A stretch of DNA of 64,000 bases, from assembly GCA_902618855.1 (NCBI GenBank), contig CACNCD010000001.1:62001-126000 (forward strand), in the 5' to 3' direction. Below the pieces are notes generated by a model. It worked only from the letters and a program-made list of their open reading frames with translations, ran no database searches and was not told the origin of the DNA. Source of the DNA: an uncultured Pelagibacteraceae bacterium. GTDB taxonomy: Bacteria > Pseudomonadota > Alphaproteobacteria > Pelagibacterales > Pelagibacteraceae. The translations under genes and the position numbers were made by a program. Of this stretch, positions 1 through 64,000 are shown piece after piece (positions within the stretch are counted from its first letter, which is position 1; every line of letters starts with the position of its first letter).

Positions 1-2309
1 ATCCACTATCCTCAGTAGATTTAGTTATAGATCATTCAGTGCAAGTAGATCAATCTGCTAAGTCCGATTCATTTGAGAAAAATGTAGATATAGAATTTAA
101 GAGAAATGGAGAAAGGTATTCTTTTTTAAAGTGGGGACAGCAAGCTTTTAATAATTTTCGAATAGTTCCACCGGGCACAGGAATTTGTCATCAAGTAAAT
201 TTGGAGTATCTATCAAAAGTAGTTTGGTCAGAAAAATATAAGAACGATGAGTATTTATTTCCAGATACTTTAGTTGGTACTGATAGTCATACAACAATGG
301 TTAATGGACTATCAGTTCTTGGATGGGGAGTTGGTGGAATAGAGGCGGAAGCAGGAATGCTTGGCCAACCTATTTCAATGTTGATTCCAGAAGTAATTGG
401 TTTTGAGTTTAAAAATAAAATGCCTGAAGGCACAACAGCTACTGATTTAGTTTTAACAGTAGTAAAAATTTTAAGAGACAAAGGTGTTGTAGGAAAATTT
501 GTTGAATTCTACGGTGATGGTTTAAAAAATTTAACACTTGCTGATAGAGCTACTATTGCAAATATGGCACCAGAGTATGGAGCTACCTGTGGATTTTTCC
601 CAATTGACGATGAAACTTTAAAATACTTAAGATTTTCAGGACGAGACGAACATTCAGTTAAAATAGTAGAAAAATATGCTAAAGAACAAGGTCTATGGGC
701 AAGTAATAATATTGAATTTACTGATACTGTATCACTCGATATGTCTTCACTTGTGCCTACAATATCTGGTCCAAAAAGACCTCAAGATAAAGTGTTATTA
801 AATGAAGCATCATCTGAATTTAAAAAAGTGTTTGAAAATACTACATCTAGAAATAAGAAAAAGATTTCTAAGGTGGAGGGAACAGATTATGAAATAAAAG
901 ATGGTTCCATATTAATTGCAGCAATAACATCCTGTACAAACACATCTAACCCTAATGTTTTAATTGGCGCAGGACTCCTTGCAAAAAAAGCAGTTGAGTT
1001 GGGTTTAAAAGCAAAACCATGGGTAAAAACTTCATTGGCTCCAGGGTCACAAGTAGTTACTGATTACTTAGAAAAATCTGGACTTAATAAATATCTAGAT
1101 GAACTTGGTTTTAACTTAGTTGGTTATGGATGCACAACATGCATTGGAAATTCCGGGCCTTTACCTGAAAAAATTGTAGAGGCAATTGAAAAAGAAGATT
1201 TATATGCCGTATCTGTTTTATCTGGGAACAGAAACTTTGAGGGCCGAATATCCCCACATATAAAAGCAAATTATCTCGCTTCACCCCCACTTGTTGTCGC
1301 TTATGCATTAGCTGGTCATATGGAGGTAGATTTATACAAGGATCCTTTAGGAAAAGATAAAAATGATAATGATATTTATTTAAAGGACATTTGGCCATCA
1401 AATCAAGAAATAGAAAAAACTTTAAGAGAAGCATTAAATCCTGAAATGTTTGTCAAAAGATACTCAAATGTTTCTGAAGGACCTTCTCAATGGCAACAAA
1501 TTAAAACAGAAAAAAGTAGCATTTACAATTGGGATCAAGGTTCAACTTATGTAAAAAAACCACCTTTTTTTGAAAACTTACCAGACGAACCAGAGGGTTT
1601 TAAACAAATAAAAGATGCAAGACCATTATTAATCCTTGGAGATATGGTTACAACTGATCATATTTCTCCTGCTGGATCTATTCAAAAAGAAAGTCCAACG
1701 GGTGAATACTTTATGGAACATCAAATTTTACCAAAAGATTATAATTCATATGGATCTAGAAGAGGAAACCATGAAGTAATGATGAGGGGAACTTTTGCAA
1801 ATATAAGAATAAGAAACGAGATAGCGCCAGGTACAGAAGGCGGTTTTACAAAATTATTCCCAGAAGGAAAAGTGATGCCTGTCTATGATGCAGTAGTAGA
1901 GTATAAAAAAAGAGGAACAGACTTATTAGTCATAGGTGGCAAAGAGTACGGAACAGGATCATCAAGAGATTGGGCGGCGAAAGGAACAAAACTATTAGGT
2001 ATTAAAGCGGTAATAGCCGAAAGTTTTGAGAGGATACACAGATCTAATTTAATAGGAATGGGAATATTGCCTCTACAGTTTATTGAAAATATCAATAGAA
2101 AAAATTTAAACCTGAAAGGTTCTGAGTTGATTAGTGTTGTTAATTTAGAAAAAGGAATTAATCCATCAGATAAAGTAGAACTTGAGATAAAGTATATAAC
2201 TGGAGAAATTAAAAAAATTAAAACTCTTTGCAGAATTGATACAAAAAATGAATTGGAGTATTATAAAAACGGTGGAATACTACAGTATGTTTTAAGAAAT
2301 ATGATTTAA
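1..2309 (+). CDS. acnA: Aconitate hydratase A, 5'-truncated by the window edge
   Basis: Interconverts citrate and isocitrate in the TCA cycle using a [4Fe-4S] cluster in the cytoplasm. The frame is open from base 3 (reading PLSSVDLVIDHSVQVD), so the true start lies upstream. About 770 C-terminal residues are visible of the roughly 890 usual for the AcnA/IRP1 type. Visible motifs are the active-site segment VGTDSHTTMVNGL, the first cluster cysteine in TSCTNTSNPNVL, the paired cysteines in YGCTTCIGNSG, and the C-terminal swivel domain with GTGSSRDWAAKG. A GTG at base 39 could look like a start, but it lies inside conserved family sequence. It is followed 2 bases later by the YfgM-like gene, probably co-transcribed. 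Confidence 0.97.
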   Translation, partial: PLSSVDLVIDHSVQVDQSAKSDSFEKNVDIEFKRNGERYSFLKWGQQAFNNFRIVPPGTGICHQVNLEYLSKVVWSEKYKNDEYLFPDTLVGTDSHTTMVNGLSVLGWGVGGIEAEAGMLGQPISMLIPEVIGFEFKNKMPEGTTATDLVLTVVKILRDKGVVGKFVEFYGDGLKNLTLADRATIANMAPEYGATCGFFPIDDETLKYLRFSGRDEHSVKIVEKYAKEQGLWASNNIEFTDTVSLDMSSLVPTISGPKRPQDKVLLNEASSEFKKVFENTTSRNKKKISKVEGTDYEIKDGSILIAAITSCTNTSNPNVLIGAGLLAKKAVELGLKAKPWVKTSLAPGSQVVTDYLEKSGLNKYLDELGFNLVGYGCTTCIGNSGPLPEKIVEAIEKEDLYAVSVLSGNRNFEGRISPHIKANYLASPPLVVAYALAGHMEVDLYKDPLGKDKNDNDIYLKDIWPSNQEIEKTLREALNPEMFVKRYSNVSEGPSQWQQIKTEKSSIYNWDQGSTYVKKPPFFENLPDEPEGFKQIKDARPLLILGDMVTTDHISPAGSIQKESPTGEYFMEHQILPKDYNSYGSRRGNHEVMMRGTFANIRIRNEIAPGTEGGFTKLFPEGKVMPVYDAVVEYKKRGTDLLVIGGKEYGTGSSRDWAAKGTKLLGIKAVIAESFERIHRSNLIGMGILPLQFIENINRKNLNLKGSELISVVNLEKGINPSDKVELEIKYITGEIKKIKTLCRIDTKNELEYYKNGGILQYVLRNMI

Positions 2310-2311
2310 TT

Positions 2312-2956
2312 ATGGATGAAGATATAGCAGCTATTGATGCAAATACTAGAAATCAAAAAATAAAAGATTTTTTTGTAAAATTTAAAAAGCATATTATTTT
2401 TTTAATTTGTACAATTTTTCTTTTAATCTTTGCTTACTTTATTTATGTCGATATACAAAAAAAAAATAGAGTCAAAATTTCTGAAAAATACAACCAAGCT
2501 ACAACCGAATTTTATTCTGGTAATAAAATTGAAATAGAAAAAGAATTAGTAGAAATAATTAAATTAAAAGACAAAACTTATTCTCCATTATCCCTATATT
2601 TTTTGCTTGAAAATGGAATTATCACAGAGAATGATAAAATTAATAAATTTTTTGATATATTAATAGAAGAAACTGACCTCGAAAAAGAAATAAAAAATCT
2701 TATAATTTACAAAAAAGCTTTGTTTAATTCAGAATTTGAGTCTGAAAATAATCTTATTAAAATTCTTAATCCAATAATAAATTCTGATAGTATTTGGAAA
2801 TCACATGCACTTTATTTAATGGCAGAGTTTTTTTACTTTAAAAACGAAAAACAAAAATCTAAGGAATTTTTTGAGAAGATCATAAGTGATGAAAAAAGTA
2901 ATTTATCAATTAAAAAAGAAGTGCAAAAAAGATTAAATAGAGATTTTAGTGAATAA
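2312..2956 (+). CDS. YfgM-like membrane-anchored TPR-fold protein
   Basis: 214 residues: a short cytoplasmic N-terminus, one membrane helix at about residues 28-48 (IIFLICTIFLLIFAYFIYV), then a charged, alpha-helical domain likely facing the periplasm. This is the architecture of the YfgM/TPR_21 family, which associates with the Sec translocon and periplasmic chaperones. The gene directly precedes a BamB-like gene, as yfgM precedes bamB in many proteobacteria, and this context supports the call. It overlaps the next gene by 8 bases, suggesting translational coupling. Sequence conservation is weak by eye, so the call rests on topology and position. Confidence 0.65.
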   Translation: MDEDIAAIDANTRNQKIKDFFVKFKKHIIFLICTIFLLIFAYFIYVDIQKKNRVKISEKYNQATTEFYSGNKIEIEKELVEIIKLKDKTYSPLSLYFLLENGIITENDKINKFFDILIEETDLEKEIKNLIIYKKALFNSEFESENNLIKILNPIINSDSIWKSHALYLMAEFFYFKNEKQKSKEFFEKIISDEKSNLSIKKEVQKRLNRDFSE

Positions 2957-4253
2957 AAAAATCATACTTTTATTAATTTTTTTTTTAACGATAAATTGTT
3001 CTTTTAATAGTCAATCTAAGTTTTGGACAAAAGAAACTAAAATAAAAGTTGAAAAGAACTCAAACATTAATGAGATTTTTAAAAAAGATAAAATTTTTGA
3101 GAAAGAATTAAACCCAAGTCTTAAAATAAAACTTTCAGATAAACTTATTGAAAACAGTTTTATAGGTAATTTGGATAATAATAACGGAAGAACAAATTAT
3201 AATGGCAATTTAAAGAAAAGTTCTAGATTTAAATTTTCAAGAATTGACAATTTTGATTTTACAGAGCCAGAGATAATATTTAGTAAAAATAATATTATTT
3301 TCTTTGATAACAAAGGTTCAATACTTAAATTTGATGAAAAGTCAAAATTAGTTTGGAAAAAAAATTTTTATAATAAATCTGAGAAAAAATTAAAACCATT
3401 ACTTTCATTTGCAAATAATGAAAAAATTTTATTAGTTGTTGATAATCTCGCAAGATTTTATGCACTTGATATTGACTCTGGGGAATTACTTTGGGATAAA
3501 AAAAATCCTTCACCATTTAACTCGCAAGTAAAAATCTATGAAGACAAATTTTTTGCTATAGATTTTGATAACATACTTAGATGTTTCTCAATTAAAGATG
3601 GAAATGAAATTTGGCAATTTAAAACAGAAAAATCTTTCATAAAATCTCAAAAAAAATTATCTATATTAATCGTTAATGATAAAGTTTTTTTTAATAATTC
3701 TTTAGGAGATATAAACGCTGTTGATATTGCATCTGGGAACATGCTTTGGCAACAACCTACTCAAACTTCATCTTTATACGAAGATACATTTTCACTTAAA
3801 ACTTCCGATTTAATTGCATCAAATGATATAATTTTATTTTCAAATAATAAAAACGAATTTTATTCATTAGATATTAAAAAGGGAACAGTAAAATGGAAAC
3901 AAAAAATAAACTCAAATTTAAGACCTACTTTAATTGGAAATATGATTTTTACAATTAGTCTAGAAGGTTTTTTAATAATTATAGACAAAAGAAACGGAAA
4001 CCTAGTTAGGTCTACAGATATATTTCAAAATTTTGGACCAAAAAAAAGAAAAAAAATTGAACCCATCGGTTTTGTTGTTGGTACCGACAAAATTTATTTA
4101 ACAACTAATAATGGCCTATTGTTAGTTATTGATATTTTAGACGGAAAAACGAATTCTATTTTAAGAATTGATCGGAAAAAAATATCAAGACCATTTGTTT
4201 TAAATCAAAATCTATTTATAATAGAGAAAAGCTCTATTATTAAGCTTAATTGA
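2949..4253 (+). CDS. bamB: BamB-like PQQ-type beta-propeller lipoprotein
   Basis: 434 residues with a lipoprotein signal: a basic MNKK start, a hydrophobic stretch, and a lipobox ending at Cys17 (LTINC). The mature part carries several repeats of the type 'ALDIDSGELLWDKK', 'CFSIKDGNEIWQFK' and 'AVDIASGNMLWQQP', with Gly and Trp placed as in PQQ-like beta-propeller blades. BamB is a lipoprotein of the BAM complex that inserts beta-barrel proteins into the outer membrane. The start codon is GTG, inside the end of the preceding gene. The first roughly 60 residues after the lipobox are low-complexity and Lys/Asn-rich. The usual alphaproteobacterial follower, der, is absent; a cupin gene comes next. 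Confidence 0.8.
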   Translation: MNKKIILLLIFFLTINCSFNSQSKFWTKETKIKVEKNSNINEIFKKDKIFEKELNPSLKIKLSDKLIENSFIGNLDNNNGRTNYNGNLKKSSRFKFSRIDNFDFTEPEIIFSKNNIIFFDNKGSILKFDEKSKLVWKKNFYNKSEKKLKPLLSFANNEKILLVVDNLARFYALDIDSGELLWDKKNPSPFNSQVKIYEDKFFAIDFDNILRCFSIKDGNEIWQFKTEKSFIKSQKKLSILIVNDKVFFNNSLGDINAVDIASGNMLWQQPTQTSSLYEDTFSLKTSDLIASNDIILFSNNKNEFYSLDIKKGTVKWKQKINSNLRPTLIGNMIFTISLEGFLIIIDKRNGNLVRSTDIFQNFGPKKRKKIEPIGFVVGTDKIYLTTNNGLLLVIDILDGKTNSILRIDRKKISRPFVLNQNLFIIEKSSIIKLN

Positions 4254-4255
4254 AA

Positions 4256-4687
4256 ATGTTTTTAAAAATACTTGATAAATTAGGTAGAAAAAAAATTGTT
4301 TTAGATAGAGGCCCGTCTCATCCAAAATATGATGAAGCAAAACCATGGATGAATAGATACTATCTTTTGTTTAGACACAGACCAAAGTGGTTTCCATTTA
4401 ATATCTTAATTCATGAGATGTTAGATGATGACCATGGAGATGGAGTGCATAATCATTTATTTCCTTTTATTACAATAATTCTAAGAGATGGATATTGGGA
4501 AACATTAAAATCAGGAAAATATTGGAGATCACCAGGTTACATTGGATTTAGATCTGCAAATAACTTTCATAGAGTTGATTTAAAACCAGGAACCAGACCT
4601 TTGACCCTTTTTATTTCAGGTCCTTACGGACTTAGAAAAGGGCCGAGATCTGAATATGGTATAGATTTTAAAACTAAAATTAAATGA
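4256..4687 (+). CDS. Small cupin-fold protein, function unknown
   Basis: 143 residues starting at ATG 4256, 2 bases after the bamB stop; an in-frame TTG at 4250 overlaps that stop and is less likely. A histidine-rich segment DDDHGDGVHNH near residue 60, with a later His in NNFHRVDL, resembles the metal-binding motifs of a cupin beta-barrel. No wider family or substrate is recognised. It ends the acn-bamB transcription unit and overlaps the convergent gene on the other strand by 8 bases at the 3' end, so no terminator fits between them. Confidence 0.6.
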   Translation: MFLKILDKLGRKKIVLDRGPSHPKYDEAKPWMNRYYLLFRHRPKWFPFNILIHEMLDDDHGDGVHNHLFPFITIILRDGYWETLKSGKYWRSPGYIGFRSANNFHRVDLKPGTRPLTLFISGPYGLRKGPRSEYGIDFKTKIK

Positions 4688-5117
4688 AAGGGTTATAGGC
4701 CCATTGAAGTATAGCTTGACGCTGTCTTCTTCTGCAATCCAAGTCTCCTTCATCACAATTTTTTTTGATAGCTTTAACGTGCCTTGTAAAATTTTTCCAT
4801 CTTTTGATCTGAACTTCGTCAATTTTCGGAATACGTCTTCCATTTGTATATCTACAGTACCATTGAAACCAACCAAGAGGATCTTCTTTAAAAATCCAAC
4901 CTTTATCTTGCCATTCTTTTCGTGACAGGCCAGCTTTAATTCTAAATCTATTTAACTTAACATCAAATTTTTTACTTAATTTTGCTTTTTTAAACCAAGT
5001 CTTTGGATATTCATCGATGTTGATGCCAAAATATGAACCACCAAAAACCCCAAGTTCTAACATTTCCTTTGGTGTTAATTCAGGTTTAAAAATTTTGTAA
5101 AAATCATCTTCACTCAT
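4680..5117 (-). CDS. Conserved-looking uncharacterised protein, 145 aa
   Basis: A soluble, charged protein rich in aromatic residues. It has blocks such as GVFGGSYFGINIDEYP near the N-terminus and GWFQWYCRYTNGRR near residue 85, then a Cys-containing basic C-terminus (CDEGDLDCRRRQRQ). No signal peptide or membrane segment is visible. The ordered Gly/Trp/Tyr blocks look like a real folded domain rather than a shadow frame. It is the last gene of a minus-strand run, 3 bases after the lyase gene, and overlaps the cupin gene tail to tail. I do not recognise a function. Confidence 0.7.
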   Translation of the reverse strand: MSEDDFYKIFKPELTPKEMLELGVFGGSYFGINIDEYPKTWFKKAKLSKKFDVKLNRFRIKAGLSRKEWQDKGWIFKEDPLGWFQWYCRYTNGRRIPKIDEVQIKRWKNFTRHVKAIKKNCDEGDLDCRRRQRQAILQWAYNPFI

Positions 5118-5120
5118 TTT

Positions 5121-6257
5121 TTATATTTGTTCCATTCCTTGTGAAAGTAGTTGGTCATATAAATTTTCGTCAGCATTACCTTCGCAACCCATAAGTAGTA
5201 TATTTGAATTTTTATCCAATTCTAATTCTTCTTTTATATTTTTATTATTACAGCTAGCTATCAAACTTATTATTCCAGGAGCTGAACATTCTCCTCCTAT
5301 TATTTTTTCATCAGTAAAATTAAAATTTGCAAGCATTGCAACAGTTTTAGCGATATTGTCATCAGAAATACTAAGGCACATATTTACAGAATTTTTAATT
5401 ATTTTCCAAGGAACTAAAGATACTTCGCCACACGACATACCTCCCATAATACTTTCTTTTTTTATTTCTATTTTTTTTAAAATTCCATTTTCCACACTTT
5501 TTAAAACACAATCTGCAGTTTCTGGTTCGACAATAATGATTTTCGGTATTTTTTTAAAATATTTTGCTATTCCTGCAATTGTGCCTGCAGCCATACCGCC
5601 TACACCAGCCTGTAAAAAAACATGAGTAATATATTGATCTGTTTGGGATGTGATCTCTTTTACCATCACAGAATATCCAGCCATAGTCAATTTTGGTACT
5701 AGCTCATAATTCTCCCATGCTACATCTTGAACAATATGCCAACCGTTCTTTTTTGACTGCTCTAAACATTCTCTTAATGATGCCTCATAATTTCCTTTTA
5801 CTCTTATAACATCCGCTCCAAGTTTTCTCATTTCATTTGCCCTATACTCACTTACAAATTCACTTATAAAAATTTTACATTTTAAATTTAATCTTTGTGA
5901 TCCCCAAGCTACAGATCTTCCATGGTTTCCAGCTGTGGCTGTAGATATAGTAATATTTTTCTCTCCTTTAGAAATATATTCAACTGCATATGCTCCACCC
6001 AAAGCTTTAAAAGATTTTAATCCAAATCTTTTTGATTCATCTTTATAAAAAATATTTTTTGTATTCATATTTTTTGATAATTTATTAAGAGTTATGAGTG
6101 GCGTAGGCTTATAAGAAGGCCATGATGAAATTGTATTATAAGCATCATCAATGAGTTTATCAGGTAAAACTTTAAGAATTTCTTGTCTATTAAAATCAAA
6201 ATTTTTATTTGTTAAAAAGTTGGAAATTTTCCAATTTAATAAATCAGAGTTTCCCAT
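5121..6257 (-). CDS. PLP-dependent diaminopropionate ammonia-lyase-like enzyme
   Basis: A fold-type II PLP enzyme of about 378 residues. The N-terminal YKPTPL segment, then YKDESKRFGLKSFKALGGAY, place the PLP lysine in SFKALGG as in the diaminopropionate ammonia-lyase (DpaL/YgeX) subgroup. TATAGNHGRSVAWG matches the phosphate/substrate loop, and GVGGMAAG the Gly-rich loop. The family eliminates ammonia from 2,3-diaminopropionate to give pyruvate; related enzymes act on serine or threonine. I chose ATG 6257, just after the glutamine-synthetase stop, over an upstream TTG overlapping it. The neighbouring ammonia-assimilating enzyme suggests that released ammonia may be re-captured; substrate is not certain. 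Confidence 0.75.
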   Translation of the reverse strand: MGNSDLLNWKISNFLTNKNFDFNRQEILKVLPDKLIDDAYNTISSWPSYKPTPLITLNKLSKNMNTKNIFYKDESKRFGLKSFKALGGAYAVEYISKGEKNITISTATAGNHGRSVAWGSQRLNLKCKIFISEFVSEYRANEMRKLGADVIRVKGNYEASLRECLEQSKKNGWHIVQDVAWENYELVPKLTMAGYSVMVKEITSQTDQYITHVFLQAGVGGMAAGTIAGIAKYFKKIPKIIIVEPETADCVLKSVENGILKKIEIKKESIMGGMSCGEVSLVPWKIIKNSVNMCLSISDDNIAKTVAMLANFNFTDEKIIGGECSAPGIISLIASCNNKNIKEELELDKNSNILLMGCEGNADENLYDQLLSQGMEQI

Positions 6258-6259
6258 TT

Positions 6260-7585
6260 TTAACAATCAAGTGTATTTAGTTTTTCCCAATCGGTAATAG
6301 GATCTCTTTTGTTAAATGATTCTTGTCTACTAAATTCGTCAATTTCTAATTTTTTAAGTTTAATATAACTATTTATTACATCCTCACCAAAGGCCTCTTT
6401 CAATTCCTTGCTGTCTTCTAGCTCTTTAATTGAATCTTCAATTTCATCAGGTAACTTTTTAAGATGAGAATAATTTTTATAATCTGTATACATATTGCAG
6501 GTTAAAGGTTCTCCTGGATCAGTTCTATTGTTGAGTCCATCTATACCTGCAGCAATTATACCTGCTTGTAGAAGATAAGGATTTGAGGACCCATCCATTA
6601 ATCTTAATTCAAATCTTCCTGGGTCTGGTATTCTGATCATATGAGTTCGGTTATTTCCAGAATAAGAAATACTACTAGGGGACCACGATGCACCTGATTT
6701 TGTTGGAGGTGCATTTATTCTTCTATAGCTATTTATAGTTGGATTAAAAAATGCTGAAAGTGGTTGAGCATGCTTCATTATTCCACCTAAAAAATTATAT
6801 GCAGTTTTACTTAAGCCTAGTCTATCGCTATTATCCAAAAACTTATTTTGTTTATCTTTCCATAACGAAACATGTGCATGACAACCATTACCAGTTAAAT
6901 TTTCAAAAGGTTTTGGCATAAATGTTGCTCTTAAACCATGTTTTTCAGCTAAAGATTTAACCATATATTTAAAAAAAGTATGTCTATCTGCAGTTATCAA
7001 GCAGTCAGAATAATCCCAATTCATTTCAAACTGACCATTAGCATCTTCATGATCATTTTGATAAGGGCCCCATCCCAGCTCAATCATGCTGTCGCATATT
7101 TCTTTAATTAAATCATATCTTCTCATAAGTGCAGATTGATCATAACAAGGTTTTGGCTGAGTATCTCTGTCATCAGCAATTTTAGAACCGTCAGGTGAAA
7201 TTAAAAAATATTCACATTCGACTCCAGATTTCATAATTAAATCTTTTTTTGAAAGTTTTTCTATTTGGTTTTTAAGCATTACTCTTGGTGAAGCTTTAAC
7301 TTGTTTTCCACCCATCCATAAATCTGAAGCCAACCAACCAACTTCCTTATTCCATGGCAGCTGAATTAAACTGTTTGGATCTGGAATTGCAAACATATCT
7401 GTGTCAGCTGGACTCATGTCTAGCCAAGTCGCAAAACCTGCAAAACCTGCACCATTTTTTTGCATTTCACTTATAGCCTGGGCGGGAACAAGTTTTGATC
7501 GAAGAACTCCAAACAAGTCTACAAAACTTATTAAGAAATATTTTATCTTTTTTGATTTAGCTATAGAGCTTAAATTTTTAGACAT
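6260..7585 (-). CDS. Glutamine synthetase family protein (type III/GlnT-like)
   Basis: 441 residues. A GS catalytic domain is clear: VECEYFL (metal-binding Glu), NDHEDANGQFEMNW, the ATP-site block GNGCHAHVSLW, NSYRRINAPP and PDPGRFELRLMDGSSNPYL. The length and N-terminal domain resemble the GlnT/GmaS subgroup rather than 470-residue type I GlnA. Members ligate an amine to glutamate using ATP: ammonia in glutamine synthetases, methylamine in GmaS, other amines in gamma-glutamyl-amine synthetases. This is one of three GS-family genes in the window. It is directly followed by a PLP ammonia-lyase gene, which suggests joint amine catabolism. The substrate cannot be read from sequence alone. Confidence 0.85.
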   Translation of the reverse strand: MSKNLSSIAKSKKIKYFLISFVDLFGVLRSKLVPAQAISEMQKNGAGFAGFATWLDMSPADTDMFAIPDPNSLIQLPWNKEVGWLASDLWMGGKQVKASPRVMLKNQIEKLSKKDLIMKSGVECEYFLISPDGSKIADDRDTQPKPCYDQSALMRRYDLIKEICDSMIELGWGPYQNDHEDANGQFEMNWDYSDCLITADRHTFFKYMVKSLAEKHGLRATFMPKPFENLTGNGCHAHVSLWKDKQNKFLDNSDRLGLSKTAYNFLGGIMKHAQPLSAFFNPTINSYRRINAPPTKSGASWSPSSISYSGNNRTHMIRIPDPGRFELRLMDGSSNPYLLQAGIIAAGIDGLNNRTDPGEPLTCNMYTDYKNYSHLKKLPDEIEDSIKELEDSKELKEAFGEDVINSYIKLKKLEIDEFSRQESFNKRDPITDWEKLNTLDC

Positions 7586-7604
7586 AAATTAATCTAGCAT
7601 ATTT

Positions 7605-7757
7605 TTATTTAAAAAAAGAAGTAATAGTTTCCCAGTAAAATAATATATTTACAACAATAATAATAATAACCGCTATAATCGCACCATATTTTGCTTTAGG
7701 CCAAGCTAACCTTGCCATTTTACTTGGGGTTTTATTTTCTAAGTCTTTATCTTCCAT
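7605..7757 (-). CDS. Small single-helix membrane protein, 50 aa
   Basis: A short ORF reading MEDKDLENKTPSKMARLAW then one membrane helix (GAIIAVIIIIVVNILFYW) and a short tail ETITSFFK. It starts at ATG 7757, inside the last codons of the oxygenase gene upstream (11-base overlap), the coupled arrangement used throughout this window. A charged N-terminus followed by one uninterrupted hydrophobic helix is typical of genuine small membrane proteins. No family is recognised. Confidence 0.6.
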   Translation of the reverse strand: MEDKDLENKTPSKMARLAWPKAKYGAIIAVIIIIVVNILFYWETITSFFK

Positions 7758-8391
7758 AAACATTATAAATTTCATCATCAATTATAGCATTGAAAGAAAT
7801 TGATCTTCTTTCTTCTTTCGTATCTTTAAAGGGAAAAACTGTATGCATTAAATAATTTGGAAAAAAATAAAAATCCCCAACAGATGGAGTTAAATCTAAT
7901 GTCGAATGGCATAAAAACATCCTTGATCCATGTATTAACTGTAAATTGCCACCTCTATATGCAAGATTTTTTTCTTTTTGAGAGTGTGATCCCATACTTG
8001 TTGGAACTTTTAAAAAACCTGCTCCAGAAATATGTCCACCATGCCAATGAGTAGGATTATATTCATTTTCAAATTGCCTTACTATCCAAGAATTTTTTAT
8101 TTCAAATTTTTTTACTTCTTTATTTGTTTCTAATTTAATCCATTGATTTACACATAATCCTAAAAAATTATACCAACCTGACTCTTTTATAAAATCATGC
8201 TCCAAAACTAACTCTTGAGTTACATCACCAACTAGGTTCTTTCCAACGTCCAATTCTTTACTTTTTTGTTTATCTTGAACGACTTTATCAACATAATTAT
8301 TAAGTTTTGTAACTATTTCTTCTGGTATCCTCACATGAAAAATTGAAGGTCCAAATTTTTTTATAAGTCTAAATTGAATTTTATTTTCCAT
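7747..8391 (-). CDS. Putative 2-oxoglutarate/Fe(II) oxygenase
   Basis: 214 residues. The NPTHWHGGHISGAGFLKVP segment near residue 113 and the later PNYLMHTVFPF with RRSISFN match the layout of the putative 2OG-FeII_Oxy_5 type family: proximal His motif, distal His about 65-70 residues later, then Arg for 2-oxoglutarate. It probably acts in the cytoplasm on an unknown substrate. It is followed, with overlap, by a 50-residue membrane protein. A hairpin and a 99-base gap separate it from the amt-linked small gene upstream, so it probably has its own promoter. Confidence 0.7.
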   Translation of the reverse strand: MENKIQFRLIKKFGPSIFHVRIPEEIVTKLNNYVDKVVQDKQKSKELDVGKNLVGDVTQELVLEHDFIKESGWYNFLGLCVNQWIKLETNKEVKKFEIKNSWIVRQFENEYNPTHWHGGHISGAGFLKVPTSMGSHSQKEKNLAYRGGNLQLIHGSRMFLCHSTLDLTPSVGDFYFFPNYLMHTVFPFKDTKEERRSISFNAIIDDEIYNVYGR

Positions 8392-8447
8392 TTTTAAATT
8401 ATAGTGGGAATTAGAAAAGTTTTAAATAACTTTTATATGCAAGTGAT

Positions 8448-8479
8448 TTAAGGGGCGCAATAATAAAAGCGCCCCTTAA
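8448..8479 (-). terminator. GC-rich hairpin after the amt unit
   Basis: An 11-bp perfect inverted repeat, TTAAGGGGCGC / GCGCCCCTTAA, around a 10-base AT loop. It stands out sharply in very AT-rich DNA. It lies just after the stop of the small membrane gene downstream of amt, in the right place to end that transcript or stabilise its 3' end. No strong T-tract follows on either strand, so a classical intrinsic terminator is not fully met. Confidence 0.6.
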
Positions 8480-8490
8480 AAAGAACTTAT

Positions 8491-8712
8491 TTACCAATCG
8501 GTAATATTACTTTTGTGGTCGTTTGCACTATGTCTTTTTCTAGCTAACTTCTCTAGCTCTTCGGACTCTTGCATATTAGCTAAAACATGCCAGCCAATCC
8601 AAATAACTATTCCAACTATTACTAGAAGAGTTTCTGTGCCAACTCCGGGATAAACTGCACCTGCAACTTCTTTAGCACTTAGATGATCTATCCAATTAGT
8701 TACTGTTGCCAT
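8491..8712 (-). CDS. Small membrane protein co-transcribed with amt
   Basis: 73 residues: a short N-terminal region, one hydrophobic helix at about residues 28-46 (LLVIVGIVIWIGWHVLANM), then a charged tail with acidic and basic clusters. A strong ribosome binding site (AAAGGAGAT) precedes ATG 8712. It lies 12 bases after the ammonium-transporter gene and before a hairpin, so the two form one transcript. A role as an Amt accessory subunit is possible from context only; no family is recognised. Confidence 0.7.
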   Translation of the reverse strand: MATVTNWIDHLSAKEVAGAVYPGVGTETLLVIVGIVIWIGWHVLANMQESEELEKLARKRHSANDHKSNITDW

Positions 8713-8724
8713 AATTTATCTCCT

Positions 8725-10125
8725 TTACCTGGTTGATGAGGAAACTGCTTTTTCATCATTTTTAGAAGCTTCCATCATATTATAGTCTAGACCTGCAATC
8801 TCTACTTCCCGAGGAATTCTTAGTTTACCCATTCCATGAAGTATTTTTGCTATTATAAAACCTGGCAAGAAACCAAGTAGTCCAAACATTATTAATGCAC
8901 CAATAAACATACCTAAAGGATTGATAGCTGCGTAGTTTGATCCATCCCACATAGCTCCAACGCTGTAACCAGACGACGGATAACCATTTAAAACAAATCC
9001 ACAGATAACAAGACCAACAAAACCGGCATAACCATGAACCGCTACAGCACCAACTGCATCATCAATTTTGAACTTACGTTCAACCCAATAATGAAGTTTG
9101 TATGCAATAACAACACCGATCATACCAATGATCATAGATTGTATTGGATGATATAAGTCATTTCCTGCGGACGCACATATAATTCCCGCTAGACCACTTG
9201 AGTATGTCCAAAAAGGATCACCCTTAGCGACGATATATCCAGCTAATAAACCACCTGATAAAGACATCAAGAAGTTCATAGTAATACCACTAAGTGTAGT
9301 AGGGGTTACATATATGTTTGTTGCAGTCCAGTAAGTTACACCTTCCATACCGTACTCAGGCCCGAGATTGAATATTGGTATATTACATGCTGCATAAAAT
9401 CCCCAGAACCCAGTATAAATTAAAAACAATCCAACTGTAACTAGCCAAGGATTTCTTGGTCCAATATTTCTTGGTTCACCACTTGATGAAAATTTACCAA
9501 TTCTTGGTCCTAGAACTGCTAAAATACCTAGAGCAAATCCTCCTGCAATCGCGTGAATTACGCCCGATGCATAAGCATCGTGATATCCTAATAACTTTAA
9601 CATCCATCCATCAAAGTGCCATCCCCATGCAGCATCAATTGTCCAGAATACTGATCCAATTGCTATTGCTAAAATTCCAAAAGCAAAAGTAGTAATTCTT
9701 TCAATTACTGCACCGGAAACGATTGATGCGGCGGTCCAAGAAAACAATAAGAACGCAGCCCAGAATACCCCAGAGATATGATCTCCTAAATTAATAGCCA
9801 TTAATTGACTATTAGGTTGGTACCATTTTGCACTAAAGGTTGACTCGTCTGTTATTAGTGCAGCACTTTCATTCATAATTGAAGGTGCAAGACCTGGTCC
9901 TGTTGGAAACGCCCAGTAAATCCACCATCCAAAGAAAAACCAAGTTACTGTTACCAATGGTATAAGCATTGTGTTTTTCATAAGGGTGTGTTGGTGATGT
10001 TTATAACGTGATGCGCCTACTTCATACATACAGAATCCTACGTGTATTAAAAACATAAGTACTACAGTTATCCAGTAGTAAAATTCTGTAAATATGGTTG
10101 TAAGAGCGCTTAATTGATCAGTCAT
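8725..10125 (-). CDS. amt: Ammonium (or methylammonium) transporter, Amt family
   Basis: 466 residues with about 11 hydrophobic helices. The pore twin histidines appear in ASGVIHAIAGG (helix V) and VAVHGYAGFVG (helix X), as in Amt/MEP channels that conduct ammonium or methylammonium across the inner membrane. The N-terminus (LIHVGFCMYEVGASRYKHH) and several loops differ from textbook AmtB. No glnK lies beside it, unlike the common glnK-amtB pair. A very strong Shine-Dalgarno (GGGAGGAAG) precedes the ATG. The gene sits next to the gmaS/mgsABC cluster, so methylammonium uptake is a reasonable alternative or additional role. Confidence 0.92.
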   Translation of the reverse strand: MTDQLSALTTIFTEFYYWITVVLMFLIHVGFCMYEVGASRYKHHQHTLMKNTMLIPLVTVTWFFFGWWIYWAFPTGPGLAPSIMNESAALITDESTFSAKWYQPNSQLMAINLGDHISGVFWAAFLLFSWTAASIVSGAVIERITTFAFGILAIAIGSVFWTIDAAWGWHFDGWMLKLLGYHDAYASGVIHAIAGGFALGILAVLGPRIGKFSSSGEPRNIGPRNPWLVTVGLFLIYTGFWGFYAACNIPIFNLGPEYGMEGVTYWTATNIYVTPTTLSGITMNFLMSLSGGLLAGYIVAKGDPFWTYSSGLAGIICASAGNDLYHPIQSMIIGMIGVVIAYKLHYWVERKFKIDDAVGAVAVHGYAGFVGLVICGFVLNGYPSSGYSVGAMWDGSNYAAINPLGMFIGALIMFGLLGFLPGFIIAKILHGMGKLRIPREVEIAGLDYNMMEASKNDEKAVSSSTR

Positions 10126-10279
10126 AATCTTCCTCCCATATTTAATTAAGAAACCTTATGAAAATTTATAGGTTGTGACAAACTAATCCGTCTGAAAAAA
10201 CCTAATATAGACAACAACATATTAAAATAATATCAACTCAAGATTGTGTTATTTATAAGTTTAAAGCTATTACGAATCT

Positions 10280-11467
10280 TTAAATATAATTATTTGCAAA
10301 CTGACCCAAAAATTTTATTAATTTAAAAATATTTGTTGTAGTCAATTCGTTATTAAATAATGGAAAAAAATTACAACAATGTGGAATTTGCCAAAAAGAA
10401 AAATAAATAATTGATAAAGGAACCAATAAATACCAAGAAAATATTATTTTTTGATTTTGATAACTATCAATTTTAATTAAAGAAATAAAAAATATAGAAA
10501 CCAGATTTATATATATAAACCTTCCCCAATCAACTGCCACATATGAAATCAAAAAAGTTCCAACTATTGGTAAAAAAAATATTATTAGATTTATTTTTTT
10601 TTTAGAAATTCTTTTAAAAATTTCTCTTAAAGGATAATAAGCAATTAAAGATAGTAAAATAATAATAGAATACTTTGAAAAATAGTTAAATTTATCAATA
10701 TATTCTTTTACAGTATTTATTCCATGATTTGTGTCTTTAATTAACCATTCAATTGCGCCACCCGACATGTTATAATTTTGATTTTCAAGAGATAAATAAA
10801 TTTTTTCAACAATTTCCTTATCACCTGGATTTAAAATTGAAAATACAAAACAAATTAAAGATGGCAGCGAGAATAAAGTTAAATATATTATTCTCTTCTT
10901 ATTTACTTCTACCTTTAGTAAATAGGAAACAATTATATAGGGTAAAAAAATTATAAATATTTCATGGGATAAAATTAAGAAAGAATAAAAAGCAAAAGTG
11001 GTAAAAAAAATTTTATCCAGTTTTTTTTCTTCAAATTTATTAAATGACCATACTAAAAAAGCAAAAAGAGAGAAAAAAATAATTTCCTTTCTAAAACCAC
11101 CATAAAAATCAAATATTTGAAAATAAAATAAAAATGGAGAAAAAATTAAAATCCAATGATTTTTTAAATGGTTCTGTTGATTAATTGCTAAAAAAGAAAA
11201 CAGGAAAAATAAAAAATAAAATAATATATGAGTATAAGATGTTATTAATCCAGGATTTGAATTTGTAAGGTAAGATAAATTTATAATTATCTCACCTATT
11301 AACCCCCGCCTTACAAATCCACCCTGATAATTTATCAGCCAGTCACCGATAGTAAAAGCTTCTTTGTGTTTATATAATTCAAAAGAGGTAATTGATGTTA
11401 ATAAAAAAGAAACTAATAAAAATATAAAGATAAAATAAATTTTAAATGATCTACTGGTTAAAAACAT
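10280..11467 (-). CDS. Polytopic integral membrane protein, function unknown
   Basis: 395 residues, about 10 hydrophobic segments, extremely rich in Phe, Ile, Leu and Lys. A conserved-looking motif GGFVRRGLIGEI lies near residue 49 after the first helix; similar 'GFVRRGL' segments occur in uncharacterised polytopic proteins near surface-polysaccharide genes, so a role in glycan handling is possible but not shown. Its coding sequence is even more AT-rich than that of its neighbours, and it separates amt from the mgs cluster, which look metabolically linked. This suggests an accessory insertion. No signal peptide beyond the first helix is seen. Confidence 0.65.
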   Translation of the reverse strand: MFLTSRSFKIYFIFIFLLVSFLLTSITSFELYKHKEAFTIGDWLINYQGGFVRRGLIGEIIINLSYLTNSNPGLITSYTHILFYFLFFLFSFLAINQQNHLKNHWILIFSPFLFYFQIFDFYGGFRKEIIFFSLFAFLVWSFNKFEEKKLDKIFFTTFAFYSFLILSHEIFIIFLPYIIVSYLLKVEVNKKRIIYLTLFSLPSLICFVFSILNPGDKEIVEKIYLSLENQNYNMSGGAIEWLIKDTNHGINTVKEYIDKFNYFSKYSIIILLSLIAYYPLREIFKRISKKKINLIIFFLPIVGTFLISYVAVDWGRFIYINLVSIFFISLIKIDSYQNQKIIFSWYLLVPLSIIYFSFWQIPHCCNFFPLFNNELTTTNIFKLIKFLGQFANNYI

Positions 11468-11508
11468 AAATTTTATAAATCTGACTGATTTACAAAACTA
11501 ATATATTT

Positions 11509-11910
11509 CTAGAACTTTAGATAGGCTTTCTTTAAATCTACCAAAGGATGATTTGGAGACATTTGAAATTTGACTAGTAATTCTCTAGCTATCATGTCTC
11601 TATCTTGTTGATTATCTGGTAATTTTATTTTTTTAGGAATAGTAACCCAACCATTTGCATTTCTATCAAAAACTGCAGGCCTATCCTCTTCATATCCCAT
11701 GTGAACATCTTCTAACCAATTAAGATCATCCCATCCCATATGTTCTATATATTTTTTTAAGAAAGGAGTTAGTCTTTTATAATCAGGCAACAAATTGACG
11801 TCATATCTATAACCGATAGTCTGACCAATCATTTTTTCACGTGCAGTCTCTTTTTTCTTGCCTAGTTGGCCTTTATTTTCTTTTTTTTTGGTTTTCTTTT
11901 TTTTTGCCAT
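11509..11910 (-). CDS. Lys-rich uncharacterised protein at the end of the mgs cluster
   Basis: 133 residues: a roughly 25-residue poly-basic head (MAKKKKTKKKENK...) followed by a compact domain with IGQTIGYRYDVNLLPDYKRL, HMGWDDLNWLEDVHMGY and a C-terminal ADHPLVDLKK-like end (NHPLVDLKKAYLKF). It starts 6 bases after the mgsC/glxD-type gene, whose product also begins with a basic Lys/Asn-rich head (MAKKKNGKNNGK). Co-transcription suggests a role with the N-methylglutamate-synthase-like complex, perhaps as a small subunit or assembly factor. No family is recognised. Confidence 0.65.
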   Translation of the reverse strand: MAKKKKTKKKENKGQLGKKKETAREKMIGQTIGYRYDVNLLPDYKRLTPFLKKYIEHMGWDDLNWLEDVHMGYEEDRPAVFDRNANGWVTIPKKIKLPDNQQDRDMIARELLVKFQMSPNHPLVDLKKAYLKF

Positions 11911-11916
11911 ATCTAT

Positions 11917-13317
11917 TTAAATTTTATGAAAATCATCTACACCAACAGTATGATTAGTTCCTGATAATGGAACTTTTGCCAGTGCTGATGCTTCCATCGT
12001 TAGTGCAGCCATATCTTCCGGCTCTAAAGAGTGAATATTTGTTTTTCCACAAGCCCTTGCTAATAATTGTGCTTCTAAAGTCATTGTGTGTAAATAATTA
12101 TAAACTCTTAACGCAGCATCATCAGGATTTAATCTTTTTCTAAGTTTTGGATCTTGTGTTGCAACACCCACTGGACATCTACCAGTATGACAATGATAAC
12201 AATGTCCCGCTGGCACTCCCATTTCTTTTTCAAAATTAGATTCTGGTATCTCTTTATTACAGTTCAGCGCAATCATTGCGCCCGTTCCGATTGCAATAGC
12301 ATCAGCTCCTAAAGCTAAAGCTTTTGCCATATCAGCACCGTCTCTTACGCCGCCAGCATAAATAAGTGTAACTTTTCCAGTTTTACCAACATCATCAATT
12401 GCTCTTCTTGCTTCTCTTATAGCGGCTATTCCAGGTATACCAGTATTTGCTGCAGCAATGTGTGGCCCTGCTCCAGTTGATCCTTCCATACCGTCAAGGT
12501 AAATAGAGTCTGGATCACACTTAGCAGCCATACGAACATCATCATAAACTTTTGCTGCTCCAAGTTTTAACTGAATTGGAACTTTATTTTTTGTTAATTC
12601 TCTAAGTTCTTGAACTTTTAAAGCTAAATCGTCCGGTCCTAACCAATCAGGATGTCTAGCAGGAGATCTTTGGTCAATACCAGCGGGTAAAGATCTCATT
12701 TCTGCTACTTGGTCAGTAACTTTTTGACCCATTAAGTGGCCACCCATACCAACCTTTTGTCCTTGTCCAATGAATACTTCTATTCCATCTGCAAGCTGCG
12801 CATGATGAGGATTAAAACCGTATCTCGATTGAATACATTGGTAATACCATTTTTCTGAATATCTTCTTTCATCTGGTATCATTCCACCTTCTCCAGAACA
12901 TGTAGCTGATCCAGCCATTGTTGCACCTCTTGCTAAAGCTGTTTTAGCTTCATAAGAAAGAGCACCAAAACTCATTCCAGTAATATAAACAGGTATATCT
13001 AATTCAATAGGATTTTCACATCTAGGTCCTATTACTGTTTTTGTTTCACATTTTTCTCTATAACCTTCAATTACAAATCTTGTCAAAGTACCTGGTAAAA
13101 AAACCAAATCATCAAAAGTAGGAATTTTTTTCATTAATGCCATTCCACGCATTCGGTATCTTCCTAATTGTGCTTTAATATGTATGTCGTCAATTACTTC
13201 AGGGGTAAATATTGCATTATACCCTAATAAACTTTTATTTCTTTTTGCAAACTCACTCTTTCCATTTGAGTGACCATTACTTTTACCGTTATTTTTTCCG
13301 TTTTTTTTCTTTGCCAT
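11917..13317 (-). CDS. mgsC: Glutamate synthase-like FMN subunit (MgsC/GlxD type)
   Basis: 466 residues, the FMN-binding TIM-barrel domain of glutamate synthase. Visible features are GMSFGALSYEAKTALARGA, the glycine-rich FMN region (GSTGAGPHIA, LIYAGGVRDGADMAKALALG) and a Cys cluster CYHCHTGRCPVGVATQDP near residue 376 that matches the iron-sulphur segment of GltB-like proteins. With the next two genes it forms the three-part set known as MgsABC (N-methylglutamate synthase) or GlxBCD in rhizobia. The reaction would transfer an alkylamine or ammonia to make N-methylglutamate or glutamate. An AAGGAGCT ribosome site lies within the end of mgsB, and the stop/start nearly touch. Confidence 0.88.
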   Translation of the reverse strand: MAKKKNGKNNGKSNGHSNGKSEFAKRNKSLLGYNAIFTPEVIDDIHIKAQLGRYRMRGMALMKKIPTFDDLVFLPGTLTRFVIEGYREKCETKTVIGPRCENPIELDIPVYITGMSFGALSYEAKTALARGATMAGSATCSGEGGMIPDERRYSEKWYYQCIQSRYGFNPHHAQLADGIEVFIGQGQKVGMGGHLMGQKVTDQVAEMRSLPAGIDQRSPARHPDWLGPDDLALKVQELRELTKNKVPIQLKLGAAKVYDDVRMAAKCDPDSIYLDGMEGSTGAGPHIAAANTGIPGIAAIREARRAIDDVGKTGKVTLIYAGGVRDGADMAKALALGADAIAIGTGAMIALNCNKEIPESNFEKEMGVPAGHCYHCHTGRCPVGVATQDPKLRKRLNPDDAALRVYNYLHTMTLEAQLLARACGKTNIHSLEPEDMAALTMEASALAKVPLSGTNHTVGVDDFHKI

Positions 13318-14171
13318 TATATAGCTCCTTTTTTTTCTGTTGGTTCTAAAGCGTCATAATTCCACAGTTTTTTACCTGCAACAATTTTTGTCATTTTAGA
13401 AACATCAAAATTATTACCAATCTCCGCAACTTTAAGTTTTCTAATTAACCATTCTATATCATTTTTTGTCATGGGGGCTTCTACCGCATCACTTCCAAAT
13501 GATCCAATTTTCCCTCCAACATATATTGTTCCGTCATACATAGAGTCTCCTAGGTTAATACCAACATCACCTAATATAACTATTCTTCCTCTTTGCATCA
13601 TAAAACCAGTAAATGCACCAGCATCACCTCCGACGATTATAGAGCCTCCTTTTTGATCAATTCCAGTTCTTGCCCCAACACTTCCTTTGCAAATCAAATC
13701 TCCACCTCTTATAGCAGCTCCAAAACATGAGCCTGCATTTTTTTCTATTACTACTTTACCCGCCATCATATTTTCGGCACAAGACCAGCCAACACGGCCG
13801 TTTACTCTAACTATTGGCCCATCAATTGATCCAACTCCAAAATATCCTAAACTTCCTTCAAAAATTAAATTAAGTTTATTTAGTATTCCAACTCCTAAAC
13901 TATGTTTACCTTGTGGATTTTTAATAACTATGGTTCCGTAACCTTCGCTCATTAAACGATCAATCTTTTCATTAGCTTGTTTGCAATCCATGTCTTTAAC
14001 ATCCAACTCAGTTCTTTTATTAAAATCGACGTCATGAGTTCCCCAATAAAAGAAATTCTCTGCTTCATCAGGATTAAAAAATTTTTGCTGAGTTTTTCCT
14101 GTTAAAACTTCAGAGTGCAAGCCCATTGATTGGGCTTTTGTTTTTTTTGTATCTGTTTTTAGATTTGCCAT
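13317..14171 (-). CDS. mgsB: GXGXG-domain subunit of glutamate synthase-like complex (MgsB/GlxC type)
   Basis: 284 residues. The C-terminal two thirds shows the repeated right-handed beta-helix of the glutamate-synthase alpha subunit (GXGXG motifs): KIDRLMSEGYGTIVIKNPQG, GKVVIEKNAGSCFGAAIRGG, GGDAGAFTGFMMQRG and GTIYVGGKIGSFG. In GltB this domain is structural. Here it is a separate polypeptide, as in MgsB/GlxC. It overlaps the mgsA stop by 13 bases and abuts mgsC, so all three are one translation-coupled unit. The first 60 residues are an N-terminal extension compared with the shorter rhizobial GlxC. Confidence 0.86.
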   Translation of the reverse strand: MANLKTDTKKTKAQSMGLHSEVLTGKTQQKFFNPDEAENFFYWGTHDVDFNKRTELDVKDMDCKQANEKIDRLMSEGYGTIVIKNPQGKHSLGVGILNKLNLIFEGSLGYFGVGSIDGPIVRVNGRVGWSCAENMMAGKVVIEKNAGSCFGAAIRGGDLICKGSVGARTGIDQKGGSIIVGGDAGAFTGFMMQRGRIVILGDVGINLGDSMYDGTIYVGGKIGSFGSDAVEAPMTKNDIEWLIRKLKVAEIGNNFDVSKMTKIVAGKKLWNYDALEPTEKKGAI

Positions 14172-15100
14172 ACTTTTACTTCTCCATCAAATGGGTCGTA
14201 AGTATCTATTTCTTGCGGAAGAATAGATCTTATAGCTATTTCCTCAGAACCCATCGCAACCAATTCATCAGATTCATACAATACTAATGGTTTTGCAGCC
14301 ATAGTATCTTTTGCCATTCCTAATGAATCTTTTGTTGCAACAAAATATGTAAAAACACCATCAAGTCCTGTTAGAGATTCTTTCATTCCTTCTTCTAAAG
14401 TTGCACCGTTTCTCATTTTTTCTGCAAGAAAAACTGCAATCAACTCAGAATCACATTCAGACATAAATCTCATACCTTTATTTTCAAGAACTCTTCTGTT
14501 ATTCCAATAATTCGTCAATTGACCGTTATGGACTACAGATACATCAGCAAAAGGGTAGCCCCAGAAAGGGTGGGCTGATTTAATATCTACACCTGACTCT
14601 GTTGCCATTCTTGCATGTCCAATACCGTGTGTGCCTTGTACTTTGTTTAAACCATATCTTTCAGATACAGCTGTTGCATCTCCTAAATCCTTTATAAGTT
14701 CAAGGGATTTTCCAATTGAAAGTATTTCAACACTTTCTATACTTTCAAGAGCTTTTGAAAATTCCATTAAATCATTATCATATTTCATTTCATATCTGTA
14801 AGAATATGGGGTCAGTCTATCTTCTTTAACAATTGTTGCACCTAATTCAGAAAGTTTTTTATCTACAAGTTTTTTTCTTTCATCGTAAACACTTTCATCT
14901 TCATTTACCGAAGTACTTCCTTCACCCACATTTTCTCCAACTTTAAATCTTAAGATAAAATTTTGGCCATCATTATTGGCATAAAGGGCATATCCAGTTG
15001 AGTCTGGACCTCTATGTTTTAAGGCCTGAAGCATATTTTGAAGTTCTTCACCAACGTTTGATGATTTACCTCTATGAATTAGTCCAGCTATTCCACACAT
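14159..15100 (-). CDS. mgsA: Class II glutamine amidotransferase subunit (MgsA/GlxB type)
   Basis: 313 residues beginning MCGIAGLI: the exposed Cys after the initiator Met is the N-terminal nucleophile of class II (PurF/GltB-type) amidotransferases, which fixes the start at 15100. A good AAGGAA ribosome site precedes it; the frame stays open upstream into gmaS, but that start would bury the Cys. Other matching blocks are LKHRGPDSTGYALY, HARMATES and HNGQLTNYWNNRR. The subunit supplies the amine to the FMN partner. In N-methylglutamate synthesis, methylamine from gamma-glutamylmethylamide would be passed on instead of ammonia from glutamine. Confidence 0.9.
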   Translation of the reverse strand: MCGIAGLIHRGKSSNVGEELQNMLQALKHRGPDSTGYALYANNDGQNFILRFKVGENVGEGSTSVNEDESVYDERKKLVDKKLSELGATIVKEDRLTPYSYRYEMKYDNDLMEFSKALESIESVEILSIGKSLELIKDLGDATAVSERYGLNKVQGTHGIGHARMATESGVDIKSAHPFWGYPFADVSVVHNGQLTNYWNNRRVLENKGMRFMSECDSELIAVFLAEKMRNGATLEEGMKESLTGLDGVFTYFVATKDSLGMAKDTMAAKPLVLYESDELVAMGSEEIAIRSILPQEIDTYDPFDGEVKVWQI

Positions 15101-15122
15101 ATTTTTTTCCTTCTTTAATTTA

Positions 15123-16592
15123 TTAAGGCAAACAATCCAAGTATGTATCAAGATCCCATTGCGTAGTCGCACCTAAGAATTTTTCCCACTCATCATTTTT
15201 ATACCAGTGAAAAACTTTATACATTTCATCAGGCATTGCCGATTTAATAACTTCATCTTCCGCCAATCTATCTAAGGCTTCACCTAAGCTTAGCGGTAGT
15301 TTTTTTACATCTTTCCCAGCTTTTTTAGCTTCATACATACTTCTAGACTCTGGCTTAGATGGTTTTAGATTTTTTGAAATACCATGGTCACAAGCTTTCA
15401 ATAAAGCTGCACCTAGTAAATAAGGATTATGCATTGAGTCAACTGATCTATATTCAAATCTTCCTGGAGCAGATACTCTTAATCCACAAGTTCTATTTTG
15501 ATATCCCCAATCAGCATAAACTGGAGCCCAGAATCCTTGATCCCAAAGTCTTCTGTAGGAATTAACAGTTGAAGATCCTAAAGCAGTCAAAGCAGGCAAG
15601 TGCTCCATTATTCCTGCAATGGATTGTAAACCAATTTTACCAGGTAACTGCATATCTTTAGTGTCAGGCATAAATGTATTTGTGCCACCTTGCACATAAC
15701 CAAATACTTCCTCTACTCCTGGTAGTTGTTTATGACCCAATTTGTTTGTTACAACTTTTCCACCTTTCCATAAAGACATGTTAGTATGGCAACCACTTGC
15801 AGATACACCCATAAAAGGTTTTGTCATAAAACATGCTATTAAATTGTGTTCTCTAGCTACTTGCGCACAAATTTGTCTATAAGTAGAAAGTCTGTCAGCG
15901 TTTCTTAAAACATTATCAAATGTCCAGTTCAACTCTAACTGTCCTGGAGCATCTTCATGGTCACCTTGTATCATATCTAAACCCATGGCTGACGCGTACT
16001 CAATTACCTTCATAAATACAGGTCTTAATGATTCAAATTGATCAATGTGATAACAATAGGGTTTAGAGAAACCTGAGCCTGTGGGACTTCCATCAGGATT
16101 TTTTGTCAGCCACATCATTTCAGGTTCAGTACCAACTCTCAATTCTAAACCATGTTTTTTCTGAAATTCATCCATAAATATTCTTAGGTTTCCTCGACAA
16201 TCAGAAGTTAAATGTCCTCCTGGATTTTCTCTTTCTTCTCTGTTTCTAAAACATGTAACAAAAACTCTTCCAATTCTTTTGTCCCAAGGTAATTGACAGA
16301 AAGTTTCTGGATCAGGTATACCAACTAATTCCATTGCTTCAGGACCGTAACCGATATAATTTTTATGTCTGTCTACAAATAAGTTTGCAGTAGATCCATA
16401 AACTAATTGAAAACCTTTTTCAGCTGTTCTTTCCCAATGATCTGCAGGAATTCCTTTTCCAACAACACGTCCTGTTACAGATATAAATTGGTAATAAATG
16501 TATGTAATTCCTAATTCGTTTATTTTTTCTCTAACTTTTTTTACCAGTTTTGCTCTACCTGGTTGGTTCACATGTTTTTCTAGATCTGTCAT
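15123..16592 (-). CDS. gmaS: Glutamine synthetase-type ligase, probable gamma-glutamylmethylamide synthetase
   Basis: 489 residues of the GS fold: VGTEPEMMWL (metal Glu), GDHEDAPGQLELNW, SASGCHTNMSLWKGG, NSYRRLWDQGFW and SAPGRFEYRSVDSMHNPYL. It sits directly ahead of mgsABC (22-base gap), the same order as glnT-glxBCD or gmaS-mgsABC clusters, and this context suggests ATP-dependent ligation of methylamine to glutamate. It is about 45 residues longer than typical GmaS and differs from the shorter GlnT-like protein encoded at 6.3 kb, so either could be the true methylamide synthetase. The start at 16592 has a GAGGGG ribosome site; a longer in-frame option adds nine unlikely residues. Confidence 0.8.
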   Translation of the reverse strand: MTDLEKHVNQPGRAKLVKKVREKINELGITYIYYQFISVTGRVVGKGIPADHWERTAEKGFQLVYGSTANLFVDRHKNYIGYGPEAMELVGIPDPETFCQLPWDKRIGRVFVTCFRNREERENPGGHLTSDCRGNLRIFMDEFQKKHGLELRVGTEPEMMWLTKNPDGSPTGSGFSKPYCYHIDQFESLRPVFMKVIEYASAMGLDMIQGDHEDAPGQLELNWTFDNVLRNADRLSTYRQICAQVAREHNLIACFMTKPFMGVSASGCHTNMSLWKGGKVVTNKLGHKQLPGVEEVFGYVQGGTNTFMPDTKDMQLPGKIGLQSIAGIMEHLPALTALGSSTVNSYRRLWDQGFWAPVYADWGYQNRTCGLRVSAPGRFEYRSVDSMHNPYLLGAALLKACDHGISKNLKPSKPESRSMYEAKKAGKDVKKLPLSLGEALDRLAEDEVIKSAMPDEMYKVFHWYKNDEWEKFLGATTQWDLDTYLDCLP

Positions 16593-16659
16593 TTTCCCCT
16601 CATAGTATTTTAAGATCAAAAAGGTAACTGAAAATAAAACTTCTGTCTACTCAGATAAA

Positions 16660-17988
16660 CTAGCTCCATGGAAATGGACTGTTCGAAGTGGGGTGAAGTT
16701 CACCTTTCGCGTACCGATTGTATCTAAATGGTTTAAGTAAATCACTTTCATGACCTAAAATTTCTTGAGCAACTAAATGCCCAACACCAATCATTTTATA
16801 ACCATGATTTGCATCAGCAATCATATATACGTTTTCGAAAAACCTATCAAAAATTGGGAAAGAGTCTGGCGTTAAACATCCAAGACCGCCCGAAGGACCT
16901 TTTCTATATAGATTTGATTTTCCAACAAATCTTTTTTGACAATGTGCTAATGCTGAAGACCACATGTCTGAAAATTCATCTGTAGTTTGATATTCCGGGG
17001 AATCTATTCCATACGGATCAACATTAACTTTATCAAAATGTTTTTGTACTATGTATGGAGAAGTTCCGCCCTGCACACCCAAACCTTCAATATCTGGTTT
17101 GTAATATATTCCCCATAATTTATCTGTTATTAATCTTTTGTCTTTATCAGAATATAATGGTGCATCAGTATCAACATGTATAACAGGAGGTTGTTTGCCA
17201 TCGTTAGTCCTCAAATAGTCAGCATCAACTCCCAAAACACCTTCTTGTAAAAACCAGTATTTCCACATCTCTACTTCATGTAATTTTCCATCTTGTCCTT
17301 TAATTTCTGTAGTCTTTGGAAGTTCAAGCATATTCCAAAAATCTCTTACCCATGGACCGGCTCCGACTACAACTTGATCACATTCAATTGTTCCTTTGTC
17401 AGTAACTACTCCAGTTACGGCATTACTGTTACTTCCTCTTTTAAAACCTGTTACTTTAACTCCCTTATGAACATTAACCCCATTTAAATTTGCTTTGTTT
17501 TCTAGAGCTTTGATAGAGTCTTTATTAAAAGCATATCCTCCTTTTTTTTCATGCAGGACAGATGTGATACCTTGAGCTTGCCAATCATCAAAAATACCTT
17601 TCATATATTTCGTGCAGTCTTTTTCTCCTTCAATAAATACCGACTCATACCCAATTGCTTTTTGTTGCTCGTAAATGCTCGAAACATCTTTATGCATTAC
17701 CTCTGGAGAGATTTGCATATATCCCACTGCATTGTATTTAAATGCTTTTGGATCACTTTCCCAAACTTTAACTGAATGAGCCATTAATTCTCTCATTGCT
17801 GGCTGAAAATAATTATTTCTTACAACACCACATGCAATTCCACTTGCTCCTGCTGCCGTATCTTTTTTTTCTAAGACTACTACTTCACCTGGATTTTTAT
17901 AAGTTTCAGATAATTTCCATGCTGTGCTCAGACCATGAATTCCACCACCAATTATTACTACTTTAGCTTTAGTTGGTAATTTTGACAT
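16660..17988 (-). CDS. FAD-dependent oxidoreductase of the DAO/sarcosine-oxidase family
   Basis: 442 residues. The N-terminal dinucleotide-binding motif VVIIGGGIHGLSTAWKLSE plus the DAO-family pattern GIACGVVRNNYFQPAMREL, and a C-terminal GLGCLTPDSFPIFDRF ... ANHGYKMIGVGHLVA block place it with the beta subunits of sarcosine/dimethylglycine oxidases. It heads the minus-strand gmaS-mgsABC run (67-base gap), so it probably oxidises an N-methyl amino acid produced in that route, such as N-methylglutamate or sarcosine. It lacks the partner alpha, gamma and delta subunits that accompany the soxB-type gene at 42.3 kb. Which electron acceptor it uses is unknown. Confidence 0.85.
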   Translation of the reverse strand: MSKLPTKAKVVIIGGGIHGLSTAWKLSETYKNPGEVVVLEKKDTAAGASGIACGVVRNNYFQPAMRELMAHSVKVWESDPKAFKYNAVGYMQISPEVMHKDVSSIYEQQKAIGYESVFIEGEKDCTKYMKGIFDDWQAQGITSVLHEKKGGYAFNKDSIKALENKANLNGVNVHKGVKVTGFKRGSNSNAVTGVVTDKGTIECDQVVVGAGPWVRDFWNMLELPKTTEIKGQDGKLHEVEMWKYWFLQEGVLGVDADYLRTNDGKQPPVIHVDTDAPLYSDKDKRLITDKLWGIYYKPDIEGLGVQGGTSPYIVQKHFDKVNVDPYGIDSPEYQTTDEFSDMWSSALAHCQKRFVGKSNLYRKGPSGGLGCLTPDSFPIFDRFFENVYMIADANHGYKMIGVGHLVAQEILGHESDLLKPFRYNRYAKGELHPTSNSPFPWS

Positions 17989-18123
17989 AAATCAATCTAA
18001 TACTGAATCTGTAACAAATACAAAATTTTTATTAAAGTTTTTTTTAAATATCTAAAAAGTATATATAAAAATAATACCTTAATTATGCTATTTATAGCTC
18101 CATTTTAAAAATATAATAATTTT

Positions 18124-19062
18124 ATGAGCCATAAATATTACAAACCGGCAAAATCTAGGTTGCAGAGAAGTGAATTGGCAGTGCCGGGATCATCGCCCAA
18201 GATGTTTGAAAAAGCTCTAAATTCAAAAGCAGATTATATTTTTTTAGATTTAGAAGATGCAGTTTCGCCTAATGATAAAGTTCCAGCTAGGAAGAATGTA
18301 ATTAAAGCACTTAAAGAGATAAATTGGAGAGAAAAGGGCAAATCCATTTCTGTAAGAATAAATAGTTTAGATACACATTATATGTATAGAGATCTAATAG
18401 AAATAGTAGAGGAAGTAGGTGAATACATTGATACAATATTATTACCTAAAGCAGGTACATCGAGCGATGTGTATTTAGTGGATTGTTTATTAACTCAAAT
18501 TGAAACTAACAAAAAAATTAAAAATAGAATTGGAATAGAGTGTTTAATAGAAACAGCATTAGGAATGTCAAATATAAAAGAAATTGCACAATCAAGTCCT
18601 AGATTAGAAGCTCTTCATTTTGGCGTAGCAGATTATGCAGCTAGTTTAAGAGCAAGAACAGTAGTTATAGGTGGTTTAAATCCTGACTATCCAGGAGATC
18701 AATGGCATCATGGTTTATCCCAACTTGTAATGACATGTAGAGCATATGGTCTAAGAGCAATTGACGGACCTTTTGGAGATTTTAATGATCCAGATGCATA
18801 CATAGAGTCTGCCAAAAGAGCAGCGGCGATTGGAATTGAAGGAAAATGGGCAATTCATCCTTCACAAATAGATCTTGCTAATAAGGTTTTTTCACCACCG
18901 GAGTCTGAAGTAAATAAAGCAAAAAGAATTATAGAAGAACTAGATAAAGCTGCAAAAGAGGGCAAAGGTGCAGCTCAACTAGATGGAAGAATGATAGATG
19001 CTGCCTCAGCGAGAATGGCAGAAAATGTTGTAAATATAGATAAACTAATTAAGAATAAATAA
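18124..19062 (+). CDS. mcl: L-malyl-CoA lyase
   Basis: 312 residues, HpcH/HpaI-citrate lyase fold. RLQRSELAVPGSSPKMFEKA, FLDLEDAVSPNDK, RINSLDTHYMYRD, HFGVADYAASLRAR, DGPFGDF and KWAIHPSQIDLAN closely follow methylotroph MclA. The enzyme splits malyl-CoA to acetyl-CoA and glyoxylate, the exit step of the serine cycle; related enzymes handle methylmalyl-CoA. The central substrate loop after VIGGLNPDY is shorter than in Methylobacterium. The malate thiokinase genes follow 1 base later, so the product of MtkAB feeds this enzyme directly. It is divergent from the FAD oxidoreductase with a 135-base AT-rich promoter gap. Confidence 0.93.
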   Translation: MSHKYYKPAKSRLQRSELAVPGSSPKMFEKALNSKADYIFLDLEDAVSPNDKVPARKNVIKALKEINWREKGKSISVRINSLDTHYMYRDLIEIVEEVGEYIDTILLPKAGTSSDVYLVDCLLTQIETNKKIKNRIGIECLIETALGMSNIKEIAQSSPRLEALHFGVADYAASLRARTVVIGGLNPDYPGDQWHHGLSQLVMTCRAYGLRAIDGPFGDFNDPDAYIESAKRAAAIGIEGKWAIHPSQIDLANKVFSPPESEVNKAKRIIEELDKAAKEGKGAAQLDGRMIDAASARMAENVVNIDKLIKNK

Positions 19063-19063
19063 A

Positions 19064-20227
19064 ATGGACATTCACGAATACCAGGCAAAAAAAATACTAT
19101 CAGGTTTTGGAGTAACAATTCCAAGAGGTGGAATTGCTTATAGTCCTGAAAACGCAGAAAATAAAGCAAGAGAACTTGGTGGTTCGAAATGGGTAGTAAA
19201 AGCACAAGTTCATTCTGGCGCTAGAGGAAAAGCAGGAGGCATAGTTTTATGTAATTCACCTTTAGAAGTTGCACAAGCAACAGATAAATTACTTGGAAAA
19301 AAATTAGTAACAAATCAAACTGGCCCAAGTGGAAAAATTATTAATAGAGTTTATATTGAAGAAGCAACGGATATTAAAAAAGAGCTCTACCTTGGTTTAG
19401 TATTTGATAGAAGTTCTGAAAGCATTATGGTTGTGGCTTCTACAGAGGGTGGAATGAGCGTTGAGGAGATTTCAAAAGAAAAACCTGAAACAATTATAAG
19501 ATCTAAAATTGAAGTTGCAGTAGGAATGCAACAATTTCAAGCTAGAGAAATAGCATTTGGTCTAGGTATTGATCCAAAACTTATATCAAGAATGGCCGAC
19601 ACCATTATTGGATGTTATAGAGCTTTCAGCGAACTTGATGCTACTATGGTTGAGGTCAATCCAATGGTAATATCTAATCAAGGTCAAATTTTAGCTTTAG
19701 ATTGTAAAATGAGTTTCGATAACAATGCTTTATTTAGAAGAAGTCAAGTTTCTGAGTTGAGAGATAAAACTCAAGAAAACCCAAATGAAGTTTACGCCTC
19801 AGATAGAGGTTTAAATTATGTAAGCTTAGATGGAAATATAGGTAACATAATAAATGGCGCTGGTTTAGCCATGGCTTCAATGGATATGATAAAACTAGCA
19901 GGCGGAGAGCCTGCAAATTTTCTTGATGTTGGAGGTGGCGCTACACCTGAAAAGATAGTCAAGGCTTTTAAATTAATTTCAATGGACGAAAAAGTAAAAG
20001 TAATATTAGTTAATATATTTGCAGGAATTAATAGATGCGATTGGGTTGCTGAAGGAATAGTTCAGGCACTTGAAAAAATAGATGTTAAAGTACCATTAGT
20101 CATTCGCCTAGCAGGAACAAATGTAGAAAAAGGTAATAAAATTCTTAAGGATAGCAAGATAAACTACATCGAGGCAAATACTTTAGAAGATGCAGCTAAT
20201 AAAGCCGTAAAAGCATTGGGAAAATAA
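19064..20227 (+). CDS. mtkA: Malate--CoA ligase (malate thiokinase) beta subunit
   Basis: 387 residues, ATP-grasp protein of the succinyl-CoA synthetase beta family. MDIHEYQAKKIL opens the protein, with KAQVHSGARGKAGG, QQFQAREIAFGLGI, EVNPMVISNQG, and VNIFAGINRCDWVAEGIVQA in the CoA-ligase domain. The 'FAGINRCDWVAEG' wording and GNIGNIINGAGLAMA match malate thiokinase MtkA rather than SucC ('FGGIVRCDLIA'). It forms a complex with MtkB to make malyl-CoA from malate, ATP and CoA. Placement between mcl and mtkB-ppc confirms the assignment. Confidence 0.93.
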   Translation: MDIHEYQAKKILSGFGVTIPRGGIAYSPENAENKARELGGSKWVVKAQVHSGARGKAGGIVLCNSPLEVAQATDKLLGKKLVTNQTGPSGKIINRVYIEEATDIKKELYLGLVFDRSSESIMVVASTEGGMSVEEISKEKPETIIRSKIEVAVGMQQFQAREIAFGLGIDPKLISRMADTIIGCYRAFSELDATMVEVNPMVISNQGQILALDCKMSFDNNALFRRSQVSELRDKTQENPNEVYASDRGLNYVSLDGNIGNIINGAGLAMASMDMIKLAGGEPANFLDVGGGATPEKIVKAFKLISMDEKVKVILVNIFAGINRCDWVAEGIVQALEKIDVKVPLVIRLAGTNVEKGNKILKDSKINYIEANTLEDAANKAVKALGK

Positions 20228-20228
20228 A

Positions 20229-21122
20229 ATGACCGTCCTTATAGATAAAAATACAAAAATATTAATCCAGGGATTTACTGGTAAAATGGGATCTTTCCAT
20301 GCTGAGGAAATGATTAAGTATGGCTCAAATGTTGTGGGAGGAGTAACGCCAGGTAAAGGCGGATTAAAACATTTAAACCTTCCTGTCTTTAATACTGTTA
20401 AAGAAGCAGTCAATCAAACAGGTGCATCTGCTTCAATTTTATTTGTGCCACCTGCTTTTGCAGCAGACTCAGCTATGGAAGCTGCAGATGCTGGAATTAA
20501 AACATGCGTTGCAATAGTTGACGGAATACCATCTCATGACATGATTAAAATAAAAAGATATATGAGAAGGTATTCAAGAATCGACAAAATGACATTGATC
20601 GGACCTAATTGTGCAGGCGTTATTAGTCCGGGAAAAGCAATGTTAGGAATAATGCCTGGACATATATATAAAGAAGGTCGTGTCGGTATTATTGGAAGAT
20701 CAGGAACACTCGGATATGAAGCCGCACAACAATTAAAAAATTTGAATATTGGTGTATCAACTAGTGTAGGTATTGGGGGAGATCCAATTAATGGAAGTTC
20801 TTTTAAAGATATTTTAGAAAAATTTGAAAAAGATGAAGAAACAGATGCAGTGCTTATGATTGGCGAAATAGGCGGTCCTCAAGAAGTTGCAGCAGGAAAA
20901 TTTGCCAAAGAAAATATGAAAAAACCAGTTATAGCTTACATCGCAGGTTTAACCGCTCCAAAAGGTAGAGTGATGGGCCATGCAGGGGCAATTGTGTCTG
21001 CGTATGGAGAGAGCGCTGTTGAAAAAGTTGAGCTATTAAAAGAATGTGGAGTTACTATTTCTAAAAATCCCTCAGTTATGGGAGAAACAGTAAAAGCAGC
21101 TTTAAATGGCAAAACGACTTAA
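20229..21122 (+). CDS. mtkB: Malate--CoA ligase (malate thiokinase) alpha subunit
   Basis: 297 residues of the SucD-like alpha subunit family. LIQGFTGKMGSFHAEEM is the CoA-binding start, GGVTPGKGGLKH follows, GPNCAGVISPGKAMLGIMPG and GRSGTLGYEAA are conserved, and GHAGAIVSAYGES carries the phosphohistidine used during catalysis. With MtkA it makes malyl-CoA. One base separates it from mtkA, and it overlaps ppc by 17 bases, so the four genes mcl-mtkA-mtkB-ppc read as one operon. Confidence 0.93.
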   Translation: MTVLIDKNTKILIQGFTGKMGSFHAEEMIKYGSNVVGGVTPGKGGLKHLNLPVFNTVKEAVNQTGASASILFVPPAFAADSAMEAADAGIKTCVAIVDGIPSHDMIKIKRYMRRYSRIDKMTLIGPNCAGVISPGKAMLGIMPGHIYKEGRVGIIGRSGTLGYEAAQQLKNLNIGVSTSVGIGGDPINGSSFKDILEKFEKDEETDAVLMIGEIGGPQEVAAGKFAKENMKKPVIAYIAGLTAPKGRVMGHAGAIVSAYGESAVEKVELLKECGVTISKNPSVMGETVKAALNGKTT

Positions 21123-23823
21123 ACATAAAATTGCAAATATTGAGCTTTCAAAATTAGTTAGTTTATTAGGAAAAATATTAGGAGTAGTTGTAAAAGAACA
21201 AGAAGGTAAACTACTTTATAACAAAATTGAGCAAATAAGATATTTATCTAAAGCAAGCAGAGGGGCTAAAAGTAAACAAAAAATAAAATTAAATGAAACT
21301 AAGCAATTTAGAAAATTGATAAGTAGCATTAGCAAATTAAACCCATCACAATCATTAATAATAGCAAGATCTTTTAGTAAATTTTTAAATTTTTCTAATT
21401 TAGCAGAGTCACTAGATAATGTTCACAAGGTAGAAGAGGGCAAAATTCAACAAGCTAGAGGTAACGACGAATTTACTTTACTTGAGGAGGTAATTGATAA
21501 ACTCTTGAAGAAGAAAAAAATATCAAAAGAAAAATTTTATAATTTATCTAAAAGCTTAAATATAGAACTTGTACTTACAGCACATCCAACTGAAGTTAAA
21601 AGAAGAACACTTATACAAAAATATACAAAGGTAAATGATATTTTAGAAAAATTTAATAAATCAAGAATTTTTAAGATAAAAAATATAGAAAAAGAAAATA
21701 AAATTTTAGAAAAAAAACTTCATGAACAAATTACATCAATTTGGAAAACCGATGAGCTTAAAAGATCAAAACCAACTCCTGTTCAAGAAGCAAAATGGGG
21801 TCTAGCAGTCATCGAGGATAGTTTATGGAATTCTATTCCAAAAATTTGTTCTAGATTAGATGAAGCAGTTCAAAGATATTCAGGCAAACAATTACCAATA
21901 AACTATTCACCATTTAAATTTGGATCATGGATGGGTGGGGATCGGGATGGCAACCCAAATGTTAATCATAAAATCACTAAAGAGGTAATATTGTTATCAA
22001 GATGGGAGGCTGCGAATTTGTATGAGAAAGAAATAACAAAAATTATACAAGATCTCTCAATGCATGAATGTTCTAACGAAATCAAAAAGAAAACAGGTGA
22101 AAGTCAGGAACCTTATAGGGTTTATCTTAGACCGGTTAGAAGTAAATTGCAAAAAACTCAAAAGGAAATCGAACTTTATTTGCTCAAAAGAAAAAAATTT
22201 AATGATAAATTAATTGTGAATTCTATAAATGAAATAATAAATCCTTTAGTGGTAGTTTATAACTCTCTGTGTAAAATAAAATGTAAAGCGTTAGCAGATG
22301 GATCAGTTTTGGATCTAATTAGAAGAGCTTATGCATTCGGTCTCAATCTTGCAAAATTAGATATAAGACAAGAAGCCTCAAGACATACAGATATAATAAG
22401 TAAAATTTATAAACATAAGTTTAAAAAAGATTATTTGAAAATTGATGAAAAAGAAAAAATATCTTTTTTAATCAAATCTCTAAAGTCAAATAAAAAGATT
22501 CTTAGTAAAAAAATAAAATTTACAAAAGATGAAAAAGAAACTTGGGAAACGTTCAATATGCTATCACATACACCATATGAGTGTTTAGGAGCTTATATAA
22601 TTTCAATGGCCTCGTCTGCCTCAGACATTCTATCTGTAATGCTTTTGCAAAAAGAATCAGGAATGAAGCAATATTTAAGAATTGTTCCATTGTTTGAAAC
22701 ATTGCAAGATTTGAACAACTCTGAATTAGTTATGAAAGAGATCTATAAAATTAAGTTTTATTTAAAAAAATTTAAAAATCTCCAAGAAGTAATGATTGGC
22801 TACTCTGACTCAAGCAAAGATGCTGGAAAATTTGCTGCAGCATGGGCGCAGTATCGCGCACAAGAAAACTTACAAAACTTGTCAAATAAATTTAAAGTAA
22901 AATTAACTTTGTTTCATGGAAGAGGAGGATCAGTAGGAAGAGGTGGTGGACCGATTTATCATGCATTACTATCTCAACCACCAGGAACTGTTAATGGGAG
23001 AACTCGAGTTACAGAACAGGGAGAAATAATTCAACAAAAGTATGCAACTGAGTCATTGGCTGAATATACCTTAGGAACATATTTAGGTTCAGTAGTTGAG
23101 GCATCTTTATCACCACCACCTAAACCAAAAAGTCAGTGGAGACTTTTAATGGAGAAGATGTGTGAAATATCAAAAAATTCCTACAGAAAAAATTTAATGG
23201 ATAAAGAATTTTTAGATTATTATTTTAAGGTTACTCCACAGAAAAAATTAGAGTTTCTTTTTATTGGATCAAGGCCTTCTAAGAGAAATAAATCAAATGA
23301 TATTAAGGGATTGAGAGCAATACCCTGGGTATTTGCTTGGACACAAATCAGGTTTTTAATTCCTGCGTGGCTTGGTACGTATGAAGCCATTAATTATGCA
23401 GTAAAGAATAAAAAAGCAAATACACTTAAACAAATGATTATTAATTGGCCGTTTTTTAATTCAAAAATGGATATGTTAGATTGGGTTTTAGTCAAAACAA
23501 ATCAAAGAATTGTAAAGTTTTATGAAGAGTGTTTAGGAGATAATTATACTAGTAGGACTGGGGAAAAATTAAGAAATAATTTATCTAAGTTAATATTATT
23601 AAACAAATTATTAATACCAAAGAATATAATTGAACAGAGAAGAGATTACAGGGACAGGGTGAGAATAAGAAACACCTATGCAGAAGTACTGAATATATTA
23701 CAGGCAGATATACTAAAGAAACTATCAAGTAAAAAAATTAAAAATTCAGATAAAAAGATACTCAATGATGCATTATTGATAACAATTGCAGGTATAGCGG
23801 CAGCGATGAAAAACGTTGGCTAA
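21106..23823 (+). CDS. ppc: Phosphoenolpyruvate carboxylase
   Basis: 905 residues. It has the catalytic His motif LVLTAHPTEVKRR near residue 160, GSWMGGDRDGNPNV, the YSDSSKDAGKFAA block, the PEP-binding loop FHGRGGSVGRGGGP, and SRPSKR. It carboxylates PEP with bicarbonate to oxaloacetate, replenishing the TCA cycle and, in methylotrophs, supplying the serine cycle. The usual C-terminal Thr-Gly end ('RNTG') reads KNVG here, a small departure near the active site. Its 5' end overlaps mtkB and its last bases overlap a convergent regulator gene by 4, leaving no room for a terminator. Confidence 0.96.
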   Translation: MAKRLKHKIANIELSKLVSLLGKILGVVVKEQEGKLLYNKIEQIRYLSKASRGAKSKQKIKLNETKQFRKLISSISKLNPSQSLIIARSFSKFLNFSNLAESLDNVHKVEEGKIQQARGNDEFTLLEEVIDKLLKKKKISKEKFYNLSKSLNIELVLTAHPTEVKRRTLIQKYTKVNDILEKFNKSRIFKIKNIEKENKILEKKLHEQITSIWKTDELKRSKPTPVQEAKWGLAVIEDSLWNSIPKICSRLDEAVQRYSGKQLPINYSPFKFGSWMGGDRDGNPNVNHKITKEVILLSRWEAANLYEKEITKIIQDLSMHECSNEIKKKTGESQEPYRVYLRPVRSKLQKTQKEIELYLLKRKKFNDKLIVNSINEIINPLVVVYNSLCKIKCKALADGSVLDLIRRAYAFGLNLAKLDIRQEASRHTDIISKIYKHKFKKDYLKIDEKEKISFLIKSLKSNKKILSKKIKFTKDEKETWETFNMLSHTPYECLGAYIISMASSASDILSVMLLQKESGMKQYLRIVPLFETLQDLNNSELVMKEIYKIKFYLKKFKNLQEVMIGYSDSSKDAGKFAAAWAQYRAQENLQNLSNKFKVKLTLFHGRGGSVGRGGGPIYHALLSQPPGTVNGRTRVTEQGEIIQQKYATESLAEYTLGTYLGSVVEASLSPPPKPKSQWRLLMEKMCEISKNSYRKNLMDKEFLDYYFKVTPQKKLEFLFIGSRPSKRNKSNDIKGLRAIPWVFAWTQIRFLIPAWLGTYEAINYAVKNKKANTLKQMIINWPFFNSKMDMLDWVLVKTNQRIVKFYEECLGDNYTSRTGEKLRNNLSKLILLNKLLIPKNIIEQRRDYRDRVRIRNTYAEVLNILQADILKKLSSKKIKNSDKKILNDALLITIAGIAAAMKNVG

Positions 23824-24167
23824 ATAGAAATTTCCCTTAGTTTTTTTAGATAGTTTTCAAATTCTTCTACAAAGCTTTCGGTAGGTTTAATTCTTTTTTT
23901 CCTTTGATCCTCTGATGTTTTTTCAAGAAAAAAAAAACCTTTCTCACAAGCCTCATTTATTATTAATGCAGATTTAGGTCTTGATGTTTTAAATAATTTT
24001 GTTTTTAGCTCCTCAACTGTTATTGGAATATTTTGTTTATAATATGCCATAATTAATAACATCATATGGTAGTGGGACGGCGACTTTCTAAAAAAGTAAT
24101 TACTTGATGTATGTGATTGTTTCATTTGTTCTTCCCAAAATTCAAGTAAAGCTTTTGTACTTTTCAT
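23820..24167 (-). CDS. Small MarR-like winged-helix regulator next to tdm
   Basis: 115 residues. An alpha-helical N-terminus is followed by TVEELKTKLFKTSRPKSALIINEACEKG (helix-turn-helix) and a basic wing TSEDQRKKRIKPTESF, then a helical C-terminus, as in MarR-type DNA-binding proteins. It abuts the start of the TMAO demethylase transcript end (shared base at 24167), so it is co-transcribed with tdm and may control methylamine genes. Ligand and operator are unknown, and the similarity is by architecture only. Confidence 0.7.
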   Translation of the reverse strand: MKSTKALLEFWEEQMKQSHTSSNYFFRKSPSHYHMMLLIMAYYKQNIPITVEELKTKLFKTSRPKSALIINEACEKGFFFLEKTSEDQRKKRIKPTESFVEEFENYLKKLREISI

Positions 24168-26500
24168 TATGATCTAACTCTTGTTTTTTGAGGATCAAAA
24201 TGGGGGAATGGAACTATCTTTGCTGGTATTCTCTTTTGATGACCATCAATTTTTCCTACCTCAACCTCAGTTCCAACTCCAGAATGACCTACATCTATTC
24301 TGCATAAAGCAATATTTTTATTTAAAGTTGGAGATATACATCCGCTTGTTATTATTCCGACTTGAGATCTACCAATGTGTACACAATCACCATGATTAGC
24401 TTTTTCTTTACTAACTAATTCAAGACCAACTAATTTTTTTTGTGGATTTTCTTTTCTTTTTATTAAACTTTCCTTGCCAATAAAATCCTCTGTCTTTGTT
24501 TTTAATGGTACTGTGAATCCAACACCAGCTTCAAAAGGATCAACTTGTCCATCAAACTCATTTCCAAACAAAATTAAACCTGCTTCAATTCTTAATAAAT
24601 CAAGTGCTCCAAATCCTGCGGGTATTAGACCTTCGTCTCGTCCATTTTCCATGACAACATCCCAAACTTTTGGTGCATCAGACGGATGACACCATATTTC
24701 ATAACCTAATTCTCCTGTATATCCAGTTCTTGATATCATTAATGGTATTCCACTTAATTCTTTAACTCTACAAATTGTGAATCTAAACCACTGTAATTCT
24801 GATATTTTTGGTTGGGTTGGAGGTGTAAATATAAATTTTTCTAGAATTTTTCTGCTATTTGGACCTTGTAAGGAAATGTTATTTATTTGATCAGTAGAAT
24901 TTTTAATTCGGACTTTAAAATTCTTTTTCTTTGCTTGTTCTTTCAACCATTCTCCAGCATATTCATCTCCACAGATCCATCTAAAACCATGATCGCTCAT
25001 TTTTAATAACGTTCCGTCATCAAACATTAGTCCATTTTCATAACACATAGAGGAATATACTACTTGCCCAACTGAAAGTTTTTTAATATTTCTAGTTAAA
25101 GTATAATTCATTAATTCTTCAGCATCTGGCCCAAGTATTTCGAATTTTCTTAAAGATGAAAGATCAATAATTACTGCTTTTTCTCTACAGGCATTATATT
25201 CATTTATTAACCCGTGTTTTGTATAATCGTTTGGCAACCAGTAACCTCTAGCGTCAACAAAATTTCTTGTAAGTTTAGAAGTACGTTCATAGAAACCCGT
25301 ATTTTTTGTAAGTTTTGGTTCAGAGTCAGTTTTCATTCTAAAAGCAAATGATTTAGTAAATTCCTTTTTTTTATCATAAGTTCTAACAAAAATATCAGTC
25401 GGATTCCATGAATTACATGGATCAATATCGCTTGGACATGCTGATGTTCCGCAAGTTAAATCTTTAAGTGCTCGCATTATTACATAATCTCCAGGTCTTG
25501 CAAAAGACTCGTCTGAAAGAACAGAGTTTTGCCCTCCTGCGGAGGTGTTAAAGAAAAGGTTTATTGCATGCCATCCCTTTTGACGTTTCACTCCGAATTT
25601 CTCCATTGAGTCGCTTAGATTATCCGAACAGTTTGGATGCCCAAAATAACCTGAATCCTCATAGTATTTTGCAGTACATGCTAAATTAAAAGTATCATGC
25701 CTTCCTACTGTATCTCTAATTACCTCTACCAAAGGCTCATGATCGGTATCGTAAAATTTTGAATATAAACCAGGACCAGGAAAGGTATTTCCCATAAAAG
25801 TTCTCGTAGTTTGCCAATCTAAACCTTTTTCGATTCCTTTATTAAGCTTGTTTGTATCGAAAGCAACAAAATCAGAGCATTGTCTTCCAGTTGGACAAAT
25901 AATTTGAATATAATCACCTTCTTTCACTTCAAATGATATAGCGGTTTGTTTTTCTATATTTGTTTCATTTAAAGGATCAAACATGGGATCAGGTATTATA
26001 GAGTGTTCTTTATCATTTATAATATTTGCTCTTTTAACAAACAACGTTAAGTCTGTAGGAGGATTTTGTTCATGAACCAGCATTTCATTTCCCGGAGCAG
26101 CAAAGACACAATAACATTTATCTTTTGACTTTAATTTTACTTTATCTCCCCAAGGAGTGTCTTTATCAAAGACTACCGAGGACTTTGATTTTAAAATATC
26201 GAGGTTTCTCTTCTTAAGTTGATAAGAGGCAATTTTTGAGCTTTCATCTTTTTTAGTTAAAATTTTTTTTATTTCTGAGTCTGTTTTATTTTCTTTTAGA
26301 TTTAGAATACCTACTTCAGATTTGCCATCTTTATTGAATACTGCAATTTCACAAATTTGATTTCCCTCATTATTCACGATTTCAATTTCATCTTCTGGAA
26401 GAATTTGAATACCGGTTAATCCACCACCATTTACAACATATCTTTCAACTCCAGGTGGTAGCACATTTAATCCTGGTTCTTTTATTTTAAGACTAGTCAT
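24167..26500 (-). CDS. tdm: Trimethylamine N-oxide demethylase (aldolase), two-domain
   Basis: 777 residues. Residues 1 to about 400 are a DUF1989-type domain: ICPTGRQCSDFVAFDTN near 201, a Cys at 275, and TCGTSACPSDIDPCNSW near 349 with candidate zinc ligands (inferred). Residues about 420-777 are a GcvT-like folate-binding domain (YGALDLLRIEAGLILFG-like block, VGIITSGCISPTL). This fusion is the hallmark of Tdm, which splits TMAO to dimethylamine and formaldehyde, with tetrahydrofolate able to accept the C1 unit. It is divergent from the TMAO-binding-protein gene across a 112-base promoter region, with a MarR-like gene downstream. Confidence 0.93.
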   Translation of the reverse strand: MTSLKIKEPGLNVLPPGVERYVVNGGGLTGIQILPEDEIEIVNNEGNQICEIAVFNKDGKSEVGILNLKENKTDSEIKKILTKKDESSKIASYQLKKRNLDILKSKSSVVFDKDTPWGDKVKLKSKDKCYCVFAAPGNEMLVHEQNPPTDLTLFVKRANIINDKEHSIIPDPMFDPLNETNIEKQTAISFEVKEGDYIQIICPTGRQCSDFVAFDTNKLNKGIEKGLDWQTTRTFMGNTFPGPGLYSKFYDTDHEPLVEVIRDTVGRHDTFNLACTAKYYEDSGYFGHPNCSDNLSDSMEKFGVKRQKGWHAINLFFNTSAGGQNSVLSDESFARPGDYVIMRALKDLTCGTSACPSDIDPCNSWNPTDIFVRTYDKKKEFTKSFAFRMKTDSEPKLTKNTGFYERTSKLTRNFVDARGYWLPNDYTKHGLINEYNACREKAVIIDLSSLRKFEILGPDAEELMNYTLTRNIKKLSVGQVVYSSMCYENGLMFDDGTLLKMSDHGFRWICGDEYAGEWLKEQAKKKNFKVRIKNSTDQINNISLQGPNSRKILEKFIFTPPTQPKISELQWFRFTICRVKELSGIPLMISRTGYTGELGYEIWCHPSDAPKVWDVVMENGRDEGLIPAGFGALDLLRIEAGLILFGNEFDGQVDPFEAGVGFTVPLKTKTEDFIGKESLIKRKENPQKKLVGLELVSKEKANHGDCVHIGRSQVGIITSGCISPTLNKNIALCRIDVGHSGVGTEVEVGKIDGHQKRIPAKIVPFPHFDPQKTRVRS

Positions 26501-26551
26501 CGCAATAATACTCGGTTTTTTTTATGTCTATATTATATAAATATGTTCTAG

Positions 26552-26580
26552 TTGACTATAAATTTACTTAAGCACATAAT
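26552..26580 (+). promoter_or_regulatory. Sigma70-like promoter of tmoX
   Basis: A TTGACT hexamer at 26552-26557 and CATAAT at 26575-26580 are separated by 17 bases, the optimum spacing. The pair lies 32 bases upstream of tmoX, which has a purine-rich ribosome site (AAGGAAAGGGG). The same 112-base gap must hold the promoter for tdm on the other strand, so it is a likely site for shared control. Confidence 0.6.
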
Positions 26581-26612
26581 TAATTATCTTAATATTAAGG
26601 AAAGGGGAAAAA

Positions 26613-27560
26613 ATGAGAAAAATCATATCTCTTTTATCTGCTTTAATTATTTCAGTTGTTTCATTCACTGGAATAGCTAATTCGGCGGATAGTAAGAAAC
26701 CTATCGTTATCCCAACACACAATTGGTCAAGCCAAATTGTTATGGCTTATGTAATTGGTGGAATTTTTGAAAGCATGGGAAATAACGTAAAATATGTAAA
26801 CGCTGACTCTCAAGCAGTTTATGAATCTATAAGAATTGGTGATGTAACTATATCACACGAAGTTTGGGAATCTGCATTTGGTAAATCATTTACAACGGCT
26901 TTAGATAAAGGTGGTTTACTTGACTGGGGAGATCACGAAGCAAGAACTCTAGAGGATATGGGATATCCAAACTGGGTTGTTGAAAAAGGATTGTGCCCAG
27001 GTTTACCAGACTGGACAGCTCTTAAAAACCCAGACTGTGCTAAAAACTTTACAACACCTGACTCTCCAGATGGAAAAGGAAGAATGTTGGAAGGTCCACA
27101 AACTTGGCATGGTGACTTAATCCCTCAAAGAGTTGATGCTCTAGGATTAGGAGATCTTTGGTGGGTTAAATTTGCAGGAAGTGCCGATGCACTTTGGGCA
27201 GAGTTAAAAGCAGCTGAAAAAGAAGGAAGAGGAACAATCATCTTTAACTGGACACCAAACTTTACAGATGGTGCTGGTTTTACATTTATCGATTTCCCTC
27301 CATACACAGCTGGTTGTAGACCAGAAGATGGCGGAGATGGAAAATGTGGTTCGCCAGATGGTTATTTGAAAAAAGCAGTTAATGCTGACTTTCCAAAAAC
27401 TCATCCAAAAGCAGCAGCAGCGTTCAAAAAACTTTCTTTCTCAACAAGTCAGATTGGTGCAATGGCAGCTTTAGTTGACCTTGACAAAATGACTCACGAG
27501 GATGCAGCAAAAAAATGGCTGAAAGATAACGAGAAAGTTTGGAAAGCTTTTACTAAATAA
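26613..27560 (+). CDS. tmoX: TMAO ABC transporter substrate-binding protein
   Basis: 315 residues with a Sec signal peptide of about 24 residues (MRKIISLLSALIISVVSF...IANSA). The mature part is a quaternary-amine-binding (OpuAC/ProX family) domain: WSSQIVMAYVIGGIFESMG, ADSQAVYESIRIGDVTIS, and scattered Trp residues suitable for an aromatic cage around a trimethylammonium group. Adjacency to tdm and to the TmoWV-type ATPase and permease suggests TMAO as substrate, with glycine betaine or choline as alternatives. It is followed by an intrinsic terminator, so abundant separate expression of the binding protein is likely. Confidence 0.88.
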   Translation: MRKIISLLSALIISVVSFTGIANSADSKKPIVIPTHNWSSQIVMAYVIGGIFESMGNNVKYVNADSQAVYESIRIGDVTISHEVWESAFGKSFTTALDKGGLLDWGDHEARTLEDMGYPNWVVEKGLCPGLPDWTALKNPDCAKNFTTPDSPDGKGRMLEGPQTWHGDLIPQRVDALGLGDLWWVKFAGSADALWAELKAAEKEGRGTIIFNWTPNFTDGAGFTFIDFPPYTAGCRPEDGGDGKCGSPDGYLKKAVNADFPKTHPKAAAAFKKLSFSTSQIGAMAALVDLDKMTHEDAAKKWLKDNEKVWKAFTK

Positions 27561-27582
27561 GGTAAAGAGCTACTAAATCTTT

Positions 27583-27619
27583 AAATCTCTCCCAACTACG
27601 TTGGGGGAGATTTTTTTTT
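27583..27619 (+). terminator. Intrinsic terminator after tmoX
   Basis: A stem of about 13 bp (AATCTCTCCCAAC with GTTGGGGGAGATT, one G-T wobble) closes a 3-base loop and runs into a T-tract of nine. It starts 22 bases after the tmoX stop. It should end or attenuate the transcript between tmoX and the downstream tmoWV genes. Confidence 0.9.
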
Positions 27620-27629
27620 ACAAAATTAA

Positions 27630-28091
27630 ATGATTAAGTATTTTTTAAGTATATTTATTAGTTTATTATTTTTTAATCAAACTCTAGCAAACGATGTTAG
27701 CATTAAAGAAAATATTGATCTTGAGTATGTTTGTGATCTAGAAAAAAGAATAATAAAAAATTCAGAATACAATTATCAAACTTTTTTAGCCAAAGATTTA
27801 AATGAAAAAGGCTTAGATAAATTTGAAATTTTATCAAAAAAACCTCAAACCCTTTTAATTAAGGGATTATCATTATTTCTCTCAGATTCATCAAAATTAA
27901 ATGTTAAAGTTGTAAATAAAGATGTGGTTTTGTTTAAATCAATTGATCAAAAAAAAAACTATTCAGAATCGGGAATTATCACAAGAAAAACAGGGGAGTT
28001 AATCCATGAAATTACGAAAAATATCAAAAGTGAGAATGCAGAAAAATATATTTCAATTTATTCATGCAACAAACATGACAAAAAAGTCTGA
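27630..28091 (+). CDS. Small secreted protein, function unknown
   Basis: 153 residues: a signal peptide of about 20 residues (MIKYFLSIFISLLFFNQTLA) then a Lys-rich, beta/alpha mixed domain with just two cysteines (near residues 36 and 147) that could form a disulphide in the periplasm. No catalytic motif is seen. It begins 11 bases after the tmoX terminator, the first of three small envelope-linked genes placed between tmoX and tmoWV. No family is recognised. Confidence 0.65.
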   Translation: MIKYFLSIFISLLFFNQTLANDVSIKENIDLEYVCDLEKRIIKNSEYNYQTFLAKDLNEKGLDKFEILSKKPQTLLIKGLSLFLSDSSKLNVKVVNKDVVLFKSIDQKKNYSESGIITRKTGELIHEITKNIKSENAEKYISIYSCNKHDKKV

Positions 28092-28126
28092 TTTTTTTTT
28101 TGAGTAATTTTGTGTAAAGTACTATT

Positions 28127-28504
28127 ATGAAAAAATACCTCATCACTACAATTTTAAGTTTATTAATTACCTCAGTTGCTTTAGCAAGAAGCACAGGATG
28201 TAAAGAGGGTAATTGTGAAAATGGTTTTGGTAAATGGGTTTATACAGATAAAACTACTTATGAGGGTGAGTGGGTAGGTACAAAAAAAAATGGACAAGGA
28301 GTTGAAACTTGGCCCAATGGATACATTTATAAAGGTGAATTTAAAAACAGTGAGTGGAGTGGAATTGGTATTTTAACTTTTCCAGATGGCTCAACTTATG
28401 AAGGTGAGTGGGCCAAAGGATTTATGAACGGCAAAGGAACTTTTACTTGGGCTGATGGAACACAAAAATCAGGCAATTGGAAAAATGGAAAGTTACAAGA
28501 ATAA
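28127..28504 (+). CDS. Secreted MORN-repeat protein
   Basis: 125 residues. It has a signal peptide (MKKYLITTILSLLITSVALA), a short Cys-containing linker (GCKEGNCENGFGKW), then about four MORN repeats of the pattern YxGEWxxxxxNGxGxxTWPNG, for example near residues 44-110. MORN repeats form beta-hairpin scaffolds that bind lipids or proteins, and bacterial versions are often periplasmic or surface proteins of unknown role. Its last codons run directly into the next gene. It separates parts of the TMAO transporter without an obvious functional link. Confidence 0.85.
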   Translation: MKKYLITTILSLLITSVALARSTGCKEGNCENGFGKWVYTDKTTYEGEWVGTKKNGQGVETWPNGYIYKGEFKNSEWSGIGILTFPDGSTYEGEWAKGFMNGKGTFTWADGTQKSGNWKNGKLQE

Positions 28505-29056
28505 ATGTCTAGAGAAAATTATTTAAATAAGATTAAAGATTTACCTGAGAATGCAAAACAATTTGGTGGTTTAGTTATGATAATTCTAGTTATTATTTCC
28601 TCTTTTTTTGTTTTAAATATTATTTTTGGTGGCGGCGATGAATTAGTAAGAAAAATGAAATTAGAGGAGGAAAGAATTGCACAAGAAAAAAAATTAAGCG
28701 AATTAATATCAAAGCTACCTTCAGGAATATTAGTAACTTTTGATGGTACAGATCATCATAAGTTAACAAATGAAGTATATGAACAAGTTTGTAAGGCAAC
28801 AAAACTAATTCCTCAAAGGGCAATTATGGGTGCAAATTTCTTAAATTTTAGAGCACATGAAATTTATACAATTAATGGCAATAAAATTGACGAAACATTT
28901 GTTAAGTGGGATGGAGAAAATAATAAGTGCTTTGCAGGTTTTACAGTGAGTGGAAATAATGTTGGAGTTAATGAATCAGTAACAGTTAGTGGAGAAGCAT
29001 TAAGTTTTTTAAGTACAGGAATTGATACTAGAGTTTATTTTATTAAAAACTTTTAA
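28505..29056 (+). CDS. Single-pass membrane protein, function unknown
   Basis: 183 residues: a short charged head, one helix at about residues 23-42 (MIILVIISSFFVLNIIF), a 20-residue Glu/Lys-rich coiled region (KMKLEEERIAQEKKLSEL), then a soluble domain with two Cys (near 94 and 139) and many Gly/Ser turns. The soluble part probably faces the periplasm. It starts at the base after the MORN gene stop, so the two are coupled. I recognise no family. Confidence 0.65.
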   Translation: MSRENYLNKIKDLPENAKQFGGLVMIILVIISSFFVLNIIFGGGDELVRKMKLEEERIAQEKKLSELISKLPSGILVTFDGTDHHKLTNEVYEQVCKATKLIPQRAIMGANFLNFRAHEIYTINGNKIDETFVKWDGENNKCFAGFTVSGNNVGVNESVTVSGEALSFLSTGIDTRVYFIKNF

Positions 29057-29119
29057 GGAGAAACTATAATATTATGGATTTAATTTTATCTAAATTTCAT
29101 ATAACCTAATTAATTATTT

Positions 29120-30148
29120 ATGTCCGAGCCAGTAATCAAATGTGAAAATGTTTATAAAATTTTTGGAGCAAACGCTCAAAAAATGCTTCAAGATTCAAAT
29201 GGCAATGTAGATGCTAAAACTTTTCAAGAAAATGGATGCATTGTTGGTGTTAATAATGCTTCATTTGAAGTTTCAAAAGGTGAAATGTTAGTTGTGATGG
29301 GCTTGTCTGGTTCAGGTAAATCAACATTATTAAGATGTATTTCAAGATTAACTGATGCAACAGGTGGAAAAATTTTTATCGAAGGCCAAGATTTATTAAA
29401 ACTAAATAATAAAGATCTCATTGAACTTAGAAGAAATAAAATGGGAATGGTTTTCCAAAGCTTTGCTTTATTGCCTCATAAAACTGTTGTGGAAAATATA
29501 GCATTTCCACTTCAAATTAAAGGAGTCAAAACTGAAGATAGTATAAGCAAAGCAATGGATATGGTTAAATTAGTTGGACTTGATGGAAGAGAAAACTATT
29601 TTCCAAGAGAACTCTCAGGAGGACAGCAACAGCGAGTTGGTATTGCAAGATCATTAGCTGTTGAACCAGACATTTGGTTTTTAGATGAACCTTTTTCAGC
29701 TTTAGATCCATTGATTAGAAAAGAGATGCAAGATGAGTTTCTAAGACTTCAAGAAAAATTACAAAAAACAATTATGTTTATTACTCACGATTTTGATGAA
29801 GCTTTAAAACTAGCTGATCGTATAGCAATTATGAAGGATGGTATAATTGAGCAGTTAGATACGCCCGCTAATATTGTTTTAAATCCAGCTACTGAATACG
29901 TAAGAAAGTTTACAGAGGAAGTGCCTAGAGAAAAAGTTTTATTAATTGAAGATGTAATGGATATTTCTAAAGATAATCTTGGAAATTTAAAAGTTTCGAA
30001 AGATGAAATTATTGAGAATGTTGCTGAAAAAATTCTTACTCAGGATAAATCAGTAGCTGTAGTAGATAATAATAATAAAATCATTGGCTCTATTAACCCA
30101 AATAAAATAATCAATACAGTTTTTGGAGGAAGAAAAAATAGTAATTAA
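29120..30148 (+). CDS. tmoW: TMAO ABC transporter ATP-binding protein
   Basis: 342 residues, ProV/OpuAA-type ABC ATPase. Walker A GLSGSGKSTLLR near residue 60, Q-loop MVFQSFALLPHKTV, signature LSGGQQQRVGIARSLA, Walker B WFLDEPFSALDP and the switch His in FITHDFDEAL are all intact. The C-terminal 70 residues form a partial CBS-like regulatory tail (DKSVAVVDNNNKIIGSI), typical of osmolyte/quaternary-amine importers. It drives uptake through TmoV, whose gene begins 2 bases later. Substrate TMAO is inferred from the linked tdm and tmoX. Confidence 0.88.
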   Translation: MSEPVIKCENVYKIFGANAQKMLQDSNGNVDAKTFQENGCIVGVNNASFEVSKGEMLVVMGLSGSGKSTLLRCISRLTDATGGKIFIEGQDLLKLNNKDLIELRRNKMGMVFQSFALLPHKTVVENIAFPLQIKGVKTEDSISKAMDMVKLVGLDGRENYFPRELSGGQQQRVGIARSLAVEPDIWFLDEPFSALDPLIRKEMQDEFLRLQEKLQKTIMFITHDFDEALKLADRIAIMKDGIIEQLDTPANIVLNPATEYVRKFTEEVPREKVLLIEDVMDISKDNLGNLKVSKDEIIENVAEKILTQDKSVAVVDNNNKIIGSINPNKIINTVFGGRKNSN

Positions 30149-30150
30149 TT

Positions 30151-32304
30151 ATGGAACTTTTCAAGAAATATCCTAAAACTTTTCAATGGTTATTTTTATT
30201 ATTTGTTTTTTTTGCTCTATGTTTTGCAATAGAAGTTCCTGAAACATATAAATTTATTCGAGGCCAAGCAGAATTCGTTAAGGATCCAAATCAAAGCAGT
30301 TATGTGTTTTTAGGCAAAGAAGTAAGATACTATGCTTTCGATGTCTTCTGGAGATTACCTCCGTTGCTAGGATGGTTGCCTATTTGGATAAATGACTCAT
30401 TATTTTTCCTAATGAACGAATGGATGCCAATCGAAGTTTGGAATGAAGATACTCAAGAATTTAAAAGTCGTCCTATAATTTTACAAATAAGTAGAAATTT
30501 AACAGCATTTATGACCTTTCTAATACAGTTGATTAGAGAGATTTTATTAGGAGGTTTAGAAACTATAGTAGCTTTTACAAGTTGGGATTGGATAGATAAA
30601 AATCCTTGGGCTGAATTACCAGGATTACCGTGGACAATTGTTGCTGTAGGCGCAGCATTACTTTCATATAAACTTAGTGGCAAAGGTCTAGCTTTGTTTG
30701 CAGGTTTAACTATGGTTTATATTTCTATATTTGGTCAATGGAAACCTTCTATGCAAACTCTTTCATTTATACTGGTAGCAGCACCGTTGTCATTTATTTT
30801 TGGCCTAGCTTTAGGTATAGCAGCTTTTAAAAGTAAACGTGTTGAGAAAGCTTTGTATCCAATATTATTAGTGATGCAAACAATGCCACAATACGCAGTA
30901 CTGGTTCCGGCGCTTGTTCTTTTCGGAGTAGGCGATCATGCTGCAGTAATAATAACTATGGTTGTAGCTGTACCTCCGATGATTTTATTAACTATATTAG
31001 GTTTAAGAGCGGTACCCCCAGAAGTTATTGAAGCTGGTAGAATGAGCGGATGTAATAATTGGCAACTAATGTTCAAAGTATTAATCCCTACTGCAAGAAG
31101 AGATATATTAATTGGTGTAAACCAGGTTATCATGGTTTGTTTTTCGATGGCAGTTATTTCTGCTTTTATTGGTGCAAAAGGTTTAGGGTTTAATTTATTA
31201 TTGGCATTAAATCAGTTAAATATTGGGTTAGCACTAGAAGCAGGTTTATGCATAAGCTTGATTGCAATTTTATTAGACAAAATGTCTTTAGCTTGGGCAA
31301 ACAAACAAACCGATTATTTTGGTAATCTAACTTTCTATCAAAGAAATAAAAATATTTTATTTTTTGGAGCAACTGTAATTATTGGAATATTGTTGGCCTA
31401 TATAGGAACTTTTTTATTTAAAGGTAGTTTCAATTATTTATTTGAAATTCCACATAACAAAGGAATATCCACAGCAGATTTTTGGAACAAGGGGGTAGAT
31501 TGGATTTTTGATACCTTTTTCGTGTATATTAAAGCATTTAATACATGGTTGATTAAAGATGTACTTCAACCAATGAGAGCTTTGTATTTAAGAATGCCTG
31601 CGGTTGCTACAATAGTTTTAGTTGTTGGAGCAGGATACTTAATTGGTGGAACTCGTTCAGCTTTAGTTGTTTGTGCTTTAACTTTATTTATCGCCTTAAG
31701 TCCATGGTGGGACAGAGCTTTAGTCACAGCGTATATGGCAACTTTTGGAGTAATTGTGTCCTGTATTATTGGATTTACAGTTGGAACTTTATGTTTTCAA
31801 AATAAAAATTCAGCAAGTTTTATGTTGGGAGTCTGTGATATTTTTCAAACCTTTCCCTCTTTTGTATATTTAATTCCTGTAATGATGTTATTTGGTATAA
31901 CAGATACATCCGTATTAATAGCAGTTATAGTTTACGCAACAATACCCGCAACAAGATATACAATTGAAGGGCTTAGAAGTGTCCCAGCTGGTTTACATGA
32001 TGCAGCAACTATGTCAGGTGTAAATAAATTTCAAAGATTAACAAAAATAGAATTTCCTTTAGCATTTCCTCATATGATGCTTGGTATAAATCAAACAATT
32101 GTGTTTGCATTGTTTATGGTAATAATCGGTGCATTCATTGGTACAGAGGATTTAGGTCAATATATTCTAAAAGCATTATCAGATAAAAAAGGTGCGGGTA
32201 TTGGGTTAACGCTTGGTATATGTGTAGCCTTCATAGCGTTGATATTTGATAACTTGATAAGATCCTGGGTAGAAAAAAGAAAAAAACATCTAGGTATTGA
32301 TTAA
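30151..32304 (+). CDS. tmoV: TMAO ABC transporter permease, double-length
   Basis: 717 residues, two ProW-like permease domains in one chain. Each half has an EAA loop: EAGRMSGCNNWQLMFKVLIP near residue 295 and DAATMSGVNKFQRLTKIEFP near residue 615, each followed by a helix ending AFIG. About 12 or more membrane helices are visible. Most relatives have a single-domain permease that dimerises; this fused form resembles the long TmoV permeases. A hydrophobic N-terminal extension of about 130 residues precedes the first domain. It is coupled to tmoW by a 2-base spacer. Confidence 0.88.
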   Translation: MELFKKYPKTFQWLFLLFVFFALCFAIEVPETYKFIRGQAEFVKDPNQSSYVFLGKEVRYYAFDVFWRLPPLLGWLPIWINDSLFFLMNEWMPIEVWNEDTQEFKSRPIILQISRNLTAFMTFLIQLIREILLGGLETIVAFTSWDWIDKNPWAELPGLPWTIVAVGAALLSYKLSGKGLALFAGLTMVYISIFGQWKPSMQTLSFILVAAPLSFIFGLALGIAAFKSKRVEKALYPILLVMQTMPQYAVLVPALVLFGVGDHAAVIITMVVAVPPMILLTILGLRAVPPEVIEAGRMSGCNNWQLMFKVLIPTARRDILIGVNQVIMVCFSMAVISAFIGAKGLGFNLLLALNQLNIGLALEAGLCISLIAILLDKMSLAWANKQTDYFGNLTFYQRNKNILFFGATVIIGILLAYIGTFLFKGSFNYLFEIPHNKGISTADFWNKGVDWIFDTFFVYIKAFNTWLIKDVLQPMRALYLRMPAVATIVLVVGAGYLIGGTRSALVVCALTLFIALSPWWDRALVTAYMATFGVIVSCIIGFTVGTLCFQNKNSASFMLGVCDIFQTFPSFVYLIPVMMLFGITDTSVLIAVIVYATIPATRYTIEGLRSVPAGLHDAATMSGVNKFQRLTKIEFPLAFPHMMLGINQTIVFALFMVIIGAFIGTEDLGQYILKALSDKKGAGIGLTLGICVAFIALIFDNLIRSWVEKRKKHLGID

Positions 32305-32323
32305 AAATTTTAATTAATTTTCA

Positions 32324-32482
32324 ATGAACATTAAATTAATAAATATAATTGGTTGGATTTTATTCTTAGTATCCTCAATTGGTTTTATTATTTCAAGTTT
32401 TGGAAATTTTTGGGCTATGTTTGGAAGCCTTTTCTTTTTGGCTGGATGTATAGTTTTTTTGATACCTTATTTTTTTGATTGA
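32324..32482 (+). CDS. Small two-helix membrane protein, 52 aa
   Basis: A short ORF with two hydrophobic helices (IIGWILFLVSSIGFIISSFG and FGSLFFLAGCIVFLIPYFF) joined by a short turn, starting at ATG 32324, 19 bases after the tmoV stop. Its 3' end overlaps the convergent tmm gene by 16 bases. The clean alternation of hydrophobic helices without an internal stop supports coding, but high AT content makes hydrophobic ORFs easy to find by chance. No family is recognised. Confidence 0.5.
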   Translation: MNIKLINIIGWILFLVSSIGFIISSFGNFWAMFGSLFFLAGCIVFLIPYFFD

Positions 32483-33807
32483 TTTAAAAAAGTTTTTGAG
32501 GAGTCGTCCATTGCCGAAGCCCACGGGGTATGATGAATTGGAGCAACAGAACCAGTCACTGGTGAGGAAAAAGATTTGTTTCTGTAGGTCATGATATCTT
32601 CTACTTTGTGATGTTCCCATTCTTTAAAGTGTTTTCTAATCAATTCAAAGTCGATTTTTGGATAATCTGATAACTCATGAAGTTCTTTTGTATATTCAGT
32701 TTGAAAATCTATCATTTGATCTGGATTTTCTAATTTTTCCTCCATAGCAACCCATTTATTTATGTCTTTTTCAATTTCTGAACTATTTGGCATTTTAATT
32801 TTACCCATTATTACATCTCTCGCATACCAAGCTTGGCAGTCAAACATGTTAAAAGTATGAAATTGATCTTGCATTCCTAAGTAAAGTAATTTGTGATTAT
32901 CTTGCCACACAACCCCCTTGTATAATTTTGGAGGATATAATCTATTTCTAGTTTTTAGTTTCAAGTCTTCTGTTAAAAAAGGAAAATAATGAAGATAGCC
33001 AGAACATAAAATTATTGCATCAGCTTCTTGTTTGTGACCATCTTTGAAAATTGCTTTGTTTCCTTCCAGTCTATCTAAATAATGAACTTCTTTTACTCCT
33101 TTGGGCCATTTAAATCCCATAGGATTATTTCTGTAACCTATAGTTACACTTTTTGCACCATATTTATGGCATTGAAGAGCTACATCTTCTGCTGAATAAC
33201 TGCTTCCTAAAACAATAACATTTTTTCCTTTAAACTCTTCTGCATCTCTAAAATCGTGTGAATGCATAATTCTTCCAGGAAAAGCTTTCATCCCAGGATA
33301 TTCTGGAATAAAAGGAACAGAAAAATGTCCAGTAGATACAACTACGTAATCAAAAATATCTTTAGAAAATTTATCATTTTTTTTATCGAGAGATGTAATT
33401 TCAAAATCATTTCCATTAAAAATAACACTTAAAACACTAGTATTAAATTTAACTTTATTTTTTAAATTACCCTTTTTTACTCTACCAGTTATGTAATCAT
33501 ATAAAACTTCTCTTGGTGGAAATGATGGAATTGGTTTTCCGAAATGTTCATCAAAGGAATAGTCGGCAAATTCTAAGCATTCTTTTGGGCCATTTGACCA
33601 AAGATACCTATACATACTGTTAGGGACTGGATCGCCATATTGGTCAGATCCTGTTCTCCAACTGTAGTTCCATAAACCACCCCAATCATCTTGTTTTTCA
33701 AAACAAGTTATTTCTGGTATTTTTTCACCACTTTTTTCTGCCTGTTCAAAAGATCTCAACATAGATAAACCGCATGGACCAGCTCCTATTATTGCTACTT
33801 TCGTCAT
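32467..33807 (-). CDS. tmm: Trimethylamine monooxygenase (flavin-containing monooxygenase)
   Basis: 446 residues. FAD motif VAIIGAGPCGLS at the N-terminus, the FMO fingerprint FPGRIMHSHDF (FxGxxxHxxxF) near residue 175, NADPH motif VLGSSYSAEDVA near residue 195, and ILCSGYLHYFPFL (the FATGY-equivalent). Tmm N-oxygenates trimethylamine to TMAO with NADPH and oxygen. The length and the early MYRYLWSNGPKECLEFADYS segment match bacterial Tmm. It lies convergent to tmoV, close to Tdm, giving TMA to TMAO to dimethylamine in one neighbourhood. Relatives also oxidise dimethyl sulphide. Confidence 0.93.
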   Translation of the reverse strand: MTKVAIIGAGPCGLSMLRSFEQAEKSGEKIPEITCFEKQDDWGGLWNYSWRTGSDQYGDPVPNSMYRYLWSNGPKECLEFADYSFDEHFGKPIPSFPPREVLYDYITGRVKKGNLKNKVKFNTSVLSVIFNGNDFEITSLDKKNDKFSKDIFDYVVVSTGHFSVPFIPEYPGMKAFPGRIMHSHDFRDAEEFKGKNVIVLGSSYSAEDVALQCHKYGAKSVTIGYRNNPMGFKWPKGVKEVHYLDRLEGNKAIFKDGHKQEADAIILCSGYLHYFPFLTEDLKLKTRNRLYPPKLYKGVVWQDNHKLLYLGMQDQFHTFNMFDCQAWYARDVIMGKIKMPNSSEIEKDINKWVAMEEKLENPDQMIDFQTEYTKELHELSDYPKIDFELIRKHFKEWEHHKVEDIMTYRNKSFSSPVTGSVAPIHHTPWASAMDDSSKTFLNQSKK

Positions 33808-33936
33808 ATAATTTTTTTAATTAAGTTAAATTTATAAATGTATTTTACTAACAAAATACTAATAATTGAAATAATATTTATTATTAAAATTAACTTATAA
33901 TACAGTCCTTTTGTAGGGGTAGAAAAGAATATAATA
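33808..33936. promoter_or_regulatory. Divergent promoter region between tmm and glpK
   Basis: 129 bases, nearly pure A/T, separating two divergent genes, so it must hold both promoters. On the plus strand a TATAAT hexamer at about 33894-33899 lies roughly 40 bases before glpK. The last stretch before glpK contains TAGGGGTAG, which may serve as its ribosome site. I see no clear operator dyad. Confidence 0.5.
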
Positions 33937-35406
33937 ATGAAAGCTATACTAGCTATAGATCAAGGGACGACTTCAACGAGGGCAATTGCCTTTTCAACTG
34001 ATGGTAAAAAATTATTTTCATCACAATTAGAATTTAAACAATATTTTCCAAAAAATGGGTGGGTTGAACATAACCCAAATGAAATTTGGATAAAAACTTT
34101 GAAAGTAATAAAAAATGTTAAAAATAAATGTAAAAAAAATAAAATAAAAATTATTACAATTGGCATTACAAACCAACGTGAAACAACAGTTTTGTGGGAC
34201 AAAACAAATGGTAAGCCAGTTTATAATGCAATTGTATGGCAAGATAGAAGAACGGAAAATTATTGTAAAAAAATTAAAAATAAAGAAAACTTAATAAGAA
34301 AAAAAACTGGCCTATTTATTGATCCTTATTTTTCAGCAACTAAAATTAAATGGGTATTAGATAACGTTACAAAAGCAAAAAGACTTTTAAAAAAAAACCT
34401 TTTGCTATTTGGAACAATTGACAGTTTTTTAATCTGGAAATTGACAGGAGGTAAACTACATGCAACAGATGCAACAAACGCTTCTAGAACGATGCTTTTT
34501 AATCTAAATAAAAATAAATGGGATCACGATATTTTAAAAATTTTTAAAATAAAGAAAAATATTCTACCAGTTGTTAAAAATTCTGCTGATAATTTTGGTT
34601 TCACAAGCAGAAGAATTCTTGGAAAAAAAATATCAATTTCAGCAGTTCTTGGAGATCAACAAGCAGCAGTAGTTGGCCAAGGTTGTTTTGAAAAAGGATC
34701 AGTGAAAAGTACCTACGGTACTGGAGCCTTTGTTATAATGAATACAGGTAACAAAAAATTAATATCAAAAAATAGGTTACTTAGCACCATTTGTTATAGA
34801 TTAAATAATAAAACAACTTATGCCCTAGAAGGTTCAATTTTTATAGCTGGTGCTGGAATTCAATGGCTAAGAGATAAAATTAAATTAATTAACAATGCAT
34901 ATGAAACCGAAAAAATAGCACGATCAAAAAAAAATAACCAAGGCATTTATGTTGTACCAGCCTTTACTGGTTTAGGCGCACCTTATTGGAGCCCAAACTC
35001 ACGAGGGCTTATAACAGGCCTTACAAGAAATACTGATTGGAAAGATTTGGTAAGAGCAGTTGTTGAGTCAGTAGCCTATCAAAGTTTTGATTTATTTGAG
35101 TCTATGAGAAAAGATGGTTTAAGACCAAAAATTGTTAAAGTTGATGGTGGAATGGTTACAAATAATTGGTTTTCACAATTTTTAGCTGACATATTAAATA
35201 TAAAAGTAATAAGATCTAAAACAGAAGAAACAACAGCATTGGGAGTAGCCTTTATGGCAGGATACCAAGTTGGTGTTTACAAATCTCTTGGTCATATAAA
35301 ATCCAAATGGAAAAAAAGAAGAGATTTTACACCAAAATTGAACAAAACTTATCGAAATAAGTTATTGCAAGGATGGAAACAAGCAATTAGAAAAACTTTA
35401 GCGTAA
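33937..35406 (+). CDS. glpK: Glycerol kinase
   Basis: 489 residues, FGGY kinase family. The N-terminal ATP-binding loop DQGTTSTRAIAFS, TIGITNQRETTVLWD, LTGGKLHATDATNASRT, STYGTGAFVIMNTG, the FTGLGAPYW block and VDGGMVTNNWF are all diagnostic of GlpK rather than other sugar kinases. It converts glycerol to glycerol 3-phosphate with ATP. GpsA follows 7 bases later, an unusual pairing because GpsA normally makes glycerol 3-phosphate from DHAP. No glycerol facilitator (GlpF) is visible in the window. Confidence 0.95.
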   Translation: MKAILAIDQGTTSTRAIAFSTDGKKLFSSQLEFKQYFPKNGWVEHNPNEIWIKTLKVIKNVKNKCKKNKIKIITIGITNQRETTVLWDKTNGKPVYNAIVWQDRRTENYCKKIKNKENLIRKKTGLFIDPYFSATKIKWVLDNVTKAKRLLKKNLLLFGTIDSFLIWKLTGGKLHATDATNASRTMLFNLNKNKWDHDILKIFKIKKNILPVVKNSADNFGFTSRRILGKKISISAVLGDQQAAVVGQGCFEKGSVKSTYGTGAFVIMNTGNKKLISKNRLLSTICYRLNNKTTYALEGSIFIAGAGIQWLRDKIKLINNAYETEKIARSKKNNQGIYVVPAFTGLGAPYWSPNSRGLITGLTRNTDWKDLVRAVVESVAYQSFDLFESMRKDGLRPKIVKVDGGMVTNNWFSQFLADILNIKVIRSKTEETTALGVAFMAGYQVGVYKSLGHIKSKWKKRRDFTPKLNKTYRNKLLQGWKQAIRKTLA

Positions 35407-35413
35407 TTTTGTT

Positions 35414-36373
35414 ATGATAAAAATTTTAATTATTGGTGGTGGGGCCATGGGTTCTGCATTTGCAATTCCATGTATTGAGAATAAAAATAAAGTTACAATT
35501 ACTGAACCTTATAGCAAGACATTCATTAAAAATCTTTCTTCAAAAAAAAAATTTCATTCAGCTTTAAAAATTAATCTACCTAAAAAACTAATATTTAAAA
35601 AATATTCAAATCAGCTATTAAAAGAAAATTTTGATTTAATAGTTATTGCTTTAAGCCTTTCTGGGATAGATTTTATAGGTAAGGAATTAAAAAACCTTAA
35701 AGTCAAAACCCCAATTTTGATTCTTACCAAAGGGCTTAAATATGAAAAAAAAATAAATAAATTATTTACAATTTCAGAATTATTTAAAAAAAAATATAAC
35801 AGGGTAAATATTTCAGCTCTTAAAGGACCCTGTTTGGCAAAGGAATTGGTAAGAAAAAAACAAACAAGTGTTATCGTAGCAAATAAAAATATAAACATTG
35901 CAAAATGGATTGGTAAAAAAATTTCTACGAAATATTATTTAATTGAATATTCTAAAGATATAGTAGGAGTAGAAATTTGTTCAGCAATTAAAAATATATA
36001 TTCCATGATTATAGGCGCCGGTCAAAATTTAAACGCCTCATCAAGTTTATTTCAAAAGTCTTTAAATGAAATGAAATATTTAATTAAATACTTTAAGGGT
36101 AAAGAGACAACGATTGAAAGCCTTGCAGGAGTAGGAGATTTATATGTAAGTGCTGCGGGTGGTAGAAATAGTAAAATGGGAAGTTATTTAGGCAAAGGGT
36201 ATAAATTTAATATAGCAAAAAAAAAGTTTATGAAAAAAGACACTGTAGAAGGTGAACAATTAGTTAGAGAAATTGCACCATATATAATTAAAAAAATTGA
36301 TAAAAAAAAAATTCCTTTAATGAACAGTTTATTTAGTGCTATTTTAAAGAATAAAAAATTAAAAATCAGTTAA
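35414..36373 (+). CDS. gpsA: NAD(P)-dependent glycerol-3-phosphate dehydrogenase
   Basis: 319 residues. The Rossmann start IIGGGAMGSAFA, LKGPCLAKEL (the GpsA 'GPS/GP.A' substrate block), EICSAIKNIYSMIIG with the catalytic Lys, and LAGVGDLYVSAAGGRNSKMG are conserved. The enzyme interconverts DHAP and glycerol 3-phosphate. It is very Lys-rich and about 10-20 residues shorter than usual. Behind glycerol kinase, it could run in the oxidising direction to bring glycerol into central metabolism, or simply supply phospholipid backbone; whether another gpsA exists elsewhere is not visible. Confidence 0.88.
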   Translation: MIKILIIGGGAMGSAFAIPCIENKNKVTITEPYSKTFIKNLSSKKKFHSALKINLPKKLIFKKYSNQLLKENFDLIVIALSLSGIDFIGKELKNLKVKTPILILTKGLKYEKKINKLFTISELFKKKYNRVNISALKGPCLAKELVRKKQTSVIVANKNINIAKWIGKKISTKYYLIEYSKDIVGVEICSAIKNIYSMIIGAGQNLNASSSLFQKSLNEMKYLIKYFKGKETTIESLAGVGDLYVSAAGGRNSKMGSYLGKGYKFNIAKKKFMKKDTVEGEQLVREIAPYIIKKIDKKKIPLMNSLFSAILKNKKLKIS

Positions 36374-36382
36374 TATTAATTT

Positions 36383-37537
36383 ATGAAATTTAATTGGAAT
36401 TATCCAACAACAGTTTGGGTAGGAAAAAATAGGATTGATGATTTGGCAAGTGCATGTGAAAATTTAAATATTAAAAATCCACTACTTGTAACTGATAAAG
36501 ATCTGATAGAATTACCTTTTATTAAAAATATACTAGCGAGTCTTAAAAAAAAATTTAGTCAGTTAAGAGTGTTTTCAAACTTTTCAGGAAATCCGATAGG
36601 TGAAAATGTTGAGGAGGGTGTAGAAATATTTAAAAAAAATAATAACGATGGAGTTGTTACAATAGGAGGAGGCAGCGCTCTTGATGTTGGTAAGGCGATC
36701 GCATTCATGTCTGCACAAACTAGACCGATTTGGGACTTTGAGGATATTGGAGATTATTGGAAAAGAGCAAATAATAATATCTCTCCTATAATTGCTATTC
36801 CAACTACTGCTGGGACAGGCTCTGAGACAGGTAGAGCCTCTGCAATTATTAATAAAAAAACAGGAGTTAAAAAAATTATATTCCATCCAAAGTTTTTACC
36901 TTCAATTGTCATTTTAGATCCTATGCTTACAGTTGATCTTTCACCAAGATTAACTGCAGCAACAGGAATGGACGCATTAGCTCATAACCTAGAGGCATTT
37001 TGTGCTCCTGGCTTTCATCCTATGGCAGATGGGATTGCTTTGGAGGGAATTAAACTGATAAAAACTTCACTTATAACTGCTTTCAATGATGGAAGAAACA
37101 TTGAAGCTAGACAAAATTTATTAGCCGCTTCTTCAATGGGATCAACAGCTTTTCAGAAAGGATTAGGAGCAATCCATTCATTAAGTCATCCTGTAAATTC
37201 TAAGTTTAATATGCATCATGGATTATCCAACGCAATTTTTATGCCTTACGTGTTAACTTTTAATAAAAAATTTATTGAAAAAAGAATTTCCACAATAAGT
37301 TCTTTTATTGGTTTAGAGAATAACTTTAAAAGTTTTTTAGATTGGATAATTACATTAAGAAAAGAACTTAAAATTCCACATAAACTCTCAGAATTAATTC
37401 AAATTAATTCGGATCAAATTGAAGAGCTTTCACAAATGGCTTTAGAAGATCCATCCACTGCAACAAATCCAAGCAAACTTAAAAAAGAGGATTTTAAAAA
37501 AATGTATGAGTACAGTATTGAAGGAAAGTTATTTTAA
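36383..37537 (+). CDS. Iron-containing alcohol dehydrogenase
   Basis: 384 residues, group III Fe-ADH fold. VVTIGGGSALDVGKAIAFM (NAD site), PTTAGTGSETGRASAI, the metal-ligand region GMDALAHNLEAFCAPGFHPMAD and GAIHSLSHPVNSKFNMHHG carry the conserved Asp/His ligands. Substrates in the family range from methanol and ethanol to lactaldehyde and 1,3-propanediol. In SAR11-type bacteria a gene of this kind has been linked to methanol oxidation (recalled, not checked), which fits the surrounding C1 genes. It abuts the amidotransferase gene with a shared base at 37537. Confidence 0.88.
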   Translation: MKFNWNYPTTVWVGKNRIDDLASACENLNIKNPLLVTDKDLIELPFIKNILASLKKKFSQLRVFSNFSGNPIGENVEEGVEIFKKNNNDGVVTIGGGSALDVGKAIAFMSAQTRPIWDFEDIGDYWKRANNNISPIIAIPTTAGTGSETGRASAIINKKTGVKKIIFHPKFLPSIVILDPMLTVDLSPRLTAATGMDALAHNLEAFCAPGFHPMADGIALEGIKLIKTSLITAFNDGRNIEARQNLLAASSMGSTAFQKGLGAIHSLSHPVNSKFNMHHGLSNAIFMPYVLTFNKKFIEKRISTISSFIGLENNFKSFLDWIITLRKELKIPHKLSELIQINSDQIEELSQMALEDPSTATNPSKLKKEDFKKMYEYSIEGKLF

Positions 37538-38334
37538 TGAAAAAATTAAGTTTACTTGTTGTAGAGGGAAATCTTTTAATTGAAAATAAAAATTTTAAAG
37601 ACGCTGGAATTCAAACTCATACAGAAAGTTTAAAAGAAAGCATTTCAAATTATCAAAAAAAAATTAATTACGAGATTTTAAACCCATCAAGCGAGGAAAA
37701 TTTTAATAAAATTATTAATAAACTTGAAAGCTTTGATGGAATGGTTTGGGGTGGTAGCAGTTTGAATATCTATAACGATACACCGGAAATAAGACGACAG
37801 ATATATTTTATGAAAGAGTGTTTTAAAAGAGTAAAAAATATTTTTGCTATTTGTTGGGGAATGCAAGTTGCGGTGACAGCAGCAGGAGGAATTGTTAGAA
37901 AATCAATAAATGGTGCCCATATTGGTATTGCTAAAAATATTAAAATAAATAACGAAGGCTTAAAACATCCAATATATAAAAATAAGAAATCTTTATTTAA
38001 TACCCCTGCTTTTAATTTTGATGAGGTAGAAACTCTTCCCGATGGAGCAAAGTTACTATCTTCGAATCCAATTAATAAAGTACAGGGTTTGCAATTCGAA
38101 GTTGGAGTAAGCAAAATTTGGGGGATACAATATCACCCAGAGATTACATACGAAAAAATGATAAGTTTAATTAATTTTAGAAAAGATAGATTAATAAATT
38201 ACCGAAAAGTTTTTGAAAATGAAAATGATATTGATGTTCATATTAAAAATATTGAGCAAGAAAATAAAGTGACTGACAAAAATTCTAGAATGCAAGAGCT
38301 CAAAAACTGGTTAGAATATTTAAATGAAAATTAA
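37537..38334 (+). CDS. Class I glutamine amidotransferase-like protein
   Basis: 265 residues. The nucleophile elbow FAICWGMQVAVTAAGG and the downstream GIQYHPEI give the Cys-His-Glu triad of class I amidotransferases (GMP-synthase-like, YebJ/PuuD type). No synthase domain is fused, so it probably hydrolyses a gamma-glutamyl amide or works with a separate partner. The stop overlaps the start of gshA by 11 bases. That coupling to both glutathione genes suggests a gamma-glutamyl compound as substrate, for example glutathione or a gamma-glutamyl amine turnover. Confidence 0.8.
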   Translation: MKKLSLLVVEGNLLIENKNFKDAGIQTHTESLKESISNYQKKINYEILNPSSEENFNKIINKLESFDGMVWGGSSLNIYNDTPEIRRQIYFMKECFKRVKNIFAICWGMQVAVTAAGGIVRKSINGAHIGIAKNIKINNEGLKHPIYKNKKSLFNTPAFNFDEVETLPDGAKLLSSNPINKVQGLQFEVGVSKIWGIQYHPEITYEKMISLINFRKDRLINYRKVFENENDIDVHIKNIEQENKVTDKNSRMQELKNWLEYLNEN

Positions 38335-39565
38335 TTCTAAAGAAGATATTATAAAATATTTCAATAATGGATGTAAAAAAAAAGTATTCATAGGTGTTGA
38401 AAATGAAAAATTTATATTTGATTTAGCATCAAATACTAGAGCTACCTATGATCAATTAAAAAAAATTTTGATTTATTTAAAAAAGTTTGGATGGCAAGAG
38501 ATCTATGAAGAATCTAATATTATCGGTTTAAATAAAAATGAACAATCAATTACACTAGAACCTGGAAATCAAATAGAGCTCGCAGGTGGGCTATGTCAAA
38601 ATATTCACGAGGTATGTTCTGAATCTTATGTTTTTCAAAAACAATTAGATGAAGCTTGTGAACATCATGGATTAAAAACTATTTCAATAGGATATGACCC
38701 AATAACAGATTTGAAAGACGTGCCGGATAATCCAAAAAAAAGATATAAGATAATGACTAAAGAAATGCCAAAAAATGGCAAACTAAGTCTAGAGATGATG
38801 TATCTAACCAGTGGTACGCAAATTAATTTAGATTACACATCTGAAAGTGATTTCAGAAAAAAGTTTAAAGTTATTTCATTTCTTACTCCATTAACTATAG
38901 CTTTATTTTCCAACTCGGCGGTAAAAAAAAATAAACCAACAGGATATTTATCCTATAGATCGAAAGTATGGCAAAACACTTCAAGAGGAGGTTTGCCAGA
39001 TTGTTTTTTAGATGAGATGGATTTTGAAAAATATGCAGATTTTAGTCTGGAATTTCCTTTATTATTTTTGCTCGAAAATAAAAACTATGTCAATCCAAAT
39101 AAAAAAAATTTTAGAAACTTAATCGAGGATGGGAAAGCAAACTCAGAAAATTTTCAATTACATTTATCCACAATATTTACTGAATTGAGATTAAAAAAAT
39201 ATATTGAATTAAGATCAATTGATGCATGTGAATGGGATTGTCATTGTGCTGGTCCTGCATTTTTTACCGGACTATTATACGGCGCACTAGATGAAACCTT
39301 CGATATTATTAAAAAATGGAACAAACAGGATGTAAAACAAGCTTATGCTACTTCTTATAAGAATGGATTAAACACTATTTTAAACGGAAAAGATTTATTG
39401 TTTTGGTCAAAAGAGTTACTTAAAATTTCAAAAAAAGGTTTAAATAAGAGATCGTTTTTAAACCAAAATAATAATAACGAAACGGTTTATCTTAAAAATA
39501 TAGAAAATATTTTATTAAAGAAACTTACCAAGGCAGAGCAAACATTGAAACAATTAAAAAAATGA
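38324..39565 (+). CDS. gshA: Glutamate--cysteine ligase (plant/alphaproteobacterial type)
   Basis: 413 residues, GCS2-type ligase: VGVENEKFIFDL-like start (FIGVENEKFIF), TLEPGNQIELAGG, GYDPITDLKDVP, MMYLTSGTQINLDY, and SIDACEWDCHC near the C-terminal half. It joins glutamate and cysteine with ATP to give gamma-glutamylcysteine, the first step of glutathione synthesis. It is shorter than the 450-residue plant/proteobacterial homologues. GshB follows with a 4-base overlap, so the pair is translated together. Confidence 0.9.
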   Translation: MKINSKEDIIKYFNNGCKKKVFIGVENEKFIFDLASNTRATYDQLKKILIYLKKFGWQEIYEESNIIGLNKNEQSITLEPGNQIELAGGLCQNIHEVCSESYVFQKQLDEACEHHGLKTISIGYDPITDLKDVPDNPKKRYKIMTKEMPKNGKLSLEMMYLTSGTQINLDYTSESDFRKKFKVISFLTPLTIALFSNSAVKKNKPTGYLSYRSKVWQNTSRGGLPDCFLDEMDFEKYADFSLEFPLLFLLENKNYVNPNKKNFRNLIEDGKANSENFQLHLSTIFTELRLKKYIELRSIDACEWDCHCAGPAFFTGLLYGALDETFDIIKKWNKQDVKQAYATSYKNGLNTILNGKDLLFWSKELLKISKKGLNKRSFLNQNNNNETVYLKNIENILLKKLTKAEQTLKQLKK

Positions 39566-40491
39566 AAAAAATACTTGCTATTCAATCAAATACCTTAAAA
39601 GAAATTAATATTAAAACTGATACAACTCTTTTGTTAGCATTAGAGGGCCAGAGAAAAGGCTATCAAATTATTTGGTATGAGACTAAAGATTTAACATTAA
39701 TAGGTTCAAAAGTTTTTATAAAAGGAAAAAAAGTAAAATTTTTTGATAAATCTAAAAATTTTTATAAAATAGAAAAAACTATAAAATTCGATTTGTCCAA
39801 AGCTAAGATTATTTTAATTAGACAAAACCCACCATTCAATATGGATTATATTAATTCAACTCATTTTTTGGATCATATAAAAACTAAAAATATAATTAAC
39901 AATCCAACTTCAGTAAGAAATGTGTCTGAAAAATTTTATTCGACTAATTTTTTAAGATATATGCCAGATACAATTTTTACAAAAAATATAAAAGAAATAA
40001 ATTCTTTTCTGAAAAAGAAGAAAAAAATAGTAATTAAACCTATCCATGGTTATGCAGGTAAAAATATTCTTTTTATAAAGAAAAAACTAAATGAAAAATC
40101 TATAAAAAATTATATTAAGAATTTTGGTCATGTAATGGTTCAAAAATATTTACACAAAGTTAAGGAGGGAGATAAAAGAGTTTTTATAATTAATGGTAAG
40201 GTAAAAGGGGCTATAAGAAGATTGCCAAAAAAAGGCTCTATTCTTTCAAATATATCTCAAGGAGGTGTAGCGATAGAAACAAAACTCAATCCAAGGGAAT
40301 TAAAAATATCGAAAATTGTTGCCAGAAGTTTAAAGAAAAGTGGAATCTTTTTCGCAGGAATTGATCTAGTTGGTGGGTATCTAATAGGAGATATAAATGT
40401 AACTTCCCCAACAGGTTTGCCTCAATTTAAAAATTTGACTGGAAAAAATTTAGCAATCGATTTTTGGAGCGAATTAGAAAAATTAAAATAA
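39562..40491 (+). CDS. gshB: Glutathione synthetase
   Basis: 309 residues, ATP-grasp fold. [20 protein letters not shown] in the N-terminal domain, [16 protein letters not shown] (ATP lysine), [22 protein letters not shown] and the [13 protein letters not shown]-like metal/product segment ([12 protein letters not shown]) match GshB. It adds glycine to gamma-glutamylcysteine. The start overlaps gshA by 4 bases, and the 3' end overlaps convergent fhs by 9. Glutathione may protect against formaldehyde generated by Tdm, an inference from the neighbourhood. Confidence 0.9.
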
Positions 40492-42168
40492 ACCTTCTAC
40501 TTCGCCATCTTTATTTACTTTAATATATTCTGCTGCAGGCCTTTCAGGTAATCCCGGCATTGTCATTATTTCCCCGCATATAACAACAATGAACTCTGCA
40601 CCTGAAGAGAGCCTAACCTCTCTTACTGGAAGAACATGTCCTGTAGGAGCTCCTTTTAAATTAGGGTCTGTTGAAAAACTATATTGAGTTTTGGCAACAC
40701 AAATTGGAAGTTTTCCATACCCTTTCTTTTCAAAATCTTTCAACTGGTTTCTAACTTTTGTATCAGCCACAACTTCGCTTGCATGGTAAATTTCTTGACC
40801 AATTTTTTCGATTTTCTTAAATAAAGGAAGCTTATCCTCATATAAAAACCTAAAAGTATTTTTACTCTTATTGCAAATTTTAAAAACAGTGCTAGCAAGA
40901 TCTTTTGTACCATTTCCTCCATCTGACCAATGGGTACACAACGATATTTCAACACCGAAATTTTTACAAAAATCTATTAGAAAATTTACCTCTTTATTTG
41001 AATCTGTAGCAAAGTGATTTACAGCAACTGCCACCGGTACTCCAAACTTTCTAGTATTATTTATATGTCTTTCCAAATTAGTTAAACCTTTTTTTAGAGC
41101 ATCTAAGTTCTCTTTTTTTAATTCATCTTTTTTTACACCACCATGCATCTTAAGAGCTCTTATTGTTGCGACTATGACAACACAATCTGGTTTAAGACCA
41201 GATTTTCTACACTTAATGTCTATAAATTTTTCAGCACCAAGGTCTGCTCCAAATCCAGCTTCTGTAATTACATAATCTGATAATTTTAATGCTGCCTTTG
41301 TAGCAATTACCGAATTACATCCATGAGCAATATTTGCAAATGGACCTCCATGAATAATTGCAGGATTATTTTCTAAAGTTTGGGTAATATTTGGTCTGAT
41401 TGCATCTTTTAAAAGAACTGTCATCGGCCCTTCTGCTTTAAGATCTTTCGCGTAAATCGGTTTCTTATCTCTCGTGTAACCAATGGTAATATTTCCAATT
41501 CTTTTTTCTAAATCTTTTAAATCTTTTGATAAGCAAAAGATTGCCATAATTTCAGAAGCTACAGATATGTCAAAACCATCTTGTCTAGGATATCCATTTG
41601 CAATTCCCCCAAGATCAACAACAATAGATCTTAATGATCTATCATTCATATCTATTGCTCTCTTCCATACAATTCTTCTTACATCTATATTTAATTTATT
41701 ACCCCAATAAATATGGTTATCTATTAACGCTGAGAGTAAATTGTGTGCGGAAGTAATGGCGTGAAAATCTCCTGTAAAATGTAAATTTATTTGTTCCATA
41801 GGAACTACCTGTGCATAACCACCACCCGCAGCCCCACCTTTCATTCCAAACGACGGACCTAAGCTAGGTTCTCTAAGGCATACTATAGATTTTTTACCAA
41901 TTTTGTTTAAACCATCGCAAAGACCAACTGAGGTTGTTGTTTTTCCTTCACCAGCTGGAGTTGGCGTTATTGCTGTAACCAAAATTAATTTTCCATTCTT
42001 TTTATCCTTAAGTTTTTCCAAATAATCAGATTTAATTTTCGCCATATATCTTCCAATTGGACTATAGGCCTCTGGTTTATCTGGGACATTTATGCCATCA
42101 AGAATTTCTTGAATGGGTTTCATTTTTGCCGCTCTGGCAATTTCAATATCTGATTTTACTTTTCTCAT
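40483..42168 (-). CDS. fhs: Formate--tetrahydrofolate ligase
   Basis: 561 residues. [16 protein letters not shown] is the nucleotide loop, [17 protein letters not shown] and the adjoining [10 protein letters not shown] are hallmarks of Fhs, and [12 protein letters not shown] closes the protein. The enzyme links formate and tetrahydrofolate with ATP; in oxidising C1 metabolism it runs backwards, releasing formate and making ATP from 10-formyl-THF. The gene is divergent from soxBDAG across 136 bases, next to the source of 5,10-methylene-THF. It is placed to drain C1 units from demethylation. Confidence 0.96.
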
Positions 42169-42304
42169 AAATAATGGCTTTTTATAACCTCTAAAACCAT
42201 TTGAAGCTGGATTAGTATCTCTTTTTTTTCAATTTTGAAAGTTCTAAAAAATATATATAAAAAAAATAAAGAACTAATTATACTTATTGCTATAAAATTT
42301 TAGC

Positions 42305-43561
42305 ATGCAAAAATACTCAGTATTTAGTTTATTTAAGAATGCCTTGAAGGGTCATAAAGATTGGGAAGTTGCCTGGAAAGACCCAAATCCTAAAGAAGAA
42401 TATGATGTCGTTATAATTGGTGGCGGTGGCCATGGTTTGGCTACAGCATATTACCTAGCTAAAGAACATAACATTACTAATGTTGCGATAGTAGAGAAGG
42501 GTTGGATTGGCGGAGGTAACGTAGGTAGAAATACAACAATACTAAGATCAAATTATATGCATGATGAAAATGGCCTTTTCTATGAAAAAGGGATGGAGTT
42601 ATGGAGAAATATGAGTCAAGAGCTCAACTTTAATGTGATGTTTTCACCAAGAGGCATTATTAATTTAGCTCATTCCGATGCTCAAATGAATGCATATGCT
42701 CGAAGAGGAAATTCCATGAAATTAAATGGAATTGATGCAGTGCTCTTAGGAAGAGAAGAAATAAAAAAAATGGTTCCAATATTAGATTTTTCTGAAAACG
42801 TTAGATTTCCAATTTTTGGTGGTCTAATGCAACCAAGTGGAGGAACTGCAAGACATGATGCGGTTGCTTGGGGATACGCAAGGCAAGCTGATTCCATGGG
42901 AGTTGATATAATTCAACATTGCGAGGTAACTGGATTTGATGTTGTTAATGGAAAAATAAAAGGAATACAAACTTCCAGAGGAAACATAAAAGCTAAAAAA
43001 GTTGGACTATGTGTAGCTGGAAGTACTTCAGTTTTAGCAGAGATGTTAAATATGACATTGCCTTTAGAAACTCATTTATTACAGGCTTGTGTATCTGAAC
43101 CAATTAAACCAATACTTGATCACGTTGTAACTTTTGGTGCAGGACATTTTTATTGCAGCCAATCTGACAAAGGCGAGATGGTAATGGGTGGAGATTTAGA
43201 TGGTTATAATAGTTATGCTCAAAGAGGGAATTTACCAACTTTGCAACATGTACTTACAGAAGGAATAGCTATGCTTCCGTTTTTAAGTAAGCTTAAAATG
43301 TTAAGAACTTGGGGTGGAATTATGGATATGTCAATGGATGGATCACCTATAATTGATAAGACACACATAGAAGGATTATATTTAAATTGCGGTTGGTGCT
43401 ACGGTGGTTTCAAAGCCACACCAGTTTCAGGTTGGACATTTGCTCATACAATTGCCCAAGACAGAGTTCATGATTTAAATGCTGGATTTAATTTAAACAG
43501 ATTTAATACAGGACACTTAATTGATGAAAAAGGCCTTGGTACAAAAACTTGGATTTCTTAA
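42305..43561 (+). CDS. soxB: Sarcosine oxidase/N-methylglutamate dehydrogenase beta subunit
   Basis: 418 residues, DAO-family flavoprotein. VVIIGGGGHGLATAYYLAKEH, the covalent-flavin-region style GGNVGRNTTILRSNYMHDEN, and C-terminal DGSPIIDKTHIEGLYLNCGW with CYGGFKATP match heterotetrameric SoxB/MgdA. It oxidises the N-methyl amino acid, sarcosine or N-methylglutamate, with transfer of the methyl carbon to folate by the alpha subunit. The order B-D-A-G with overlaps or a few bases between genes is characteristic. Sarcosine versus N-methylglutamate cannot be decided from sequence alone. Confidence 0.92.
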   Translation: MQKYSVFSLFKNALKGHKDWEVAWKDPNPKEEYDVVIIGGGGHGLATAYYLAKEHNITNVAIVEKGWIGGGNVGRNTTILRSNYMHDENGLFYEKGMELWRNMSQELNFNVMFSPRGIINLAHSDAQMNAYARRGNSMKLNGIDAVLLGREEIKKMVPILDFSENVRFPIFGGLMQPSGGTARHDAVAWGYARQADSMGVDIIQHCEVTGFDVVNGKIKGIQTSRGNIKAKKVGLCVAGSTSVLAEMLNMTLPLETHLLQACVSEPIKPILDHVVTFGAGHFYCSQSDKGEMVMGGDLDGYNSYAQRGNLPTLQHVLTEGIAMLPFLSKLKMLRTWGGIMDMSMDGSPIIDKTHIEGLYLNCGWCYGGFKATPVSGWTFAHTIAQDRVHDLNAGFNLNRFNTGHLIDEKGLGTKTWIS

Positions 43562-43828
43562 ATGTTGTATATTGAATGTCCTTATTGCGGTTTAAGATCT
43601 CAAAATGAATTTGCTTATGGTGGAGATGGGACTGTAAAAAGACCAACTTTAAATAAAGAAGTCTCAGATAAGGAATGGGATAATTTTGTTTATAATAGGA
43701 AAAGCCCCAGAGGGAAACATGTTGAACTTTGGCATCATATTTCTGGATGTAGACAGTGGATTAAAGTTCAAAGAGATACTGTAACCCATGAAATTTTTAA
43801 AACAGTGAGTGCTGACAAAGAAATATAA
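43562..43828 (+). CDS. soxD: Sarcosine oxidase-type delta subunit
   Basis: 88 residues. Zinc ligands fit the SoxD pattern: CPYCG at residues 6-10, a GGDGTVKRP segment, and HHISGCRQW near residue 60 that supplies His and Cys. The subunit is structural, bridging the alpha and beta chains in the tetramer. It starts at the base after the soxB stop and ends 3 bases before soxA. Confidence 0.92.
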   Translation: MLYIECPYCGLRSQNEFAYGGDGTVKRPTLNKEVSDKEWDNFVYNRKSPRGKHVELWHHISGCRQWIKVQRDTVTHEIFKTVSADKEI

Positions 43829-43831
43829 ATC

Positions 43832-46828
43832 ATGAGTCAAACTTATAGATTAAATAATTCTGGACAAATAAATAGAGATAAAAAAATATCTTTTAAATTT
43901 AATGGCAAAAAATATTTTGGTTATGAGGGTGACACCCTAGCGTCTGCATTGTTGGCTAATGGCATCCATCTTGTAGGTAGAAGTTTTAAATATCACCGAC
44001 CAAGAGGATTTTTTGGTGCTGGGGTTGATGAGCCTTATGCAATTGTTCAAATGGTTAGAAATAATGAAACAGAACCAAATGTAAGAGCTACAGAACAAGA
44101 GTTATTTGAAGGACTGGAGGCAAAAAGTGTAAATTGTTGGCCAAGTGTTAATTTTGACATTGGTGCAATAAATAATTTTTTTAATAAATTTTTGCCAGCA
44201 GGTTTTTATTATAAAACATTTATGTGGCCAAAAAGTTTTTGGTATAGAATTTATGAACCATTTATCAGGAAAGCAGCTGGATTTGGTGTAGCATCTACAA
44301 AATACGATAGCGAAAGATATGAGCATAAATATGAGTATTGTGATTTATTAATAGCAGGTTCAGGTCCAGCAGGTTTATCAGGGGCCTACGCAGCAGCAAA
44401 AAATGGAGCACGTGTAATTTTAGCTGAGGAAAAACCTCGTTTTGGAGGAAGTTTATTAACAAGTGAGGTCAATATTGGTAATCAGAGTGGTAAAGACTGG
44501 GCAGAAAAAATCATAGCTGAGCTTAAAGAAATGCCAAATGTAACTGTCAAAAATAGATCACAAGTTTTTGGTTATTACGATCATAACATGTTGGTGATGT
44601 CAGAAAAAGTAAGTGATCACTTACCTAAAACCAAAAAATTTAGTCCAAAACAAAGACTTTGGTACATAAGAGCTAAAGAAGTCTTAATTTCTTCAGGCTC
44701 AATCGAAAGACCTATAGTATTTGGAAATAATGATACACCAGGTGTTGTTTTAGCCTCTGCTGCAAAAGAATATTTAAAAGTTTATGGAGTTTTAGTCGGA
44801 AAAAAACCATTAGTCTTCACTAATAATGATAGTGCGTACGAAACAGCTATTGAATTTAAGAAAAATGGAATTGACCCAATTATATTGGATTCAAGAAACG
44901 CTCCAAAATCAGAAATTATAGAAGAAGCAAAAAATTTAGGAATAGAGATTAAATTTTCATATGTAGTTGTTGCAGCAAATGGTTATAAAAAAGTTAAATC
45001 TGCACAGATAGCCCATATTTCGTCCGATAAAAGAAATTTAGGAAAAATAGAAAAAATAAATTGCGATTGTATTTGTGTATCAGGTTTTTGGACACCAACT
45101 ATTCATTTATCATCTCAATCAGGAAATAAAACGAAGTTTGACGAAAAAATTGATGCCTTTGTTCCTGGTAAATCAAAACAAAACGAAACAACGGTTGGAT
45201 CTGCAAGTGGTATATTTAATCTAGAGGAGACAATTAGTACATCATTTGAAAAAGGATATCAGCTATCAAAAAAAATTACTAATAATGATAATAAAGTTTC
45301 AGTACCTCAAGTTTCTGAAAAAAAATTTACAAATCATGATAAATTTTGGTGTGTCCCACTCCCAGATAAAAAGAATTTTAAGAGATTTTTAGATTTTCAA
45401 AATGATGTCACAGTTTCTGATATAGAGCTTGCTCTCAGAGAAGGATACAGATCAATAGAACATGTAAAAAGGTATACCACATTAGGTATGGCAACCGACC
45501 AAGGCAAAACTAGTAATCTTAATGGGCTTCAACTAGTCTCTGATGTAGAAAACAAAGTAGTACCTTCTGTAGGGCATACTACCTTTAGACCTCCTTACAC
45601 ACCTGTTTCAATTGGAGCAATAGTCGGTAGAGAAATAGGAAAGCATTCTAAACCAACCAGAAAATCACCCATGCATTCATGGCATGAAAAAAATAATGCA
45701 GTATTTGTTGATGCTGGAATGTGGCTAAGACCACGATATTATAAAAAAGGAAACGAAGGTTTATTTGAAGCCTCAAAAAGAGAAGCAGAAAATGTTAGAA
45801 AAAATGTTGGGGTTTGTGATGTTACTACATTAGGAAAAATAGATATCAAAGGTCCAGATGCAGCAGAATTTTTAAATAGAGTTTATACAAATGCATGGTT
45901 AAAACTCCCAGTTGGAAAAGCAAGATATGGAGTAATGTTAAGGGAAGATGGAATAGTAATGGATGATGGTACAACAACGAGAATTTCTGAAAATCATTAT
46001 CATATGACAACAACAACTGCACAAGCTGCAAATGTATTGTCTCATTTGGAGTATTATTTACAATTAGTTTGGCCAGACTTAAATGTAAATGTTGTTTCTA
46101 CAACTGAACAATGGGCAGGAGCAGCAATAGCTGGACCGAAATCAAGAAGCCTGCTTCAAAAATTATTTCCAAATAAAGATCTATCTAATGAGGGTTTACC
46201 TTTTATGGGATATACAGAAGGAGATTTATTTGGTGTTCCTGCAAGAATTTTTCGAATTTCCTTTTCAGGCGAATTAGCTTACGAGTTAAATGTTCAATCA
46301 GATTTTGGAAATTTTATGTGGGAAAAAATAATTGAAGTAGGAAATGAGTTTGAAATTCAACCATATGGAACTGAAGCTTTATCAACTTTAAGGATTGAAA
46401 TGGGACATGTAGCGGGATCTGAGTTAGATGGAAGAACTATTCCTTACGATAATGGTCTTGATGGATTAATAAGTAAAAAGAAAGATTTCATTGGAAAAAG
46501 ATCACTAAATAGAGAAGCTTTTATTGCACAATCTAGACAGAAAGTTGTTGGAGTTGTTCCATTAGATAAAAAAACAAGCATCCCAGAGGGTTCTCATTTA
46601 GTTAAAGATGCGTCAGCTAAATTACCAAATCCAAAACTAGGTCATATCTCGGCATCGTGTTGGAGTGTTGAATATAATAATCCTTTTTCATTAGCTATTG
46701 TAAAAGATGGAAAAAATATGATAGGCAAAAAATTATATGCACTTTCACCACTTAAAAACAAATCAATTCCTGTTGAGATAGTATCCTCACATTATGTAGA
46801 TCCTAAAGGTGAAAGGGTGAGATCATGA
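43832..46828 (+). CDS. soxA: Sarcosine oxidase/N-methylglutamate dehydrogenase alpha subunit
   Basis: 998 residues with three parts. Residues 1-100 hold an N-terminal domain (FKYHRPRGFFGAGVDEPYA); residues about 165-400 a NAD/FAD pyridine-nucleotide-disulphide oxidoreductase domain (LLIAGSGPAGLSGAYAAAK); residues about 610-998 a GcvT-like domain with YGTEALSTLRIEMGHVAGSE, which binds tetrahydrofolate and captures the methyl group as methylene-THF. This is the SoxA/MgdC layout. Loss of methyl groups here feeds fhs, encoded divergently. The stop overlaps soxG by 4 bases. Confidence 0.93.
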   Translation: MSQTYRLNNSGQINRDKKISFKFNGKKYFGYEGDTLASALLANGIHLVGRSFKYHRPRGFFGAGVDEPYAIVQMVRNNETEPNVRATEQELFEGLEAKSVNCWPSVNFDIGAINNFFNKFLPAGFYYKTFMWPKSFWYRIYEPFIRKAAGFGVASTKYDSERYEHKYEYCDLLIAGSGPAGLSGAYAAAKNGARVILAEEKPRFGGSLLTSEVNIGNQSGKDWAEKIIAELKEMPNVTVKNRSQVFGYYDHNMLVMSEKVSDHLPKTKKFSPKQRLWYIRAKEVLISSGSIERPIVFGNNDTPGVVLASAAKEYLKVYGVLVGKKPLVFTNNDSAYETAIEFKKNGIDPIILDSRNAPKSEIIEEAKNLGIEIKFSYVVVAANGYKKVKSAQIAHISSDKRNLGKIEKINCDCICVSGFWTPTIHLSSQSGNKTKFDEKIDAFVPGKSKQNETTVGSASGIFNLEETISTSFEKGYQLSKKITNNDNKVSVPQVSEKKFTNHDKFWCVPLPDKKNFKRFLDFQNDVTVSDIELALREGYRSIEHVKRYTTLGMATDQGKTSNLNGLQLVSDVENKVVPSVGHTTFRPPYTPVSIGAIVGREIGKHSKPTRKSPMHSWHEKNNAVFVDAGMWLRPRYYKKGNEGLFEASKREAENVRKNVGVCDVTTLGKIDIKGPDAAEFLNRVYTNAWLKLPVGKARYGVMLREDGIVMDDGTTTRISENHYHMTTTTAQAANVLSHLEYYLQLVWPDLNVNVVSTTEQWAGAAIAGPKSRSLLQKLFPNKDLSNEGLPFMGYTEGDLFGVPARIFRISFSGELAYELNVQSDFGNFMWEKIIEVGNEFEIQPYGTEALSTLRIEMGHVAGSELDGRTIPYDNGLDGLISKKKDFIGKRSLNREAFIAQSRQKVVGVVPLDKKTSIPEGSHLVKDASAKLPNPKLGHISASCWSVEYNNPFSLAIVKDGKNMIGKKLYALSPLKNKSIPVEIVSSHYVDPKGERVRS

Positions 46829-47412
46829 AAAGCCAATCTCCACTAAATGAAATTTATAAAAAAGGATTATATGGTGATTATGAAAATAAAAACGAAGAGA
46901 ATCTTATAAAGATTCAAGAGGTTAGTAATTTAAGTATTTTCCAAATAGTAAAATATAAAAATTCAAAAGTCTCAACTAATGATTTAGATGTAGATGGACT
47001 TAAATTAAGTGAAAAAACAAATTCCGTTATGACAAACGGAAAAACAAGAATCTTATGGCTTGGACCAAATAATTGGCTAGCAGTATCAGAGGATAAAAAT
47101 TTATTTCATAAAGTAAATAAAAATGCCAAAGAAACCGATTTTGCAATCACAGATTTGTCTAACTCTAGAACAATAATTGAAATTGAGGGTAAATTAATAA
47201 AAGAAGTATTAAAAAAAGGGTGCCCATTTAATTTTAATGAATTAAATAAAAACAATTGTATCAACTCAGTTTTTCACGGGATTACAATAACAATTGATAT
47301 GTTAGAGGACTCCCCAGAAAAAATAAGATTATTTGCACTTAGAAGTTTTGGAGAGTCTTTTTACCACTCAATTACAGATGCCAGTTTAGAATTTGGTTAT
47401 CAAAGTATTTAA
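46825..47412 (+). CDS. soxG: Sarcosine oxidase-type gamma subunit
   Basis: 195 residues, small GcvT-like fold: TRILWLGPNNWLAVSED near residue 73 and ITDLSNSRTIIEIEG, with the C-terminal SFGESFYHSITDASLEFG. SoxG is the fourth subunit of heterotetrameric sarcosine oxidases and is weakly conserved in general. Its gene overlaps the soxA stop, and it ends at 47412, the base before the convergent methyltransferase stop at 47413. Confidence 0.85.
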   Translation: MKSQSPLNEIYKKGLYGDYENKNEENLIKIQEVSNLSIFQIVKYKNSKVSTNDLDVDGLKLSEKTNSVMTNGKTRILWLGPNNWLAVSEDKNLFHKVNKNAKETDFAITDLSNSRTIIEIEGKLIKEVLKKGCPFNFNELNKNNCINSVFHGITITIDMLEDSPEKIRLFALRSFGESFYHSITDASLEFGYQSI

Positions 47413-48672
47413 TTAGTTGGTCTTTACTGAGTAAAACTGATTGTAATTTGCTATAGGATGATAAGAAAAGTCTAAAATACAATTATCTATCATAAATAAA
47501 ATTTTATTAAAAAAATTAATCCTTTCATTTTCGCTCAAACCTAAAGATATTTCGGTAATCCTTTTTTTTCCATCTAAAATATCTTTGATACTTATTTTAT
47601 TATTTTCAAAATTCATTTTAAATACACTGTTATTAATTTTGTCATTTATTTTTACTTCGTTCTCATTTATTTGATATTCAACACCATGATATTGATATGT
47701 ATAAATTTTTTCTAAATTTATTTCGTTATAAATGACTGAATTATTTTTATTTTTTGTTTTACAACAAATAACATCAATTTTTCTATCATTCCAATTTAAA
47801 CTTTGTGCAATTTCAAGCTTATCTTCTATTGACATATTTTCAATCTTTTTTCTAATCTCTAAAGGTGCATCTGAAAAAAATTTTGAAAGAGGCTTTATTC
47901 TTCCATTAGCGAAGTTTTTTATAATAAAATTATTATTTTTAAGTAATTTGATAAGTTCTTTTATTGAATAAAAATTTTCATTTTTATGTAAAAAAAAATC
48001 AACTATTCCTGAGGGATGACTTAAATCTTGTTTTATTTCTGTTTCTGCAAAAACTTTGGCCGGATGCAAATTATTTAGCTTACTTATTGTTCTTTTTACA
48101 AAATCTATCGAGTCATCATTTTGTTTTAAACTTAATTTTTTAAACAACTGTTTAACCTCATTAGTTGCGTGAGATTTTTTATTCCCATAGACCATAATAT
48201 AAATAACGCCATCGTCCTTTAAATTTTTGTAAAAATAATCTAATCCTGTACTTGGATCGTCTAGATGATGAATTACTCCTGAACTAATTATATAATCAAA
48301 TTTATTTTTAAATTTTACAGATCTAAAATCTTCACAATATAGTTTTAAATTTTCAATGTTGTTCTCTTTTATGAGCTTTTTTTCGTGTTTTAGACTATTT
48401 TCCGATAAGTCTATTCCAATAAAATTATGGTTAGGATTACATTTTGCTAATATCGCTGCCTGATCAGATCCACATCCCGCAATCAATATTTCTAATCTTT
48501 CTGAACTATACGGTTTTTCTGGCCATAACCTATGCCAACAATAATTAGGATCGCAAATCTGAAAACGATTCTTTTTAATCCATTCCTCATATAAATTTTC
48601 AGTAGGCTTTGGATAAATATAATTATTATATTGGGTTGTAAGATCTGAAATATTTTTATTTTTCATAAACAT
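47413..48672 (-). CDS. SAM-dependent methyltransferase with extended C-terminus
   Basis: 419 residues. The class I Rossmann methyltransferase core is at about residues 60-180: LEILIAGCGSDQAAILAK (motif I), FDYIISSGVIHHLDDPSTG (motif IV) and LKDDGVIYIMVYG (motif VI). The remaining roughly 230 residues are an uncharacterised, Lys/Asn-rich region. The substrate is unknown; possible targets are small molecules or proteins. Two in-frame ATG codons 6 bases apart could serve as start (48672 or 48666). Confidence 0.75.
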   Translation of the reverse strand: MFMKNKNISDLTTQYNNYIYPKPTENLYEEWIKKNRFQICDPNYCWHRLWPEKPYSSERLEILIAGCGSDQAAILAKCNPNHNFIGIDLSENSLKHEKKLIKENNIENLKLYCEDFRSVKFKNKFDYIISSGVIHHLDDPSTGLDYFYKNLKDDGVIYIMVYGNKKSHATNEVKQLFKKLSLKQNDDSIDFVKRTISKLNNLHPAKVFAETEIKQDLSHPSGIVDFFLHKNENFYSIKELIKLLKNNNFIIKNFANGRIKPLSKFFSDAPLEIRKKIENMSIEDKLEIAQSLNWNDRKIDVICCKTKNKNNSVIYNEINLEKIYTYQYHGVEYQINENEVKINDKINNSVFKMNFENNKISIKDILDGKKRITEISLGLSENERINFFNKILFMIDNCILDFSYHPIANYNQFYSVKTN

Positions 48673-48829
48673 TTTATTTTTACTTTATTTATGAAATAAA
48701 ATAAAAAATTTAAAACACCTAATTTCTACTTATAGTTTAAATTTAAAAAAAATTAAAGTTGTTAGTAAGTTGCTATGACTTATTGTTTTTAATTTGAATT
48801 CCTGTACCAAAATCCCGGGAGTAGAATCA

Positions 48830-49168
48830 TTGAAAAAAAAAATTTTATTATATCTTTTTAGCTTAACAATTTTAAATGGTTGTATTGAGCCAACTGCTTT
48901 TTTGGGCCCAGCTATCACAATAAGTAATTCTGGAAATGTTTATCAAGCTAGTCTTTCATATGCATCTAACCAAGTTATTTTAAATAGCACAGGAAAGACA
49001 CCACTTGAACATCTTAATTCCTTAACAGAGAGAAACGATTTGTATGAGGATATTAACAAAGATATAAGTAAAAATTTTAAATACAATGAAAAGAAACCGG
49101 AGCCAGTTATAAAATCTAAATTAGAAAACTTTAGATTTAGTACAAAAGATCAATTTATCCTCTTTTAA
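48830..49168 (+). CDS. Small lipoprotein, 112 aa
   Basis: I chose TTG 48830 because a GGGAG ribosome site lies 8 bases upstream and it gives a proper lipoprotein signal: LKKKILLYLFSLTILNGC, lipobox LNGC with Cys18. The mature part (IEPTAFLGPAITISNSG...) shows Gly/Ser/Thr-rich turns and then a charged tail. A function is not known. It is divergent from the methyltransferase and convergent with the GNAT gene (14-base gap), so it is its own transcription unit. Confidence 0.65.
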   Translation: MKKKILLYLFSLTILNGCIEPTAFLGPAITISNSGNVYQASLSYASNQVILNSTGKTPLEHLNSLTERNDLYEDINKDISKNFKYNEKKPEPVIKSKLENFRFSTKDQFILF

Positions 49169-49182
49169 AAAAAGTTTAAAAT

Positions 49183-49644
49183 TTATTTTTTGATTAACAT
49201 GCTCATATAAACAGAATTAATGTCTTCTTTATAATGTGCAAAAGGTTTGCATAACTTAAATCCAGATAAAATAAAAAGTTCACGAGCAGGTTTAAAAAAT
49301 TTTCCTGCACCCGTTTCTACACTTATTTTTTTTATGTTAAGTTTTTCTGCTTTTTCTATAAGTTTATTAATTATTTTAATTCCATTGCCATTTTTTCTAA
49401 ATTTATCAGCAACTCTTATAGATTTAAATTCACCATGATCTTTATTTAAAAATTTTAATGCACCACATCCAATTAATTCTTCATTTTTCCACATACTCCA
49501 AAATTTTATAGAATTATCTTTAAGCCCTTCTATATCCAAAACATGAGTGCTGCCTGCAGGCGAAACAGATCTAAGTTCAACAAAATGTTTTCTTAACAGT
49601 TTATCTACATCATGGTTATCAAAATTTCCCTCTATTGATTTCAT
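49183..49644 (-). CDS. GNAT-family N-acetyltransferase
   Basis: 153 residues of the GNAT fold: ELIGCGALKFLNKDHGEFKSIRV (beta4), then the acetyl-CoA loop FRKNGNGIKIINKLIEKA, with the RxxGxG variant 'RKNGNG', and VETGAGKFFKPARELFILSGFKLC in the C-terminal half. It resembles small YsnE-like acetyltransferases. The substrate is unknown. It starts within the last bases of the MBL-fold gene (4-base overlap), so the two are coupled. Confidence 0.8.
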   Translation of the reverse strand: MKSIEGNFDNHDVDKLLRKHFVELRSVSPAGSTHVLDIEGLKDNSIKFWSMWKNEELIGCGALKFLNKDHGEFKSIRVADKFRKNGNGIKIINKLIEKAEKLNIKKISVETGAGKFFKPARELFILSGFKLCKPFAHYKEDINSVYMSMLIKK

Positions 49645-50696
49645 TTTAATACATTTTCAATTTTTTCTAACTGTCCAATTTTAAAAACAATTGCATCGTC
49701 GGGATGATAACCGTACTGATTAGAAGAATTTTTAAATCTTTTTCCCGGTTCCATTATTGGCTCTAAAGATAAAACAACTGTCCCCCAATGCATTCCTAAA
49801 ACTTTTTTACTTTTCAAGTCTTTTCCAATATTAAGAGCTTCTTCCGGGTTAGTATGATAAATCGATTTATCTTTTTTGGGAGCCATTGGGTAAAAATTAT
49901 ATGCACCAATGTTTATAAAAGTTAAGTCGATAGGTCCATATTTATTTCCAAGTTCTTTGTAAATATTTCCGTATCCTGTATCACAAGCAAAGAATAATTT
50001 TTTATTTTTATATTCAATTAAAAAACTTCCCCATAATGTTTTATTGGTATCCCAAAGACTTCTTTTTGACCAATGAACAGCAGGCACAAAAGTTATTTTA
50101 ATATCATTAATTTTTATTTCATCATACCAATCCATTTCATGAACGTCGCTAAAACCATTTTTTGTAAAATATTTTCCTAGTTTTAAAGCTGTAGCAACCT
50201 TAGCTTTTTTAAATGGAAATCTTTGTATTGTTCTAGTACTAAGATGATCATAATGATTGTGTGTTAAAAGAAATAAATCAATATTAGGTAGCTCATTTAA
50301 ATTTATTGCTGGATCAACAAATCTTTTAGGCCCAAAAATTAATGGTCCCATATTCTTCTCAAATACAGGGTCAGTTATGATAGTTGTATTTCCCAGCTTT
50401 ATTAAAAAGGTTGCGTGTCCGATCCATAATATATAATCGTTATTTTCATTATCTTTTAGAGATTTAATTACTTTCTTTTTTTCAATAACATGATCTTTAG
50501 GGACATTCATATCGAGCTTCTTTTTCTCTTTATTGAAAATTTTATAACTCCACTTAAATTTCATATCTCTTACTGGTGAGCCTTCAGGGTTTCTAAAAGA
50601 GCCATCTTTCAAATGATGATAAAGTTTATTTTCCATGGCATTTAAATCTACTATAAAATTTATTAAAAATATTATGATTATAAAATGTCTTAACAC
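49641..50696 (-). CDS. Metallo-beta-lactamase-fold hydrolase, NAPE-PLD/UlaG-like
   Basis: 351 residues. An N-terminal hydrophobic segment (MLRHFIIIIFLINFIVDLNA) acts as a signal peptide or anchor. The MBL domain has LWIGHATFLIKLG, TDPVF, the HNHYDH metal motif near residue 147, FVPAVHWSKR, FACDTGYG and MHWGTV, a pattern of the NAPE-phospholipase D/YddR-like branch. That branch hydrolyses phosphodiester bonds in lipids, which would fit an envelope location, but the substrate here is inferred only. It is coupled to the GNAT gene. Confidence 0.82.
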   Translation of the reverse strand: MLRHFIIIIFLINFIVDLNAMENKLYHHLKDGSFRNPEGSPVRDMKFKWSYKIFNKEKKKLDMNVPKDHVIEKKKVIKSLKDNENNDYILWIGHATFLIKLGNTTIITDPVFEKNMGPLIFGPKRFVDPAINLNELPNIDLFLLTHNHYDHLSTRTIQRFPFKKAKVATALKLGKYFTKNGFSDVHEMDWYDEIKINDIKITFVPAVHWSKRSLWDTNKTLWGSFLIEYKNKKLFFACDTGYGNIYKELGNKYGPIDLTFINIGAYNFYPMAPKKDKSIYHTNPEEALNIGKDLKSKKVLGMHWGTVVLSLEPIMEPGKRFKNSSNQYGYHPDDAIVFKIGQLEKIENVLK

Positions 50697-50725
50697 AGAT
50701 TAATTATAAAATTGAAGTTTATTTT

Positions 50726-51775
50726 TCAACATTTTTCTGTGATTGTTAAGTGTCCCATTTTTCTTTTTTTTTTAATATCTTTTTTTAAATAATCAAAAAA
50801 AAACTCATTATCTTTAAATTTTTTTCCTCGATAAGCTGTAATATTGTCACCCAATAAATTGATCATTTTGGCATTAAAGTTTTTTTTGATTTTAATTTGT
50901 TCTAAGCCACAAATTGCTCTTATGTGATTTTCAAACTGACTAATATTATGACTGTTAATTGTTAAATGACCTGAATTATGAACCCTCGGGGCGATTTCAT
51001 TGACGTAAAGATTATTGTTTTTATCCACAAAATATTCAACACATAGCGTTCCTATGTAATTTAATTCTTCCGAAATTCTTACTGCCCAATCCATTGATTT
51101 TTCTAAAATTTTTCCATTTATATCAGCGGGTATTTTTGAATATTTTAATATTTGATCTTCATGAACATTTTCAATTGGTTCATATATTTCATATTTTGAT
51201 TTATCGAATCTTGTAATAATTACTGAAATTTCCTTTTTTAAATTTATTATTTTTTCTAAAATAAATTCATTATTAAAATCTGGTTTCAGATTATTTAATT
51301 CATCAGCCGTTTCTATTTTATATTGACCTTTTCCATCATAACCCATTGTACAAGTTTTTAATATTCCAGGTATTAGGTCAATTTTTGATTTTAAATCTTT
51401 ATCATTTTTAACATGTACATATTGAGTTGTACTAATATTTAACTTATTCAAAAAATCTTTTTCACTTAATCTATTTTGTATTATTTTATTAATTTTTGGA
51501 TTAGGTAAAACTTTTTTATGCTTGTTTATTTTTTCTAAAGTTACAAAAGGAATATTTTCAAATTCAAAGGTAACTAAATCTACTTTATTAACAAATTCAT
51601 CTATTTTACTGTCGTTATTATAATTTCCACATATAAATTCATCAGAAAAATTTTTTGCTGGGGAATTAGCATCATCACAAAATATAATTGTTTTAATATT
51701 TATCTTCTTTGCAGCTTCAGCTAGAAGACTTCCTAGTTGTCCACCGCCGATTATCCCAACTGTTGGATTTGTCAT
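50726..51775 (-). CDS. purK: 5-(carboxyamino)imidazole ribonucleotide synthase
   Basis: 349 residues, ATP-grasp enzyme of purine synthesis that uses ATP and bicarbonate to carboxylate AIR. VGIIGGGQLGSLLAEAAKK opens it; LKTCTMGYDGKGQYK is the ATP-grasp loop; CVEYFVDKNNNLYVNEIAPRVHNSGH is the conserved metal/ATP block. PurE lies 1 base upstream in the same strand order. The residue composition is very Lys/Ile/Asn-rich, as in most genes here. Confidence 0.93.
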   Translation of the reverse strand: MTNPTVGIIGGGQLGSLLAEAAKKINIKTIIFCDDANSPAKNFSDEFICGNYNNDSKIDEFVNKVDLVTFEFENIPFVTLEKINKHKKVLPNPKINKIIQNRLSEKDFLNKLNISTTQYVHVKNDKDLKSKIDLIPGILKTCTMGYDGKGQYKIETADELNNLKPDFNNEFILEKIINLKKEISVIITRFDKSKYEIYEPIENVHEDQILKYSKIPADINGKILEKSMDWAVRISEELNYIGTLCVEYFVDKNNNLYVNEIAPRVHNSGHLTINSHNISQFENHIRAICGLEQIKIKKNFNAKMINLLGDNITAYRGKKFKDNEFFFDYLKKDIKKKRKMGHLTITEKC

Positions 51776-51776
51776 T

Positions 51777-52271
51777 TTACCGAGGTTTTTTTTTAACTGA
51801 ATTTGTTTGTTTATCTCTCCAGAGACTTAATTTTTTTTTCAAAATTCTATCGCTGAGCGACAATATTGATGCAGCGAGAAGTCCTGCATTAATTGCCCCA
51901 TCTTCTCCAATTGCAACAGTTCCAACTGGAATTCCCTTTGGCATTTGAGCTATTGATAACAGGCTATCTATACCTTTAAGTTTTTTACTTTCTATTGGAA
52001 CTCCTATTACAGGAATTTTAGTTAAAGACGCTATCATACCTGGAAGATGCGCAGATCCTCCTGCTCCAGCAATAATAACTGAAAACCCATTTTTTTCAGA
52101 CGATTTAGCAAATTCATACATTCTTTTAGGAGTTCTATGCGCAGATACTATTTTGGTTTCGTATTTAATTTTAAGCATTTTCAGCACTTTTTCACTTAGT
52201 TTCATCGTAGAATAATCAGATTGACTACCCATAACTATGGCAACTTTAACGTTTTTGTTCTTGTACGGCAT
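51777..52271 (-). CDS. purE: 5-(carboxyamino)imidazole ribonucleotide mutase
   Basis: 164 residues. IVMGSQSDYSTMKLSEKVL carries the substrate-binding Ser/Asp, VSAHRTPKRM the catalytic His, and GAGGSAHLPGMIASLT the phosphate loop. It moves the carboxyl group from the N5 to the C4 position in purine synthesis, acting on the product of PurK. Its start is 49 bases from the divergent dipeptidase gene. Confidence 0.95.
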   Translation of the reverse strand: MPYKNKNVKVAIVMGSQSDYSTMKLSEKVLKMLKIKYETKIVSAHRTPKRMYEFAKSSEKNGFSVIIAGAGGSAHLPGMIASLTKIPVIGVPIESKKLKGIDSLLSIAQMPKGIPVGTVAIGEDGAINAGLLAASILSLSDRILKKKLSLWRDKQTNSVKKKPR

Positions 52272-52320
52272 TTTTATCTTTTAATATCAAAAAATTTATC
52301 ACTAATATATATCTAAAAAT

Positions 52321-53289
52321 ATGAATTATAAAATTGATAATCTACAATATTGCAAATGGTCAAGAGAAGTATTTAAAATTAACCGTGAGGCAGGACTCGA
52401 TGCAGTTCATGTCACTGTAGTTTATCATGAGGATTATGATGAATTTTTAGCAAGGGTTAAGGAGTGGGATAAACATTTTCAAGAAAATTCAGATTTAATT
52501 TTTTTAGGAAAATCGCATGAAGATATAGAGAGGGCAAAATTAGAGAAAAAAACTGCAATTTTTTTTGGTTTTCAGAATTGTTCGCCAATTGAGGATGATA
52601 TAGGGCTTGTAGAAAAAATTTATGAAAATGGATGTCGGTTTATGCAACTTACTTATAACAATCAGTCTCTTTTAGCGACCGGTTGTTATGAGAAAAACGA
52701 TAGTGGTGTTACAAATTTTGGAAAGGAAGCTATTAGAGAAATGAATAGATTAGGTATAGTGATTGATATGTCTCACTCTGGCGAAAAAAGTACATTAGAT
52801 GCAATTGAGATAAGCGATAAACCTATAGCTATTACTCATGCAAATCCAAATTTTTGGTATAAGGCTTTAAGAAATAAATCAGATCAACTTTTAAAAACTT
52901 TAAGTGAAAGCGGAGGAATGTTAGGTCTATCTTTATATTCTCATCATTTAAAAAACGGAAGTGATTGTACTTTAGATAGTTTTTGTGAGATGGCAGCAAA
53001 AACTTGTGAACTTATGGGAGTTAAAAATGTTGGAATTGGATCTGATCTCTGTCTAAATCAACCTGACAGTATTGTTGAATGGATGCGGAATGGAACTTGG
53101 GCAAAGAAAAAAAATTATGGAGAGGGATCAAAAAAAAAACCAGGTTTTCCTAAACAACCTGATTGGTTTATAGATGCTAGAGGATTTAAAAATTTAGAAA
53201 ATGGACTAAAGAAAGTAGGGTTTAACGAAATGGAAGTTAACAATATATTGGGTAACAATTGGTATAATTTTTACAAAGGTATAAATTAG
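52321..53289 (+). CDS. Membrane-dipeptidase (M19) family metallohydrolase
   Basis: 322 residues, TIM-barrel amidohydrolase of the renal dipeptidase family. DAVHVTVVYHEDYDEFL, FFGFQNCSPIEDDIGL, RFMQLTYNNQSLLATG, IDMSHSGEKSTLDA and ITHANPNFW match the family's metal and substrate blocks. No signal peptide, so it acts in the cytoplasm. Relatives occur beside N-methyl amino acid catabolic genes, so the substrate may be a small N-substituted amide rather than a dipeptide. The three following genes are coupled (1-base overlaps, then an 8-base overlap), forming a four-gene unit. Confidence 0.85.
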   Translation: MNYKIDNLQYCKWSREVFKINREAGLDAVHVTVVYHEDYDEFLARVKEWDKHFQENSDLIFLGKSHEDIERAKLEKKTAIFFGFQNCSPIEDDIGLVEKIYENGCRFMQLTYNNQSLLATGCYEKNDSGVTNFGKEAIREMNRLGIVIDMSHSGEKSTLDAIEISDKPIAITHANPNFWYKALRNKSDQLLKTLSESGGMLGLSLYSHHLKNGSDCTLDSFCEMAAKTCELMGVKNVGIGSDLCLNQPDSIVEWMRNGTWAKKKNYGEGSKKKPGFPKQPDWFIDARGFKNLENGLKKVGFNEMEVNNILGNNWYNFYKGIN

Positions 53290-54950
53290 TGGAAGTTAAA
53301 CTTAGAGATCCAAAAATTGTCATGAAGTTGTCAAAACTTGGATCATTTCATCAATCAAAATTATCATTTTTGAGATCATTTTTAAAAGAGTTTAGTGATT
53401 GGGATTTTAAAAGAGACTTATTTGATTTAGATGAGAATGGATATGGAAAAGCTGTTTATTCCTTAAAAAAAAATAATAAAATTTATTCCTTAGTTTGTTT
53501 TGCGAATAAATTAAGTGATTTAGAAAGATCTGATAGAGTAATAGCAACTAAATGGGACGCTGCTTTTACTTTACATGATGGAATTCCTACAAAAACAGAT
53601 ATAGAAAGACTGCAAAAAAATGTACCAAAACAAGAAGTTGGCAGACTCTCTTATAAAGAATTAACTCTATCTAGAGCAAATAAATCAATTAGAATTTTTA
53701 ACTATATTGTTGAATGCTTATCTAAAGGCAAACAACCAGATAAAAAAAAAGTTTTTGATGTGGGGTATTTATATAGAACTACAGCAGTTTATGGTTCAGG
53801 AAAATTTGGATTAGCAGATAGATTTAGAATAAAAAATAGAAATGAAATATGTGGTCCGTTCAGGTTAGAAATGATGTTAGTTTATTTAGTTAGACAATTT
53901 ACTTTTGATCAAGTTAATCATATTGCTAAGCAAAAAAATCCTGGTAGAGCTGTAGAACTTGATAAGGAGATCTGCAGAAATCTCGGCATAGGAAATTCTA
54001 CTGGATTAGGAATGGCTCCTTTTATAGTTAATCATCCAACACTCTTAAATAATTGGATTATGTCTAGAGAAATGTCTCTTAAAAAAATAAGGGAAATCAA
54101 AAATGTAAAAAATCAGGACGCAGAAATTTTTAAAGATATTTTAAAAAAATCACTTAAAAATATATCCTTTTGGAATACAGAAAGCGAATTCCAAAAAAAA
54201 AAAATAGTAGGTCTATATAAAGATTTAAAAAAATTGATTGATTTTTTGGACAAAGATTTTGATTTTAAAAAAGATTATCCCTTTAATGATTTATATGTAT
54301 GGTGTGAAAAAAATCTTAAAGACGAGTGTATTGAATATGCCGTTTCAACATTTATGGAGCCATATGATGATATTATTAACCCTTTCATTTATCAAATGAG
54401 TGCAGATGAAGATAAATATTTTACAATTCCTGCACAAAAAAATATTGAAAATTTACGTAGTATAATAGAAAAAAATTATTCAGAAATTCTTAAAATTGAT
54501 TTTTCAAAAGAGGAAAATAATCAAAATTTTTGGTTTATATCAAAAAATAAAGAAGAGCCAAGATTGGCAGATAGATACAAAGAGCAAGGTGCAGAATTAG
54601 AACAGCCACTTGCAATTGCAAGGGACATTTCAAGGCTTTATCAAAGAATTTCAAAAATAAAAAATTCATTAAGTGTCGGAAAATTTTTAATTGAAAATAA
54701 CGATTTAAGACATGCAATAAGAAGAGTATTTATCTCTGAATTTTTTCCATACTCAGAGATTCAAGATAATACCATTGGTTCAAAATTAATGCCTATAGAC
54801 ATGTTAAGATTAAAACTATCTTTCTTTGGCGCAGTTAAGTTTGATCCAAGATCAGATAAGTGGTTAAGAATTTGTATGTTTCAGGGAGCGCCTTTACCAA
54901 ATGAACGTCAATCTTATGATAGTGGATGGATTTATAATTCTATTAATTAA
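53289..54950 (+). CDS. Large uncharacterised protein, 553 aa
   Basis: No family is recognised. It begins at a GTG sharing its first base with the dipeptidase stop. The N-terminal 120 residues are basic and alpha-helical; the middle contains a Gly/Arg-rich block GRRxLG-like (FGLADRFRIKNRNEICGPFRLEMM near 175) with several conserved-looking Phe, Arg and Trp residues, and the C-terminal has RHAIRRVFISEFFPYSEIQD and a final SYDSGWIYNSIN. No signal peptide, membrane helix or catalytic fingerprint is obvious. The length and even composition argue for a single enzyme-like fold. It may act with the dipeptidase and the DUF3726 protein. Confidence 0.75.
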   Translation: MEVKLRDPKIVMKLSKLGSFHQSKLSFLRSFLKEFSDWDFKRDLFDLDENGYGKAVYSLKKNNKIYSLVCFANKLSDLERSDRVIATKWDAAFTLHDGIPTKTDIERLQKNVPKQEVGRLSYKELTLSRANKSIRIFNYIVECLSKGKQPDKKKVFDVGYLYRTTAVYGSGKFGLADRFRIKNRNEICGPFRLEMMLVYLVRQFTFDQVNHIAKQKNPGRAVELDKEICRNLGIGNSTGLGMAPFIVNHPTLLNNWIMSREMSLKKIREIKNVKNQDAEIFKDILKKSLKNISFWNTESEFQKKKIVGLYKDLKKLIDFLDKDFDFKKDYPFNDLYVWCEKNLKDECIEYAVSTFMEPYDDIINPFIYQMSADEDKYFTIPAQKNIENLRSIIEKNYSEILKIDFSKEENNQNFWFISKNKEEPRLADRYKEQGAELEQPLAIARDISRLYQRISKIKNSLSVGKFLIENNDLRHAIRRVFISEFFPYSEIQDNTIGSKLMPIDMLRLKLSFFGAVKFDPRSDKWLRICMFQGAPLPNERQSYDSGWIYNSIN

Positions 54951-55558
54951 TGATAAGTTTAAGTGAAATAGATACAACAGTTAAGAGAGCAACTAAAGCA
55001 ATTGGATTTTCTTGGGGTATTGCAGAGGAAGTGGGAAAATGTATTAGAACTTTAGAAATGTTTGGTTTACCTGGAATAAAAAATCTAAATCAATATTACA
55101 AAGTTTTTGCTAATAAAAAGTTTCAAAATGTAAGCCTTATAGCAAAATCAAATATATCAAAGGTATCTTATTGCCCTATAATTTCTGGTGTAAATTTTTT
55201 AGATCAAATTCATACTTTACAAAATTTAGAAGAAATAGAATTTGAAAACTTCGGTTTTCCTATCCTTTTCATACCATTTTTAAGTAGATCTTCCGAAATA
55301 ATAGGAAAAAGAATTTTTTTAAAAATTGACGATAAGGAATTTTTATTAAATTTTAATCAATCAATTTTCTCTAATTATTTTAATAAACATGTAATTGAAA
55401 ATGCAAATATAATTAAAATATCTTTTATTGAAAACAAAGATTCTTTTAGTGATCAAGATTGGCAAGACCTTTATAAATTATCTGAACAAACTTTTGTAGA
55501 GGAAACAGATGAATTAAAACAAAAAGCAGCTGGTGCAGGATTAACTGATAATGATTAA
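54950..55558 (+). CDS. DUF3726-like protein
   Basis: 202 residues. The start MISLSEIDTTVKRATKAIGFSWGIAEEVGKCIRTLEMFG resembles the DUF3726 opening pattern (EIxxxxxRAxxGxGxxWGxAEE). The rest is a beta-rich region with IPFLSRSSEIIGK and a Lys/Glu-rich C-terminal tail ending AAGAGLTDND. Function is unknown. ATG 54950 overlaps the previous stop by one base. Confidence 0.7.
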   Translation: MISLSEIDTTVKRATKAIGFSWGIAEEVGKCIRTLEMFGLPGIKNLNQYYKVFANKKFQNVSLIAKSNISKVSYCPIISGVNFLDQIHTLQNLEEIEFENFGFPILFIPFLSRSSEIIGKRIFLKIDDKEFLLNFNQSIFSNYFNKHVIENANIIKISFIENKDSFSDQDWQDLYKLSEQTFVEETDELKQKAAGAGLTDND

Positions 55559-55703
55559 TGAAGTAGATAATAATTCAGATGAATTAAACGACATATGTGA
55601 GGATTGTAAAAAAGAGGACATAAGTGTATCTCAAAATTTAATATTAACAGGATTTAAAATTTGTGAGTCTTGTAGACTTTCAAAAAATATTTTTCCAGTT
55701 TAA
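55551..55703 (+). CDS. Tiny CxxC/CxxC zinc-ribbon-like protein, 50 aa
   Basis: A 50-residue ORF with a CEDC pair at 16-19 and a CESC pair at 38-41, spaced as in a zinc ribbon, between a Glu/Asp-rich head (NEVDNNSDELND) and a basic tail. ATG 55551 overlaps the DUF3726 stop by 8 bases, the same spacing used elsewhere in the window, and the gene ends against the convergent Yip1-family gene (4-base overlap). The paired CxxC motifs make chance coding unlikely. It completes the dipeptidase operon. Confidence 0.65.
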   Translation: MINEVDNNSDELNDICEDCKKEDISVSQNLILTGFKICESCRLSKNIFPV

Positions 55704-56245
55704 CTTATAGTGCTTACTGGTAAAGAATTTAATCTGCTCATAACAAAAGATATAGAGATGAAAGCAATTATTAAAAACGATAAAATTACTACTCCAAAAG
55801 CTTTAAAATTTGATTTTAGATTTAATGTTTGCTTAGTTGCGATTATTAATCCTGCAAATATCCAAAATTGAGTAATAAAAATTATTGGAATTAATAAATC
55901 AGGTGTTACAGCAAAAAATCTTAATATCCCAGGTGCATGAGCATATCCAACGCTTATTAAAACTTTCTTAAAAGGAACTTTGGTGTCTTTATCGGGGAAC
56001 AATTTAACGCCAATAACATATATAAATAATGCCCAAACTAACCAAGTAAAAATTGCAGTCAAACCAGATAAGCCAATTGCTGTTTTTACAATTGTGTTTG
56101 CAGCAACAGCGCCAGCTACACCATCTAATATCATTATAAGACCAGCAAAATATATTGCTGCTTCACCAAAATTAGAATTATCCCGATAAAGAGTCTTATC
56201 TAATTTTAAGGAACGAAAAAAAATATTTAAAAACTCTCCAAACAT
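55700..56245 (-). CDS. Yip1-domain membrane protein
   Basis: 181 residues with about five hydrophobic helices: a segment near 30-50, GLTAIFTWLVWALFIYVIGV, and GYAHAPGILRFFAV followed by two more. The GYAHAPGIL motif and overall topology fit the Yip1 family, whose bacterial members have unclear roles in membranes. ATG 56245 is chosen over an upstream TTG overlapping the hydrolase stop. The alpha/beta hydrolase gene lies just upstream, 2 bases away. Confidence 0.75.
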   Translation of the reverse strand: MFGEFLNIFFRSLKLDKTLYRDNSNFGEAAIYFAGLIMILDGVAGAVAANTIVKTAIGLSGLTAIFTWLVWALFIYVIGVKLFPDKDTKVPFKKVLISVGYAHAPGILRFFAVTPDLLIPIIFITQFWIFAGLIIATKQTLNLKSNFKAFGVVILSFLIIAFISISFVMSRLNSLPVSTIS

Positions 56246-56247
56246 GT

Positions 56248-56907
56248 TCAAAATAATGTAGTCTCTTTTTTAATATATTTATTCAAAACTTTAGTTAAAC
56301 TCTCTTCTGATTTTGCGAAAAAATGGTTTGCATCATTGACTGGTTGAAATTCAACTTTTATTCCCTTTTGTGATGATAATCTTTTATTTAATTCATCAAT
56401 TGATTCAATAGGAACTAACTCGTCCTTTTTACCATAAACCATTAAACCCGAGGTAGGGCAAGGTGATAAAAAAGAAAAATCATACACATTTGGTTGAGGA
56501 GAAATAGCAATAAATCTATTTATCTCTGGTCTTCTCATCAATAATTGCATAGCTATCAAAGATCCAAAAGAAAAACCTGATATCCAGCATTGCGAATTAT
56601 CAAAATTTTCTTTTTCTAACCAATCCAAAGCTGCAGCTGCATCAGCCAATTCACCTTGTCCGTTATCAAAATCTCCATCACTTTTTCCTACCCCTCTAAA
56701 GTTAACTCTACAAACTGAAAAATCATTATCCATAAATGAGTGAAAAGTTTCCACAACAACTTTATTATTCATTGTACCTCCGTATTGCGGATGTGGTTGA
56801 AGCACTAAAGCAATAGGTGATGTATTTTTTTTACTTTTAAAATATTTTGCTTCAAGTCTTCCTGCGGGACCAGGAATAAATATTTCTACAATTTTATTCT
56901 TATCCAT
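56248..56907 (-). CDS. Small alpha/beta hydrolase
   Basis: 219 residues. LVLQPHPQYGGTMNN resembles the oxyanion region, VNFRGVGKSDG, the nucleophile elbow GFSFGSLIA (Ser), YGKKDELVPI (Asp) and NDANHFFAKS (His) give the catalytic triad. Such short proteins are commonly esterases or lipases of unknown substrate. The 147-base gap to iscR carries a divergent promoter region for both directions. It reads into the Yip1-family gene. Confidence 0.85.
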   Translation of the reverse strand: MDKNKIVEIFIPGPAGRLEAKYFKSKKNTSPIALVLQPHPQYGGTMNNKVVVETFHSFMDNDFSVCRVNFRGVGKSDGDFDNGQGELADAAAALDWLEKENFDNSQCWISGFSFGSLIAMQLLMRRPEINRFIAISPQPNVYDFSFLSPCPTSGLMVYGKKDELVPIESIDELNKRLSSQKGIKVEFQPVNDANHFFAKSEESLTKVLNKYIKKETTLF

Positions 56908-56998
56908 AAATGCAATTGATAATTAATCTCAAAAATTTTTAAGTTATTAAAAATATGTCTACCATATGTGGGTGACAAATTGCTATTTTTAATTATAT

Positions 56999-57023
56999 AA
57001 ACTTGACTATTTTAGTATGGTAT
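56999..57023. promoter_or_regulatory. Candidate IscR-type operator before iscR-suf
   Basis: The 25 bases starting AAACTTGACTATTTTAGT match the E. coli IscR type 1 consensus (ATASYYGACTRWWWYAGTCRRSTAT) at 22 of 25 positions, by eye. It overlaps the candidate -35 hexamer TTGACT (57003-57008), with a TATATA/TATAAA -10 near 57025-57032. Binding by the encoded IscR would block RNA polymerase and give autoregulation of the suf operon. Confidence 0.7.
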
Positions 57024-57054
57024 ATATATAAACTCCTGCAATTAAAGGATTTTT

Positions 57055-57480
57055 ATGAAACTTAGTACAAAAGGAAGATATGCTGTGATGGCACTGGCAG
57101 ATATAGCCAAGTTTGATGGTGAAAGACCTGTATCGCTTAGAGATATATCTCTTAGACAAGGTATATCATTGCTTTATTTAGAGCAGATTTTTTCAATGCT
57201 AAAAAAAAATCAAATTGTAACGAGTGTTAGGGGTTCCAATGGTGGTTATAAATTAACTAAAAGTCCTGAACAAATAAAAATTTCAAATATTTTTTCTGCA
57301 GTTCAAGAAAATATTAAAACAGTTGGATGTAAAAAAGAATCCAAAAAAGGTTGTAATGGAAAGTCTGCAAAATGCATTACGCACAACTTATGGGATGAGT
57401 TGGAACTACATATAAACGAATTTTTTAACAAAAAGAATCTTAGTGATTTAGTTAAGGGTAAAAATGAAAACAGAGTCTAG
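57055..57480 (+). CDS. iscR: Rrf2-family iron-sulphur regulator IscR
   Basis: 141 residues. The winged HTH with [13 protein letters not shown] at the N-terminus, [22 protein letters not shown] and RGSNGGYKL matches IscR. Cluster ligands are Cys92, Cys100, Cys107 with His110, the [2Fe-2S] triad plus His. It senses cluster status and represses Fe-S assembly genes. An IscR-type box lies just upstream, so negative autoregulation is likely, and sufB follows with a 17-base overlap. Confidence 0.93.
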
Positions 57481-58924
57481 TCAAAATTCTCGAGAAAAAG
57501 AAATTGAGAAGTTAAAAAAATACAAATACGGATTTTCAACTGATATAGAAAATACTAAAGCTCCAAAGGGATTAAATGAGGAAGTAATTAGATTTATTTC
57601 TAATATTAAAAAAGAACCAAAATGGCTTTTAGATTGGAGATTGAAAGCATATCAAAGACTTAAAGTTCTAAAAGAACCAAACTGGCAAAAGCCAAAATAT
57701 CCAAAAATAAACTATCAAGATTTGTATTATTATTCAGCTCCAAAAAGCTTTAAAGAAAAACCCAAAAGTTTAGATGAACTGGATCCTAAATTATTAGAAA
57801 CTTATAAAAAATTAGGTATACCTTTGCAGGAACAAAAAAGATTAAATAATATAGCTGTAGATGCAGTTTTCGACTCAGTTTCTGTTGCAACTACTTTTAA
57901 AGATAAATTAACTGAAAAAGGAATAATATTTTGTTCTATATCTGAAGCGATACAAAAACATCCTGAACTTGTAAAAAAATATTTAGGATCTGTTATACCT
58001 TTAACGGATCATTTTTTTGCAACATTAAACTCAGCGGTATTTACAGATGGTTCATTTGTGTATGTGCCTCCAGGAGTAAGATGTCCAATGGAATTATCAA
58101 CATACTTTAGAATTAATGCATCTGACACAGGACAATTCGAAAGAACTTTGATCATAGCTGATAAAGGGAGTTATGTAAGTTATCTAGAAGGTTGTACAGC
58201 TCCAATGCGAGATGAAAATCAATTACATGCAGCAAATGTTGAATTAATTGCTCTTGATGATGCAGAAATAAAATATTCTACAGTTCAAAATTGGTATCCA
58301 GGTGACAAAGATGGGAAGGGTGGCATATATAACTTTGTAACTAAAAGAGGACTTTGCAAAGGAATAAATTCAAAAATTTCGTGGACGCAAGTAGAAACAG
58401 GTTCAGCAATTACATGGAAATATCCAAGTTGTATTTTAAAAGGCGATAATTCAATTGGAGAATTTTATTCTATCGCAATAACTAATAATCATCAAAAGGC
58501 TGATACTGGCACTAAAATGATTCATTTGGGAAAAAATACTAAGAGTAAAATTATTTCTAAAGGTATAAGCGCTGGGTTTTCAGATATGACATACAGAGGA
58601 TTAGTCGATATTTCTAAAAAGGCAGATAACTCAAGAAATTATACTCAATGCGATTCACTTCTTATGGGCAATAAATGTGGCGCTCACACTGTTCCTTACA
58701 TTACAAATAAAAACTCTGGATCAAATTTAGCTCATGAGGCTACCACATCAAAAATTAGCGAGGAGCAGTTACATTATTGTCAACAAAGGGGTTTGAATTC
58801 CGAAGAAGCTGTAGGATTAATTGTTAATGGTTTTTGTAAAGAAGTTCTTCAACAGTTACCGATGGAGTTTGCGGTAGAAGCTCAAAAATTAGTAGGAATT
58901 AGCTTAGAGGGGAGCGTGGGTTAA
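57464..58924 (+). CDS. sufB: Fe-S cluster scaffold SufB
   Basis: 486 residues. [74 protein letters not shown] and [15 protein letters not shown] are SufB hallmarks. With SufC and SufD it forms the SufBC2D scaffold that builds clusters on a cytoplasmic complex. The start lies inside the end of iscR, so translation is coupled to the regulator. Confidence 0.96.
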
Positions 58925-59659
58925 GTGCTTAAAATTAATAATTTAAAAGCTAAAGTTGGAGAAAAATCTATTTTAAATGATTTTTCACTAGATATAAAAC
59001 CAGGTGAAGTGCATGCAATTATGGGGCCTAATGGATCTGGAAAAAGCACTTTGTCAAATATTTTGTCAGGAAAAAAAGGGTATGATGTATCCGGTGAAAT
59101 AAAATTTGAGGGTATCGATCTATTTTCACTCGAGACCGAAGAGAGAGCTCATAAAGGTATTTTTTTAGCATTTCAATATCCATTAGAAATACCTGGGGTA
59201 AATACAAATATATTTTTAAAAACTTCTCTTAATGCAATCAGAAAAGCCAGGGGAGAAAAAGAGTTAGATGCTCTAGAATTTTTAAAGTTAGTTAAGCAAA
59301 AATCAAAAGAATTAAAATTTGATGAGGAAAAACTAAATAGACAATTAAATGTTGGTTTTTCTGGTGGTGAAAAGAAAAAGAACGAAATTTTACAAATGTC
59401 AATTTTAAATCCTAAACTTTCTATATTAGATGAAACAGATTCAGGACTAGATATAGATGCACTTAAAACTGTTGCACAAGGAGTTAATGCTTTAAGAAAA
59501 AAAAATAATTCCTTTCTAATCATTACACATTATCAAAGACTTCTTGATTATATTAAACCAGATCATGTTCATGTTTTAATGAATGGAAAGATTACTAAAT
59601 CAGGTGGTCCTGAACTTGCACTTGAATTAGAGAAGAAAGGTTATGAAGGTCTAAACTAA
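58925..59659 (+). CDS. sufC: Fe-S assembly ATPase SufC
   Basis: 244 residues, ABC ATPase. Walker A GPNGSGKSTLSNIL, signature FSGGEKKKNEILQM, and Walker B LSILDETDSGLD are typical of SufC, which powers the SufBD scaffold. The Lys-rich signature 'SGGEKKKNE' is diagnostic for SufC. A GTG start immediately follows the sufB stop. Confidence 0.96.
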   Translation: MLKINNLKAKVGEKSILNDFSLDIKPGEVHAIMGPNGSGKSTLSNILSGKKGYDVSGEIKFEGIDLFSLETEERAHKGIFLAFQYPLEIPGVNTNIFLKTSLNAIRKARGEKELDALEFLKLVKQKSKELKFDEEKLNRQLNVGFSGGEKKKNEILQMSILNPKLSILDETDSGLDIDALKTVAQGVNALRKKNNSFLIITHYQRLLDYIKPDHVHVLMNGKITKSGGPELALELEKKGYEGLN

Positions 59660-60907
59660 ATGGAAAAACAATTAATTAGAGATTTTGAAAAATCGTTTGA
59701 AAATTCAAATTTAGATTCAAAAAAAATAAATTTTAAAAAAGAATTTTTAAATAAATTTATTAAAGAAGGGTTGCCTGGTAAAAATTTAGAAAATTGGAAG
59801 TATTCTGACTTAAGTAAAATTATTAAAACAGAAATTGGAGATTTAAGTTTTTATAATAATATATCACCTCCAAATAAAATTGATTCATCAATGTATCTTA
59901 GTGGATTCGAACATAATTCCATTGTTTTCATAAATGGTAGAGCTGAAAAAATTGATTTACAATTTGAGGAGAAAGATAAAGTAAAAATTTCAGAAGATTT
60001 TGAATTGGAAAAAACATCTTCAAATATTAACTCGTTGGTAAATTTAAATAATGCCTTCACAGAAAAGAATTTTGTATTGACTGTTAAAGAGAATTATTCT
60101 TTTAAAAAACCGTTGGTAATTTATCATTATACAAATAAGAAGATAAAATCTCAAAACCTTAATCTTAGACTAAACTTTGAATTAGAAAAAAATACTTCTT
60201 TAAAATTAATAGATATTTTAGACGATTTTTCAGAAAAAAATTTCATTAACACCTTTTATAATTTTAAATTAAATCAAGATGCAATTTTGAAGAATTATAA
60301 AGTAGATATTAAAAATAACAGTAATATTAAATATTCATTCACAAACATTGAGCAAGATAAAAATAGTTTATCAGAAACATTTATACTTTCATCAGGCTCA
60401 GCTTTTAATAAGAATGAAATCAACTGTAATTTAAATGGAAATTATTCCTCTGCGTTTGTAAATGGTATTTTATCTTTAAACAAAAAAAAACATCACGAAA
60501 TTAGAACAAGCGTAAATCATTTAACAGAGTCTACTAAAAGCTATCAATTAATAAAAAGTGTTTTAGAAAATAATGCAAGAGCTGTTTATCAAGGAAAAAT
60601 ATTTGTTAGCTCTGATGCACAGAAAACAGATGGATATCAACTTAGTAAAGCTATTCTACTTGAAGATACAACTGAATTTAATGCAAAACCAGAACTAGAA
60701 ATTTATGCTGATGATGTAAAATGTTCACATGGATCAGCATCTGGAAGTTTAAATGAAAATTCAATATTTTATATTATGTCAAGGGGACTTAACTATAAAG
60801 AAGCTAAAGAGCTTTTAATAAATGGTTTTTTATTAGATGTGATTAATAAAATTACTGATGAAGAAATTAAGAATTTAATTAAAAGTATGATCGGGTTAAA
60901 GGAATGA
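59660..60907 (+). CDS. sufD: Fe-S assembly scaffold partner SufD
   Basis: 415 residues. The C-terminal CSHGSASGSLNENSIFYIMSR and NYKEAKELLINGFLLDVINK are diagnostic of SufB/SufD proteins. The N-terminal half is poorly conserved and very Lys/Asn/Ile-rich. It pairs with SufB on the SufC ATPase dimer. No overlap separates it from sufC, and its stop overlaps sufS by 4 bases. Confidence 0.93.
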   Translation: MEKQLIRDFEKSFENSNLDSKKINFKKEFLNKFIKEGLPGKNLENWKYSDLSKIIKTEIGDLSFYNNISPPNKIDSSMYLSGFEHNSIVFINGRAEKIDLQFEEKDKVKISEDFELEKTSSNINSLVNLNNAFTEKNFVLTVKENYSFKKPLVIYHYTNKKIKSQNLNLRLNFELEKNTSLKLIDILDDFSEKNFINTFYNFKLNQDAILKNYKVDIKNNSNIKYSFTNIEQDKNSLSETFILSSGSAFNKNEINCNLNGNYSSAFVNGILSLNKKKHHEIRTSVNHLTESTKSYQLIKSVLENNARAVYQGKIFVSSDAQKTDGYQLSKAILLEDTTEFNAKPELEIYADDVKCSHGSASGSLNENSIFYIMSRGLNYKEAKELLINGFLLDVINKITDEEIKNLIKSMIGLKE

Positions 60908-62118
60908 ATATAGATAATATAAAAAAAGAATTTCCAATATTTAATCAAAAAATCCAAAATAATGATTTGGTATATTTGGATAGTGCAAATTCATCTCAAA
61001 AACCACAGATAGTAATTGATAGAATTTACGATTTCTATTCAAAGGAATTTTCTAATGTTGGAAGAAGCATTCATTATTTAGCTGTAGCAGCAACTAATAT
61101 GTATGAGAATACAAGGGTTTCCGTGCAAAAATTTATCAATGCAAAAGATAAAAATGAAATAGTTTTTACAAAAGGAGCTACAGAAGCTATCAATTTGGTG
61201 GCAAGTACATTTGGTCAGAAATATTTAAAATCAGGAGATGAGGTATTATTGACCGAATTAGAACACCATTCTAATTATGTCCCTTGGCATTATTTAAGAA
61301 AATCCAAGGGAGTAAAAATAGAGTTTGCTGATGTAAATGAAGATGGAGAAGTTACACTTGAGAGTATAGAAAAAAAAATTACATCTAAAACAAAAATTAT
61401 AGCTATCACTCATCTTTCCAATGTGACTGGTGCTATTTTACCTATTAAGGAAATAACACAACTAGCCCACTCAAAAAATATTCCAGTATTGGTAGATGGT
61501 TGTCAAGGAGCTCCACATTTAAAGTTGGATATGCAAGATTTAGATTGTGATTTTTATGCCATATCCTGTCATAAAATGTATGGACCAACAGGTTTAGGAA
61601 TTCTTTATGCAAAAAAAAAATGGTTAGAAGAATTACCGCCATACCAAGGTGGCGGAGGAATGATAGGTGAGGTAAAAAAAGAAGGCATCACTTACGGAGA
61701 TTTACCAAACAAGTATGAAGCTGGGACAATGCAAACAGCACAAGTGATCGCTTTTGATGAGTCTATAAAGTTTTTAAATAAAGTTGGAATAGAAAATATA
61801 TCAAAACATGAAAATGAAGTATTGATGTATGGAGAAGAAATACTCAGAAAAAATAACTCAGTTAAATTAATTGGAAATCCAAAAAATAAAGGTGGAGTTT
61901 TGTCTTTTACAATTGATGGAATACATCCACATGATATTGCTACTATTTTAGATGAAGACGGCGTTGCAATAAGAGCTGGACATCATTGTTGTCAAATTCT
62001 CCATGATAAATTAGGTTTACCTGCAACAGCGAGAGCCTCTCTAGGGGTTTATAATACTAAAGAAGATTTTGATATATTAGATAAAGCAATAAATAAAACC
62101 AAAAAAATTTTTAAATAA
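60904..62118 (+). CDS. sufS: Cysteine desulphurase SufS
   Basis: 404 residues, PLP-dependent class V fold. VTGAILPIKEI, the CHKMYGPTGLGILY segment with PLP Lys, RAGHHCCQIL with the catalytic Cys and PATARASLGVYNTKEDFD support SufS rather than IscS. It removes sulphur from cysteine and hands it to the SufU-like transferase encoded next, which feeds the SufBCD scaffold. The 4-base overlap with sufD links their translation. Confidence 0.95.
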   Translation: MNIDNIKKEFPIFNQKIQNNDLVYLDSANSSQKPQIVIDRIYDFYSKEFSNVGRSIHYLAVAATNMYENTRVSVQKFINAKDKNEIVFTKGATEAINLVASTFGQKYLKSGDEVLLTELEHHSNYVPWHYLRKSKGVKIEFADVNEDGEVTLESIEKKITSKTKIIAITHLSNVTGAILPIKEITQLAHSKNIPVLVDGCQGAPHLKLDMQDLDCDFYAISCHKMYGPTGLGILYAKKKWLEELPPYQGGGGMIGEVKKEGITYGDLPNKYEAGTMQTAQVIAFDESIKFLNKVGIENISKHENEVLMYGEEILRKNNSVKLIGNPKNKGGVLSFTIDGIHPHDIATILDEDGVAIRAGHHCCQILHDKLGLPATARASLGVYNTKEDFDILDKAINKTKKIFK

Positions 62119-62592
62119 ATGAACTTAAAAGAACTTTATCAAGAAATAATTTTAGACCATGGAAAAAACCCAAGAAATTTAAGAAAGACTGATAATTTTA
62201 ATAAAGATGCAAAGGGACATAATCCTTTGTGTGGAGATAAAGTTCATGTTTATTTAAAACTTGATGAAAGTAAAAAAGTAGAAGATATATCTTTTGAAGG
62301 CCAGGGATGTGCGATATCAATGGCATCAGCTTCTATTATGACTAGCATGGTAAAAGGTAAGGAAGAGCACGAGGTAAAAGAGATAGTAAATGACTTCTTG
62401 GAAATGATTAAAGAAAAAGAAACTCTAAACACAAAGCTTTTAAGTGAAGACGAAAAAACTAAATTAATGTGTTTGTCGGGAGTTAAACAGTACCCAATGC
62501 GAGTAAAATGTGCTACACTGTCATGGCATACTTTAACATCTGCTATTGATAAATCTCAGAACGAAATTAATATGGAAAGTATGGAAGTCTAA
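62119..62592 (+). CDS. sufU: SufU-type sulphur-transfer protein
   Basis: 157 residues of the IscU fold: NPLCGDKVHVYL with the first Cys, FEGQGCAISMASASIMT with the second, and MRVKCATLSWHTL with the third. A longer segment of about 20 residues sits between the second and third Cys compared with IscU (DFLEMIKEKETL... ), which identifies SufU, a zinc-bearing sulphur transferase partner of SufS rather than a scaffold. Proteobacterial suf operons often use SufE instead, so SufU is notable here. Confidence 0.88.
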   Translation: MNLKELYQEIILDHGKNPRNLRKTDNFNKDAKGHNPLCGDKVHVYLKLDESKKVEDISFEGQGCAISMASASIMTSMVKGKEEHEVKEIVNDFLEMIKEKETLNTKLLSEDEKTKLMCLSGVKQYPMRVKCATLSWHTLTSAIDKSQNEINMESMEV

Positions 62593-62888
62593 TGAATTTA
62601 AAAGATAAAGTTATTGCAGAAATAAAAAAAATCTATGATCCTGAAATTCCTGTTAATATTTACGAATTAGGTTTAATTTACGATATTTCAGTTAAGGACA
62701 AAGATATAAGTGTAAAAATGACACTAACAACACCTAATTGTCCAGTAGCTGAAAGTTTACCCAAAGAAGTGAAAGATAGCATTATGGCAATTAAAGAAGT
62801 TGGGAAGGTTGATCTTGATTTGGTTTGGGATCCTCCATGGGATAAGTCAATGATGTCTGAGGCTGCAAAATTGGAATTAAATTTATGA
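62592..62888 (+). CDS. sufT: MIP18/DUF59 family protein, SufT-like
   Basis: 98 residues. YDPEIPVNIYELGLIYDISV and MTLTTPNCPVAESLPKEV with a Cys, then VDLDLVWDPPWDKSMMSE are the DUF59/MIP18 pattern seen in SufT, which helps mature Fe-S proteins. It overlaps sufU by 1 base and sufA by 4. Confidence 0.92.
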   Translation: MNLKDKVIAEIKKIYDPEIPVNIYELGLIYDISVKDKDISVKMTLTTPNCPVAESLPKEVKDSIMAIKEVGKVDLDLVWDPPWDKSMMSEAAKLELNL

Positions 62889-63220
62889 CAAAACAAATAA
62901 TAACCTTAAGTGATAATGCCGCTAAAAGAATTAAAGAGATAATGTCATCAGCTGATGATAATTCAGTAGGGGTGAGAGTTGGAGTTAAAAGTGGCGGATG
63001 TGCTGGCATGTCTTATGTTATGGAATATACAAAAGAAGCTAATCCAAATGACGAGATAATTGAGGATAAAGGGGTTAAGGTTTTTATTGACCCTTCAGCA
63101 GTAATGTATTTGCTTGGAACAGAGATGGATTACAAGAAAGAGGAATTTTCATCTTCTTTTGTTTTTAAAAATCCCAATGAAACTGAGCGTTGTGGATGTG
63201 GAGAGTCTTTTAAAATATAG
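62885..63220 (+). CDS. sufA: A-type iron-sulphur carrier SufA
   Basis: 111 residues, HesB/IscA fold. KSGGCAGMSYVMEY carries the first Cys and ERCGCGESF the closing Cys pair, the cluster-binding set. It carries clusters from SufBCD to apoproteins. It closes the iscR-sufBCDSUTA unit; no clear terminator follows in the 58 bases before the next small ORF. Confidence 0.94.
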   Translation: MTKQIITLSDNAAKRIKEIMSSADDNSVGVRVGVKSGGCAGMSYVMEYTKEANPNDEIIEDKGVKVFIDPSAVMYLLGTEMDYKKEEFSSSFVFKNPNETERCGCGESFKI

Positions 63221-63230
63221 TATAAGTTTT

Positions 63231-63262
63231 ATGCATATCTGCATTGCTATAAACGCATATCT
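63231..63262. repeat. Short repeats before the small basic ORF
   Basis: The octamer GCATATCT occurs at 63233-63240 and again at 63255-63262, 22 bases apart (two helical turns). The first copy lies within an inverted repeat ATGCA-TATC-TGCAT (63231-63244). The spacing and dyad are compatible with a DNA-binding site in front of the ORF at 63279, but the elements are short and the DNA is AT-rich. Confidence 0.4.
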
Positions 63263-63278
63263 ATGTTAGTGTGATTCT

Positions 63279-63449
63279 ATGAACGTATTTGAATTTAGGA
63301 ATTTGCTTAAGTCAGAAGATAAGAAAGCGAAGAGAAAATCTTTCTTTAGATCTTTCATAAAACCTGTTGAGTCAGGAGCGAATGGAACTCAAGATTACGT
63401 TGTTAAAAAAGGTATTGGCAAAAATAAAATAGCTTCTACAAGACAGTAA
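63279..63449 (+). CDS. Small basic protein, 56 aa
   Basis: A 56-residue ORF, MNVFEFRNLLKSEDKKAKRK then SFFRSFIKPVESG and a basic tail (VVKKGIGKNKIASTRQ), strongly basic with no membrane segment. It fills the space between sufA and the convergent glnA, ending 2 bases before the glnA stop. The composition looks like a real short protein or a nucleic-acid-binding peptide rather than random AT-rich frame. No family is recognised. Confidence 0.5.
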   Translation: MNVFEFRNLLKSEDKKAKRKSFFRSFIKPVESGANGTQDYVVKKGIGKNKIASTRQ

Positions 63450-63451
63450 TT

Positions 63452-64000
63452 TTAACAACTATAATACATATCAAACTCAATTGGATGAGGTGTGTGCTCA
63501 AAGTTGTGAATTTCCTCAAACTTTAATGCGATGTAAGCATCAATTTGATCATCTGTGAAAACGTTGCCTTGTTTTAAAAAATCTCTGTCTCTGTCCAAGC
63601 TTTCCATTGCTTCTCTTAATGAACCGCAAACAGTTGGAACCTTTTTAACTTCTTTTTCTGATAAAGCATATAAATCTTTGTCAAATGATTTACCAGGGTC
63701 TATTTTATTTTTTATACCATCTAATCCTGCCATTAGCATTGATGCAAAAGTAAGATAAGGATTTCCAGAAGCATCAGGAAATCTAATTTCACATCTAGCA
63801 CCATTTTTACTCAACGTGATTGGAATTCTACATGATGCAGATCTGTTTCTTGCAGAGTACGCTAATAAGACAGGCGCTTCGAAACCAGGTATTAATCTTT
63901 TATAACTGTTAGTAGTTGCGTTAGAAAAAGCATTAATAGCTTTTGCGTGTTTTAAAATTCCACCAATATAATATAATGCAGTTTGAGAAAGACCTGCATA
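63452..64000 (-). CDS. glnA: Glutamine synthetase type I, 5' end beyond the window
   Basis: About 180 C-terminal residues of GlnA are visible; the frame stays open to the right edge ([20 protein letters not shown]), so the N-terminal two thirds lie outside. [29 protein letters not shown] and [15 protein letters not shown] are type I active-site blocks. The Tyr in [10 protein letters not shown] corresponds to the adenylylation Tyr of enterobacterial GlnA, so control by GlnE-type adenylylation is possible. This is the true ammonia-assimilating glutamine synthetase, in contrast to the two GlnT/GmaS-like genes. It converges on the small basic ORF. Confidence 0.95.

Follow-up and report, generated by a model that had tools for sequence, protein, structure and literature searches.

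What is the function of four tightly coupled genes that lie head to tail in the genome of a SAR11 bacterium? The window (that is, the whole stretch of 64,000 nucleotides analysed here) holds genes for an M19-fold protein, a 553-aa protein (U553), a DUF3726 protein and a 50-aa protein with two CxxC pairs (Table 1), from which a sequence-only reading had proposed an undescribed cytoplasmic system, perhaps processing an N-substituted amino acid or amide. The explanation that we prefer, and hold to be somewhat probable, is that these genes are the SAR11 version of a conserved cytoplasmic module for the catabolism of an N-methylated zwitterion, homarine (N-methylpicolinate) being the likeliest one. 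Such a module would feed the N-methyl zwitterion to glutamate; we infer its substrate, the order of its reactions and all its activities, and the gene set, the linkage, the co-occurrence and the predicted DUF3726 fold rest on data.

Table 1. Coordinates of the quartet and of the N-methylglutamate-dehydrogenase-type (MGD) genes in the window.
Feature	Position	Strand	Remark
Beta subunit (soxB/mgdA-type), MGD-type set	42305..43561	+	
Alpha subunit (soxA/mgdC-type), MGD-type set	43832..46828	+	
Gamma subunit (soxG/mgdD-type)	46825..47412	+	Above Pfam cut-off, below NCBIfam cut-off
M19-fold protein, 322 aa	52321..53289	+	Pfam M19
U553 (553-aa protein)	53289..54950	+	GTG start
DUF3726 protein, 202 aa	54950..55558	+	Pfam DUF3726 (PF12525)
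50-aa CxxC/CxxC protein	55551..55703	+	

Conservation of the Quartet in SAR11

The four plus-strand genes, with overlaps of 1, 1 and 8 bases as read earlier, are real genes. Among the best 80 SAR11 loci retrieved using the 553-aa protein, the M19, U553 and DUF3726 genes occur together in 77 and all four genes in 73, and the coupling of the quartet is not due to chance. The 50-aa gene is absent from four of the seven exceptions (L041, L066, L086 and L087), while the other three (L074, L104 and L110) lie at contig ends. Counted with longest-ORF starts, the 8-base overlap between the DUF3726 and 50-aa genes is retained in 73 of 74 SAR11 loci, and the 1-base overlaps are found in 24/79 (M19/U553) and 22/78 (U553/DUF3726), a 2-base gap being commoner at both junctions. 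The sequence-only reading would have failed had the set not been conserved or had its genes had other neighbours in relatives, which was not the case: the quartet is conserved as a set, and the trio of M19, U553 and DUF3726 is also kept in 52 of the 66 loci examined outside the window's family.

Features of the Four Proteins

The first protein belongs to the M19 fold family (Pfam M19, E = 1e-71), which it shares with the membrane dipeptidases of MEROPS M19 (DPEP1, 1itq). It is closest to the "amidohydrolase" 2i5g of P. aeruginosa (197 bits) and has the GFQN motif and the DxSH histidine in common with it. The places of DPEP1 His198, His219 and Asp288 are kept (H152, H173 and D242), but Glu125, the bridging metal ligand of dipeptidases, is replaced by Gln (Q85; Gln in 42/42 aligned), and the N-terminal HxD motif of M19 dipeptidases is missing. 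Judged by these residues, the protein has a degenerate metal site that lacks the bridging glutamate of dipeptidases, a feature that is new here. Consequently, of the earlier name "M19 metallohydrolase" the family stands, while "metallohydrolase" is unproven because the subfamily has lost a dipeptidase metal ligand, and the amide-hydrolysis step of the pathway proposed below is weakened. That the genes are simply a cytoplasmic dipeptidase operon carrying unrelated passengers, held together by SAR11 synteny, would accord with the Pfam match and with the conserved gene order around the quartet in SAR11 (purE is present in 78 of the 80 loci); however, the invariant Gln and the retention of the trio in other families both argue against it, and we regard it as highly improbable.

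U553 has nothing above the Pfam cut-off, in agreement with the earlier statement that its family is not recognised. It has 28 invariant columns among 47 diverse members and is a candidate for the first (ring-attacking) enzyme. Its AlphaFold model, based on 44 sequences (the window and SAR11 loci), has a mean pLDDT of 59.6 and is too poor for fold assignment. The PDB matches of this model (best Foldseek E 0.35, best Z 6.2) were set aside, and the lack of a structural counterpart does not speak for a novel fold. Matches of the 47-member profile to V-ATPase subunit C and to coiled coils (best E 0.014) were not adopted, the scattered weak Pfam and NCBIfam matches of members scanned one by one were taken as chance, and no match between U553 and Ldh was obtained by hhalign.

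The third protein, earlier called DUF3726-like, is indeed a DUF3726 protein (76.2 bits versus a Pfam gathering score of 22.1, E = 1.8e-21), with a conserved C-terminal AGAGLxDND-type tail. Its model matches Ldh_2 structures over about residues 1–179 (VIA-align Z 8.8–10.8, next row 5.5; best Foldseek E 0.012), with 156–176 of its 202 residues aligned to Ldh_2 chains of 312–361, and the profile match to Ldh_2 covers the N-terminal 59 columns (E 2.4e-4, probability 43%). The predicted fold appears to resemble that of Ldh_2 (PF02615: ureidoglycolate dehydrogenase, YiaK, Delta1-piperideine-2-carboxylate reductase) without the NAD-binding domain, a resemblance that is new here. The SHG motif, invariant in 14/14 Ldh aligned, is absent from DUF3726, and the protein has no Pfam Ldh_2 match.

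In the 50-aa protein, C16xxC19 and C38xxC41 are kept in 21/21 aligned sequences (21 of the 76 found, window copy included). With the first three codons excluded, the median dN/dS of its gene is 0.17 over 322 usable pairs; this small CxxC protein is under purifying selection, which is new here. The two CxxC pairs agree with the earlier label "zinc-ribbon-like", whereas no match to a known zinc-ribbon family was obtained (no Pfam above cut-off, no NCBIfam). Among the loci examined, the gene was seen in SAR11 only, and it therefore falls outside the wider core.

Gene Neighbours Outside the Family

The 66 outside loci were picked by U553 and are not independent, and many of their flanks are shorter than 10 kb. 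M19 is present in 61 of them, DUF3726 in 56, aldehyde dehydrogenase in 33, BCCT or ProX in 30, LysR in 28 and Ldh in 26; LysR regulators, aldehyde dehydrogenases, Ldh_2 reductases and betaine transporters are frequent companions of the trio. Ruegeria sp. TM1040 has the set LysR, aldehyde dehydrogenase, M19, U553, DUF3726 and Ldh (TM1040_RS02315 to RS02345). Eight loci belong to other classes, where M19 occurs in 8/8 and DUF3726 in only three, with weak matches (30–31 bits). Ldh and RidA tend to exclude each other (0/14 versus 26/52), a pattern that rests on about three changes on the tree and is retained merely as a clue. In three records the MGD set and the LysR gene have an AraC-type gene between them (Pfam on one), possibly a counterpart of the tmaR gene mentioned below. 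No further shared family emerged from a Pfam scan of 127 of the 259 listed flanking ORFs (within 5 kb, 150–900 aa, leaving aside L124–L126 and genes already recognised), none being found in more than three members.

A strong match to the MGD-type alpha subunit lies within 10 kb in only 6 of the 66 outside loci, which counts against the homarine explanation; the L147 match (49 bits) was dropped from the context count, hence six and not seven. The sarcosine-oxidase type of alpha subunit was found near U553 in none of the 66.

MGD and Ldh Genes in SAR11

In the window, the MGD-type set lies about 5 kb upstream of the quartet. In a tree of 13 alpha subunits, the window copy and four of the six U553-linked alphas group with the mgs/gmaS-linked alpha, and the DMGDH-linked copy falls apart from that group. 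Among 118 SAR11 genomes surveyed, 38 have U553, 39 have the MGD type and 33 have both; Ldh is found in 39, 35 of these with U553. This co-occurrence tracks the genus split, with Fisher P = 0.15 (U553/MGD) and 0.07 (U553/Ldh) within the window's genus. Two genomes (G348 and G392) have U553 without Ldh or the MGD type. Three others (G345, G376 and G384), counted as misses, have MGD and Ldh without U553, but here the MGD genes are 2.7–4.8 kb from a contig end on the usual side of U553, so that an assembly gap is likely. The SAR11 Ldh is located away from the quartet; it is 56% (L115) and 50% (L112) identical to U553-adjoining Ldh. For 16 of the 18 cluster-linked Ldh, among them those of L124/L126, close kin of SAR11, the identity is only 29–36%. 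A search of two SAR11 genomes with U553 turned up no close copy of the cluster aldehyde dehydrogenase.

The window also holds gmaS/mgs-like genes and a TMAO demethylase, so the MGD of this genome may serve methylamines, and the linkage of MGD and U553 is no proof of a common pathway. Could the quartet then be an accessory methylamine branch that acts on gamma-glutamylmethylamide or N-methylglutamate and not on a heterocycle? These genes and the MGD-type set would suit such a branch; however, near U553 in the 66 outside loci there is one gmaS-like match (62 bits, L128) and no mgsC. Moreover, the established methylamine route is not known to involve a betaine transporter, an aldehyde dehydrogenase or Ldh. 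We consider this branch improbable.

A Putative Homarine Route and its Alternatives

In the preferred homarine module, a betaine transporter would import the substrate, and U553, possibly assisted by DUF3726 in a non-catalytic role, would open the N-methylpyridinium ring. The freed aldehyde would be oxidised by the aldehyde dehydrogenase, the N-acyl (formyl) bond may be cleaved by the M19 protein, the N-methyl imine/enamine would be converted to N-methylglutamate via the Ldh_2 reductase, and MGD would yield glutamate and a one-carbon unit. The SAR11 version keeps M19, U553 and DUF3726 together, adds the small CxxC protein and has Ldh elsewhere. This explanation draws on the linkage outside the family, the alpha-subunit tree, the co-occurrence in SAR11 and the two closer Ldh identities, together with the published statements on Mgd and the AraC-type gene. 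Against it stand the genus split, the genomes G348 and G392, the mostly distant Ldh, the degenerate metal site, the rhizobial transporters and the few tree changes behind the Ldh/RidA pattern. An N-substituted amino acid or amide, as guessed earlier, is in keeping with the betaine transporters, Ldh_2 and the MGD-type set among the neighbours. More speculatively, U553, alone or held by the DUF3726 protein that lacks the NAD domain, could be a new enzyme family that opens the N-methylpyridinium ring without a recognised flavin, haem or iron domain. In some clades Ldh_2 would then reduce the N-methyl imine, yielding N-methylglutamate, and in others RidA would hydrolyse it, yielding 2-oxoglutarate and methylamine; we would put this forward only tentatively.

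The same logic might instead apply to a different betaine or N-methyl heterocycle (trigonelline, proline betaine or a carnitine-like compound), with the U553 clades tuned differently. The transporters do vary among clades (BCCT, ProXWV, polyamine-type), and rhizobial homologues adjoin polyamine-type transporters, so that substrates vary; two U553 copies occur in each of four genomes of one family (f23: G154, G252, G551 and G661), and an FAD-GCV_T demethylase lies near U553 in 11 of the 66 outside loci, two of these being weak matches. Nevertheless, the U553 homologue of S. meliloti resides on pSymB, and a strain lacking pSymA fails to grow on trigonelline (PMC4207669), so trigonelline was rejected for the rhizobial homologue. 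The MGD type and Ldh_2 likewise speak against another substrate, since they indicate N-methylglutamate as the product, and we think this alternative unlikely.

Comparison with Known Systems

A homarine catabolic operon reportedly consists of five genes and a regulator and is said to occur in Rhodobacterales and SAR11, which would fit the present module. The paper on it (Ferrer-Gonzalez et al., 2026, Nat Microbiol 11:1531) probably describes the present operon, and the word "undescribed" in the sequence-only reading is therefore doubtful, while a cytoplasmic system remains our explanation. In the literature searched, no paper was found on the gene combination, and none names DUF3726. Homarine ranks among a diatom's main osmolytes, and its mean lifetime during drawdown by Ruegeria pomeroyi was 2 h or less (PMC12817926). 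If SAR11 uses homarine via the quartet, very abundant ocean heterotrophs would be able to turn an algal osmolyte into glutamate. The module core includes DUF3726 and U553, a protein without known family, and both are directly testable.

Beta, alpha and gamma subunits of the kind found in N-methylglutamate dehydrogenase and heterotetrameric sarcosine oxidase are present at 42305–47412, as an upstream neighbour and not as a member of the quartet. Mgd takes part in homarine catabolism, and an AraC-type tmaR gene adjoins mgdABCD, according to PMC13390433, which cites Ferrer-Gonzalez et al. (2026) for the former; the present module may share this link to Mgd with the homarine operon. The SAR11 set has no linked aldehyde dehydrogenase, Ldh or LysR and carries an extra CxxC gene, in which it probably differs from that operon.

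Conservation of the gene set

The sequence-only reading had placed four genes on the plus strand, encoding an M19 protein, a 553-aa protein (U553), a DUF3726 protein and a 50-aa CxxC protein, and this placement was confirmed with overlaps of 1, 1 and 8 bases. The M19 and DUF3726 proteins were recognised by Pfam, U553 and the 50-aa protein had no Pfam match above cut-off, and none of the four had an NCBIfam match above cut-off. The source SAR11 genome is 87.65% complete, and the nearest relatives of the window are named Pelagibacteraceae, with U553 identity up to 99%. The quartet is a real, conserved module. Among the best 80 SAR11 loci of the 528 relatives found, M19, U553 and DUF3726 occur together in 77 and the full quartet in 73, the 50-aa gene being missing from four (L041, L066, L086 and L087). 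Both CxxC pairs of the 50-aa protein are kept (21/21 aligned), its gene has a median dN/dS of 0.17, and its 8-base overlap with DUF3726 is kept in 73/74. Counting the window's own genome, U553 was found in 38/118 genomes of the family, 39/289 of the class and 25/299 of the phylum, 8 of these 25 being in other classes.

Features of the window, with coordinates and strand
Feature	Position	Strand	Remark
Type III glutamine synthetase	6263-7585	-	618.8 bits
Ammonium transporter	8728-10125		
Two ORFs adjoining mgs-like set	10283-11467 and 11512-11910	-	
Glutamine-synthetase and three-part glutamate-synthase-like set	11917-16619	-	
TMAO demethylase match	24170-26500	-	1108.1 bits, just above curated cut-off (1100)
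MGD/sarcosine-oxidase-type set	42305-47412		
Alpha subunit of that set	43832-46828		groups with MGD type
M19 gene	52321-53289	+	
U553 gene	53289-54950	+	
DUF3726 gene	54950-55558	+	
DUF3726 C-terminal tail	55520-55558	+	strongly conserved, AGAGLxDND-type
50-aa CxxC gene	55551-55703	+	

Features of the proteins

In the M19 alignment, the places of His198, His219 and Asp288 of DPEP1, the reference membrane dipeptidase, are invariant, and Gln85 occupies that of Glu125 (42/42 aligned). These four DPEP1 residues are metal ligands; the HxD motif of M19 enzymes reads LQY here. Judging from its sequence, the M19 protein likely has a one-metal or metal-free site, and therefore its dipeptidase activity should not be assumed.

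The predicted DUF3726 model, a good one (pLDDT 88.1), appears similar to Ldh_2 enzymes, with Z 8.8-10.8 where the next row reaches 5.5 and with E 0.012 as the best Foldseek value, but lacks their NAD domain and the SHG motif kept by 14/14 aligned cluster-type Ldh. The N-terminal 59 columns of DUF3726 and Ldh were joined by hhalign (E 2.4e-4, probability 43%), a match that a narrower SAR11 profile did not confirm (E 0.028, probability 1.7%). Ala194-Gly195 of DUF3726 is invariant in 41 sequences. The U553 alignment has 28 invariant columns, nine of them arginine; no Cys or His is invariant (H249 nearly so), so that no metal site is obvious.

Neighbours outside the family

The annotated records give the order LysR, aldehyde dehydrogenase, membrane dipeptidase (M19), BCCT transporter, hypothetical protein (U553), DUF3726 and Ldh; one differs in having the BCCT gene at the end, and in Aminobacter a glycine-betaine ABC transporter replaces BCCT. 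Among 66 loci outside the family, which were chosen by U553, are mutually non-independent and often have flanks <10 kb, M19 was found near U553 in 61, DUF3726 in 56 and both in 52, followed by aldehyde dehydrogenase (33), betaine transporter (30), LysR (28), Ldh (26), RidA (14) and FAD-GCV_T demethylase (11, two of them weak). The eight other-class loci carry M19 (8/8), BCCT (8/8) and DUF3726 (3/8, weak matches), with Ldh in 0/8. A distant U553 homologue occurs in L152 (9223-21168, Sinorhizobium pSymB), L153 and L199 in the order IclR-U553-DUF3726-like-M19-polyamine-type ABC transporter, L152 additionally having an aminotransferase, SSADH and two RidA; these loci probably hold a related module that acts on a different substrate.

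The module is probably that of the published homarine (N-methylpicolinate) operon, which reportedly consists of five genes and a regulator, SAR11 being included. The SAR11 form has one partner dispersed and the CxxC gene added.

Proposed chemistry

N-methylglutamate, reportedly the product, contains six carbons against the seven of homarine, which means that a carbon of the ring has to be lost. A ring cut beside the nitrogen would yield an N-formyl group, an aldehyde and an enamine. N-formyl removal, a hydrolase task, would fall to the M19 protein, the aldehyde to the aldehyde dehydrogenase and the enamine to the Ldh_2 reductase, a family that includes Delta1-piperideine-2-carboxylate reductase. 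With these steps assigned, U553, with or without DUF3726, would be the remaining candidate for ring opening, and it is the part of the module that merits further work. RidA often occurs in clades without Ldh (Ldh in 0/14 RidA loci, some with RidA matches of just 25-36 bits, vs 26/52 others; P 4e-4), where the imine might be hydrolysed rather than reduced; since the tree allows only about 3 changes for this exclusion, replacement of Ldh by RidA is a hint only.

Partner genes in SAR11

Ldh in SAR11 is not linked to the quartet. It shares 56% identity with the DUF3726-adjacent Ldh of L115 and 50% with the M19-adjacent Ldh of L112, vs just 29-36% with the remaining 16 cluster-linked Ldh, and the former identities would tie it to the same pathway as the cluster. 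No close copy of the cluster aldehyde dehydrogenase was found in genomes G000, G207 and G098 (best matches 30-33%), compared with 54-55% identity in G030/G259. The SAR11 sequences group in the U553 tree with those of L124/L126, two loci that have ProXWV, ALDH and Ldh, and with the long-branched L139, whose locus includes an MGD-type set.

Across 118 SAR11 genomes, with MGD (N-methylglutamate dehydrogenase) type scored as >1700 bits plus one 86% fragment, U553 and MGD-type alpha subunit were both present in 33, U553 only in 5, MGD only in 6 and neither in 74; the corresponding numbers for Ldh are 35, 3, 4 and 76. The association is significant outside the window's genus (78 genomes; P 0.010 for MGD, 0.003 for Ldh). 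In the genus itself (40 genomes) the P values of 0.15 for MGD and 0.07 for Ldh fall short of significance, since almost every member carries everything; G324 and G358 of this genus lack all three. G348 and G392 have U553 without MGD-type alpha subunit or Ldh ortholog.

Methylated-amine genes and the MGD link

Given the TMAO demethylase match, the window is a methylated-amine region. Its type III glutamine synthetase is GmaS-like, and the Glu_synthase protein of the mgs-like set shares 54% identity with its MgsC-like counterpart in G030; the two adjoining ORFs had no Pfam match at E 0.001. The genome has a second MGD/sarcosine-oxidase-type set (type II), on its contig C5.

An MGD-type alpha subunit is near U553 in 6/66 outside loci, those of L118 and L186 being assigned by best score alone, and a sarcosine-oxidase-type one in 0/66, where flanks are often <10 kb. 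Cluster-adjacent "sarcosine oxidase" sets were found in TM1040, Phaeobacter 2.10 and Aliiroseovarius, with another in L139. In the alpha-subunit tree (FastTree, 13 sequences, unrooted, including two distant FAD-GCV_T rows), these four and that of the window group (support 0.95) with the G030 alpha subunit adjoining gmaS/mgs-like genes, neighbours that were read by eye, and the copy adjoining a dimethylglycine-dehydrogenase-like gene falls outside.

A role of Mgd in homarine catabolism is stated in PMC13390433, which cites Ferrer-Gonzalez et al. 2026. N-methylglutamate as the reported product fits that statement. In TM1040 (Pfam assignment), Phaeobacter 2.10 and Aliiroseovarius, an AraC-type gene separates the MGD set from the LysR gene. 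This candidate tmaR counterpart is downstream and on the opposite strand, whereas tmaR of Ruegeria pomeroyi is upstream of mgdABCD, according to the same paper.
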